DNA of 64,000 bases from positions 139,868-203,867 of the forward strand of contig NW_003155247.1 of NCBI RefSeq assembly GCF_000003605.2. The letters run 5' to 3'. Positions within the stretch are counted from its first letter, which is position 1. Each line of letters opens with the position of its first letter. The notes below the pieces were generated by a model. That model did not search any database, was not told the DNA's origin, and was given only the letters and a program-made list of their open reading frames with translations. The position numbers were made by a program, and so were the translations under genes. Shown in pieces: positions 1 to 64,000 of this stretch. Source of the stretch: Saccoglossus kowalevskii. Lineage: Eukaryota > Hemichordata > Enteropneusta > Harrimaniidae.

Positions 1-3000
1 AAACTTGATAAAAATAAATAAAAACAAGACAAATGCGATAGTTTTAACTGCGTTCACTAAGAATCAATTCGTTCTCTTATATATATAATATTTTAGTTTT
101 ACATATATGCATGTACATAATTCTTTTATGAAAAATAGGTATAAATTGATAAATTGCGTAATTTCGTGTTACTACATTTCAGTGACATTGAACTACACGT
201 ATGAGGTGAGCATACTTCAGAAACGGAGGTCCTCTAATGATATATTATAATACATCTCCGGAGAGGCCAATTCTTATTCAAATACAATACCTCCATGACG
301 AAATGAAGCCAATACCTAGATGAGATAATACGTTGGATGTGACAATAGTTACACTTAATAAACAAGCAATACATTTTACACGCGTCGTATTCGTTTCACG
401 GGACCAAAATCGACTCTGAAACGGTACGAGGACCACGATCTGTGAAACGTATTAATTGCATAATCTCTGGGAAAAAATAATCTTTCCAATGCAACTTCAA
501 TATGTAGTATATCGTTTGGACGAATAGGGTTTACTTTGTGAAGCAGTATAATTTAAGTCTGCATCGCTGTTCTCGGGTTTCTGCAATTTACCCGAAGACG
601 TGTATTTTCTTTACTTAGGTAATTAACATGAAGAATGTGCGTAACACAGAAAGACTGATCACTCTCATTTGTATTGGCTTACGTTTTTTTTCTTAATATC
701 GAAAATAGATTCACGTAAACAAGATTTATCTAGCTTCAGCATGACCCCTTTTAATTCCGAAAAAAGTCTTCTTTTTAAACCAATTAATGGAAACATTAAA
801 TCATGCAAAGCGGAAAGATTATATAATTAAGAATTTTATATTTGGTAAACCTCCAGCATCTCCATAAATTGGTTAGCTTAACAGTAAAAACATCCGGATT
901 ACCGTTTTTGTTATTTTGAAGTCGTATACAGGCGTATAATTACAGTTTTTTTCTAAAGAACGCTACCCCCTGCGGCTGTTTGGAAAGAATCCACGTAGAA
1001 TGAAGCAGTACTGACTTTCCTATTACTGTGCGGTAAGTATAAGCGCATGTAGATCAGTTCAGTCGGAAAAAAAACGTCATTGTGACAATTCCATTTAAAA
1101 TTACCGTTACTCAGACTGTAATTTAGTAGACGAAGATGATGCTTCAAGGAGTACCTCAGATCGCATACATACATACATAATCCGAATTACGCCCTGGGAT
1201 ATTTCTTTCCTTCCACTGCATTCGAAATGGCCTAGATTAAGTCAGTATAGCTTCGGTTTTCAGATGTCCAATCACAATGCGACTTCAAATGTTCGATGTT
1301 AATATAAAAAAAGTTAAATGGTATTTGTGTTTTTTTCAACCATGCAAACTACCACAGCCACTGGCGCTCATACTGTGAACTGTGCGTTAACATTGGGGTA
1401 CAATTATATATGCATACATGAGATATTATACATTCACATCGGAAAAACGATCTACTGATGATACCCATAGTTAATATAATACGCGGTTCTGCTACAAAAC
1501 TACAAACATTGTCGCATAAAGAATACATCTGTTAGTGATGAAATAAAGCAACATATATACTTTTGCAAACAGATTGATGCATCTACAATATGTCTATCTT
1601 AGTCACAATCACAATATCTGATTGAATCATGATGGTCAATAGTATACAGACGCCCGCTAATTTTTTGTGACATAACCATGCCCCAGGATTATACGAGACA
1701 TTGTACACCCTATGATATATGTAAGATAAAAATATAACAACGATAACAATCTTTAATAAAAACAATGAAATTATTATATATGATTCCATAATTATGTGTA
1801 AATACTTTTCATTGCCATTTGCGTGAAACTGAAAGCTTGTAATAGAATACATTTCCCGTCTTGTTTCACTTTGTATCTTTCGTTGCATGGATGGACGACT
1901 AAAGTACGACTAAAGAAAGTCTCTACTTGTACGTCGAGGATCAAGCTTTTTCTTTTCTGGCTGACCAGCATTTCTACTCGACTGTGCTTTCAAAACAAGG
2001 GAAATAATTATAGTGTTATTTTTTTCAAATATTCCGGGTAAAATGAAAAGTTGGATTGCTGAAAAGTGGAAATATTGCTGAAATAATATATCATCTGCTT
2101 CTTCCAGCACTCTATTCGTATGTAAATGTTGTTCAGACAAATGAATTACAATCAACACGCACTGTTTTGTGTAGTCTGTGCATTCGTGATGTTTGCTGAG
2201 ATTTGTAATGCAAGTGTTAAATCTCAACAAAATGATTCGAGTGACTGAATAATATTTCTTTACAAACAAAATCGGATTGGCAATATGGACAATGTCTCGC
2301 ATTATTAACGCACCGACAGAAAACCAACAAACATCAGACAACTTTCCGTCTAGCAGTATTTAATGTGGTAAGATGGATTTGTAAACTATCCTGGCTTTCT
2401 TACTGCGAAGATACATACATATATGTATGTACGTACAATATAGCGGGATTTGTGTATATTAAATGCGTGCTATGTTTGCTGTGAATAGCGCCATTGTCCG
2501 TGTACTACTTTACAATCAAGACAAACTCAACTACAAACTACAAACCTGTGTAGGATAATTCCAACTTTTTTTTGCTGTCTCTACATTGTGTGCTCTATTA
2601 ATTGTATTCTGTTCAAGCATGCATTATAACATCGTAAGCTGGTGGATCATCTACTGTGTTCCTACGTCTGTACATGTGATTTTCACGTGGAATGCAAATG
2701 ATATCTTCCACTCGAATATATATTAAAACGTCAGTCTATACATGTACTTTAGATTCTTGAAATCTCTTATTGCATCATTTTACTTATATTATAATGAGTG
2801 TGCATAAGTTTTGGCGTGATTCTCACGTGCGCGGAAAATCATCAATACTCGTTATATCATCTAGAGTCTCTATATGGCGTACTCACTGTGAAAACAGAAC
2901 TACGCGTTGAGGAGGAGTTTCCATTCGCTTTCAGTAAACTCGATTTCAGGAACAAATTTTATTTTCAAAAGAGAATATTGACCTATTGACCTTGTTGATG

Positions 3001-3430
3001 GAAATTGTATTTGTGAAATGGTAAACTAATAAAGTATTTGATATATGTTCTTTGGCGGCTTTCCAATTGCCGACTAACAGCGTTATGCTATGTGAAACAT
3101 TATGCAAATAAAAGGTCTAGGTCACTATTGGCTAATATATAATTAACATTTCTAGTCAAATTAATTTAATTAAGTTGGATGGTTTACACATACTCTGTAT
3201 ATCCGATATACCGACAGCTGGACACTTGATTACGCTTTGTAAAAACAAAACTCCACAGATCAGATTGTCAGAAGTATATTTTCGAATATTTACGAAAAAC
3301 GATTAGCATGTAACAATATTGTTAGTTAAACAATCATCTGATCAAAGGTGACATGTCATCAAGGTATGTTTCCGATTACTAATATCATTTTGTTGCAGTT
3401 CGTAGCCCACTTATCTATGTAAAAAGTATT
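1..3430. other. No gene recognised
   Basis: AT-rich sequence. Open frames are all under 145 codons, overlap on both strands and show no recognisable domain. Confidence 0.5.
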
Positions 3431-3435
3431 CACTG

Positions 3436-3505
3436 TCGCTGGGGTGAGCGTCTGCTAACAGCGACATTGCGTATTTGTCGTGGCCGTGGGTTTGAATCTC
3501 GCCTT
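3436..3505 (+). repeat. tRNA-like head of a SINE
   Basis: A GGGTGAGCGTCTGCTAACAG stretch resembles box A and the anticodon arm. Downstream, GGGTTTGAATCTCGCC resembles box B followed by a tRNA 3' end. The 42-bp spacing fits an internal Pol III promoter. Confidence 0.45.
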
Positions 3506-4257
3506 GTGTGTTTATATATTCGTAATATGCTAATAATGTATTTTAGTGCCAACTGGAACATATATCATGCAGTGAAAGTGAAAGTAGCCGAGACTGAAAA
3601 TAAACTCAATCTGACGCTGATTACCATGCCAAACCGCCGAACAACTCAAATGTATTTGCATATTGTCCCGACGTCGATTGCAAGAATCAGCTCGGGGCTA
3701 TTTCTCGGTCTCATCGTCCGATCAGATTCATATAACCTGTATTGTATAACTACTAAAGACATTTGAAAGAATTCTATGTGTGACATACTATGCTTTACTA
3801 TTAAACATGTTAGTTGAGTATTGTAGCCACACCCAAAGTAAAGTTGTCAACTCAATTCGCACAAACTACAATACACATTGGCAAAAGACATCAATGTATG
3901 CGTATGTTTAATTAGTCTTAGTCGAGGCATTATAAACAATTTAAAAAATGTAATTAATATCTTTATCTTCCCACCCTGTATTTTGAACAAAAAATAAATT
4001 GTGTTAAGAATGTTTCGGTAGTGCCTTTATTTAACGTCATATCTAATTATATATAATCTCATGATATCTTGTCATTGGTTGACGTCAGCAGACACGAGTT
4101 TGTTTCGGAGGATAGGGATTGAATAATAATATTGAACATACACACATGAGCTTGTCAAAATGAACCATTGTTACTACAGTCTGTAATTATCGAAGCGTAG
4201 TAACCCGGACAACATTCAGACAGCGCGTACAATGACAAAAGTTTGCCAGTATGTGAC

Positions 4258-4360
4258 GTAACACTGTGGTGATATGGATTTTTTATCTGTCCCGTCTCAC
4301 GTCACATTGTGGTGATATGGATTTGTTATCTTCCCTGTCTTACATCACACTGCAGTGATA
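4258..4360 (+). repeat. 43-bp tandem repeat, about 2.4 copies
   Basis: Copies start at 4258, 4301 and 4344; the core CACTGTGGTGATATGGATTT recurs with a few substitutions. Confidence 0.8.
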
Positions 4361-5593
4361 CGTAAGTTATGCATTTAATAAAGATTAATATGGAATGCGG
4401 TCAAAAAGTGGTGCACATTATTGCTTTTGTTTCTACACACTTAGAAAGGTTTTTAGATAGTATAATATATTAAATATATTTAAATAAAATAATTAAATTT
4501 ATGTGTACATTACGAAAACAATATTTGATGTTATGACGTAGACGGTTTTGTAAACAAAGATTAAATGAGAGATTGACTGGTGTCAAATTGCTCGGTACAG
4601 AGAATAGAACATTCACGCATTATGTAATAGTGCATTTGACAGCCACGTGGAGCCAGTGAGATTTCAAAACACATGTACGGTATTTCATGTCTAGTATTAT
4701 TTCTCAAAGAATACTTGATCGTTTGCCCATTCAAGAGACTGTTTACAGGTTGACCACGTGAATTTACTAATATATGCATAGAGGCCAACCACATCGTCTC
4801 TGTTTTGTTTAATACAAGCTGGTCATTAGACGACAACATTCCACTAATGTCGTCGGTAATTTCAACATAGTGTCAATTGCTTCATTCCTACTGGCTGATT
4901 TAATTAGACGTTGGGATCGGTGTATGCCGTGATTAGACATACTGAAAAAAAACTCTCCGACAACAATGGATCTAGATTTATTAAATGACCGCGAATTTAA
5001 ATTTATACAATAATTATCAAAATCCGTTACCAAATAGTCCACAAATGAGAGAATTTAGTTTAATCTTGTTATTAGTTATGTATCTCTTCAATTATTGTTA
5101 ACCCCCATTTTATTCAAACGTATTCATGACGTTTTTATTCCGTAATTATCGATTTTACACCTTTCCATAAACGATGTTTATTACCATACCTTGTCGACCC
5201 ATTGCTGATTCATTCCATTTCTTATTCAACATTTGCTCAAAAGCGCATGCCCAATTTACAGTGGCGTTTCAAATCGTAACAAAAAACGTGTTTGTTGTTC
5301 TGTGTGATTAAATAATTATTTAACATCATATAACTATGAATAGTATGACCTTACCCGGGCCTACCCATGGTTGATTGAGCAAAACCTAATTATTACATTG
5401 ACTATTCGCCTGAATGCTTACACGTTCCTCTATTCAATTCTTATTTCTGTACATATTTATGAATATTGTACATTCATTATTATATCCAACAATCATATGT
5501 GGTATATATAAAATCGGTGTTCGTTTAGTGGAAATATAAATTGAATATTACTCGACACCTCCTTTGTGTTTTTCCTGTTACAAATTCCCCCTG

Positions 5594-5633
5594 TTTTTTT
5601 TTTTTTTTTTTGTTTTTTTTTTTTGTTGTTGTT
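5594..5633 (+). repeat. Poly-T tract
   Basis: An 18-T run followed by further T-rich sequence; could be the A-tail of a retroposed minus-strand element. Confidence 0.7.
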
Positions 5634-8600
5634 TTTGTTGTCTTCGATTTAAAAAAAAAACTTATAAGCTGAGGTGAGGTATATTTACAGCTGTTATTTA
5701 TTTATTGATTTAATTTTTAATATTTTAGTTTGAACGATTCTTAATTTGACATTTGCAGTGTTCGTGATAGAATGATAATTTATTTTGTTTGACTTTATCA
5801 AGTAAAAAAAATCACTAAAATAGTTTAGACATGTTTCAGCCAATGGACAAGTCAGTGTAAAGCAATGGCAGCTCTGACGTATGTTTCCGAGTCGTAATTA
5901 TTGTCTGATTAATCGGAACATTTTCATTATATTAATGGCATGTACGTAATGTATTCCATGTGTACTTTACCCAGTTTGTGGGTTTTTTCAATGTTACGTC
6001 TAAGTTACTGAAATTTATAGACTCGCATATGCATAGTTGCTAAAACCCGTGGCCTCTTTCCATCGTACTTTACAGTCGCAGAACAAAATTGCACGAATCT
6101 CATTAAACGCCGTGAGCCAATGTCACTAAGCATCGGGAAGCTATAGTAAAATATTACACAAGAAGGTTAGACGAAGAGTTAAGCAACCTCGTGGCTCGTA
6201 AACTCATTTGACTCTATGGTTAAAATTGTGAAGAAATTGCAATCAAAATATATTGGACACCTTATTCCAAATAGAAAGGAAAAACTTGAGAACCATTTTT
6301 AATATATATATATAGGGAATATCTGTAAAAGACTTTTTTTCAAAAAAATGTGCTTATGAACGATTTATTATCCCGCGTGCTTTTAATGTGATAATCGTCC
6401 GAATACAAATCAATAACCGGTATAAGGCTGTGAAAGCTAAATAGAATTACATTTATTTTACATCAAACGATTATTTTAAGATAGTGTGTGAAAACGAAAG
6501 CACAAAATAAGACATCCAATCAAGTGAAAATGCCTATCACATCCTGGGGTCTTGCTTATTACCATCATCATCGGCTGTGACTTATACGCACCCATTAAAT
6601 TCGCATCGTTGAGTTGCCAGGTTCGGAATTCGATTTCTGTTATCCTTTTCAGCTAAACGAGAGATTAATCGCTGACAGTACGTGCTGAACATTCTGTGAA
6701 CGTAGAGACATTCACAAACTAATGAATACAAACGACTCAATTTCGAGTCAGTTCTTTATGTTTTCTTCAATTCAAGTTAGTGTCTGGGTGGATTACTTGG
6801 CCCACGCTGACCTTGTGTGTACAATCACCTTTTCTCACTTTTGACGTGAGAACTATATCAGATTTACTGTAACATTAAAAGAGATAGGGACGTTTAATTT
6901 TCCAGGGGTTAATTGACAGACAAGTACAAGTGCTATAAAACGGAAAGGTCGATTTAATGTGGCTGCCTCGTCCTTTAAAGATCATTTGATTTTAGACAAC
7001 AAACACAACAATTACCCAGACTGCTGACTGGAACCGGTCAATATACATACATAGCGCCCTCAATAGCTACATTGTTGATACGTCACGTGAGGCTTGCGCT
7101 ATCATTTCTGTTACCACGTGCTGACGAGGTGGGAGACTCGTAGCATATCGCTTTTCAGAAAGAAGTTTTAGAAATTCGCCCCCACTCCGGAAACTGGAAA
7201 AGAATTCATATATGTTTCAGTGACGAATGAACATGTTTTATTACTTTATTTATGTGGAGACATTTTGTGATTGAGCTTCAATAATAAATAGATTAACTTT
7301 TGAAACTTTAATACCATTAATTGTGAATACTGTGGTGTAGTTTTTTTCCTTGATTACGTACAAATTGTATGTGATTCGTGTTGACGTTAATATGCAAATG
7401 TGGCCCCTGGAGCGTGACATTAAGGAGTTCATTAGTTCTGCTACATATATTTTGCGTAAAAATATGACTCTAATTTGCAAGCAAATACCCGTGTAACTTT
7501 ATCTTCGAACCAATTATCATTAGAAACACTATAATCGTCTCTCATTTCCCGCCTAATGGGTTCCCAGAAACTGACAATACGGTCGTTTGAGATATACTCA
7601 AAGCTATGTGCGCGTGTGCACCTTTTTAACTACAATGCCGGTGTGACAAAATGTACAGGTTTTAATATCACCGGGGACAATATGGTTTGTCAACATATGA
7701 AAAGTTGTCTCCAAAAGCGCCAATAGACTTCGCATTGTTTTCAACATTAAACTGAGTGAAATTTGGCCATACGAGTAAATTCTGGCCAATATAATGATTT
7801 GTGTTTTATTGTCTTTTGTTTGTTTTGTTTTTTTACTTGAAATGGCTAATTCTATGTGTAATTGTACATGTATGATCATAAGTTGGTCGACTAGGCAATA
7901 TATATTATATACTAGTACAGTCCCCTACAATTCTTGGAACTTAGCGTTTTCATTGATCGATCGGTATCCCGGTTTTTCGGAAAATAATCGGGCTGTGATT
8001 GAAATCAATGGACAAACAGAAACCAAATAAAACATTTTCCGTTGACTGTCAGATCATGTATACTACGTGAAATTGATGGTAAAACAGAACAAAGAAATGT
8101 CATAGCGTTGTACTAGCATTAAAACATCGTGTACGATTTCAACATCCGGGAAAGTATTTTGGTTGTTTCAACTTTTAGTAATATGGTAATAATGTATCTA
8201 CATTTGGTGATAGTCAATTTTGAAGTAAAGATATTTCAACGCCATATCCCCTGCAAATGAACGGATGTTTTGACATAGAACAATAAATCGAAACTCAAGT
8301 TCAAAATCAAATCATTCGATTTTTTGCGGCAGACTTTTTGGTTCGTGCCTTTCGGGAGATCTCTATGTAAACAGATAATCAACTATTTTTGGTGAATCGA
8401 AATGTTAATCAGCAAAATCCCTGATGCCTGGCTATAATTGTGTGGAATGCTTGAACAATAAAAATTCCGTGATTCTTTCATTGTGAAGATATCCTGGTCA
8501 TTTTCAACTGGAAAATTATCTATCAGCGTGTTTTCATATGTCGCTTGGCAGTGAACTTTATATGTGTAACTGAAACGTCTACGACTCGGACTCACTACCG

Positions 8601-8667
8601 CTGCATATTAAATCTATAATTGAAATAAGAACTCAACACTCCTCGTTATTACGTAGAAGAAGGGCTC

Positions 8668-8710
8668 GGGTGGCTATGTCACTCCCATTATTTGCTATAT
8701 TCGAGTCCTG
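8668..8710 (+). repeat. Weak SINE/tRNA-like fragment
   Basis: GGGTGGCTATGTCAC is followed about 30 bp later by TATTCGAGTCCTG, a box A/box B-like pair. Degenerate. Confidence 0.25.
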
Positions 8711-9266
8711 TTACCACACAATAATATGAATTTTGATGTTTTGTGGAGTTTAATTTTCACAAATTTGTCATGGAAATAATTTTGTTAATTTACATGTCCA
8801 TTTGGACTTTTTAGCGGATTATATTCATGAATGATTTTATTCAAATTATTCCCTACATATCGATTTCGAATGCAAGATTAGGCAAGTATACTGAGCCTAT
8901 CCTGATGGGTGGCAATGTCGGTACATCGCACCAAACTTAGTGAGTGTGGAAGATGGGAAAACGGGTAGCGAGAGGGGTGAATTACAGTATGCCATCCCGT
9001 CATTCAAAACCTTCATTTACCCAATATTGTTTGAAAGCCTGGTTACCAGAAGAGAAACGTGTTTGAACATATTAGATAATATTTATTTGCATAAGCATCA
9101 CGTGACACATTGCCGGACCTTGTCAAAAGGACACTGTAGTATTTCCGGGTGAAATTTACGGGATACAATCAGTTTTACTATTTATATTTATACCAATCTT
9201 GGTCACGTGACCTATTGTTCTAGCCGTTTGTTTATTTTAGTAAATCTACACGTGACACTTTGTCTC

Positions 9267-9389
9267 AAAGGGTGGTTCGTCGCGCCGCGTCCTGTTCGAT
9301 TTGGGACTCATAGCGACGTACACAACGCGTGTAAAATACATTGTTTATTTACATGAAATTCGAACGCGCGCTGCGCGACGACCACAGCG
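9267..9389 (-). mobile_element. Short inverted-repeat element (MITE), copy 1
   Basis: Ends are inverted: GGTGGTTCGTCGCGCCGCGT on the left and GCGCGACGACCACAGCG on the right. The interior, reverse-complemented, matches the element at 60838-60943, sharing a block with TGTGTACGTCGCTATGAGTC. No transposase; non-autonomous. Confidence 0.7.
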
Positions 9390-9559
9390 ATTTAATGTTA
9401 ATTGTGAAACGACCACGCTTATATTCATATGCAGAGTGTAATGTCTACAGTAGCATTTATATGCTAAGTGTAACTGCAACAGATAACAGTGACATATTTT
9501 GTAAACCGGAATTGTCTTGCACCTTGGCTACGAGATTTCGTTTTAAGTTATTGAAAAAG

Positions 9560-9712
9560 TTGGTCAAGAATCCACGACCGGGGGCGACAGAATGCGCGAC
9601 CACTTGCGCCTTCTGGGCGCAAGGGGTAGTGGGCAGACCCCCCCCCCCCCCCAATGCAAAATGTCGTGCCGCCGCCTCTGAGGTAGAGCCCATAACCACT
9701 GAGCTATTAGAT
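9560..9712 (-). repeat. tRNA-like/SINE fragment interrupted by a C15/G15 run
   Basis: On the minus strand TAGCTCAGTGGTTATGGGC (9688-9706) matches box A of a tRNA-derived SINE. A 15-base homopolymer (9638-9652) lies downstream. A clear box B is not seen at the usual spacing. Confidence 0.35.
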
Positions 9713-9719
9713 TTCCGAT

Positions 9720-12100
9720 CGAGGTTTCTGAAAAAAAGGGTATTAGAAAAATCATGTCTATGTCAAATGTTACGTATTGAATTATTGACGAGTAAATGAC
9801 AAAGTGTACAATGCAACGCAACTGATTGCTGAATCTTTCAAGTTTATCGTTTTCTTCGCGGTATAAGTCGTTAATCGCATCTCGGCCTCGCGCGTTGACA
9901 AAAAACTATGACATTTACAGTTGTAAACGTACTCTAACTCGTGCGATTAACCATACATAAATATGTCCTGACTGTTTTAAGAACCTATTTTTAAGCGCTT
10001 ACAGAAATTTGTTTTTCCTCTTAGTGATTAATATTCACTATTAGTTAACGCCTCTGATGGGCCATTATTCCGTGACAAAGAATTGTATTTCAAAACCGAG
10101 ACACATTCGTATCTCTCATTGTCTAGTAAATCATCGGCGTAAATTTAAAACACTAACCATGAAACTAATTGTACGTGGTTCGTAGTTCCATGCACCATGG
10201 AGGTAAAAGACAGAATGCCTGCACTAACGAACTATATGTGATGGGAGTCCCAGTGACATAGTTAATTTTATTATTCAAAGTTGAAAAACACAGAAAAAGC
10301 ATAGTGACTACTAAACACAAATGGGTCAAATTTTCAAAGTACAACCAAATTTATTGACAAGTGCTGCCGTGGAATATGGTAATCACATTGTTAAGAGAAT
10401 AATTTCATATCAAAAGGTGTGAATTGTGAGGAAAAGCGTGTACATGTTGCCATAGCAACCAAGGGGTGACCCATTGTCAGACATTACTGTTCCACGGTGC
10501 GCGGCAAAAATTGCTCAGGTAAAAATGACACCTGTCCACAATGCCTGTAGTATGGTAATTATCAAAGGACAATTCCAGTACGGTAGCCGTATTTCATCAT
10601 CGCATTTCACCATATGTTCATTTCAATTAATAAAGATCAATTATTGTAATAAAACAATTATTTGATTCGTCACCCAAGTGAAGTTAGTTATCCAATGAGC
10701 AGTAATTTGACTTTCTTGTCACCAGTATTGTCGAGGGTTTGTAAGCGATGGTGTTGACGTTGTAGGTTAGGGGGAGCATTGCTTGTACATGTATATGTTA
10801 ATAAAATTCATTCTTTTTTATTACAGCTGCGGTTGGGCGTTCCCTGTGCTACACAAAAAAACTGCATCACTTATACAATTTAGTTTAATGACTAAAACGT
10901 TAATATTGATGTGTGAGCAGCTGACAATACTGGAATCCAAGGTACTCCGAGAAAAAATATCGAGAGTTGTGATTCTAATCGTTACTCAACAATCTGGGTA
11001 TTCTTAAAAAGGCGCCAGTTTGTCGCGATATAAAACTGCATGATGGCGACCAGTCATGTGTTGTGTGAATTGAAGGTAGCTGTTGCAATGTAATCGATTA
11101 CAACACTGGAAACGTGGTGCCCCGCAGAGTGAAATATAGCGATGCTGTGTCCAGCCTCCAAACTGACGTGCAAGCGATTGTATATTATCAAAATTCTTAA
11201 GACAGAAATTAGCTGATAATAAAGTGCTTAAATATACCAACTCAGTCATACCTAGCACTGTTTTCTATCACAGCATATCGCGTGTAAATGCTATCCGAAT
11301 AAAATAAAACGAATAAACGACTGNNNNNNNNNNNNNNNNNNNNNNNNNNNNNNNNNNNNNNNNNNNNNNNNNNAAATAACATAATGCGATTGTATGTTTA
11401 AATTGTAAAATTAATCTGGGTTTGTTTAGATAACTCGTATTCTTTTTTTCAATATAGTTTACGAAGCTAACGAATGTTTGTTTGTTTTTATATTGTCGCG
11501 AATTAACACTGCCATCTGTGGCGCTGTTGCCGGGTTTAAATCGAAAATAATAAACCAGGACAGACAATGAGAACATAAAAATCCTTCATAGTTCATATTC
11601 CTGTCAGAAGAACACGATTCGGAGATAAGAACGCGATATTTTACTGCCCTATTGGGAGCACGAATGTGAGAAAAGATTCTCAATATCTTGTTAAAATCCG
11701 ATCCCGTACGCGCGGCTCGTAAATCGTTCTCAGGTGACTCAATTACCGAGACGACAGTTGCCCGATTTTGTCGATTAGCAACGGGGATGGGCGAGTCCCA
11801 AGTGTGTTCATGGAATAGCAACATATATGCTATATATATTTATATCTATACTACATAGAACCGACTATACTACCGAATGACCTGCTCCCAGGCGAGTTTG
11901 AGATAACGTCTGTTAGACTGCATGACATCATTCATATTTCACAAGAACGCTTATCAGACATTTAGTGAATTAACCGAGTGTTCGTGGTTCTGGAAAAGCG
12001 ACTTCCATAATTTTGAAAATTCCAATTTAATATCGTCTGTTTGCTTTCTGTTTTTAATTGTTTACCATACAACACAGTTTCTAACTAACTTGATAATACA
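9720..12100. other. No gene recognised
   Basis: Unremarkable AT-rich sequence around the 50-N gap. No supported exons. Confidence 0.5.
11324..11373. other. Assembly gap, 50 N
   Basis: Run of N, a nominal-size gap. Open frames crossing it are artefacts. Confidence 0.99.
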
Positions 12101-12110
12101 AATAGGCTGC

Positions 12111-12389
12111 TCATTCATTCATTCATTCATTCATTCATTCATTCATTCATTCATTCATTCATTCATTCATTCATTCATTCATTTATTCTTTCAATCATTC
12201 ATTCATTCAATCATTCATCTATTCATCATTCATCCATTCATCCATTCTTTCATTCATTCATTCATTCATTCATTCATTCATTCATTCATTCATTCATTCA
12301 TTCATTCATTCATTCATTCATTCATTCATTCATACATTCTTTCATTCATCCATTCTTTCATTCATCCATTCATTCATCCATTCATTCAT
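12111..12389 (+). repeat. (ATTC)n microsatellite, about 280 bp
   Basis: Near-continuous ATTC repeats, degenerate in the middle (12180-12250) and toward the right end. The open frame through it is a repeat artefact. Confidence 0.97.
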
Positions 12390-12419
12390 CTGAAATAATT
12401 TGTTTGCATTCATGTCGAG

Positions 12420-14550
12420 AGTATACCATCAACTATAATTTATTAAATTTCATTTAGTAATTAATGTTTTCGATCACCACACACGAATTTTTACATTGCG
12501 TTTAGTGACTATAGACCAATTGATATGGCAACGGTCATATCAAAGTTGTACGAAAACATTGTATTGGCCAGCTGTGATAAATACAGACGACTGACCCATT
12601 CATCCTGGGGGACGGGGCACTCCATTGATATGTGTATTTTTCTTCACATGGCGAGTACTGGTGTAGATACCTGTAATCGAATAAATCATTGGACACTGAT
12701 CCGAAAACATTGTATTGAGGTGGTGGTATTTTGGTATATATAGTGCCCAGCTATTAAATGTTTCACGCCCTCGACGGTGTAAGAGAGAGTGCAATTCTGT
12801 CATCGTCCCATCATTTTACTGTGTATGTTGATAGTCTAAATTGTTGGACATCATTTGTCAGGAATTATGTAATACTGACATCCTGTGTGCGAGTGACATC
12901 ATACTATCATGCAATTTTGTTAAAGTCTTACTAGTATATTGACAAATTCTTCTTTTTGCTGTCATGTCGTTGGATCTATATATTAAGAGTCAGCTTGTGT
13001 TTGAAACTCGGTTTTATTGACATTTAATATATTGTTTAATGTTTAATATACTTGTTTCTTTTTTGTGACTTGCATGAGTCTAATCTCGAATTAAATTAAA
13101 TTTCGTGGTTTTCATTGCTGGCCTTCTGAGTAGCTATCTAACCTCGAAATTAGATGTATTATGTAAATACATACTATCTAGATTACATTTTCTTAAATAC
13201 ATGATTAATGACTAAAAAACTTACATAACAATGCAATACTAAGCAGACATGGGTGCGTGGATAATGATGGCAAAGTAAATTTCTAGTATTTTCTAGAATC
13301 TTGGTTTTTGGCGTAAATTTACTAATTAATGTAAGCAATCACAATTTAAAGTTTAAGTGTGGTTCTCGAATTTATGCCTGTGGCGGCGACATCTCCCTTT
13401 CAACAAGAGAATTTTGAAATGAACGACGAAATTAAGTCTTATTTTCTTTTTCTTGACGCACTAGGATTCTTTTCAGGTATTTTACAGCGTAAATTACGAT
13501 AGACTAAAAGAAAGTGGAATCTACAATGTTTCCAGTCAGTTATGTGAAATCTTTCACATAACGACATTTAGTTGTACGTCTATTTAGAAAATATGAGCCA
13601 GAGTAACGTTGAGGGCGTCTGAGTTATTTTCTGATACGTTTTATATTTTGAGGCAAAGTGCAAAAATCTTTACATAACTGGACGCGTGGCGAATCAACAC
13701 GTCTTTTGATTGTCACGTTGCTATAGTGCAGTCATGTCATTTGTTGAAACTTTGTTCACACACTGTTATTCAAAAGTGCTATCGCCTTTTATGAAATCGT
13801 CATTTCCGTGTTTGAAAAACTTGAGTAATAAAATTATTTTAGGGTCGGTGTCGAATCGTGTATTGTCTCTATGTTTGAGCCGAAAGTGGGCGTTGGTGTT
13901 TTTTGTTGTTAGGAAATAGTTACGGTTCTCGGAATTCCCACAGCCACATGGGAACAGACCTGACTGCTAACATTGTAGTTTGCGCTTGTCTTCCGTTTGT
14001 TAACATTTGTTGTTGGGCTCGCCGGCGATTGAAAATATACAACTAACCGAAAAGACCCCCCCCCCAGTGATTCAATAAAGTGAAACGTTGCCACTACAGT
14101 TATAAAATGGAGAATTAAAGCGAAAATCTAAATTGTGATTACGTACCACCAAATCATCAATTGAATTTAAGTCAAAAACCTAAATATTATATTCCATACA
14201 TTTTGGGAATTCACTTGGACGTCATTAGCCGTCATGGACCCACATGCTGTTCACATACCAAATACATAGTACGAGGGTTAGGTAGCAAAAAACTTGGATA
14301 TAATGTTCAAAATGCGAAATTGAATATTTGCTGTAATTAAAAAACAAAAGAAGATATATATGATTTTATTGCGATTGAGGGCAGTATAATAACAAGATAT
14401 GCGGCAAGCGAGTATAGTATGTGAAGCCTTTATAATGAAGAATTCTCACTGAAAAGAAACGAAAAGACAACCAACGTTTATATTTTTTTTTAGAAATATG
14501 AGGACGAATTGCTTCAAGCCCGGATTTTTGTCAAACGTAGAGGGCGTTAT
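12420..14550. other. No gene recognised
   Basis: No coding or RNA gene signature. A 9-C run at 14056-14064. Confidence 0.5.
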
Positions 14551-14558
14551 TAATTATG

Positions 14559-14769
14559 TACTGTAAAATGACTAATTTTCACTTGGTTTAAATTTCGCTG
14601 ATTTACCATTTCAGGTATATTCAGTGGGTTTTAAATTCACGGTTTTGTCATTTAGATAATGTATTCTATGCTAAATTTTACATATTCACTGGGTTTTAAT
14701 TTAGCGCATTTTTCATTCAGCGAAATAAGCCAAATTAAAACCCAGTGAACAATTGATCCTTTTACAGTA
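14559..14769. mobile_element. MITE with terminal TACTGTAAAA inverted repeat
   Basis: Starts TACTGTAAAA and ends TTTTACAGTA. The motif CACTGGGTTTTAATTT near 14685 is inverted as AAATTAAAACCCAGTG near 14733, with looser copies near 14580 and 14620, so the element is internally repetitive and can fold into a hairpin. Confidence 0.7.
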
Positions 14770-14891
14770 TAGTGTCAAAATAAAAACAAATACGTGGCAG
14801 CCAACGCCAGAGGGCACTCTAAAGTTTGGTCTCCAGAGAAACACTTAGCAAGAAGAAACAAGGCAGATGCATTTCAAAAGATAACACTTAT

Positions 14892-14897
14892 TTTATT
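14892..14897 (-). terminator. Possible polyadenylation signal AATAAA
   Basis: This is the first AATAAA I see on the minus strand past the stop codon, giving a 3' UTR of about 520 nt. A variant signal nearer the stop is possible. Confidence 0.25.
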
Positions 14898-15413
14898 ACA
14901 TCCAATCACGTTGCATATTTTAATAACAGTGTACAACTATTATACTATTTACTTTTTTTCACCGTCGACACCGCGTGACATCTTATCTCATAATGTTGTC
15001 ACAAATAGAGCCTGACATGGGAAAACATTGACATCAATTTACAAATCGTTGGTAGTAAGAAATATTATAGAAGTGACGTATGTGACGTCACTTCCCCCAT
15101 CTCAGGCTCGATCTGCAATCGTATTAACGAGTTGGTATTTACATTCACGCGAAGTTCTCGTTTTTATACATGCGGAAAAGTATAGAGAAAACAAAAATTG
15201 TTCATCAAAACGATATAATATAAAGAAAATATTTTGGGGTTAGTAAATTTTAACTGACCAACGATTACCAGGGAATGCGTACAGATTCTATAATTTTGTT
15301 ACAAAGTGATACGAAAAGGCCAGCCATGATTATGGAGTTTAAAAATACGATAAAGCGAAAATCAAATTCAATAATGAGTTTTCTTCTTCGAATTTAAGAC
15401 GGCGCCCTCAGTG

Positions 15414-15559
15414 TCAGTTCATTTCTTTTGCACAATTGTCAACGCAACTATCGTGGCGCTCTTTACAACTGGCTAGGCAGGATTGTTGGTGGCCGTCCTT
15501 TTCGTTGCACGATGATGAACACTCCTTCAACGGTTCAATGCATTTGATAGTGTAACAAT
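15414..15559 (-). CDS. Terminal exon: eight-cysteine C-terminal module and stop
   Basis: Encodes an Asp (codon split with the previous exon), 47 residues starting CYTIKC, and TGA. Eight cysteines have spacing C-x4-C-x6-C-x3-C-x9-C-x3-C-x6-C-x3-C. The pattern C-x6-C-x3-C occurs twice, which suggests an internal duplication and a compact disulfide-bonded, probably helical fold. Acceptor ccttcgcag. The frame extends upstream past the acceptor to an ATG, but phase-1 splicing fits the gene better. Cysteine count and length recall secreted defence, pheromone or venom-like peptides in general; I cannot match a specific family. Confidence 0.85.
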
Positions 15560-18500
15560 CTGCGAAGGCAAGAGAGAACATGGGGTGTGAATACATGGAG
15601 CATAGTGTGTGTGCAGTTTGTTTCTACTACAAAAAATACAGTTCTCAGATAAGTATCAATAACATTTTAATAAAATCACGCCCTCTACGGCCAATTGTGC
15701 AGCTGTAACCCAGTATCCGATAAGGTCGATTTCAGAGTTTTTCATTTACTGGAAAAATTATTTTTCACTGGGATGGAATAGGGTGCAAAAGGAACTCTTT
15801 ACCCTTACTAAACGTGTTTGCTCACAAAATGCATGGCATCACACTGACCACTGAGCTGGTGTAAATTTACATAGAACATTTGAAGAACTTGCTCGTTCAT
15901 TCTGGCAGAGGATCATACTAGCACGACCTCACAGTTGAACCAACACGTGGATAAGTACATAATACGGTCATGTATTTCTCACGTGACAACAGTACACTTA
16001 CCTATGATTAGTTCTGCTTGAGTTTTCGACATGTCATATAACGCATCAGCTGTTGGGATGGAGGAAAGAAAATCGAGCAATTCAGTAACGACCCACAATT
16101 CTATTCGTTTTACACTACAATACGTAATAACGACAAGTAGATTAGCGCCATCTACGGCAGCTATAGTTTGTCCAGGACAGGTATTTGTGCGTTTAAAACA
16201 AATATTTAACAAACGTGCAACATTACAACTATAGACATTGGGTATATAAAATATGCATGAAGGGTTGCTGTATGGACTTAAAATCACTTATAATTTTAAT
16301 GGAATCTTTTTTTTTTGCGCTTCCCACTAGTACAGTGTATCACTACACATTCTTGCGTACTGAATTTTTTGTTCAACGTGTCAAATACCGAAAAGAACGT
16401 TCCATAGAATGAATGCAAAATTACGATCCGAAACGTGACACAGTGCCATAAAAAGTTACTGTGATCTAGTAAAATCAATTTACACTAAAGAGTTGGCAAA
16501 CATCGTTCTAAACAAATATTGACGTTTTAATGTTTCTACAACCTTCAATTGTAGCGTCCTCGCCGCATACCAATTATACAAATTAGAACAGTAGGCACTT
16601 TATGCGAGCTACGATAGGACAGCTTTTTGAAGGCAATATCAAATTATGTTTTTTACACAAACACAACAGTGTTCATATTTGTTTCAAAGATTTTAATCAG
16701 AACTTGTAGCGCGGCCAGTGTGAATTAAATCAATTAACAATGAAATTATACAACAATACGCAGAGAATGATGATTGCATCACGATGATAAATAGGTTAAT
16801 ACATTTCTAATATCTAGTAAAAGGAGGAAACACTTAATTTGTCGTGCGTGCTTTGTGAATAATAATGAAGAAGAAAAAAAAAAAGAACTGAACAACTAAT
16901 TGGTGGACGTATGAGAGCATTGAATTTCGTACTTTCGTATAAGCACACTTGAAACACGTGAGAGCCAAAGTCGCCGTTTTAAACGAAAAGTTCAGGGTAA
17001 CAACAAATACTCGCATACATCCTTGTGAAATGATTGAATGAGGAATACAAAACTTGTCGGTCACTATGGAAACTATGACGGATCTTCCACGTCTACCACA
17101 ATACCGGATGTGACGTCACTGGACACCGAACATATTGGTAAAAGAGAGAGACTAATCTTACTTAGATGTCATACCCGTGTCTGCTTCTTTTTTGTCCACC
17201 CAGAATACTGTGAAAAAAACGAAAACAAATACAACAGTAAGATTTACACCAATTATTCCGCACTAGTGACACATAAGTCCGCCATTTTGTTTTACAAATT
17301 CATTATCACACACGCGTTATGTTGATGTATGTTTCAATTTCTTTACGATGTAGACGACAGAATCCTGGAATAATTATCTTACCTCGTTTATCTTTATCGG
17401 CTGCATATTGAATTCAAGAAACACAAAACACGTTAAACGTTGGCACAACGTGAATGAAGAGATATGATGAAAGTTGAATACTGCCAATATGCAAATTGTA
17501 TATATTACGCCAGCGGCGTGTAGGCTCGTTCGCGACACCCACAACCACCGACACGTGCGCGTGATTCGACGAGATATTCATAACAAGAATGTTACTATGT
17601 ACAAACATATTAACGGCCAATGAGGATGAATATATCATGGCAACGAGCAAAGTAAATTCCAGTTGTAATATTAATTTTCGATTATTGGGTTTTAGATTGA
17701 AAAAAATCGTGCACAAAACAACCTATATAATAACAATATTTTATTTTGTATTGTGTGTCATGCAGAAATAATGAAAAAGTAAAGCAAATGATAGTGTAGA
17801 ACGTTATATTACAATGATAGCGCTAGACTATTTGAATGTACTTGACGTGCACCTACCTTGGTCGTCCTTCTTCTCCACCCAGAAAACTGAACGCAAGAGA
17901 AAAACAAAGATTTTACATTTTCTGTTATTATATAACGAACATTTTTTTTAATTTTAACACTAATAATATCGTAAATATTTGTTGTGTACATTGCCTGATT
18001 AAACATAACTATAGAGGGCGACTTTCTAAGTAAGTAAACAATTGCAGTAGACAGGCAGTGAAATGGGCGGGACATAAATTAGCGCTCGAAAGTGAGATTT
18101 GAAAAGAACACCAGTGTGTTCGAGTATACAAATTTGACCTGTCTCATATTACTAGAGCTAGAGTTACACTAATTTCAATACCATGCATTTCAAATCTATT
18201 CATATTTGACTTAAATTGGTAGCAAATTTTACAAAAGTTTCGGCTTAATATAGGGATAATTTCAGTTAAGGTCAAAACATGGACAATTGGGTGACTATTA
18301 ACTCCGTCAATTGTTTTCGAATCTCCCGTTATCGAATGTGTGCACACATCTAAATGTGCTACACATTATAGTGGTTATAGTGTAAAAATGCTAATGCTAA
18401 GTATGTCCGAAATGAAAAATAGGGCGTTATCATATCATCTAAAGCATAACTTATGTAATAATGTTCGCTCACCTCTTTTCTCCTGGTCTGTTGAAAAGAA

Positions 18501-21500
18501 AAATATTTAATTAGATAAAGCGGAAACAAGTAGGGGAAGATGTATTCTTTAGCGTCGAATAGTAAGCATACTGGTGGTCATAAAGTTTGAACACGCGCCA
18601 TGTGATCGAGGCTATAAGACACGCGTTATCCTCGTGAACGCCGCGTGGCGACTGCTTACAGACACAACCAGCCTAAGAGCAGACATACACAAAAACACCG
18701 GTTGACATAAATAACAATTTTGTTATAATAAATGTGACTACCATGAGCACAAAGTAAAGAGAAAATTCAGACAACTTTGAAAATATTTTAGGATTTTTGC
18801 TTGATAAACGTTGTTTCGGTTCCGTATGAATAGTCGTTTGATTAAATGCTAACATTCTCAAACTACATTTAGAAAAGTTACCAAATTGCCTGGTCACGTA
18901 AGCACAAGCACCTCAATCAAGTTTTTTTATTGAAAAACAAAAATAATTCTTGCAATAATGGTATCATTTTTTGCATATAATATCAAACGACATATAAGTG
19001 AAAGAGATTGGCATCGACCAAATATTGTAGTTAAAGACGAATCGTAATCTTGGGCAGAGGTGGCGGCACGAAATTCTAAATGGGGGTGGGGTGGCAAGAT
19101 CTGCTCACCATCCCTTACGGGGAATGCCCTTCCTTAAAAATGTTGAAATCTCGACATTCTGAAACGCTATTTCCTGCATATTGAGGGGCAAATTTTGCTG
19201 ACACAAAGGGTTTCATCTTGATCTGCTCTCCGTGCCGCCGCTACTGTGGGGGTATGTCAAGTTGAATTTATTTTAAATGTGAGCTATTCCATAATACCAT
19301 TCAATCAAACAGATAGATATCTTAATTGAATTTGAAAACAAACCTGGATTTACAAACAAGGAGCTACAAAACATTGCGATCGGTTGATTTAATGATGGAT
19401 ACAAGTACAAATAATACACAGAAACAACGACACAAATACAATAAAAATCGCACTATAATAGTCATGACGAATGTACGACATTACATTACCATATATTTAC
19501 ACATACATGCATAATAGTTGGGATTGATACATACCTTTGCCGTCTTTCTTTTCTACCCAGAACACTGTAAATATAAAAATAGGACATGCAAATAGGCGTC
19601 TCGGGTATAGGCGAAAGCATTGATGGATTGTGCATGGCGAAGGTGTTAAAGTGCATTTTTACTTCACGCACACACACTTATAACATGTAACGATGTTCGT
19701 GTTTCAGACTTACGATTGCATACCAGATAACACATTGTACTGTCAATGATATTGTTTTAATCACGTTTCGCTGTAAAAAACAGTCTGCACCTTGTTTGCA
19801 TAAATGATAAGTATCGATAAAATTTGTTCCGTATTACGAGAATTAGTATGTATTTCAGATAAAACCGGCAGTTAATACGTTCTCGAACTTTACCTCGTTT
19901 GTCATCTGCAGCTTTTAAAATAGAATAAATGAATACCGATAAGTTAATTTGCATATGTAAATAAATCAGGGACGATTTAACAGTGCTTCCGTTATCGTTG
20001 GCGAGCATGAACTCAGAATATGTCATACAAAACGCCGATGGTAACGCCTTACCAGTTCATATAAAAGGCTCATATAATATGTTTTTATTTTCTTAAAAAT
20101 CTACGCAAAATTTAGAGAAATGTTATACAACATTTTAGTGGGAACGTGTATTGTGGTTTTGGAAAGAATATTAACCAGTTTGGAGCCTATCAGTTCATGT
20201 GGCATACGTCATCATAATGTAAAACCGAACTTATTCGGTAGGTTACGATATTAACTAAATATTAACCTTTGGAGTCATCGTCCTTCTTCTCAACCCAGAA
20301 AACTGCAAGTTAAATGGAGAAAAATGTGAATACCATATATGTAAAATGTATTATTGCACAGATATATACATAATATAATAATAACGCGTCAAGTCATACT
20401 TATTCTCACCTCTTTTGTTTGGATCTGCGGCTTCATTACAAAGAAAGAAAAAAAGGGAAATACATTATGTTATTATTAATTGGATGTATTGCTAGGCGAC
20501 GCCTCATTTAACTTTATTTCACCGGAATTTAAAATCATATTTTGTTATCGCTCTAGTACGTCATTCTCTGTTGATGGCCGGAAAACTTTATACCGTATAT
20601 ATGTACAGGTGATTGGTTTTTGACAATTAAATTAATAAAAAAAAGCTAAAAAAAGAAAAAAAATCTTAAGATCTGAAAATAATGAGTGCCCGAAGGAATA
20701 TAGGTTGACATTGGCGCAGTCGCGGTGCATCATGGTTGGAAAAAGCACTTCATTCTCACACAATAAAAAAAATGTAATGCTATAATATGTATTATCGGAA
20801 ACTCTCAATGTCCTCATTATGAGTCTTTATAACAGGAAGCTGTTCACCCATCGACGATGTACCATGCAAGTAGGAGACTTTATTGCTTCGTGACTATGAT
20901 GTTTAACTTGATATCCATATTTTTTATTTTATTTTTTAACTCTAATTCTATTCACGTATATATCCAAATTGGCTAACTATTATTGTGTGGATGTTGTTGT
21001 TTTTTGAGATCAAACCTAGATATAGTTAGTTGTTTTGCTGTACATCAATGCAAATGAAGCTATTTTATTGAATAACTCCAGAGTAACAGCGATACGATTA
21101 TATCGTCAGCTTGAATAATTATGATTATGGGACCACTAAACAGCTCGTGTAATATTATGAGCGTAAGACAGTAAGAAACCTACCTGCTGCGTCGGCATTT
21201 TTCTTTTCCACCCAGAAAACTAGAATATAATGATTATGTATTCTGTTTAGAGTCTTTAATGCCATATAATTGAATATTCATTCTGAGTTGCGTTAAGATA
21301 CCTTATCAACTTAAATACTAACAATTGAAGAAATAATTTGCGATAAAACGATGAATTGTTGATGTCCTCACCTCTTTTGTCTTGTTCTACAGATTTGTAA
21401 AATGAAAAAAAATATGAATTAGTCATAGAATTTATTTATTCACGTTACTACTTTAAGAAAGACGAATCTAAAACCCATCACTTGAAGCAGCAACAGTACA

Positions 21501-24500
21501 TGTAGTACACTCAATGATATCACAACAGACAAAAGTAAATCGTATATGACAATGGTAAATCGTTCTTTAAAGTTGTGGCCAGAGACTTATAATACAAGTG
21601 GATGGGTAAGGTGGCATCTCACCTGCTGCATCAGCATTTTTCTTGTCTACCCAGAAAACTGTGGGAGAAATTAAATAAATAAAAATTGGAGATTTGACAT
21701 TACACTACATTATCATCTTTGATTTATGCCCACAGATCCTTTTCATCTACCTTTGTCAATATGTAATAACTCATCGATACTTGCCTCTTTTCTGATTATC
21801 TGAAAAAATAACAGAGAGAATAATAACTTTAATATTATATTAAATGTCTTTACATGATAGACGTGATAGACAATATTTTCCGCTCTTCTATTTGATCAAC
21901 GTGTTAAGATGATATGTTATCGTACTTTGATTAATGATTGAACAGTCAGTATGCTTTTCAAGCACTGTCGTATAATTGATATGTAATCCCCTGTGTCTAT
22001 ATAGTCAACCTGTCTCTTGGATGATGAGTGAAGTGCATTTTAGTCCTCTCACATATTTGCGTTAATGCTCAAAGCAAAGGTTATCGCTTGAGAGGTGTGA
22101 ACTCCACAGTTTATAAAGTTTGTTGTTTCAGTACTTGATCAGTGTGGGCTAGGACAGATTATACGGAGTTCTAAACTTAGAAGCTGATTGTCGTCGCTAT
22201 GATGTCGAAGATACATCGACATCCATTAGTGTGACACGTGACATGTTTCACAGCTTGTGTCCAAGTTATACTTATGAGTGAGGGTGTGTGCACGTGTAAA
22301 ACACATTGTCGTTTAGGCTATATTCAAGAAACCTGTTAGAATCGAAAAATTCGATGACTTTTTCCTTGGAAGCTTTTGCATTAGCAGCAAATTATCTAGT
22401 AATTTATTTCAGAACAGAGAAATTGACATTAATGTAAATGTAAGTAGTATATCTTACCTGCAGCTGCTGCTTTCTTGTCAACCCAGAACACTGACAATAA
22501 AAATAACAAGCCATGAATGAATAAATAAATTAAAAAAATGTTTTGTTGACATTTTTGCAATTGGTGCGTAGTTGAATACAACTGGTTATATAGAAATAAT
22601 AGTATTATAATCTACGCTTTAAAATCATATATCTACATAACATATATAAAATGAAATGTACATTGACGTGGTTTGGGGACGAATTGTAGCTTAATTTAGT
22701 TTAAAAACAATTTGTACACTAATGCAGTTTGAAAAGAAATGTACATTAATTTACTTTGAACTTTACCCTCAATACGAACAAATATTTTAAGATCTGTATT
22801 ACCGTCGCGATCGGCTATATTGGAGTTATGATTTGAAAACTTATATCAATGAACCGTTCTAGTTTCATATTTAGTCGCAAAGCATACAATGACCCGGAAA
22901 ATGACTTTTATTTTACGATCGGAGCGGTGGCGATTCCACGAAATTAGCCTGAGAAAGACATATGCTATTCCTTTTCGTAATTTGACAATTCGAGGTACTT
23001 GACAACAATTCTAACAGTGCATGGTCTAAGTGCTAACAATGTTTCTCCTAATCATAGTTTCAATCTGCTGATACTGTCACCTGAAGCTGAGAATTGTGCT
23101 TCACCCAAGTGACGTGACGACCTAGAATATATTTGTTGACCCGCATTTAAAGGTCCTCTACAAATTTAAATGAGAAAGTAGTATACAATAATACAATTGT
23201 ATTGACATTACAGTGACATACACTCGAATAACCATTAGAATAGCAAGCTAGGTGGTTGGCATTTCATGCCTCGTTTAGGGGGCACGGTGGCCTGCCACAA
23301 TAATTAGGATAGTCATGAGAATTCAGAATGGTTAATCACAAGAGACGAATAGCTGTTCAAATCTTATCGTCTCGCACGTTACAAAGAACCTGCAATTTTA
23401 CTGAGGAGACGCGGACTCCCAAATCGGCGATGCACGTTGACAAGATGAAGAGACTCGTGGTGCACACTCTTAGTTACCCTATAGCGAATTCTCACTATAC
23501 ACTTCTATATAATTAATGGTCTAATTATTTTACATACACACACATATCAAAATAAACGTACCTCTTTTGTCTATATCATCTTGGGATGCTATCAAAGGCA
23601 AAACGAGAATACAAATGTCATTTGAAAGCAAGATTACTGTTAAATTCGACGTTTTTCGAGACGTGTAGGTACAGTTCAGGGAATCATTAACGGTGTTAAC
23701 TAACTAAGATGCCTCATTAACGAGTCCACTGTGAGCCGTTCAACGAAATACTGTAATTTGCGATCGGCTGAACGGACACCGGAGATACAGCTGTAATGAT
23801 GTTTGCATTCATTGTAAGGATACGATGTGTTGCACTCACCGTCTTTCTTGTCAACCCAGAACACTGTAGAGAAAGTAGAAAATAAATGTTATAAAAATTT
23901 ACTAACGAGTGAATTTGAGAAATAAAACCAACGAATAACTAATTTGTGGGGTAATGATTAGTGTGTCAGCTTATCAGACTGCGGGTGGGTTCGACTCGCA
24001 CCGTCGGCTGCATACTCAGCAGTGACAACAAATACATTCTGCCTGCCCGCTTGCTAGGGTCGCAGTTTTGTCGGAGGAGCGTAAAGCTGCCCCGAGTGCT
24101 GTTCGCATTCACAGTGCACGCACGAGATCCAGTTGTTCATGCCCCAAAGAGTAACGCATTTTTCTCAAAACATGTGTATGTTTGAGTTGTATTGCGTTGT
24201 CCCTCATTTCTAAGTCTGGCCCCGGGCTAGTTGACAGTATGACTCGGTAATATGCATTTTCAACCCAATAAATACAGACTAAATAATTAGGATTAATTAT
24301 GACATTCGTCGCGTTACATATTGGTGTTATTAATTACCACGATCACACGCTGGTAGGTGTAAGTGCGCATGTGTGGTACGAAGTCCTGGTACCTTTCACA
24401 TATCGATGTTCCATTTCTTCTCATTAGTGCCCGCAGTTGATAGCGAGCTTATACGTCAGCAAGAAACAAGGACTGATCGCACGTTTTATTCACTGTCATG

Positions 24501-27500
24501 TTTGCCTTAATCGATGGTACGAGAGCGTTTAGATATATAACAAATTAATAAAATTGTGTACATTAAAATCAGTAGAAATTATGGTTAGCAATTAACATTA
24601 TTGTAGAAAACAATAGGTAAAAAAATGATAATATTTCCATATTTCCTACTTTTACGAAAATCGCTGCTAACCAGATTATAATATACTAATGAAAATATGC
24701 TAATTATATGACGTCACACACACATATAATTTACCTCTCTTGTCATCTTCTTTTTCTGAAAAAACAACATAATAACTTATAGTTAATATATTATTTATTC
24801 ATATATCTATCTAAATTATTAAAAAAAATAATAATTGATCTTCTAAGATACGTAGCAAATTCCAAAGGTCAGTAACTACCCGGAAATGCTCCGTAATGAT
24901 ATTACCAATAAACTAAAAGCACTTACCAAGGTCTGCGTTTTTCTTATCTACCCAAAATACTGTTCAAAAAATTTAAAAAAAATAGTCTATGAGTGAAACG
25001 GAATCGAGATAACGCATAGACGGTAATTATGTGTTTGTATTCTGTATCCACACTAACTAGTATTCAAAAAGGAAGTCTATTTGTCATTTTTCGGATTAAC
25101 GAAATATGCACAATGACACAGTAGATTCGGAAATGAAAGGACATTACGACTAAATGATAATAAATTCTTTCAGTGACAAGATTACATTTTTTTTCAAATG
25201 GAAAAACGACATCGATTTTCCTTGAGTAAATACAATTAGTTGAGCCCGATTATCCAGTGGAATAACAAGTGTGTTTAGCGACTAATGCTAGGAAAACGAA
25301 CCGTCGTCTTCCCCCATCCCCCACGGGTTAACACACAACAAGGAGTGCAATATTCATTGAGCTGACCTCTGATAACGGGCTGTCTCAGTTGATTTATATA
25401 TATTATACCGTTGATTGCAATGAATTCTCAAGTGGCGCGTTTAATATATTACTTAATAAAATGTACGCCACGAGAAAACGTCAAAGACACATGGGTACAA
25501 TGTACCTATGTAATTGCGCGTGTACTTGACATGTGCATATCCCATATTGTACATCACTGTAATATTGTTCAATATATCAAGTGTTAGTTCACATGTGTGA
25601 CAATCGTATTTGTCAATTGCAGAACGTTTAGTGGTTTCTACCCGAATACAGTAACAATGTCGCGCTATTAGTTCACTAGTTGGTTTCCTAACACATTTAA
25701 TCGCAATGAAATGTACACATAACATGTGTTGCGCACTTTTGCGTGTAGTAAGAAGATATTCATATGACGATAGGGTGTTCTCATGTGGGTGGACCGATTT
25801 ATGCGACAGCTATTTATATTTCCCCATACATTAGATTTGATTTATAAATACGTCCAAATACGACAATGTTCTTGGTGGACTGGGCCGTATAAAAGTAAGA
25901 GGCAATCCCACAACAAAAACATTTTACTAGCTAACAACTTTACTTAATCAATAAATCGGATGATATACATACCCCGTTTTGATGTATCTCGTTTGTCTAC
26001 TGTTGGCGCTGCATTGACTGTGAAAAAAATAAATAAAAATAAATTATATGTGAATGGCCTGGGTAAGAATTCCTGGAGTTTAACAGCAGTACTTGTACAA
26101 CTATACAATGCAACAGATGTTCAAACAACTCACAAGCGAGTTACATTTATAATTCGTGTTAGCATTCAGTTCGGTTAAGGGTTACATCGCTCCCATGTTC
26201 GTTCAGCCAACTCAAAAGGTACTGATTACACAAAGCAGATTACTGTCCTATATACATAAAGGCCGCCTGAGTCTACAGACGTTACCTATAGTAGAAAACA
26301 TTCGTCTACGATTACTTCTCTGGCATAACGCGAAATTTACGAAAAAGAGATACAATCACAAATCAGAAAACAAATTTTTATATTTTATGTACGGTATATG
26401 TGAATATTTCAATATTTCAATAAAATCTATTGATGGCTAAGTAATCGACAATGACGTAACTAGATTATTCCCAGCATTCTAACCTTTTTCATACACAATA
26501 GATCTTCGTGTACAGCTAAAAAAACAAACATTGATATGCTTTCATGTACGTGAGCTTTTTATCTAAAACTGGTTTGGCATGTGTATGGTAAACCCCCTTA
26601 GGTCGTTATTTGAATGGTAACAAGTTCTCAAGTTAAAGAAGGTTTAATTTGTTGCCAATTATCCACGGCAAGAATGATGTATTCCTATCAGATTACCAAT
26701 TTAACTTTTTCGATTTTACCAAAAGGCGTCCAATTATATGTTCGAGAGGGTGGGTGTAGAATAAAATGTCTTGTGTTTCTCTAAACGACAACAGAAAAGA
26801 CATTTAAATGACCCCAAATGATTTTTTACAGAGTTTTGATGATTTAAAGCCGATCCACCGGTATTTGTCTTCGGATCTAATGTACTATAAAGTCAGGGAC
26901 TCATATCCCTGGTGTAATTATACACAGAAACATAGGATAGCTTTTCATGATCAGTCAAGACTCATTTGTCAAATGATATACCCAATAGACGTTACTTTAT
27001 TACTGAAACATAATAGTAATATTTGATTTGTATCACGGCGTGGGTAATAATGCGTAAGGTATCGCCATTGTATTTTTCCTATCACATATACGTTTATACG
27101 GCATATGTAACAGACACGTATCGCTGCCTTCTCTTTTTATCGTTTTAATATCGCTCAAAATAAATGCTTCTGTCTACGTTATTCCCGCTTTAGGCGCAGC
27201 GCTTAAGCCGTTCGCATTATGTAACACGGACCATGATTAAAGTCGGCGACTCAATTATTTTGTAATTAATTGCAATTTATACTCAGACAACTCAGAAAAC
27301 CTACTGCGTTATAGTCTATGCCAACTTCTGGGCACAACACGTGTAGCAGAAACAGAAATGGCGAATACAAACAAACGGGAAGTTGCGATTTAATTACGTC
27401 GCGATCACGTGCTGGTAAATGCTATTATATTAATGTAATTCAAAAGCAGTTTTAATGAGAACAAAATGAAATGGAATATTATTATGAATCCTATCCGTGT

Positions 27501-30500
27501 GCTATCACCGTCTTGGTAATTGATTTATGTTTTTAATACCAAAGCACACAATTTAGATTTATCCGTCTATCAATTATAGACCAAACATAGCGGCACAAGG
27601 AAGCAATTTCCAAGCGATTATGCACGAAAGCAATAAATAAAAACGCGAGCACAAGAGATGAGTTATTGCCGCTGGCTTTAATAAGAACTGAACTTACCCG
27701 TGTCGTCATACGCGCCTATATTAGACTATCAGTATACAGTGATTTATAGCACGCAATTGGATTTCAATGTAATACCAGGCTTTCCTAATTTGTTTTGCAG
27801 ATGCATATTTGCATGCATAATGGGATGAAACAGCGGAGGATGGTGGCTCGCCTGTGGGATGAGGCAACTTCATTGGATTAACCGTAAGTGCTTATTAAGT
27901 CTCAAAACATGTGCGTGTTACTGTAAATATCGCATTAAAACTTAGATACAACACAGCGATGTACGCAACCTTTATTATCAAGAAACTTAAGCCCGAGGGA
28001 GTTCGGAAAGATATCACTTAAAACGCAAAATTAGCATTCAAATTATAATTATGTTTTGCTTTTTTGCAGGCTTGTCTCAATAGATCTCAACTGCAAATAG
28101 CCGCTGAGATCTCGTACTGAACGAGAGAGCTTCGAGACTTGTGTTTGCCCTTCAAATAGTAATCTATGTAGACTGTATGTAACTGTAGACTGGATGACAG
28201 GAGAGATCAAGTCACGTGGACCACTCGTTCTCAACGAGATCTCGGCGGCCATCTACGTTCAATTTCCATCAATCGGATTGAATAGTAGTTAACAACTTAT
28301 AGTTAAAATAAAAAATGTAACATGATACCAGAATAGGCAAGTCTTAGTTTTGTGCAAGGAACTATTAGCAAAAACCAATTGTTTTTTTTAAAATGGCGGA
28401 ATGATACGTTCAGAGTGATCAGTTCGTTTGGTCAACTTTTCCAGTAGTGCGAATACAAGTGTAGTTTAATAGCCTTCATTTTGGAGACTTTCAACACCAT
28501 GATGATGTATTTATTAGCTGATTTAAAATGTTGTATATTTGTGCGCACCTTTACTTTTTTGCACTATGTGTGAAATATCCCAGTTTGTCAAGTGTTTATA
28601 TTGTTGCCTGTTGGGAACTTTATTGAAGTATTAAACATAAAACTGTATTTTTACTTTTGGAAAACGCGACGTGTACTATTGGGTGATGTCAAACATCAAT
28701 TTCAAAAGAACAAGTTATCTGCCCTGCCCTTCAATTGTAACGACGTATGCGATAAAGTCACGCGTGTATTTTGTCGAACGTCGCGCGATATACGCAAGTT
28801 TTGTTTAAGGTCACGGAACGTCACCTGATAAGCACGAATTCTACCGAAAATCTCACTATAAGAGCGAGTTTTATTTAAGGTCATGGAACATCACCTGATA
28901 GGCACGAATTCTACCGAACATCTGGCTATAGGAGCGAGTTTTGTTGACCATCACAGTAGAGACTAATTTGATAGCGAGGCGATGAATATTACAACTAATA
29001 ATTTGAAAATGACTTTCAAAATTTAAAATATCCTGCCAAATGTTATAAATTAAAATTTGATTCTTGCTTATAACATAAGGCTATGTATACTGTGAATGGT
29101 GTCTCCCACACAATATATTAAATTACCCGATAAAGTAATGTAATTCGGACATGAATGAAAGGGGAGTTTTAGATGATTTCCCAAACACAATTGAGTCGCG
29201 CAAGTAAAAAAAACCCAAGCGCGAGGTTAGTGTTAATCCGGTGATTTGATTTGCATAATTGGCTTGAATAATTAACAAGGTTTAAATGACAACTATATTC
29301 TAAATTTTAAATACACATATTCTCATTTCCCGAAGAAACGTTCCAAATTGATAATTAGAATCCATGTGATTCATCGGTCGGCAACGTAACTGATTGGTCA
29401 TAAAGGCAATTATTACGATTTTAATTATTTCACTGACTACTTCCAAGTGGCGGGAAATTGACAACCCACCCATGGGTAATTCTCGCGTCTAATTATGATT
29501 AATTTCGTTTCTGTGTATGTTTCGCAATTTAAAGTTCGTGCAATCTCTCGTTCTGTCATACCCAAAGCCCCCCCCTAATCCTCTAGATGCATTCACTCTG
29601 TAAATTGTTATGTAAAGCGACTATTTCATTTTTTTTTCATACACTACAAGTTCAATTAATATATGTTACCTATTAGCTGATCAGCAAACCCAACCTGCAA
29701 ACAGTAGGACGGCGATTTCTTTACCTTACTGACGCAAGTCATAGAATAAACATAACTATTAGACAACTAAACGGGGGGGGGTATATTTTTTCCATTCAAT
29801 TTAAAACGGAATTGATATGACTTAATTGAATGAATGCAAAGCTTTCCCTTAATACAGATAGTAAGATCGTCACCAGTCTGTGAGCATACAAGATACGCCA
29901 GATAGCATACAACACAATGGTTTCCTTGGAGACTATCGTAATGCCTACCCAATTGACGATATTAAGGCTGATTACTCGATACTTTGACATTCACGGTTGC
30001 GTTTCATGTCACATTTCTCTCGTGTTAGCCGTCGTAACCAATAATTAGTGGGTTTTAGTATCACATGAAATGTTTGCAGTCTCGTTCGCAGCTAGTTCTG
30101 TAATAATCATTAATATTACACAAAATATCTATTTATCATACTAGGTGAAACAAACAATGGGATTTTTTTATTGTGCAGTGTGCGCTCGTTGACTAGTTGC
30201 TAACGTACTTACGTACATCTCAAGCTGACATTTCAGAAAAAATAAACTATGAATTATTAGACAACAAAATTGCCCTGGAATCTAAAATCGTGTATATATG
30301 TGAAAACGGAAACAACTCATATAACTCATGAAGCATTCAGAATGTGTGCTAAGATTTATCTAAATGCGCTCCTAAGCTGACGTTAATAAATTTTTCATAA
30401 GAACAATCAAATCTTGTATTAAATGCTTCACTGATTTCAAAGTATCGAAGACTTTATTTGACGGCTCATATTCAGATAGCAGTAATTGCTTAACGCGTCC

Positions 30501-33500
30501 GAAGAATGAAACCATGGTATATTCATGTTTTAGATTAGACTTAATCCGTACCTTGTCGAAATTGTTAAGCCGACTTAGATCTTAGTTACTGAAATAGATG
30601 AAGCCGTAGTATTGTTTTCTCTTAAAGTTCACTCAAGTTTATCATAACTATCCTATTTGAATTGAACAATCAATGCCTTCTCCGGAGATTTTGAAAGCAC
30701 ATCCGATATTACTATCAGCTCTATACATTGTCCCGGGGAACATGTCTTGACATCTTTGATAATTTACGTGAACGTGAAAAAGGGAATACGGTGCTCCAGC
30801 AAGCGCTGTCAGAACGTGTTGACTTAATGTCTACCACCGTTACGTCAAATTTTCTTATCGAATCAATAAATCAGCCAAATGTAGCTCTCGTCGTAGTCTA
30901 ATGAGAAGTCATATCTATGGAGATCGATTAATTTGTGAACATACAGGTTAACCCCCTGCATGATACAACGGACTGACCTCGTACCTTACCTCCCAAGACT
31001 CTCAGTCTTCCGCATCGACTTATACTAGTATACGTAAGTAATATCAGTCACCCTAACCGGATTATTCACGTGCACGGCGAGGAGCTGTTAACTCAATTCA
31101 ATCTAAACGAGTCGTATCAATAATGCATGCGTGTCAATAGTTTGGTCGTAAATGTCTGCATGGCAGAGTATGCTCTACGATGGATATGAAAACTTACTGT
31201 ATTTTCCTGTGGGTATTTTTGTACCGTACGCTTTGAACAATGACCCAAAGTTGTCATAAATAGTATAACTGCAGTCCTATAATGATAATATTTCGCTTAG
31301 GAAGGTAATAATAAAATAATAGTAGTAAGACTAATCTGTGTAGATTTCTCCCTGTCTCGTATTTACTTCTACATGAAAATCACAACCCTCAACGCATGGA
31401 AAATGATTTTTTAAAAAACCTCATTCAAATATTTCTACGGCAAATCTGTGAGCGTAAGGATGGGATGCCAGNNNNNNNNNNNNNNNNNNNNNNNNNNNNN
31501 NNNNNNNNNNNNNNNNNNNNNNNNNNNNNNNNNNNNNNNNNNNNNNNNNNNNNNNNNNNNNNNNNNNNNNNNNNNNNNNNNNNNNNNNNNNNNNNNNNNN
31601 NNNNNNNNNNNNNNNNNNNNNNNNNNNNNNNNNNNNNNNNNNNNNNNNNNNNNNNNNNNNNNNNNNNNNNNNNNNNNNNNNNNNNNNNNNNNNNNNNNNN
31701 NNNNNNNNNNNNNNNNNNNNNNNNNNNNNNNNNNNNNNNNNNNNNNNNNNNNNNNNNNNNNNNNNNNNNNNNNNNNNNNNNNNNNNNNNNNNNNNNNNNN
31801 NNNNNNNNNNNNNNNNNNNNNNNNNNNNNNNNNNNNNNNNNNNNNNNNNNNNNNNNNNNNNNNNNNNNNNNNNNNNNNNNNNNNNNNNNNNNNNNNNNNN
31901 NNNNNNNNNNNNNNNNNNNNNNNNNNNNNNNNNNNNNNNNNNNNNNNNNNNNNNNNNNNNNNNNNNNNNNNNNNNNNNNNNNNNNNNNNNNNNNNNNNNN
32001 NNNNNNNNNNTCGCACAAGAATATAACGTTCAATCGGGAATGACATTTTATAATTTGATAGCTCATATCCGTAAATTTCAAATGGAGGATTAAGGGGACC
32101 TTGCAACATCGCTGTGGGTATCGCGTAAATGGTTTCATAATAGGGTGACCAATATGGATATTATACCCCACATTGATCATTGTAGTAGCAAATTTCGTAT
32201 TTTCGTCTCTCATAATTGTAATTGTCCTTGTAATATTAGCGCTATGTGTTACTTATCATGGCGTACTTATCCTAAGACGACAGGCGCGGATTTCACCCGC
32301 TGTGAACGATGGTAGTTTAGGGTTCCAGTTTTTTAAATCGCTCTGTGATATAATTAAAGACGAGCATGTCATATGAGTGAAACTCCTCCCCGAATGAGTT
32401 TCTCTTACAAGTACGATGAAACACAAATGGTCATAATGGTGGTTACATTGCACTAACCCCCAGATGATCAGCCTTGCTGACTAATTTCGTATGTGTTTGC
32501 CTCCAAATAACAAAAACGCTTCCTTAATCCAACTAGATATATGCTCTAAGGAGCAAATCATATTACGTGAGTTTGTTGTGTTCATTAATAAGGGAGAATC
32601 TACAACCTCGCTCCAGGACCTGTAGAATTGCGATATTGAATGGTTCAGCGTAAGCAGGGGGTAGTATTGAAGTTTGCGTAAATCATTAACCATCCTTACA
32701 TAGATCAATCAGGCGAAGTTGAACCCGGGATCTGCACGTTTCTTTTTCTGTTAGTTGGATTATTCAGACGCTTTGCGTATTTACGTTAACAAATTTGACA
32801 GAGTTACTCAAGGAGATTGGCAATTTCCGCCAAGAAAATCAATTTTGTCTTAACCCATAGCTATCAAACACCAGCCTGGGGGCAATTCCTTGTTCATCAT
32901 CTAACGCTAACCAGTCGTGTTGCATCAAATACTCTTTCAAGCGCTTCACAATTGCTGTCGCTATTTCTTATTGCGAGGCATGTTACACATGATGATGATG
33001 ATAGCGTTAGTTTGTTTAGATCGTGTTTTTAGTGATGCAGCGATTGTCGTATCCCTATTGTATCTGATTATGTGTATACTGTACAAACCTTACAGCACAT
33101 TTTAAACCTTTAAATCAGTGGTCTCGATGTACAACTTTCATGAATAATTTGCATCGTGAAATCACGTCGTATTCAATTCTAATAAAGTGCTTTTGGCACT
33201 TTTGCTTGAATTTGCTTCATCAAATTGCGAGAGAGAAACGGTGGCGCCAGTAAGATCCGAAATGACCTGACCAAGAGCCACATCAACGGACGCACAATGT
33301 TAAAGAACGCCAACTAAGTGATTTTTTTACTGACGATGGTATAGTGTTGATGACAGTAACAACATAGGCCTTTTTTAATACAGTACATGATTCAAGCCAG
33401 AGAACTTGTGATTGATTAAAATTGTTTGTTTTTCCAAACTTCATATGTCAATATTAACCCCCGGGATTCCACACAAAGGTTTAATGTATATATCCGATGA

Positions 33501-34634
33501 ATTGAAGTTGCGGACAAATTAAATCCAATGCCTGTTTGCAGAACAATAACCGTCGAGCGCTCTTGGGACCTGCTATGACAACTTTACGTACGGCGTAATT
33601 TGTTATTCTGGTTTGTGAGCCAATTGTTTTAAAATAAAAACACAAGAGAACCCCATTAATCATTTTTATTGCATTTCGAATTGGTTCATCATCACAGATC
33701 GAAATTAGCTTAGAAACCTGGTATGAAGCTAATATAAATGTTAGAGTTTTGAAGAAGATTGAGACGAATCGTGTCTCAGCGAAAACCCCACAGGACCGCA
33801 CTGCAGATTTCAAGAAACGTGTTGTTTTAGAAATGATTAGAATGGACAATAAAACATATTTTCAATTCCATATGTGTTGATTTATATTACTGCAGTCAAC
33901 GTGCTTTCTCGCGAGTTACGTGACTTGTGGGCATTTACCAATTCACCAATGATAAGTTGGAAAATAACCAGGCTATAGACAATCTCAATGTGTCGTAATT
34001 GCGTGGGAGAAGAATAGGGATTCTTCTCATTTTAAGCATAAATACATTGTTTTGTCAAAAACATTTTATATTGAAGAAATTTAAATATGTGTTAGTCTCG
34101 AGAAATAAGTGTGGTTTAGGTGTTGGCATATGTTCGGGGAAATCGCAGAAAGCAGTGAAATGTAAACCACGCCTTGCTTCTCTGAATCCTCAACCCAATT
34201 CTGAAGGCATTGGAAGGAAATTACGTTAGCGGTTGTAATATTTGTGTTTTGAGAAATTGAATTTGTTGACATTGGCAAAACAATCATAGCAGCGTAGATT
34301 GAACGTTCAGAGAATGAATTCGCTGTCTCAATTTCGTTACTAAGTCTTGAAATGGTTGTAGCCACGAAACAGTTCATTATCATCCAACAGTATCACAATC
34401 TCAATTCTAGCGTATGTATCACATTCTTCTTATTATTACCTTTGCCACAACATTCCTTTTTTTGCCAATAACTCGGGCGCATCATGATGAAGAACAAATT
34501 CCATCTGCGTGGAATAACAAACACCCGTTAACAACACCATTGAAGTTTCAACCGCATTTTGATAATAAGGAATATAACTTACCTGCAATACAACTAAGAA
34601 CTAGGAGGCACGCACACAACCCAACGCTTGCCAT
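15414..34634 (-). CDS. Micro-exon gene: secreted precursor with VFWV(D/E)KK...KR repeats and Cys-rich C-terminus (spliced span)
   Basis: This entry spans the whole coding region; exons are listed separately. Seen in the sequence: a signal-peptide start exon, a dibasic pro-region exon, nine A-type exons (VFWV plus D or E plus KK) alternating with eight B-type exons (acidic, ending KR), a 48-bp exon and a cysteine-rich terminal exon. All firm exons have AG acceptors; donors are GT except one GC. All internal exons are phase 1/phase 1 and end in G, so each following exon starts with a Val, Ala, Asp or Glu codon completed by that G. Firm exons sum to 732 nt, 243 residues. Third-position differences among A exons that keep V-F-W-V indicate selection on protein. 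Inferred role: secretory-pathway precursor cut at KR, giving VFWV-starting peptides and a cysteine-rich domain. Other possibilities are an uncut repeat protein, a schistosome-MEG-like variable secreted protein, or a venom-like precursor. Family not recognised. Confidence 0.88.
16002..16049 (-). CDS. Linker exon, 48 bp
   Basis: Encodes ADALYDMSKTQAELII, then G. An excellent pyrimidine tract (ttttctttcctccatcccaacag) precedes it and donor G|gtaagt follows. No dibasic site; it joins the last VFWV unit to the cysteine-rich module. A weaker internal acceptor would leave only the last 12 bp, also in frame. Confidence 0.8.
17175..17207 (-). CDS. Type-A micro-exon 9 (last), 33 bp
   Basis: Encodes VFWVDKKEADT. 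It reverts to Asp after four Glu units and has no B partner: I found no KR exon between here and 16049. Acceptor ttttttcacag, donor G|gtatga. Confidence 0.9.
17383..17400 (-). CDS. Type-B micro-exon 8, 18 bp
   Basis: Encodes ADKDKR. Acceptor aatatgcag, donor G|gtaaga. Confidence 0.85.
17857..17886 (-). CDS. Type-A micro-exon 8, 30 bp
   Basis: Encodes VFWVEKKDDQ. Acceptor cttgcgttcag, donor G|gtaggt. Confidence 0.9.
18473..18487 (-). CDS. Type-B micro-exon 7, 15 bp
   Basis: Encodes DQEKR. Acceptor cttttcaacag, donor G|gtgagc. At 1,047 bp from its A partner it has the longest A-to-B intron of the set. Confidence 0.83.
19055..19246. mobile_element. hAT-like MITE within an intron
   Basis: Left end CAGAGGTGGCGGCACG and right end CGTGCCGCCGCTACTG are inverted copies beginning with CAG, as in many hAT elements. 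A clean 8-bp target duplication is not visible. It lies between type-A exon 7 and type-B exon 7. Confidence 0.65.
19535..19564 (-). CDS. Type-A micro-exon 7, 30 bp
   Basis: Encodes VFWVEKKDGK. Acceptor atatttacag, donor G|gtatgt. The intron after it carries a hAT-like element (19055-19246). Confidence 0.9.
19894..19911 (-). CDS. Type-B micro-exon 6, 18 bp
   Basis: Encodes AADDKR. Acceptor attttaaaag, donor G|gtaaag. Confidence 0.83.
20267..20302 (-). CDS. Type-A micro-exon 6, 36 bp
   Basis: Encodes VFWVEKKDDDSK, with an acidic tail. Acceptor aacttgcag, donor G|gttaat, a weaker GT donor than its siblings and a possible site of regulated splicing. Confidence 0.88.
20410..20430 (-). CDS. Type-B micro-exon 5, 21 bp
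   Basis: Encodes AADPNKR. A strong pyrimidine tract precedes acceptor gtaatgaag; donor G|gtgaga. Confidence 0.85.
21184..21219 (-). CDS. Type-A micro-exon 5, 36 bp
   Basis: Encodes VFWVEKKNADAA. It is the first A unit with Glu in the fifth position; the four upstream A units all have Asp. Acceptor atattctag, donor G|gtaggt. Confidence 0.9.
21372..21386 (-). CDS. Type-B micro-exon 4, 15 bp
   Basis: Encodes EQDKR. Acceptor caaatctgtag with an upstream T-rich tract, donor G|gtgagg. Confidence 0.83.
21623..21658 (-). CDS. Type-A micro-exon 4, 36 bp
   Basis: Encodes VFWVDKKNADAA. It is nearly the same as the next A exon (21184-21219) apart from D versus E and some silent changes, suggesting a fairly recent duplication. 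Acceptor ctcccacag, donor G|gtgaga. Confidence 0.9.
21785..21799 (-). CDS. Type-B micro-exon 3, 15 bp, with GC donor
   Basis: Encodes DNQKR. Acceptor attttttcag. The donor is GAG|gcaagt, a GC-AG intron with otherwise full consensus, the only non-GT donor among the firm exons. Confidence 0.78.
22458..22490 (-). CDS. Type-A micro-exon 3, 33 bp
   Basis: Encodes VFWVDKKAAAA, with an all-Ala tail from four GCN codons. Acceptor attgtcag, donor G|gtaaga. Confidence 0.9.
23562..23588 (-). CDS. Type-B micro-exon 2, 27 bp
   Basis: Encodes ASQDDIDKR, the longest B segment, partnering the shortest A exon so that the combined repeat length stays similar. Acceptor tttgatag, donor G|gtacgt. Confidence 0.85.
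23840..23863 (-). CDS. Type-A micro-exon 2, 24 bp
   Basis: Encodes VFWVDKKD, the shortest A unit with no extended variable tail. Acceptor ctctacag, donor G|gtgagt. Confidence 0.9.
23946..24005 (+). repeat. tRNA-like head of a SINE within an intron
   Basis: GGGTAATGATTAGTGTGTCAG resembles box A; GGGTTCGACTCGCACC matches box B well about 35 bp later. The body probably continues to about 24260, after which the sequence is again AT-rich. Confidence 0.5.
24735..24755 (-). CDS. Type-B micro-exon 1, 21 bp
   Basis: Encodes EKEDDKR, the most charged of the B segments. Acceptor gttttttcag, donor G|gtaaat. It lies 171 bp downstream of its A partner. Confidence 0.85.
24927..24959 (-). CDS. Type-A micro-exon 1, 33 bp
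   Basis: Encodes VFWVDKKNADL. Acceptor ttgaacag, donor G|gtaagt. It is the only A exon using TTT for Phe; the others use TTC. Confidence 0.9.
25973..26017 (-). CDS. Pro-region exon, 45 bp, two dibasic sites
   Basis: It encodes VNAAPTVDKRDTSKR with the first Val completed by G from the exon before. It has two KR sites; the second sits immediately before the first VFWV unit, as in every later repeat. Acceptor ttttttcacag, donor G|gtatgt. It could have formed from two fused B-type units (…VDKR and DTSKR). Confidence 0.8.
26495..26515 (-). CDS. Candidate micro-exon, 21 bp (A-V-H-E-D-L-L)
   Basis: A strong acceptor (eight T then ag) precedes 21 bp, open in phase 1, followed by donor gtatga. The exon would end in T, not G, making the next residue Phe instead of Val. 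A longer reading to the donor gttaga at 26482-26483 gives 32 bp, which breaks frame. It may be a real pro-region exon or a decayed one. Confidence 0.3.
27698..27715 (-). CDS. Candidate micro-exon, 18 bp (G-A-Y-D-D-T)
   Basis: Acceptor ctaatatag and donor G|gtaagt bound an 18-bp open segment in the required phase 1/phase 1, ending in G like its siblings. It would encode an acidic pro-region segment between the signal peptide and the first KR sites. It lacks the A or B signatures, so support is only splice sites, phase and position. Confidence 0.4.
28097..28252. mobile_element. Inverted-repeat element with GAGATCTCG ends
   Basis: 28097-28127 and 28223-28252 are imperfect inverted copies of about 30 bp (CTCGTTCTCAACGAGATCTC and its partner). 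A single similar end occurs at 56813-56835. No target duplication is seen. The 67-codon minus-strand frame across it is probably a by-product. Confidence 0.5.
28791..28943 (+). repeat. 70-bp tandem repeat, about 2.2 copies
   Basis: TCACCTGATA recurs at 28821 and 28891, and AGCACGAATT/GGCACGAATT at the same 70-bp offset; GAGCGAGTTTT flanks each unit. Confidence 0.85.
31472..32010. other. Assembly gap, 539 N
   Basis: Run of N inside the long 5' intron region of the micro-exon gene. It could hide further micro-exons. Open frames crossing it are artefacts. Confidence 0.99.
34583..34634 (-). CDS. Signal-peptide exon (first coding exon)
   Basis: It encodes MASVGLCACLLVLSCIA and then the first base (G) of the next codon. 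This is a typical secretion signal: short N-region, hydrophobic core of about 12 residues, small residues at the expected cleavage point. The donor reads G|gtaagt, phase 1, matching all downstream exons. The ATG has A at -3 and G at +4. Nine bases upstream of the ATG is a good acceptor (pyrimidine-rich, then catgcag, AG at 34644-34645), so this could be exon 2 after a 5' UTR exon. Assignment to the gene rests on strand, phase and the need for a start; the next firm exon is 8.6 kb away. Confidence 0.75.
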
Positions 34635-34739
34635 AGTTAGTATCTGCATGAGAAAGACGGGGAATTGAGAAAACGTTAGTGATTCGTGTACGCATGCGCA
34701 GAATAACTACCGACGCAAATCGGCTTCTGCAAAGATTCT

Positions 34740-34770
34740 ACATCATATATATGTATATATATATATATCT
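34740..34770 (-). promoter_or_regulatory. TA-rich tract, possible TATA region for the micro-exon gene
   Basis: An alternating TA run lies about 110-135 bp upstream of the start codon on the minus strand. It could supply a TATA box with transcription starting near 34715-34725. It could equally be a plain TA microsatellite, and a 5' UTR exon further upstream is possible. Confidence 0.25.
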
Positions 34771-34799
34771 CTACCGATATGTTGATGAGGTTAACTGAT

Positions 34800-37700
34800 G
34801 GGCGTTTTAGGAGAGTACTTCAAGTATGTCAGTACATAAAGCTAGGATTTTTGATGATAAAAACTAGTTTCAAAACGATTATGTAAAAACCTGAAACGTG
34901 GGCGACGTATTTAGAGTCTCTTTATTGCCAGCTGCATAGCAAGACGTGTTAATGGCGAGGAGTGTTTACAGTCTTTTGCCGTGCCGTAAGCCGTTGTTAA
35001 AAACGCACTGAATTAACTAAACTTTGTCAAGAAGCTATGTACAATTCGCATCATAGCGAGAAACATGCGGCGATCAAGTAGCTTGTCGACACATAGCAAT
35101 TACTAATTCCTAGTTGAGCTTGTTCAGTAACAAGATGAGAATTACAAGTTGGTGAATACTTATACAAAATATTCGAAATCAGAAATAACAATAACTGACA
35201 TTTTACTTTTACTTTAGTTTTATATGTATTGTACTTTATTACTAACATTTTATTGCTGTCAACCAAATTATTATTATTATTATTATTTAAACATTACAAA
35301 ACTATCTCTCGCGTCTCATGTAATCAACATATCATGTGACTTTTTATTTCATATTTTGTTACTAGACACTTTAACCCCCCCCCCCCTAACCGCGCACTAC
35401 CACACAAGCCGTTTGCACGTCGTGTGACTTCAGGAGTTATTACGATTTTAAACATTTCAATTGAAAGCGAGAAACAAACCGGCAGATTTTAGTCGTCTTG
35501 TCACATTTTACCGAGAAATCTGTGATCTGCGTAATCACGTACGTGACGTAGTTTGATACTATGTGATCAAACAGTACCAAAAAAACGAAATATGAAGAAA
35601 TCTATATGTAATGCATGATCTTAATTTAACCCTTGACCGATGAGTGGTGTTGTTCGTTTCATCAAGATAATTAATTATATTACACATGATGGCATTTTCT
35701 TATTCAAAGGGCCCAATTAAGTCGCGAACAAGGTATAGTGTCTCGGATATTGACATGCTCAATTGCTTCAAAATTATAGTGCCGCGCTATTACATATTTA
35801 GTATAACAATGCATTTATATTGTCTTAAAAATCATACAGCCTGGACAATGTTGTTTGCGGAGTTAGACAAATGGAATGAAATGACAATGAAATATTCTTG
35901 TAACTGATAAAAAATACATCTGCGATACATCGGCGAGGCCACTGGGCGGTACAACGCAACTAGAACAGACATAATTATTGATGCTCTGCACTAACGTATG
36001 TCATTGCAATATTTAACAAATACTTCAAACTAGAAATCAGAGTCCTTGTCAACAACGGTCCATACTCATAGAAATGGAACGGGTCACGCCTAGGAACGTG
36101 AGACAGAAGACACGACATCTGGCACTACGACTTTACGCACGTTATAATGTATCGCGATAATGAAAAAACATTGGATCAAACTTACAACATTGTAATTCAT
36201 CTTCCTCATTATTCGTTTGTGTGATAAGATAATTCAAAGCTATTTGGATTTCCCTTTAAATTTGATTTCTAATGAAATATTATTTTCTAAGTGTATTGCT
36301 GCTTCATATTTATTATGTGGAATCACCTTATATCTATAACGAAAGTGCATATTTTTGATACACCGGTGCGTTAAATTGTACAACACAATGATATAGTTGT
36401 TTAGCAATTGTCTTGACGGTGAACACACAAAGGGATACATATTTTATATATTACTGGTAATCACACAAATTTAGTTTGATATATATTGTTGGAATGCACG
36501 GAGTACCTACACGGTAAAACACTCCATGAAAAACAAAAACATAATGAGTTATCCAGCATGCCGTCCATAATCTAAAATATTCCTTGTCGGCTTTGCATAA
36601 GAAGCACCGTAACTATGGGTTGCAAAAGACTGAGTGATTGTCATTTTTTTAAGTGACGCATATACTATACCACGTGTTGAGAAATAACGAACAAACGCCA
36701 CTCAATTGAGCACATTGTAAACTCAGTGATTCTCCCAGCGTACAGTGTATATACCGATATCAGTCTCCATAGAGAGGGATTACGGACTGTCGTAGCATAT
36801 AATTCTTCACGCCGCCGATGAATCAGTCGATCGATTTTTTTTCTAAACGACAGTGTATTTCTTGCTACACTATAAGCTATTAACGAAATCACGCGTGATT
36901 ACACTGTTTAAATTTGAACGCATTTGCAATAACTAAAATATCATGCTCCACAGCGTGGAATTAGTTATATAAGCATGATCTTTGAATTACAACTTCTTAG
37001 CGATCATGAATCGGGAATCATGTTTTCTGCCATATGAATCAGTGCGATGGTTATCTTATTAAAGTACTAATGCTTGTAAGTCCACTGCATCCTGTTGCAA
37101 GTTGACTGAGCTTCAATGCAGATTTGTATAAAACCGCGCTCTCAAAATCAAATGAAGATAGATATTCACACTGAGTTCGATTAAAACACATCTGACCAGG
37201 CAGCAGATGCCGCTGCTGAAGTAGGAATCAAGATAAATGCAGGAGAAAATTAATGAAACACGGAGACATGGATGGGGATTTATCACCCAGTTCAATCACG
37301 CGATTCAGATAAAATTTGAGCTGAGATTATCGACATAAACGCCATAGTTATTTATTTAGGTTTTCTGAACAATTTGTCTTTAAATCAATTTCACTGACGT
37401 ATGAAGTTTTCTATTATTGTATTAAGTCAGCGATAGACAAAGCAGAGGTAATTCTCAGTAATGAAATAAATTAGAGATGATATCAGTGAATATGAATACA
37501 TATATATTGAAAATCGCGTAATGTTTTGGAAAATGTATGTTTAACCGCAAATTGATTAATACACACTGAAAAAAGCTGGAGACGAATTAGCGGGTGGCGT
37601 GGCTCGACGCCTAGCTAGCAAAAATACTTAGGTCTTCTAAGAAAAGGAATCTCCCATTGACAAAATAGACATCTATTGCGATGAATCTTAACGTATTTGG

Positions 37701-40700
37701 TATTTCAAACAGTCTCTCACCATGTAATGTTGTGATTCAAGTATTTTCATATTTACAATGATAGGAACGGAATATTCGATATTATATATCATCATTATTA
37801 CACATCTGTCACTGTAATGCCATAAGTTACAGCGTACCTTAATTTTACGGGGTATTTTCATCCTACCATATTAAGAAATGCGAATTCCAAATACGGAATG
37901 AATAAAAACAAACATGGCTGCTACCAGGGTTTGACCGGACCCCATTCAAATAAGTTCTAAAGATTTTGTATTTTGGCATTCCCATTATGTTTCACTGGGA
38001 GAAAAAGATGTATAACAATAAGGTTATTACGAGTATACCGAAAATTATGCACTCAGATAGTACGCCGTTGCATCGACCTCCGTTGCGCGTCGGTCGATAC
38101 TTTCGCTGAACTGTATTCGTGCATACTTTTCGGTATCCTCGTAATAAACTCATATTATCAGTGTAGTAAGTCTAAAAGCTTCCAAACTGTAGCCTTTACA
38201 TTGACTTTCGCATTGTAGCCTGTGACCCTAATTACCCACACACAAAAAACTCCTATCGCGATATACCGGTCTTCACGCTGGGTTAGCAACGCTAGAAGAG
38301 ATATTAAAGTTACTCGCTTACATTTACGCAATTAAAGACAATGGTGAACGAACAAATTTAACATCATAATTTTTCTGACAACGTGACTTGATACGAAATA
38401 TTCCAATTTCACAGACACTATCAACCTTATTTGCGATGAAGTAGTATTAAAGGCATCATTAACGGTGTCGCTTCAAAACTGATAGGAATTATAATAATTG
38501 TAAAGTGATACGCAGTATGCTAGCAATGGCAATTTTGACAAATTCCGGTATATTTCAATGAATATACGTTATTCAAAAGTGCAGTCAATAACACCATATT
38601 TTGCTCCCGCCAAACTTACGATGCCTTATTTTGTATATTTCTGTCTTTTTTTTCATTTCCCTGTTAATTTCGAACTAAATAACAGGATCGAACTTTTTTG
38701 TGAAAACAGAAACTATTATCTATTTTTAAAAACGAAATGTGATTTTGACGTTAAAGTGCTTAAGTTAAACTGGAATACAAAAATAAACACGAAATAGCTA
38801 GCAATAATGAAATTTGGGTTCTCAAATAAAGATCATTTTGAAAAGGAATTTGGTAAATTTTCGTGAATACCTCGTGTTACATAATCTTTCCGACGAATGT
38901 AGTTATAAAAATCCATGAACAAATTTGGCAGCTCAAAATATCATTTTCTATTTCATATAAACAATTTTTCTGACATTTTGTGGTTTATCGTAAGTTACCC
39001 GCACCAAACTACGCATGCAAATAGTATATAACGGATACATTATTCACCGCTTAACAGATGTATGTGAGATATGCACTTTACAGATTTAATGGTAAATTAT
39101 ATTTGTTTTCTCTTTTGTTTCAACAATGCGTTACATATACAAAAATGTCTCCATAACAAAAACGTGCTTGTTTTTTTTCTCCATATTTTAATGCTTTCGT
39201 CACCAAGTTTGGTATGGAGACCAACAAACGAAAGAAAAACAGCTCACTTCGTTGTCCGTTGACTTTTCGCATTTTTTTTTTCAGTCAGAGTCTGAGTTGA
39301 AGCTGTACTCGAAAGTAAATATCACCATAAAAAACGTCAAAATGCTGACATAAAAATCATCGATGCGTCAAGCATGGTACAACGTTGATTAATTTGATGT
39401 CATCACGGACAGAACGGAGAAAAAAGAAACAGCAGAATATAAGTTAACTCAATATCGATGCTTCTCTAAAGGTGCGGCGGCTGATGCTTTGAAGAAACGA
39501 GTAACGGATTACATGAAGCATAACAAATTGGCGCCACCACAGAGTAAATAATTTTCCGAAAGATCAATTCTGTTGCCATCGCCGATCTCCTTAGAGATTC
39601 AAAGATTCCATAATAATCCTCTTACGTTAGCGACATTCATTGATCGTAGTCAGAGAAAAACAGGATTTAATATTTTATTTGAAGAAACGATAACGTCAGC
39701 CGGAGATTATAAAGGTCCTGAATGAGTATAAAGATTGATATTCGATGAAAATTGAGTTATGAAGCATTTCAAGTGGGAGTGGTCTGGTCGAATTGCTCCG
39801 TGTCAAGCCGTTTCTTCCGCATCAACGATGTTACTACCACATGGTTATAAATCAGATGTGCTTTCAGTCATATATCACGAAATAAATGCCACTTGAAGGA
39901 TACAAGTAACACTTCATTCCAAATGATGAGATTTGATGACGTATTTCCATATATCACTATGTACAGTCATGTAAATATAACACGGCATTTGGGCAAATTA
40001 AAAAAAAACGTCGTCCTTTATTGATGTAGTATGATTTGTTCAAGTGCGTACAACTGAACGTAGATATATTTATCTTCAAAAGATTGACACGTGATTTTTT
40101 TAAAGCCTTGATGGATGCTGAACACACTAGACTCTGATATTTCTTTTACATCCTTTCTTTTCGCTTATTAACTAAAGATCCTGCCCAATTCCGCGCCATT
40201 TAAACGCGAGGCTAAAAAACGTAGTATATAATTGGTATCAAACACACCGTCGTTTTGGCATGTTCCTGCTGTGCTGTCTGAGCCTAACCCTTAAACTTTC
40301 CATATTAATAGAAACAGATGGGAGAGGAAATAGGCAACCCAGTCACTTAATGCCCTTAATCAAAAACTAATTTAGCTTTTCAGATGCATCAACCTGCGTT
40401 GAATAGGAAACGGGGGAACCGAATATGCTGCAGGGTCACGAGGAATTGTACCTCTTCTATAATGCTCAGTATTGTGCTCCGATTTTATTTTATTACAAGT
40501 TTAAGTATGCGACATTGACGAGTCAGGCATTTGGGAGTATGCCAAAATGGCATCGCCGAGCAAAATGATCTTAATTCGTTCCACTGATCTCTTCTTACGC
40601 CAGACAAGCGTGGTTGCACGATGACACAGTCTTTTCTTTATCTGACAAATCTTTTTCAAAGATGCCGCGTTGGTTGCATCGGGGAACGTTTGCCGACAAA

Positions 40701-43700
40701 ACTAATTGGGTATTTTAGACATTTTGAAGATGAAGATGACATTTGACAAGGATGTGAAAAGATAAAAAAAACAGGTGGTATGCGTCACTGATCTCTCCCA
40801 CCTGGAAGTTTGTTGTTTGTTTCCAGCGTCATACAGTCTGCTAGTGGAGCCGCGCACAAAACAAATTATCCAGGATTGATCTATATGGCACTACTTTATG
40901 ACAGCAAATGGGCCATATACGGAATGCGCAGACTGAATAAACAAGAAATCGATCAACGTCTCGAGGAAAGAGGCGTTTTTTGTGTGTGTAAGGATGTGAT
41001 CTCGAAGCTTACTGGTATTTGCATGGTTCATCAACAGCTGTCCGGGTTTCACGATTTTAACTGTCCGTAATTCAAGATGTTGTGCTCAATTATAATATGT
41101 ATGCGTGTTTATATATGACTGTATCTCGTTTTTACATATATTGGCCCTGTACGTTTCATGTTCATTCACGACCGGAAACAACGTGCATTACACCGTTGTT
41201 ACTTTACCACCTGAGCTTCGCCGACTGTATCGATAATTTGACAAATGTCACCCGTATACGATATAGAATATAAAATACGAAGTAAGATGGATGATTGCAT
41301 GCTTTCAACAAGTGTTAAATAGCGGCATTTCCCCCCGTCATTTGAGTAAATTCAAGCTGATAAAGAAATCATAATTCTGCCAACACGTCTGTCTCGTACA
41401 ACTAGTCGCGATTGTTTGTATTATGTGGATCAGTCGTACAATGAGTATTATGCGATGCGTGTCCCGCCACTTTTCATACTTTAGTCGTCTTTGAATTGGA
41501 TTGAAATCCCCGACAGTGTGTATACACCGAGATCGCACAGTTAGTGATCAGTTTAGATCGAATAGAGGCTTTTGTGTTAAACACGACTGTTTTCTTTATA
41601 CTTTGTAATTGAAGCAAGGGTTTCATACGAATGATATGATATGTATTAAGCTACTCCCACACTTAGAAGGGCGTTCACATCTGAGAACATGTATATGCTG
41701 AAATTTCACCCTGCTATAAAAAACAGATATCCATAGGTGGTAAATAAACAATGATGAAATTTATTAGGTTAGAAAACGTCACGATGACGATATGATGTAT
41801 TTTTTGTTCACGTCTGTAAACTAATAAAATAATACAAAACCTTTCTCGGTTTCAAATTGGATACGGTTACTAGATGGGTAATTTTAATGAAAACAGCGAA
41901 TGACATTATGACCGCGTTGTTCGTGATTCAGTTCAAGGTATTGATATAATGTCACCTTAATTCAATCTCCACGTTGCATCATGTTCCGTATAATATACAA
42001 TGTACAGAATGCGTAAAATACCGATATTACATTGAAAAAAAACAGGGTATATTTTTGAACTTTCATTTTTAAATTTGCTCTTCCTATTCTTTCATTCATC
42101 ATTACATACATCCTGCACAATTGCACTGCTCCTAAATATTGGAGAACATTAGGAACACGAATAGACGTTCATATTTGAATATCACACTCGTCAATTACAC
42201 GGGTATTCAGTTTAAGTTTAAGTTAACGTTTGCTTTAAATATCATAAAAGTTGATATTGTTCTCATATTCCCACATTTTCCTGTTATTTGATACATTTAT
42301 TTTCCCCGTGGTGGGATGCTACGCCGTGCTTCCTGAGTCCCAATTTCGTCACGGCGTGTTACATGTTAATTAACATACCTGTTAATTTTAATTTAATAAA
42401 ACAAACTAAATTAAAATAAAATTATATGTATTTCACTGTTTCTAAAACTATTTTAACGAAAACGTCAGGCTAGGTTTCATATTTAGATGATATATTTTGA
42501 AATATAATATTAGTTTTGGACATTAGTGTAGACCCGTACATTGAATGATAACGCATATATTTTTGACAATGGGACGTTATGGGGACATTGTCTTTATATA
42601 TTGCATACCTTCATGAAATGAAAATATATATATATATATAGTAACATTATATAGTAGTTTAAAGTAACAAAAAATATATGTTCCAAACTGTACTAAATCA
42701 TTTAACTAAACATAAATCGCGCAATAAATGTTACGGTACATGGCGTCTGCTACTACAATAGTGTTAATATCAAAGCTCCGTATTCAGAATTACAACTTCC
42801 CAATTTGGCGAGACCGCCGGCCAAATTAAACGTTTCAGAAGATGTGCAATTTGAGCATCGATTAATCACTGGATAGATGATGTGGCGTCTGGGTGTAGTC
42901 ACAACCGTGTATTATACAGGTGCAGTGGTTCCCTGTATTAAACACTACAGCCCCAGGCGCAAAAATAGATTTGTTCGAGGCAGTTAATTTTGAAGCCGTT
43001 TTACAATCCTAACGATACAGGGACCCTCCGGTGTATTTTGCCTAGTATACTAGTTAGCTGCGTAATCAATGTCTCGAACGATACGCTTCGTAAAGTACTT
43101 CTAAAAACAGCTCGTATAATTGGTCCTTATTCGAAGACGCAAAGTAAACAAGATTTCTTCTTCCGAATTGGTTTGATGCGCGGCGTTTCAATATTACTTT
43201 TCGATTGCTTTTTTTTTCGAAAAAATAAGTTAAATTTAGATTTATGGTAGTGTATATTTTTGTAATTATCATTATTAGTATGTTTGGAATAATCATCGTA
43301 ACATTCATCTCGTTTCTAAAATGTAAATTTCATTTACTGAATTGTCTATACCGAACAACTGATTACTACATATTAAATGTTGTTCCTGAACTATTTCCAG
43401 TAAACACGTATATATCAGCGAATGTTATTTAATAGAGCTACCGCTACCTAATAAATATCTCAAATTAGGAGAAAATACACCAGGATTTTGAAATAATCAA
43501 TTTAATGCGAGCACGGTTACCACTTCACGTGTGTTCAATCAAAATGCTGGCCTTCGATTATAACAAACTCACTTACTGTTTTCACCGCGATAAATGCAAG
43601 ACAACATACTAGATGTATATGTGGGTAAAATTGCTCGAATTAGAGAGAATCAATTTCAACTCGTAGCTTATTTTACACTCAATTTAGCAACAAGGACACC

Positions 43701-46700
43701 ACCTGACACTGAAACAAGTATTTCCGGTTTCATCTCATGGCGCCTGATATGTTACCTATTGCGGCTCTTAGTTATCAACTGACTCCAGAGTAAATTACAT
43801 TTTTCGTTGATAAACAATTTACACGCCATCACCAGGGTGAATGTCCGCGAACACGCAATAAACGATATATATAAGGTAATATTGAAGAACCGATCTTATC
43901 ACAAAATAATTGCCAAAAATGATAGTCTATGATATGACCGGATTGTATTTTTACTGGTTTATCTCCACACATACTTCCGCTTCGTCCTAAATCGTATATA
44001 CAGCATTAGTTTGATTTATTTTCTATATAAATGAATTCCATGTCACGCGCCAAAAGTCATGTTGTTCATATATTCGACCAACGTTTACAGTCACTAGAAC
44101 TAAAGCCAGGAAGTGTAATGGTCCTTCACATACTTATATAAATCTCAATACGATGATGTATTCGTGCTAGAGACTCGCTACATTGAATATATTTTGCTTG
44201 TAAAGTTTTATTTTTGAATTATAGTGGATTGACTGCGAATCATCCTCATTTGTCACTTGCTTTTTTTCTTCCCGCATCTGAACAAAGTCGATAAAACGAC
44301 GGTAAAGTTGCGTTCAATAGTCGGTGAGGTCGTTTTATATCGTAATAGAATTCTTAACATAACTCTTTCTTCTCTTCTAGAGAGGAAGTGCGCGTCATTG
44401 ACTGTAAACGTCACTTCCTGTTGGCCCTTCACGCGTAAGATAATAAATTATACAAAATAGTTTGAACTCCAATGTAAGGATCACAGTTAGATCACTTCAC
44501 ACACATGTTAAATTTACAACATCCTTTTTTTAAAAAAAAAAGTTGATTTCCCTAATCATTCCCGAGCCAGCTTTACGACTTTCACTTTGAAGAGTCAGCT
44601 CACGTCCATGAACGACAACAAGACGCTAAGTGTTAAAATAGTCCAATGTAGATGTGTATCCTACCGGCTTCTAATGAGGAAATCACACTACGAAACAATG
44701 CGAGCTCCATCGTTGCAATTTTATGGAGGAACGCTAACGAATGCAGATTTCCACCTTAAATCGTAGAAGCATTAAACTGTGGACAAATTAATTTGATTTA
44801 CTCGATTCCTCGGAGCTTCGCTAGCCCTTAGCGACTTATAGCGCTTTTCAGATTCGCTAGGTGGGTACTTCTTCAAGGGTCACTTCCAATTAAAAATGTC
44901 GATATCATAAATTTTGCTAAATCACCAACCGACACGTGTATATCATGCACACCCCCGAAAGCTGTGAGCGGTTATATCATACACCAGAGAAAAACATTTT
45001 TTTCCAGACTGAAAACATTATCGTACATTCCACTTGCTCGCTAACTTAGTCCTTATTGTGTTATCTGATTCTACCCCCTATTAGTAATGGCCCATCCCTA
45101 ACTAGGTGTCGCATCCGATTCCATCCAGTGATGCCCTACCACCGTTCTAGCATTACATGACATTATTTTTTCTTTATGAATGTGCGCCATTGACTTGTAA
45201 CTAGTCTGTATGTGACAGTCACCATGAAGAGGGTATCAAAAAACAGATACACATCTCCGTAATGATATTAGCATTAATGAGGAGACAGAAATCAACACCT
45301 TCTACGGAAGGTCGTGACGCTTGAACGATATTATGACGCGTGTGCCGGCGCTAACTGAGTCGCGTTTGTGATTTGCTCCACGTACACGCTGTTTAGTTCT
45401 CTTCTCAGCTCGGTAAACACTATTTATGAGATTACGATCAGGCATACTACTCAATAAATCTTTTTTTTTCCAAACTACTTTGTAATGCACGAAGTGATAT
45501 ATAAGTCCGTGCGCAAAGATTGGAATATCGAAATATATTTAACAATCCGCTGTAAGCGCTGCGACATCGTCACACGAGGGGAAACGATTTATCACAAAAT
45601 TTTATTTCGTGCAAATTAAATTTTAATATGAGATTTTAAGGACGAATAGCCATTCAAAGTGTGCAATTACTGAGCTGTTCAGGACTTCTAATCACGCAGG
45701 GATGCGCTCCGCCGCGAGAGTTGTGTTCGTGTTTCAGGCAAATAACCTTATTCACTCCAGTTCGCGTCGGATGACGAGGTCGGCTCGACGTTGAATACGT
45801 CCGTCCGTTTTTTTTTTTTAAAACAGTTTAACATATTTCAACGCCTGTAGGGTGGACTATATTTAGAATGAGTTTCTAGTTTGTTCCTCGTATACTCGGC
45901 CCCGCAAGTAGCGCGTTGGGACATCTTGAAAACACACCCTAAATATTGGCGCTCTTACAATTGGCAATTACACTATCGCCTCCCGGCGTCAATTCAACTG
46001 GAAAGCTCCACACGCATGCATTTGATAACATTAACGGTATTTTAAAGGCCTATAAAACAACGAGGTTTTCAGGCGGGATTAGACATATGACATACGAGTT
46101 TTTATCCCAATTGAAATAAACTTTGTCGGAACTGCCGCCAAGATTTTTTGCAGCATAATTGGTAGCAATATACACGCTGTGTTGGCATTATTGGTCTGAC
46201 TGTACGTGCAAGCTGGGGACGCGCCAATTTACGGCGGAGATACATTCAAGTAGCGTATCTCAAGTAGCACTCGAACCCTGAGAGAGAGAACATCTGGAAG
46301 TGGATGTGATAGATAATGCTCTACACGATTCGAATAAATATAACTAAATAATAGACGCAATATTTGCGGGGCAAAAAAATGATATCGCATATTAAACGAA
46401 TCGAGTCGCTTACGATGTTTACACATGCGTATCCCAAGGGGCTAACATCTGAGAATTGACTCGTTAAATAACATAGTACCAAACGTTCATACGAAAGATT
46501 GAAACGACGGTTGTCCGCATAACTCTATAACCGAGTGCGATTGGGGATACGTTGTCAAGTGAATATTTCTTATCAGTACTCTAAACAGTCGTAAAAAAAT
46601 ATATGCGTAAAAACAAGTTTCCATGCTACACTTTTACGATCATCTTCATATTTATGCGAAGGGCGCTACAGTAGCGCGGCTATTCGCGTGGCATAAATAA

Positions 46701-46950
46701 TATGGTAAATTTCAAGACGGAAAATAGTGAACATGAATTCGTTTTGTATATCTTCATTTCGGAACCGCAATGTCACGAAATGTGAAGACTTCTTAATTAT
46801 TGAAATTCGGAGAATATTAATTCGGGGTTGGACAAATCTGTAATTATATTTATCGTGAACGTCTTTGCGTGCAAAATTAAATTGAAACAATAAATGAAAA
46901 CAATTGTGGGATATTAAAAAAAGAAAACGAATAGAATAAAACGTTTTGGT
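34800..46950. other. No gene recognised
   Basis: Twelve kb with small simple repeats ((TTA)n at 35266, C12 at 35375-35386, (TA)n at 42624-42640). A 52-codon open stretch ending at 39551 has no convincing acceptor. No domain is recognisable. Confidence 0.45.
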
Positions 46951-46954
46951 ATAC

Positions 46955-47131
46955 CTACCGTTAATAACGTCTCGTTCGAAAGCTTGGTGTATAAACTGCC
47001 GAAATGCTAACGTGCTGTCGGGACCGATTTCTTTTCTGTAGTTGTCCTCCTTGCCCTGTATTTCGTAGTGGTTGCTCGCTGACTGTGATTCCAAAGATAT
47101 ATGCACAATATAGTTCACTTCGTTTGGGTAC
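46955..47131 (-). CDS. Possible internal exon of an unidentified gene
   Basis: A 177-bp open segment lies between acceptor ggcacacag and donor TAG|gtatac (alternative donor ACG|gtaggt at 46957-46958). The favoured frame starts YPNEVNYIVHI and ends FERDVINGR; it has mixed, protein-like composition. A second minus-strand frame and a plus-strand frame are also open here, which lowers confidence. No neighbouring exon was found and the family is not recognised. Confidence 0.3.
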
Positions 47132-47139
47132 CTGTGTGC

Positions 47140-50100
47140 CAGTCACGTCAAACAATATGGGCGCGTATGTTTTTATACGTACAGAGGATGGTTGTTGGGA
47201 ACTCGTGCAAACCGACGTATGATTGGCTAATGGGCACGCCTACTTAATACATAATTTGAATCTCTGTGGCCTCAATAAACGTATGGAAACCGTCAATCAT
47301 TAGTGATCGTAGGTGAATCGCCTTTTTCCAGATTGTTGTTAATTTCTTGTTAAATTCTGAAACGACGTGTCTTCATAGATCAGTGCATCACAAAAGCATT
47401 TAAAATCATTCTAGTGTTGCAAAAGTTGAAAATCAATGCGTGTTGTTTACTTATAGGAAATTAAAACGAGAGATAAGGGACAAGCTAAATATATGCACTT
47501 CAATAACGACTGAATCGGTTGAAATATTGGAACGACAAAGGTGATCCCTAACGCCTCATTCATTATGTATGTGAAACAAGTCAGTATACTTTTCCCTGTT
47601 TCTGTTGCGTCTTCATCCAAACGTCACTCACTAACCGTGAACACATACCGTATTCGATGAACGGCAGTGTGCCTTATTTGACTCGATAGAAATGTGTGTA
47701 CGAGCATCAAGATCGAAAAACCACATTCGAATCTAGTTGTGTGCGCCTAAAACAAAATGATTGTAGTATACAACTCCAAGCGTTATAACAATCTAATTCA
47801 TCTCCTAGTGCTCAGCCCTAGTTTATATAGTGGTTTTTGATTTAGTGTGAATCGCCAATAAAATTACGTTCTGTTTTGGAGCTTAAGCCTATATAGAAAA
47901 TTGTCCGATTTTAGTATCGTGGATGAGCTTAATACGTGTATGTTCGTGGGTATTAACGTACCAATGTGCGGAGTATATCATGTACTGTATTAACCCAGTG
48001 TTAAGTAGTGTATGGTGCTAGCAGAGGTTTCAGTCTTTGTAAGTATGCCATCTTCACGGCACATGACGGTGAATAACTCAAATTAACACGAAAAAATGGC
48101 GGGAGGGTGTATAATTAATGTCCTACGACTTTATACTTAGCATTTCGGATATTGGTGGTCGTAGTAAATATCAATGACGTACAATAATCTTACGAGAATA
48201 TGTGATTACAATAAATGGTGGGTAATTTTTTTTTCCAACGCACTTCAGCGTCCCACGCATAGTTGGAGGCATGTGAAGACGCGTGGTCAATTAAGCGAAT
48301 CATTTTTCTAGTGGGGTTAGTTGATTGCCGTATAATGAATAGTATAATACACCATTTCTTGCTTACATCATGCCAACTATCGCCTCGAAAATGATTTTCT
48401 GGTTGACTAAATTGAGTGACAGATTGGCTGGTTGGCTGACTGATTGACATAGTTGTTGTACTGTGAATTTACTTCTTTATAGTACAGAAAAGGAAAGTTA
48501 GTAAGACATACAAAAAGTGTAAAGAATAGGTCTAACCACGAATGTAAAACAGCAATGCACAAGCAAACTTGAAATATACATGCTTATCAATCAATGAAAT
48601 GCACTACACAACTGAGATGTTCTTTAGGTGGGAAACTCGTCTTACATCATAATAATCAAGACATACTCAAGTAGTTCTTGTCTTTATAAAACAATCACGG
48701 TCTGCAAATTCATAACGTCTGTAAACTACTTCTTGTGAGTTACGGCAAGTTATTCGATAAAGGTTGATAAAAACGTTTGGTTAACCAATAAGGCATGTGA
48801 ACAATAAGACCTGTTAAATCGCATGGCCTATGACATGTATTCGCGGGGATTTGACTAATGGTGTTCAACACGTTTGAGAAATTATTCATGGTAAAATTGT
48901 ACATGCAGTCTGATGAGGAGCTGATCATTTCATTTCGAGATCAGACAAGCATATCAGGTAATATATATTGTCGAAAGACAAGTTATGTATTGAAATGCAC
49001 GTATTTGTCATTTGTGTAAGTCAAATAGAACGACTTTCTGCATACCCTTTACAGTGTCTGATGAATTTATGTTTCATACGAATAAGGAAATGAAAAGAAC
49101 ATTAATTAATTCGCTTTTTTAATCACAAAACAAGTCTTAGCGCTGCACTGAGATAATGAATTATTTTTATGCAATGCCACGCGGCATGTGAATACAACAT
49201 TAGATATAAAATGCCGATTTAGACAAGAAAGGGAAAGCTCTAATAGTAAATGGGCGTTATCATGACATGAAACAATGTGAGTTAAATCTACTATAATACG
49301 TAATTTAAATTATTCCCGCGGCTGGGCTTTCAAAAAAAGGTGTAAAAAATAAAATTGTTGATTCACGAAATGTACACCAATATAACACATACAGTTACAG
49401 TTGTCACAATGGAATGAACACATCTCATACAACCAATTTCACTATTGTATAATATTACTCCATAGTTTCAAGGAGCGGGTATTGCCTTATTGGCCAGACT
49501 CAACAATCAATGTTCACAGAACAAAAACACAATCTTAGTTATCATCATGATATGAATAAACCTGATAGAACTTAATACAACATACCGACATACCAAAGCA
49601 ATCAAGCTAACTGATTTAAAGATGTAGTTCTACCATGCCGAACAGACGATGGCGTATGTATTTGTTTTAGTCAATATGAATTCGATACAATTATTTACAA
49701 CATAAATCGATAAATAATATAAAGTTACCATAATATCGAACTTGTATTTACATGATAATACACGTAATGAGAGATGTATATTTCTGAAACCTATTTTCAA
49801 GTTTATTTATTTTATTTTTTTATTTTGTTTTAAGTTTATTAACATCAGCTTGTCTGCCGTAATTACATGAAGAACCAGAAGGCAAAAATGAGCGTAGTCA
49901 AATATCGATGTCAAATACAGTAAAGTTAAGCACTGGAAGTTCGAAAAGATGTATAAAATGAGAATTCAATAGTCTTAAATCTTCTCAATAAATCACATTA
50001 AAATAAGACAGTCGGTGGCAGTCAATTAAAAAAGGTCACACCTGTGCACTACTGACCAGCTTCGTTTGTTAAACTTGCAACAAAAACGGCTTAGTAATTA

Positions 50101-50400
50101 CCAATGGACCACACTTCTGGTGCCATCAAAGGCTGAAGTCATTACGCATTATTGAGATGTGATTAGTGTTAAAGAACAGGGGGGACCAGCGAACATCTTT
50201 TTCAGTTCCACATTTTTAGGTTGGTGTTATGTTTGATATTGCACAATGGTGACACCTTTCAGGGTACTGCCATGTGAATAAGGTGTATTTAATTTTATTT
50301 GATTTTCAATGTTACGCGTAAAATTAACAATGTTAATGGATGTTTCGAGCTGGTAATGTTGTTGGAAATGGTGTCGTATTGCTGTGAAACGTGTAACAGG
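47140..50400. other. No gene recognised
   Basis: No supported exon, RNA gene or element. Confidence 0.5.
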
Positions 50401-50405
50401 ATTTT

Positions 50406-50640
<235 letters not shown>

Positions 50641-51336
50641 ATTATATTGTCCACAGAAGTCTTTATATTCCACATAACGCGTTTGAACCCAGCAACCGGC
50701 TACGCAATGACGTCACACTCACTCTCTTTAGTCAAATTGATTTCATCTGTCGATTTGACATGTTACACAGACAAGCGTAGACTACAGCTTTGTTTGCATG
50801 AGTGACAATATTCTAAGATATGTTTACTTTCCAGTTACTGCCCATCTTCGACATTCAACAGCAACGCGCTGCTCAATATGTCACTGTCAAGATGCATGGT
50901 TTGATCACGTGATCACATCAATCGAACCACTTTGTTGTTGTTGCTTCGCTGCTTCCAGGAAATTGCTGGAGAGCATGTTTGCGTACTTCCGCTACAAAAT
51001 ACAATAAGAGTAATGTAATAAAATAAAATAAATGAACGACTACGGATTAAAAACTACAAATACGTACGTAAAACATTCAATCATATAATATACTTTTTTT
51101 AATCGAGGTTAGGTGCACAAAAGTGATCTTTGGAGTGTTCGATTATTCATCCGATTGTCCAACTTCTTTCGTACACATACTAAAATATTGAAAAATATTT
51201 TCTATCGGAAATATTCTCCAGTTGGAGAGAACTAAAACAGGCGATTCTATCAACAGCAATTTGTAAACAGCGGGTAGTCAGCTAAAATTACATTGTTATG
51301 TGTTGCGTTGTAAAGAGTATAAAACGCATTTCCATC

Positions 51337-51490
51337 CGGTGGCGGATCCAGCAAAATGTATTGGGGGGCCAAGCTTTGCTTAAGATATACGAAGCGAAAA
51401 TCGCTGAGAAGCTATGTAATCCAGATGATATGAATCGTCATGCGTTTGGGGGGCATGGCCCCCATGGCCCCCGCTCTTGATCCGCCACTG
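51337..51490. mobile_element. hAT-like MITE with exact 8-bp target duplication
   Basis: Left end CGGTGGCGGATCCAG and right end GATCCGCCACTG are inverted. TTTCCATC occurs directly on both sides (51329-51336 and 51491-51498), the 8-bp duplication expected for hAT insertion. At 154 bp it is non-autonomous, and the exact flank suggests recent insertion. Confidence 0.88.
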
Positions 51491-53172
51491 TTTCCATCAG
51501 GATAGGCAAATCGAATCTGCACGAATAACACTGTGTAGTTTGGCGCCGAATCGCATGTCGTTGTCCCGAAAACAGAAATGACTATATGACACTGGAGCAA
51601 CCCTTGGTTAGGGGTTAAAGTACATTCATACAACATATCAATTGATGATTTAGGTTCTAGGGGTATTTGCTCAAATTACAGTAAGTGGCAAACTACGGCG
51701 ATGTTCCTGACGGCAAATGTACTCAATCTTTATTTTATCTATCGATGTAATCTTTCTTACAATATTAATATTAATCCGTGTGCGATAACATGACGTAGGA
51801 CAGTAAACGTGATTGTTATGAACACGTTTTATTGATGTCAGCTTTGATCGTGAAAATAGCATTTGACGCCATGTCGAAAAATTAAAAGTCATGTATATAT
51901 CACCCCAATGAACATGAGCACAGCTTGTTTAATCAACAGTGCAACGTGATTTACACTGTCTAACTTGGAAATGTACATCTAACCCATACTAGCCGAGCAT
52001 GAAATATGTTTAAGGTGGCGACCTTACCAGCGCCGCAAGAAAACATAGCATCTGAAATCCTCCGTCGTAAATCATGAAGGACGAAATATAGTGACTGCTC
52101 GCGGCGAGGAAAATAACAAGGTAAAAAGACATAACACCAGTGTGAGCAAAACGCAGAAGTGATTCGATTAGTCAATGTCGTCGATGAAACTGTAGTTTAT
52201 TCTAACATTAATTAAGGAACGGAATACACGTGAGGGGGTATTTCAGAGAGTTCTTGTAGCTTTTCTCAGATATAATGGATTTCATTAATTGACTCCCGCG
52301 GCGAAAGATGGTAACATCTGTTAGGTACAAACCCGGTTAATAATGACTTATGACAGGAGACTTGAGTCTTCTGCGTCATATGTGTAATAACTGGATATAG
52401 GTTCCCACCTTAAAAACAGCGGCATCTAATTAAAACTAGATGCGTTGATGAACCGTGGAGCAAACACGGATGTTGTAAAATCTGATCAGTAGTAATGATC
52501 ATAAAAACAGTACGATTCCCTTCATTTGCTTATATTGGAAAATCCCAAATTGATTCCCTTTAACAGCGTCCTGCTTTGAGCAGAACTCGTTTGATTTCTT
52601 TGCATTGATTTGTATTATATATATCATGTATTCCCGTGGCTGGACGGCTGGCTGCTCAAAATGACGAACTATGGTTTCCAGGGATACCGAGTTGTGAGTA
52701 GATAAACAAAACATAAATCATGCGTACGATTTCTTGCTGAAACACACACGACATAGCATGTAAGAATGTAAAGAAGAGCCTAGATTGTTCAAATCAGACA
52801 ATGCCTGCGGCGCTGGACGTTGGCCCTCGATGTTTCTTATATATGATTCGTCGTAAATGAAGGAATGCGTTATTGGGCATACTAAGCATTTAGGGGATGT
52901 TGCCACAACAACATGTATTCTTGATGACTCTAACATTTGATTTTTTTGCGTATTAGTATTTTATGAATTGGCTTTCGCGCGTGCGTACGGAGCCACCTTG
53001 GTCACATAGAAACTGGACTATGGATTGTATGTAGACGTTTTAGAGGGGATATCATCTAATAGTTGACATGAACAATATAGCAGAACGATGAACTACACCA
53101 GAATCTACGTTTACATACAGACATTGAAAATACAATTTATTCACACTCGTGCACATTGCGAAATGATTTGTT

Positions 53173-53204
53173 AAATAAAAATAGATAAATAATGGATAAA
53201 AAAA

Positions 53205-53242
<38 letters not shown>

Positions 53243-53291
53243 GATTGATTGATTGATTGAATAAAAGAATGATTGAATGAATGAATGAATG

Positions 53292-53350
<59 letters not shown>

Positions 53351-53357
53351 AATAAAT
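53173..53357 (+). repeat. (AAAT)n/(GATT)n/(GAAT)n compound microsatellite
   Basis: Blocks of AAAT, GATT, GAAT and again GATT tetranucleotides in sequence. Confidence 0.97.
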
Positions 53358-53359
53358 CG

Positions 53360-56300
53360 TATTAAGAAGTTAGAGGAACTATATAAATTTTGTTGTATTT
53401 ATCTTACTTGCAAAACTAAAAATTCTCGAGATTGAATTCGGTTAGTAGCAAGATCGAAACAGATTTTGTAATAGTTACCGAATCTCTGTAATCGTGAAAC
53501 GCATAAAATCTGAACGTGTGTTGCAAATGGAGATGGAATCCCATTGGGAGCACGAAGGTATCGATTTTGTTTCAGTTAAATGGTTATTGTGTATGCCTGA
53601 TATCCACCACAGTGGAATGTACATCGACCGCTCCCGTCTTGAACAAGGCTTATGTCATATATGGTTCGAATCGTTTTGATTTTGTAAAAACCAATGTTTA
53701 ATGGTATGTCAGTGAAAATAAATCCACAATGTTTGCACATGCTTTGTTCTATTGACCTACCATATTGTATTACTACAGAGTGCTGTGTTATCCGACAAAT
53801 CAAAGCCATTGCCGTTGAGAAAAGCGTCAACACATTAAGCTTTACTTAAGCTTGTATCATTACTTGTGTTGTATCACATCGGGTTTATATCGACCGTGAT
53901 CTTAGATGTTCTCGAAATGCATCCCGAAAAATACTGTATGTACATTTCCGTTTTAACAATGGCGGATGATATCAAATAAAATGTGTACATTTTATATTTT
54001 TATTGATTATTATAAATTTGAAAATGAAGTAAATAGTATGTATTACTGTTCGAAGGAGCATTTAGATATGACCAAGTTATTTACTGTGTTCGCCCTTTTG
54101 TCCACCCGTCTGCCCGTCCGCCCATCTGTCTTTCTGTTAGTACATATGCAGTCTAGGACATAATCAATACGACTTAAATTCGATCTGTACGTAACATAAT
54201 CTATGGCAAAGGTTCTATTTGCTATCATTTCCCGTCAGTCTGTTTGTTTGTTGTATTTTGCAATGTTTTCAGATATTATCAACTCAGATTCCACGCATTT
54301 CCGCAATTAGCCGTATGACTGAGTACATGTTATTTGTGTAGTTATATGTACATGTTGGCCCTAGTGTCGGAGATCCAGCGTCTGCATTTCTAACTAGTCA
54401 CTGTGGGCTCATACTCATTACGCATCATTTCGAGTTGTTTGGTAAAGCATTCAGTGAGGCATGGCAGAAAGCGCCTAAAATAATCGCAAGCACGAAACGA
54501 ATTTATGTATTCTCGTATGCCTGCGTATTACATTCTCAACAATAAGACGAACTTTAACGGCACACAGCAAAGACACGGTGTTTATTTATTGTAAAAGACA
54601 CTTATGTGATTTATTGGCGTATTAAAACAAATATGCAGAATAGTTTTTCGCCAAGTTGCCTCAGCTCTTGTAAGAAATATAGTTTTGATCATAAAGAAAA
54701 ACATTCTTCGAAAACCTACTTGTATTTGTATCACATGAAATACACATATGTCAGTTTCACACACGTTGTATGAAATATACGTTTGTACACATATCGAACA
54801 CGTTGCCTTGACGTGCGATATTAAAACTATAGTATGGCACACAATATTTATATATCTATTAGAGATGATTGATTGATTTCTTTATCACCTGGACGTTCCT
54901 ATTTTTAGCACTTTTACTACCCAAATAACACAAGGTGTCACTGTGATATGAAGCCTGGGAACCTGATATATGTAATTTAAAATTGAATTGGAACATGTAA
55001 ACAAAACATCATATTACATATAACTTTAGCACAGTATTATTTACAGCTTTTATTATCTTACTCTCGTTACCCAAGTTGAACCCAATATTAGGAATATGTA
55101 TTTAATTCGGGTTAATTGTTTTATGGTCCGCTAATAAATGCGGTGTAATTTTCCAGTTTATTTGAAAATCGAAAATGCTCGGCGTATGTTATGTTTTACT
55201 AGTAAGTAAAATTATTCAAAGTATGGACTACATCAATTCACATTAAAGAGGGGGGTCGTCATCTGCGCACGTGTTAGGTGGCCATGGCGTGTCATTGTTT
55301 ACAAACAAGCGTCTACCCACGAACCGTTGCGTTCTTAGCGTGTGTTAAAGGTCAATTTCAGAACTGCGTCACAATTGTGTCTAGATTTTAGAACCATTTT
55401 ATAAAATAACACGACTATCCAACAAGTTTTTATACATTCAAAGTGTATCCAACACACTATTGTTACTGTATACTGTACGTATATTAACTCTGATACAATT
55501 AAACACTATTTCGTAAATCCACATGCTTTTATTCTTGTTTACAATCACGTTCATTTAAACAGTAGAAAAATAGATATTGACACTTTATTATTGTAGAAAA
55601 ATATCAACATCTCCTGATATCAATTTCATGGTTATAATTGCAAAGTATGTTTTACAAAACATAAAGCATTGTCGGGTATTAACGTGTGTTTGATTGTTTC
55701 TAAGATTGAAGAGCCTGATTATATTGTAATAATATTACTGCTATGTATTATGTATCCTTACATTACAATAAAAAAACATTACTTAAAATAATCGGTTACC
55801 ATGTTTTACTATTGATGCCTTCTAGCTCTTTAATATTGTTTAATATTGATATTTATCAGTAAGTTTAAATAAAAACTGCTCACACAGACTGAGTAAACGT
55901 ACTTTCATTTCTATATATAACAAGCTACAGGGCTAAGCAATTCCTTAAAATCCGATAACGATAACTCAAAATTGTTATTCCCAATCTATGATATTAGTAC
56001 GGATAGATTTCATTTTACATTTAAATACATTAATTTGATATATCACAAGACATTTTTTTCAATCCGCATTATAATTGTACCCCTGGGTATCAAACGAGCA
56101 ATGTGATCACGCCATTCATTTAGACAAAAAAATTCCTATTCTAAAAAAATATGGCTGACCTGAATATTAATATCAACGGAATGAGAATTGATATTATTGC
56201 AATCTCGATGACTATTGTCTGTGCGCAGACACTCAATATAAAACTGCGACTTCTGCTAACAATAATACTCATTCTTCGAAAACGAATTGCAAATCTGTTC

Positions 56301-56730
56301 TCAGAATACATTGTCTCATAACATTACCTTTATTTTGATATGTAAAGTGTTGACTATAGTGTGAAAAAATGGTATATACATATTTGTAGTAATTCATGCA
56401 CAAATGTCAATAAAAGACCAAATACCATAACCGGAGCAAGGGTAACTCAGCAATTCTTGCTCTGATCAGTGATTTATTCATAATTTAAATTTTGTACGTC
56501 AAAATATCTTTTATTTGGTATATAACGTGATGGTTTTTGGAGTTGGATAATGGTTTAACTTAATATCAACTAACTTAAATTATTACGTCAATTTTGTATG
56601 GCTCATACATCGACATGTATTGTCCATCCTTAACCTTGGTTATGTAGTGTGTCTTTTCCCGCGGGGGGGGGGAGAATAACGAACATTTTGAGCATGTAAT
56701 CGTTTGACTATTAGTATTCTATTGTGTTTA
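53360..56730. other. No gene recognised; weak SINE-like head near 54365
   Basis: GGAGATCCAGCGTCTGC at 54369-54385 resembles a SINE box A region, but box B is poor. The rest shows no coding signal. Confidence 0.45.
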
Positions 56731-56744
56731 GAACGGTGAACGCG

Positions 56745-56885
56745 ATGGCAGCAGAGGAAGAAACACTATCTGTGAAGGAAAAGACAAAACCGAATGACAT
56801 GGCTCTCCCACACTCAACGAGATCTCGGAGACCATTTGATATTAAAAGATACTGTGCATACAACTTGAAACAGATATTTTCTTGA
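56745..56885 (+). CDS. Possible short coding exon (47 codons)
   Basis: Acceptor tattgtgtttag precedes AACGGTGAACGCGATGG, a strong start context. The frame begins MAAEEETLSVKEKTKPND, runs through a basic segment (STRSRR) and ends at TGA 56883-56885. No strong donor precedes the stop. Part of it overlaps a GAGATCTCG repeat end, so it may be chance. Family not recognised. Confidence 0.22.
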   Translation: MAAEEETLSVKEKTKPNDMALPHSTRSRRPFDIKRYCAYNLKQIFS

Positions 56886-56889
56886 CACC

Positions 56890-59800
56890 TAAAAGTTCAA
56901 CGAGACAATACTGCGGCTTTTCTCCCTTCTTTTGACAATACAATTCATTTATTTTAAAACCTACGTATTAATTTGAGTGCATGCCTTCTATTTTGTTATA
57001 GGAATAATAACTGATTAAGTGTAAGGGCGAAATAAATACCAGCGATCATCGTCTATAATTAGAATATCATTAATTTGACTCACGGAAATGGCGATGTATC
57101 CTCTGATGCGGTCTTATCAAAGACGTTTACGATCAAATGAATATTTAAAATAGTGTGTCAATATTGATACTCGGATATAAATATGATTGTGACGATTTCC
57201 CCGTACAGTCCCGGTGATAACTAACGTCGTAAATCCAAAAACTGTTAAATAACGGAATATGAATTCCCCCGATTATTATACTTATTATGTGTAAAATGTG
57301 CTATTTTAATATTCCCGCCCAAGTATGCCATAAACAATGTTCAATCATATATGAAACTGTAACAGATAACACAGAGTATATACTGTTTCAGGTTCTATCG
57401 AGAGTTCTAAATAATAATTACATTCGGGTATTGCGAGATTCGATAATAAATATGGCGATTATATTTGGTTGGGCCCACACATGTACCGCAACAACCGTGC
57501 GTCGAGGTATCACGTTTTCCTATGTGCATATAGTATACAACCGGGAAAAAAATAGCGTGACTGTTTCTTGTATGACCTGACTTGTGAACCGCTTGCCATG
57601 CGCGCGCATAAGAAGTGCCATGTGACCGTTTTCGTATTGACCGCATTTTCATGCACACGCGCATCAAGAATGCTGCGTTATCGTTTTTTTTGTATGAACT
57701 GAGAGTGGGGGTCGACCAACAAACGAATACACGCCAAATTCAAAAACAAATTGTAAGACAACATATTATCTGTCGAAATGGTAAATATCAAATATGATAT
57801 TGTTGTTGAGGTTTTGCTGAATTTTGACATGATTGACAATGTCACTCTATCGCAGTTATTGGGAATTCATACCCAAGAGTTTGATCAACAAGTCATGATT
57901 TTTAGATCCGGTGTTTTGTTAGTGGAGAAACTGACGTCAGCTACAAGGAAAAAACCTTGAATATTCACAGCAGTCAATTCTATACACCTAAAAGAAGCTT
58001 GGTTACTGGCTTGCACTATTTGTTTTGTTTAGGAGGCTCGTCGGAAGGACGGACACTATACTTTATATTAACGTTGTTGAATACAAGTGGCAGCGTTCAA
58101 ATACATTTGATAATTCTAGCTTTGATCTCATAAACCATGGTATAAGGCAAACCACGGCAAGCGCGTCAAAGGGGCTACGTGACCTTTTCTGGTACGGACT
58201 GACTGGCGGGACGCATGTCACGTGCGCGCGGCGCAAAGGCGCTGTATTCTTCATTGTGACTGCGTCTAGTGGTGTTGACGCCTCTCATGAAATTGAAAAT
58301 CGCTGATACTGAACTAAGACATGTATCGGTAAATAACAAAACGCAATGACACTAATTACATCTAGCGTATTTTACGTATGATACACGCTATACTGAACTC
58401 GCTTGTACTACAATTGATGCGCAATAAACAATTGTAGCTATTGCGTAATCGTTTACTATTTGCAGTCATTTGCATTTCGCCAACGATATGCGAAGTAACA
58501 AATAAGGCGGGTGAATACAGTCCTACCGCAAAATGTCAACATTTCAATAACAGTTATTTAACTGAGTTGAACTCAATCAGCGTTTTAGAATCGGTTAAGC
58601 CTCCTGTCATTATTCTGCGCATGTAGCAGCAGACAGTTTTACGAGAAATTAAAGTGCTAAACCGGGACGTGACGTCATTAAGAGTTTCCAGGTGCAACAC
58701 CTGCCAGGCATCCCCATAAAACGGAAAAAATCAAGTACACTCCGTTCCGCGCGTTCTGACTTTTGACCGGTAAAGAAACTAGGTGTAAATTAAATTAATC
58801 CGTCTGGCTCAACAGTAGCGGCATTCACGCTGACCAAGTACACCGCGTCGGTTTCAACGCGATGTACGTGTCTTACTCATAACGAGACACACACCTTACG
58901 TAGGCACGCGTGACGTCATCATTCATTCAGTGAACGTAATATGTTTTAATAGTGTGCTGTTATGTTTCAATTCAGATTCTTTAACGAATGATCATGAAAC
59001 AATTCCAACTTTCTATCTTCTGTTTTCCATGAAATTGAACGGCGATGTTTTGTGTTTTACACATTGATATCGCATTCACAAAATAAACAGCATGTACATT
59101 TCAACTCTCAGACACTCGCACTGTGTCATAAATAGCAGTCTAGTCCGTTTATAATTAGATCAGTTTTAGATCATGATCAACATCATCGTGGAACAATATA
59201 GCTTAACATGAAGTGAAGAACAAAAATAAATTACCCGGTATATCCACTACCCTTATTTTCGTTATTGTGAAAAAGATTAATGAGCGGCAAATGGTAAATG
59301 GATCTTTGTTTTGCTTTCGCGATAATCTGTATTCAATTTCCGGTGCCACAACGCGACTTTATGAAAATATATTCATGCAAAATGCCCGAGTGTTTAACTC
59401 ACATGAACTACACTGCATACGCCGTAAATAATGTTGAAATCAAATGACGTTTCTGTGTTTAACTGGATATTTGTTCTGTCGTTAAAACGGTTTACTTTCA
59501 GTATTTAAAAACACCAAACTCAACCTGTGTCATCCTTAACAAAGTACAAAAACAACAACAGAAAACGGTATAACTTTTTCGCAATTTGTCAAAACAAAAT
59601 GATCAAGCAACGTGGAAAATGGAAAACAATTATCCTTTGACCTAAAATAACGAAAAAATAATAGAAAAGTGAACAATATATGCAAAATGTCGCACCAACA
59701 TTATGGCTGGGAAACCATAATATTCAACAAGATAATCTCTTTTTTGTAATTATAAATGTTCAATGATTATTGTACAGGCGAACAAAAACATTCCCACGCC

Positions 59801-60830
59801 TTCTATAAACACACAAAAACCAAACCAGAGTCACATCATTGACCCATTGTATTGAACTGCAGTGCAATACAGTGTTGTGTTTTAATTGATTGCAATCGAA
59901 TTTTAATATCACACATTTTAACTGGTTTTGAGTTGAATTTCTCCACAATTAACAATTGGCTAGTAGGTATATATTGCTTCTATGCTATCGACAAAGAGCC
60001 ATTGCTCGAAACGTCTAGCTATTTTTAATAGTTATTTAGGACTACGATTACCAAATATTATCTTCAATATATCAGGTATATATTGTGTTCGTTGCTTACA
60101 GTCGTTCGACATACAACGCGGATGAATATATGTGCGTTGTTCACGGTGGCTCGACAAAACAGCGTGGATGAATACACGATTGCAATGAAACTTCTTTGAA
60201 TAGTCAACGCACAAACCGGCCTTGGCAATCGTACAATATGCGACGGGACCTGACGTCAATCGTTAATTGCTCAGCTGGTGTCATCACGTTCACACTACAA
60301 TGTGTGTCTTTGAATTACGTGCTTTAGTGTCTATAAAGTCAAGCACAGACGGATTAATATGCATTGTGTCTCGAAGAATGTAGATGGGAATAGTTCAGAG
60401 ATAAAATTGGAGAACGATGAACATATTTCCGATATAGAGTTTTACCTGTCTTAAATGTGATACCAGATGACTGGGTTGTTTTGTTACATTCGAAAGTACG
60501 TCACTAATAAACAAATATATGTTTAATTTGAGGGATAATGGTAGAGATTTAGTTAGTCAACAACATTTTCTCCGTTTATATATGTATGCAAACCATGACA
60601 GACGTGGAATCTAATTAGAGATGCTGTAGTTCCTGCCAACGTGAATCACCCTGAGAACTGCCGCCACTTCGATGTTTCAATGACGTCCTTCGGCGGATGT
60701 CATCCAGTCTTCTGTCGCGTGACTTCCGCAGAACCCCCATTCTCTCCCATTCAAGTTCAAAGCACGGTTAGTAAACGTGTTCAAATTACTAGTAAGTGGA
60801 TTTGTTCCTTGACGAATTCGATATAGGCAG
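56890..60830. other. No gene recognised
   Basis: Slightly more CpG and TGACGTCA sites than elsewhere (57932, 58670, 58911, 60251). No supported exon. Confidence 0.45.
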
Positions 60831-60837
60831 TGTCTAG

Positions 60838-60943
60838 AAGGCGTGGTCGTAAACATGTAAACAAACAACATGTTTTACACGTGCTGTGTACGTCGCTATG
60901 AGTCCCATGGCGAACAGAGCGCGACGCGACGACCACTGCCCTT
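60838..60943 (+). mobile_element. Short inverted-repeat element (MITE), copy 2
   Basis: Ends GGCGTGGTCGT and ACGACCACTGCC are inverted. The interior matches the reverse complement of 9267-9389 over most of its length. Confidence 0.7.
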
Positions 60944-60949
60944 TAAGTT

Positions 60950-63900
60950 AGTGCATTTTAGTGAACTAAACACAATCCGTGGTCGACGATTTCAAATAAT
61001 TTCATCTAGACGTGTAAATTAGCGGAGTTGTGAAATTAAATCAGTAACTTTTCATCCTATCTCAACTATTTAATTGATTCTTTTGTTATAGATAATATCC
61101 TTGCTAAATATGTGCTATATATACATTTCTTGTTTAATCTTCTTGTGTTTTCTGAATTTTCATTAAATAAATAAAGAAAGCAATGTGCTCGCATATTTTA
61201 TAGAATAACGCACGTTTACCGTCATATTTCACACACTATTAATCACATTAAATAATTAACCGATTCGCAATGCATTAATTAATTATTTAACATGATGAAA
61301 CTGTTTTAATAAAATGAGTAGGTGGCGAATAATATTGACTGCGTAATTTATTGGTCGATTTAGTCTCAAGACAATCAATATTGCATGCAATCACGTCTGG
61401 CGTAAGTTATTACGACTGACACGTGTTGAACTGTCATTGAGACGTACAATTGCATTGGTATTACAAGTTGGTTCCCGTGTTATTGATTTAACGCCCACTC
61501 CTGTCAGTTTTTGCCGCCGAATGAAACAATTTATGATTTGTGCTATGTAAGCTCGTATGTATTTAACCAATACATGTCCATACATTCAATGAAGTTCTGA
61601 ATAACTGAAATCACACAAAACTGTACGCAAAAATACGTTACAAAATTTCCCAATACTATTTTAAAAAACTGTTCCACGAGGAGATGCCTCTATAGAAAAA
61701 AATGTTCATGCCCTTTTCAAAACGGACTGAAAATGTTATTATAAAATTATTAACAGTAACAGCTCTCATAAACTGCGTTGATTATTTTTTTAAAAAGAAA
61801 TTCATGAAATATTGACAGTAAATACAAATGTGCTATGTTTTGCATGTATTTAAACATTATTACTAGTAACTGTATTTCCCATTGGTGACGTAACGTAAAG
61901 TTGACAGCTCTTTTATTTAAGCGTTGAATTTGCATTTGCATCTTACTACAGTGTGCCACCCATACAACTGCACAATAAGCGCCATAACCATTAACTCGCA
62001 TATTTTTAAAGAAATATACAAAGCCGCTTCAAGTCATCTCAAAAACAAAATAACTTCCAGGCATTTTAAATTGTCAAAAACACCAAAGGTTTAGTCATTT
62101 ATCTTAATATTAAAGTGTTTAGCTAGCACTCTAAATGGCCTGGAAATTCCACAGTAACGGACGTTACATTCAGAGGGATTGGCGTTATTTTAGAGTCCTT
62201 TATTACTAGAGTATTACCTCGTATAAATTGTCACTGTGTTATAGACTTGCTTATGCCACAGGGATTCTCATTCCAAGGGGAAATATTCATTGCTTGACAT
62301 ACAGCTTAAGGGTAATCAGAATTATTTGTGTGACAGACGTTATATCAAAAGGGCATAGGTAAAAACTGTATTTCTCTCCTAAACATCAACTCAATACGGT
62401 CATAGACAATTACAAATTGCAAATCACTGTCAAATCCCCAAACCCAACAAAATTGGAACAGTTCTAGAATTCAGTAAGTTTTCGTACATATTTTGAGGTG
62501 AGGTGCATTCTCCAATACACCTCAATACAATATAACAAATGCTCATTAACTCACACGCTTTTCAAATTTCGGGTAGTAACATATTTGTTCCCTCTTTCAC
62601 TTCCTGACGTGGAATTGCCTAGCTGTTGTGCACAGAAAAGAAATCTATGTATAGAGATTCAATGTTTTCTTTTTAATGTCACTAAGATCTTTTAATTTAC
62701 ATCTTCTGCTGCATAAACAAAGCAGTAACATCAGCATATACATATATACTATATATACTACTTTGCATAACTTAGCAGCTCATTTACGAACATTATGAAG
62801 AAAGGGACCCAAGAACAAGTCCTGTGCAACTCCAATGATGCGATGAACAAGCTGTTATTTACACTTGTACACTGAGTACTAATAACACCTAAGAAAAATG
62901 TTTCCATCTCAAAATGAGTGTATATCATCCTGTCAGTTAATGAACAATAATTCGTCGCATCTCAGTACGTAAACGTGTCTAAGTACAAGAACGAAATTTC
63001 TCTATCGACATACGAACATTTAGACAGGATGAGATGTCTGTTAACTCGTATACAAGTGATAGAACATTCAGTCACTGTCGATTTAGATGAATACTCTTCA
63101 CGAATAAGCCTTATAAAACACTGAATTCTTATTCAAGATGCATAGACCCTCTGATATCACTGGTTCATTTGGAACCGCACCATTGATGTACTTTTCAGTT
63201 CCAATTCTGTCAAACTTTCAAGTTAACCATTCAGAACGCATGACGTCATGGCTCCGACGATTAACGACGTTTGCCCTTTGTACGCTACTGTCTTTCAATG
63301 CCTATTAATAAGTTGGTTTCGGCAGTCTTGCTTAAGATATTAGATATATTGATTACAAAATCTACGATTCCGAGATTAGCCTCTATAAATACCTATTAGA
63401 ATTAATCGGAGACCGGAACGAATGTTATTTATAGGAATTTACGTTGAAGGAAGTAAGACGAAAATACCTATGCATGCCAGTGATCAGACTGACTCATCGA
63501 TTTATGCGGTATTCCTACAGGATTAACAAGTACGGCTCTGTCAACTATCCGGATTCGTTGTCATTAGTGCTCTAAATCTTGTGAGAACTTCCTTAGAATC
63601 GATAACAATACTCAGGCATATATGCTTGAGTCCGTTTTGAACGGAATATGTTAATACTTAACAGATTAAAAAACTTAATGCAATATCAATGTAAAAAGGT
63701 ATACAATGGCTACGTTTAATGAATATTTTTTGCATTACAGGATTTTTTTAATTCAATAAATACACAATTGAACACAGAAATGATAAGTTTGAGAATACAC
63801 TTGTTTAGAAAATATAAACACACATAACGCATTATTTTCGTTGTGTGTGAAAAACAAACAAAGGAGAACTACGAAATCTGAACATCTGTGTTTATATTTA

Positions 63901-64000
63901 TCATGTGTGTATGACGAACAAACTGGCCTTTAAAACGATACGCCTAATGAACTTAATCGCGGCTGCGCGTGAGTTATTGAGACATATAACACAATAAAAG
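60950..64000. other. No gene recognised
   Basis: AT-rich, no supported exon, RNA gene or element. Confidence 0.5.

What the first reader, a model, noticed from the sequence alone, without database searches (positions are those of the whole stretch)
15414..34634. Undescribed micro-exon gene with alternating VFWV and KR micro-exons
Seventeen exons of 15-36 bp alternate strictly A-B-A-B between a signal-peptide exon and a Cys-rich terminal exon. Each is too short for ordinary gene finders and none is visible as a normal open frame, so the gene is probably missing from automatic annotation. Silent changes within the conserved V-F-W-V codons show selection on protein. The layout resembles schistosome micro-exon genes, but the repeat peptide is not one I recognise.
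Basis: partly seen in the sequence, partly recalled or inferred. Interest (0 to 1): 0.93.

Follow-up and report, generated by a model that had tools for sequence, protein, structure and literature searches.

The report
Acorn worm micro-exon peptide precursor gene
This is a real but unstudied acorn-worm gene that strings together nine near-identical copies of a short secreted peptide, each copy pieced together from small exons, and it is probably a hormone or neuropeptide gene rather than a parasite-type micro-exon gene.

Summary
On the minus strand of 15,414-34,634 lie 21 coding exons, 17 of them 15-36 bp, alternating A (VFWV) and B (KR) between a signal-peptide-like exon and a Cys-rich terminal exon. 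Spliced, they give letter for letter a protein already in NCBI: Saccoglossus kowalevskii (hemichordate) "uncharacterized protein LOC102807013 isoform X2". So the gene is annotated, only unnamed. The searches found relatives only in two other acorn worms, Glandiceps and Ptychodera. All 21 VFWV copies in the three proteins follow a KR, then carry E, D or Q, then a second basic pair (20 KK, 1 RK). Among the nine copies here the core has pS 0.76 against pN 0.03. This is the anatomy of a multi-copy secreted peptide precursor, most likely a non-amidated neuropeptide or hormone; VFWVE/VFWVD as final product is inferred. The schistosome likeness is in exon layout only. Expression, cleavage and receptor are untested. 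No paper on it turned up in the open-access main texts searched.

The parts
34583..34634 (-). Exon SP: start codon and hydrophobic signal-peptide-like N terminus (MASVGLCACLLVLSCIA + 1 base)
   Evidence: identical to P0001; mean Kyte-Doolittle 2.4 over residues 4-19; no signal-peptide predictor was available
25973..26017 (-). Exon B0, 45 bp: VNAAPTVDKRDTSKR, leader segment with two KR sites
24927..24959 (-). Exon A1, 33 bp: VFWVDKKNADL
24735..24755 (-). Exon B1, 21 bp: EKEDDKR
23840..23863 (-). Exon A2, 24 bp: VFWVDKKD
23562..23588 (-). Exon B2, 27 bp: ASQDDIDKR
22458..22490 (-). Exon A3, 33 bp: VFWVDKKAAAA
21785..21799 (-). Exon B3, 15 bp: DNQKR; followed by a GC donor
21623..21658 (-). Exon A4, 36 bp: VFWVDKKNADAA
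21372..21386 (-). Exon B4, 15 bp: EQDKR
21184..21219 (-). Exon A5, 36 bp: VFWVEKKNADAA
20410..20424 (-). Exon B5, 15 bp as annotated (DPNKR); a second in-frame acceptor 6 nt upstream would make it 20410-20430
   Evidence: the 20424 form reproduces P0001 exactly; one search used the 20430 form, which differs from P0001 by two Ala
20267..20302 (-). Exon A6, 36 bp: VFWVEKKDDDSK
19894..19911 (-). Exon B6, 18 bp: AADDKR
19535..19564 (-). Exon A7, 30 bp: VFWVEKKDGK
18473..18487 (-). Exon B7, 15 bp: DQEKR
17857..17886 (-). Exon A8, 30 bp: VFWVEKKDDQ
17383..17400 (-). Exon B8, 18 bp: ADKDKR
17175..17207 (-). Exon A9, 33 bp: VFWVDKKEADT; last copy, not closed by KR
16002..16049 (-). Exon B9, 48 bp: ADALYDMSKTQAELII, linker into the Cys domain; no KR
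15414..15559 (-). Exon C, 146 bp: eight-Cys C-terminal domain and stop
   Evidence: modelled as a helical hairpin, mean pLDDT 81; one match, itself, in the genome

Best explanation
The gene (LOC102807013 in S. kowalevskii) encodes a secreted multi-copy peptide precursor, most likely a neuropeptide or peptide hormone of acorn worms. Shown from sequence: a hydrophobic N terminus, nine VFWV[D/E]KK repeats each preceded by KR, variable spacers that leave the KR-bounded segments neutral to acidic, and a C-terminal eight-Cys domain. Inferred: the chain enters the secretory pathway, a proprotein convertase cuts after KR (and probably after the second basic pair KK/RK), a carboxypeptidase trims the basic residues, and up to nine copies of VFWVD/VFWVE are released to act on a receptor (or, if KK is not cut, eight peptides of 13-16 residues beginning VFWV, the ninth copy staying on the Cys domain). 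The Cys hairpin would help folding or sorting, or be a second product. Each closed repeat is built from one A exon (peptide) and one B exon (spacer end plus KR). Because every internal exon is a multiple of three in phase 1-1, exons can be gained, lost or skipped without breaking the frame.
For: Exact identity of the spliced product with NCBI's LOC102807013 isoform X2, 241 of 241 residues. Orthologues in two other enteropneust families with 7 and 5 copies. In the three proteins 21 of 21 VFWV copies follow KR; then E 14, D 6, Q 1; then KK 20, RK 1, so the second basic pair survives a K-to-R change. 18 of 21 copies are closed by KR (segments). Core pN/pS 0.04 among the nine copies, while 40-nt intron flanks average 28% (downstream) and 38% (upstream) identity against 85% for the first 20 exon bases, so recent copying does not explain the identity. 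KR codons also vary silently. PC2 mRNA is present in S. kowalevskii juveniles, including collar/dorsal and ventral cords (PMC10508912, passages).
Against: No glycine for amidation follows any copy (0 of 21). The acidic residue after the second basic pair in 15 of 21 copies (14 D, 1 E) may not favour convertase cleavage (recalled). No expression, peptidomic or receptor data were available. The last copy in each of the 3 proteins is not closed by KR. Some A-exon pairs align by BLAST up to about 25 nt into the intron (e.g. 23886-23828 with 21683-21624, 80% over 61), so not every flank is at chance. The passages shown of the S. kowalevskii nervous-system paper (12 of 23 places) do not mention it. 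No signal-peptide predictor was run.
Confidence: 0.6

Rival explanations
1. A secreted multi-copy precursor whose peptides are not neural: a reproductive (egg-jelly or sperm-activating type), epithelial, mucus or defence peptide, cut by the same convertases.
For: The sequence anatomy fits any peptide made by convertase cutting; no tissue data exist here. Egg-jelly peptide precursors in sea urchins are also multi-copy (recalled).
Against: The eight KR-bounded VFWV segments have net charge 0 to -3, unlike typical cationic antimicrobial peptides (recalled). The strict identity of a four-residue core in 21 of 21 copies (copies were found by that core) suits a receptor ligand more than a membrane-active peptide.
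Confidence: 0.25
2. A structural or variant-generating secreted protein in the manner of schistosome micro-exon genes: the protein is not cut, and micro-exon skipping creates variants.
For: Symmetric micro-exons, signal-peptide-like exon first, two possible acceptors at B5; NCBI isoform labels X2 and X3 and clusters of 4 and 3 members in the relatives imply alternative models. By the wide 3-81 bp range of PMC10526429 (abstract in listing) 20 of 21 exons fit (lengths).
Against: 60% of coding bases lie in exons of 36 bp or less against ~80% quoted in PMC5825161 (passages). The repeats are strongly conserved instead of diversified, and KR before each of 21 copies is unexplained.
Confidence: 0.1
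3. The exon chain is a mis-assembly or a prediction artefact without a transcript.
For: No transcript data could be examined here.
Against: 0 matches in 200 simulations; splice dinucleotides at all 20 introns; an independent annotation with the same protein; orthologous proteins from two other species.
Confidence: 0.02

Closest known systems
Multi-copy neuropeptide precursors bounded by dibasic sites (for example the starfish S2/SALMFamide precursor; PMC4772807, passages)
   Same: Signal peptide, repeated short peptides bounded by dibasic sites.
   Different: No amidation glycine; no sequence similarity found to a named family; peptide and cleavage site lie on separate alternating micro-exons; Cys-rich C-terminal domain.
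Proenkephalin-type precursors (recalled)
   Same: Non-amidated pentapeptides flanked by basic pairs would be the product if KK is cut.
   Different: VFWVE/VFWVD has no YGGF motif; the Cys domain is C-terminal (comparison from memory).
Luqin precursors (PMC4062910, passages)
   Same: A Cys-containing C-terminal domain follows the peptide.
   Different: Luqin is an RWamide (PMC10508912, passages); here eight Cys and many copies of a non-amidated peptide.
Schistosome micro-exon genes, MEGs (PMC5825161 passages; PMC10526429 passages, and abstract)
   Same: Short symmetric exons between long introns, signal peptide at the N terminus.
   Different: Other phylum; my protein searches returned no schistosome protein; smaller share of exons up to 36 bp (60%); conserved repeats with KR sites, two micro-exons per repeat.
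Alpha-hairpinin / vicilin-buried peptides (fold of the C-terminal domain only; family name and consensus recalled)

Membership tests
Neuropeptide / peptide-hormone precursor | N-terminal signal peptide | tested here: inconclusive
   Residues 4-19 strongly hydrophobic (mean 2.4); no predictor available
Neuropeptide / peptide-hormone precursor | Repeated conserved peptides preceded by dibasic convertase sites | tested here: met
   21 of 21 copies in three species follow KR; 18 of 21 are also closed by KR
Neuropeptide / peptide-hormone precursor | C-terminal amidation glycine (common, not required) | tested here: not met
   0 of 21 copies have G before the basic pair or right after it
Neuropeptide / peptide-hormone precursor | Expression in neurons or endocrine cells, mature peptide detected, cognate receptor | not testable with these tools
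   No RNA, peptide or receptor data at hand
Named neuropeptide family (any) | Sequence similarity to a known precursor | tested here: inconclusive
   Protein searches return only the three acorn-worm proteins (in 26 only 7,999 candidates were scored). The C-terminal-region search had one candidate, the query itself, and did not even recover the two known orthologues, so it tells nothing. No Pfam family reaches its cut-off
Schistosome MEG | About 80% of coding region in symmetric exons of 6-36 bp (PMC5825161) | tested here: not met
   17 exons, 435 of 726 bp = 60%; 73% if the 45- and 48-bp exons are added
Schistosome MEG | Short exons of 3-81 bp between introns of up to 5 kbp (PMC10526429 abstract) | tested here: inconclusive
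   20 of 21 exons fit (580 of 726 bp, summed by hand); exon C has 146 bp and the first intron 8,565 bp
Schistosome MEG | Symmetric exons | tested here: met
   19 of 19 internal exons are multiples of 3
Schistosome MEG | Protein variants by alternative splicing | tested here: inconclusive
   A possible 6-nt acceptor choice was seen in the sequence; NCBI isoform labels suggest variants
Alpha-hairpinin fold (C-terminal domain) | CX3C-Xn-CX3C helical hairpin | tested here: inconclusive
   Spacing fits; model pLDDT 81, but structural matches are weak and tied with unrelated chains

The most novel reading that the evidence does not exclude
A peptide signalling family private to hemichordates (or to a lineage not yet sampled), releasing non-amidated VFWVE/VFWVD pentapeptides to a still unknown receptor. 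Its gene keeps ligand and cleavage site on separate alternating micro-exons, so that splicing can set the number of ligand copies made per precursor, and the introns between copies keep them from being homogenised.
Probability: 0.25. Interest if true: 0.75.

Novelty: new variant of a known kind. Interest (0 to 1): 0.52.

Why it matters
Hemichordates are a key outgroup for chordate nervous systems. An unstudied, strongly conserved peptide precursor there gives a concrete ligand (VFWV[E/D]) to test on orphan receptors. Its exon layout is a clean case of symmetric micro-exons outside parasitic flatworms, and it can show whether splicing sets the copy number of a peptide. It also shows that a gene can be annotated and still be functionally invisible because it bears no recognised domain.

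Tried and rejected
Chance or repeat artefact: rejected. Paralogues in the same genome: the A-exon pattern matches nowhere else and the Cys domain gives one match, itself; the tool warns that its counts are lower bounds. Known domain: no Pfam or NCBIfam family above its cut-off. Solved structures by sequence: best E 0.87 and 0.35, nothing convincing. Full-length fold: poor (mean pLDDT 41.6); only the Cys domain is modelled. Relatives outside acorn worms: the profile search (999 candidates scored) gave none; the C-terminal-region search with the Glandiceps protein missed even the two known orthologues and is uninformative. The tool needs shared 5-residue words, so this is weak evidence of absence.

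Copy-by-copy orthology between species: spacers support it only in part. Fractions of order shuffles reaching the observed score were 0.005, 0.014 and 0.039 when all copies were shuffled, and 0.04, 0.08 and 0.20 with the last copy kept in place (pairs Sk-Gt, Sk-Pf, Gt-Pf). Clear pairs are Sk1/Pf1 and Gt2/Pf2.

Comparator (do other S. kowalevskii neuropeptide genes split repeats into micro-exons?): a WFMRFG codon pattern found nothing, and two looser patterns did not complete. The question is open. Antimicrobial reading from the synthetic peptide KSL-W (KKVVFWVKFK, search listing): considered a coincidence; the predicted products here are neutral to acidic.
Full report
What was checked. The finding claims a minus-strand gene in 15,414-34,634 of alternating micro-exons. 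I located every exon by exact string and checked reading phase and splice ends. The chain has 21 coding exons: SP (52 bp), B0 (45), A1-A9 (24-36), B1-B8 (15-27), B9 (48) and C (146). All 19 internal exons are multiples of three and fit phase 1-1; 19 introns are GT-AG and one, after B3, is GC-AG. Some of them do lie in listed stop-to-stop frames, but nothing there marks them as a gene.

Not chance. The A-core pattern with its acceptor is found 9 times on the minus strand and 0 on the plus strand; 200 first-order Markov sequences of the same length gave 0. In the whole assembly (572,110,611 bases, 4,830 contigs) the A pattern has 9 matches, all of them these exons, with 3 matches for the backwards control (counts are lower bounds by the tool's own note).

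Organism and annotation. A search of 5.8 billion proteins with the spliced product returned three proteins with E up to 1 among 1,409 candidates: Saccoglossus kowalevskii LOC102807013 isoform X2, Glandiceps talaboti LOC144436064 isoform X3, and an uncharacterized Ptychodera flava protein. With the downstream acceptor of B5 (20424) my splice chain equals the S. kowalevskii record at 241 of 241 residues; with the upstream one it has two Ala more. The gene is thus annotated, as an uncharacterized protein, and the claim that it is probably missing is not supported. The three species belong to three enteropneust families, Harrimaniidae, Spengelidae and Ptychoderidae.

What the protein looks like. 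After a hydrophobic start come APTVDKR, DTSKR, nine VFWV[D/E]KK repeats, and an eight-Cys end. In the three species there are 9, 7 and 5 copies, 21 in all. Each of the 21 is preceded by KR. The residue after VFWV is E in 14, D in 6 and Q in 1. Then comes a basic pair: KK in 20 and RK in 1. Eighteen of the 21 are closed by a further KR; in each of the three proteins the last copy instead runs into the Cys domain. Short KR-bounded units without VFWV also occur. DASKR (Glandiceps) and ETAKR (Ptychodera) match the leader unit DTSKR of the window by position, but EIQNDKR and AGNDKR (Glandiceps) and EDLDKR (Ptychodera) are extra. So strict A-B alternation is not universal, or those records reflect A-exon skipping.

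Selection. Over all 36 pairs of the nine copies in the window the seven core codons give pS 0.76 and pN 0.03 (uncorrected proportions); each of the two V columns uses three codons and the KR codons vary too. The first 20 exon bases are 85% alike on average, while the 40-nt flanks average 38% upstream and 28% downstream. A few pairs align by BLAST up to about 25 nt into the intron, for example 23886-23828 with 21683-21624 at 80% over 61. On balance the copies look old and held alike by selection on the peptide rather than by recent duplication. The order of spacer types is partly shared between species: shuffle fractions are 0.005, 0.014 and 0.039 with all copies shuffled, and 0.04, 0.08 and 0.20 with the last copy kept in place, which is suggestive and no more.

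Mechanism. The parsimonious reading is a prohormone: signal peptide removed, KR sites cut by a proprotein convertase, basic residues trimmed. The persistence of a second basic pair, including one K-to-R swap, suggests that it too is cut, giving VFWVE/VFWVD; this step is inferred, and the acidic residue that follows it in 15 of 21 copies may speak against it. If it is not cut, the products are peptides of 13-16 residues (one search lists the segments, with the longer B5 form giving 17 for one of them). PC2 mRNA is reported in S. kowalevskii juveniles, including the cords (PMC10508912, passages, 12 of 23 places shown). I place 0.6 on neuropeptide or hormone, 0.25 on a non-neural secreted peptide, 0.1 on an uncut variant protein.

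Relation to micro-exon genes. PMC5825161 (passages) describes MEGs as having ~80% of coding sequence in symmetric exons of 6-36 bp, with variation by alternative splicing. Here the share is 60%. The abstract of PMC10526429 (listing) gives a wider range, exons of 3-81 bp between introns of up to 5 kbp; 20 of 21 exons here would fit that, but not exon C or the 8,565-bp first intron. The organism is a hemichordate, no schistosome protein came up in the protein searches, and the repeats are conserved. It works like a MEG in exon arithmetic and is not shown to be one.

Literature. A full-text search for VFWV in any position returned 40 papers (39 listed), none on this gene judging by titles and abstract beginnings; many are on the synthetic peptide KSL-W. 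A search for two locus names and four longer strings returned one unrelated paper. Listings on hemichordate neuropeptides (25 of 40; 25 of 66; 15 of 78), on micro-exons and neuropeptides (12 of 713; 15 of 405), on repeated small exons (2 of 2) and on Saccoglossus peptides (10 of 145) showed no title or abstract beginning that describes it. Passages of PMC4772807 (12 of 56 places) and PMC4062910 (12 of 12 places) did not either. Supplementary files and most subscription papers were not searched; a 2013 survey that the nervous-system paper cites for S. kowalevskii neuropeptides is not held. An earlier listing there is possible.

Verdict. A real, annotated but, as far as I could search, functionally undescribed acorn-worm peptide-precursor gene with an unusual two-micro-exons-per-repeat layout. 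Solid as anatomy, inferred as function.

Noticed in passing
window 20410-20430: Two possible in-frame acceptors 6 nt apart at exon B5; the annotated isoform uses the downstream one, the other would add two Ala.
   Followed up: yes
window 21784 (intron after B3): One intron has a GC-AG boundary while the other 19 are GT-AG.
   Followed up: no
window 12111-12389 and 50406-50641: Long simple repeats (TCAT)n, 70 copies, and (AAGA)n, 59 copies.
   Followed up: no
window 28797-28942: A 70-bp unit repeated 2.1 times (89% matches) inside the 8.6-kb first intron, which also holds an assembly gap at 31472-32010.
   Followed up: no
window 1-15000 and 35000-64000: No other gene recognised: no Rfam match at gathering score and no tRNA; 10 of 205 listed open frames, picked by eye, had no Pfam match. 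Short exons of other genes could be missed.
   Followed up: partly
P0002 residues 49-55 and 130-135; P0003 residues 56-61: Extra KR-bounded units without VFWV in the relatives (EIQNDKR, AGNDKR, EDLDKR), pointing to B-type units gained, A-type units lost, or A exons skipped.
   Followed up: partly
P0002 residues 1-11: The Glandiceps record has 11 residues ahead of the Met that aligns with the start in the other two; perhaps a start codon set too far upstream.
   Followed up: no
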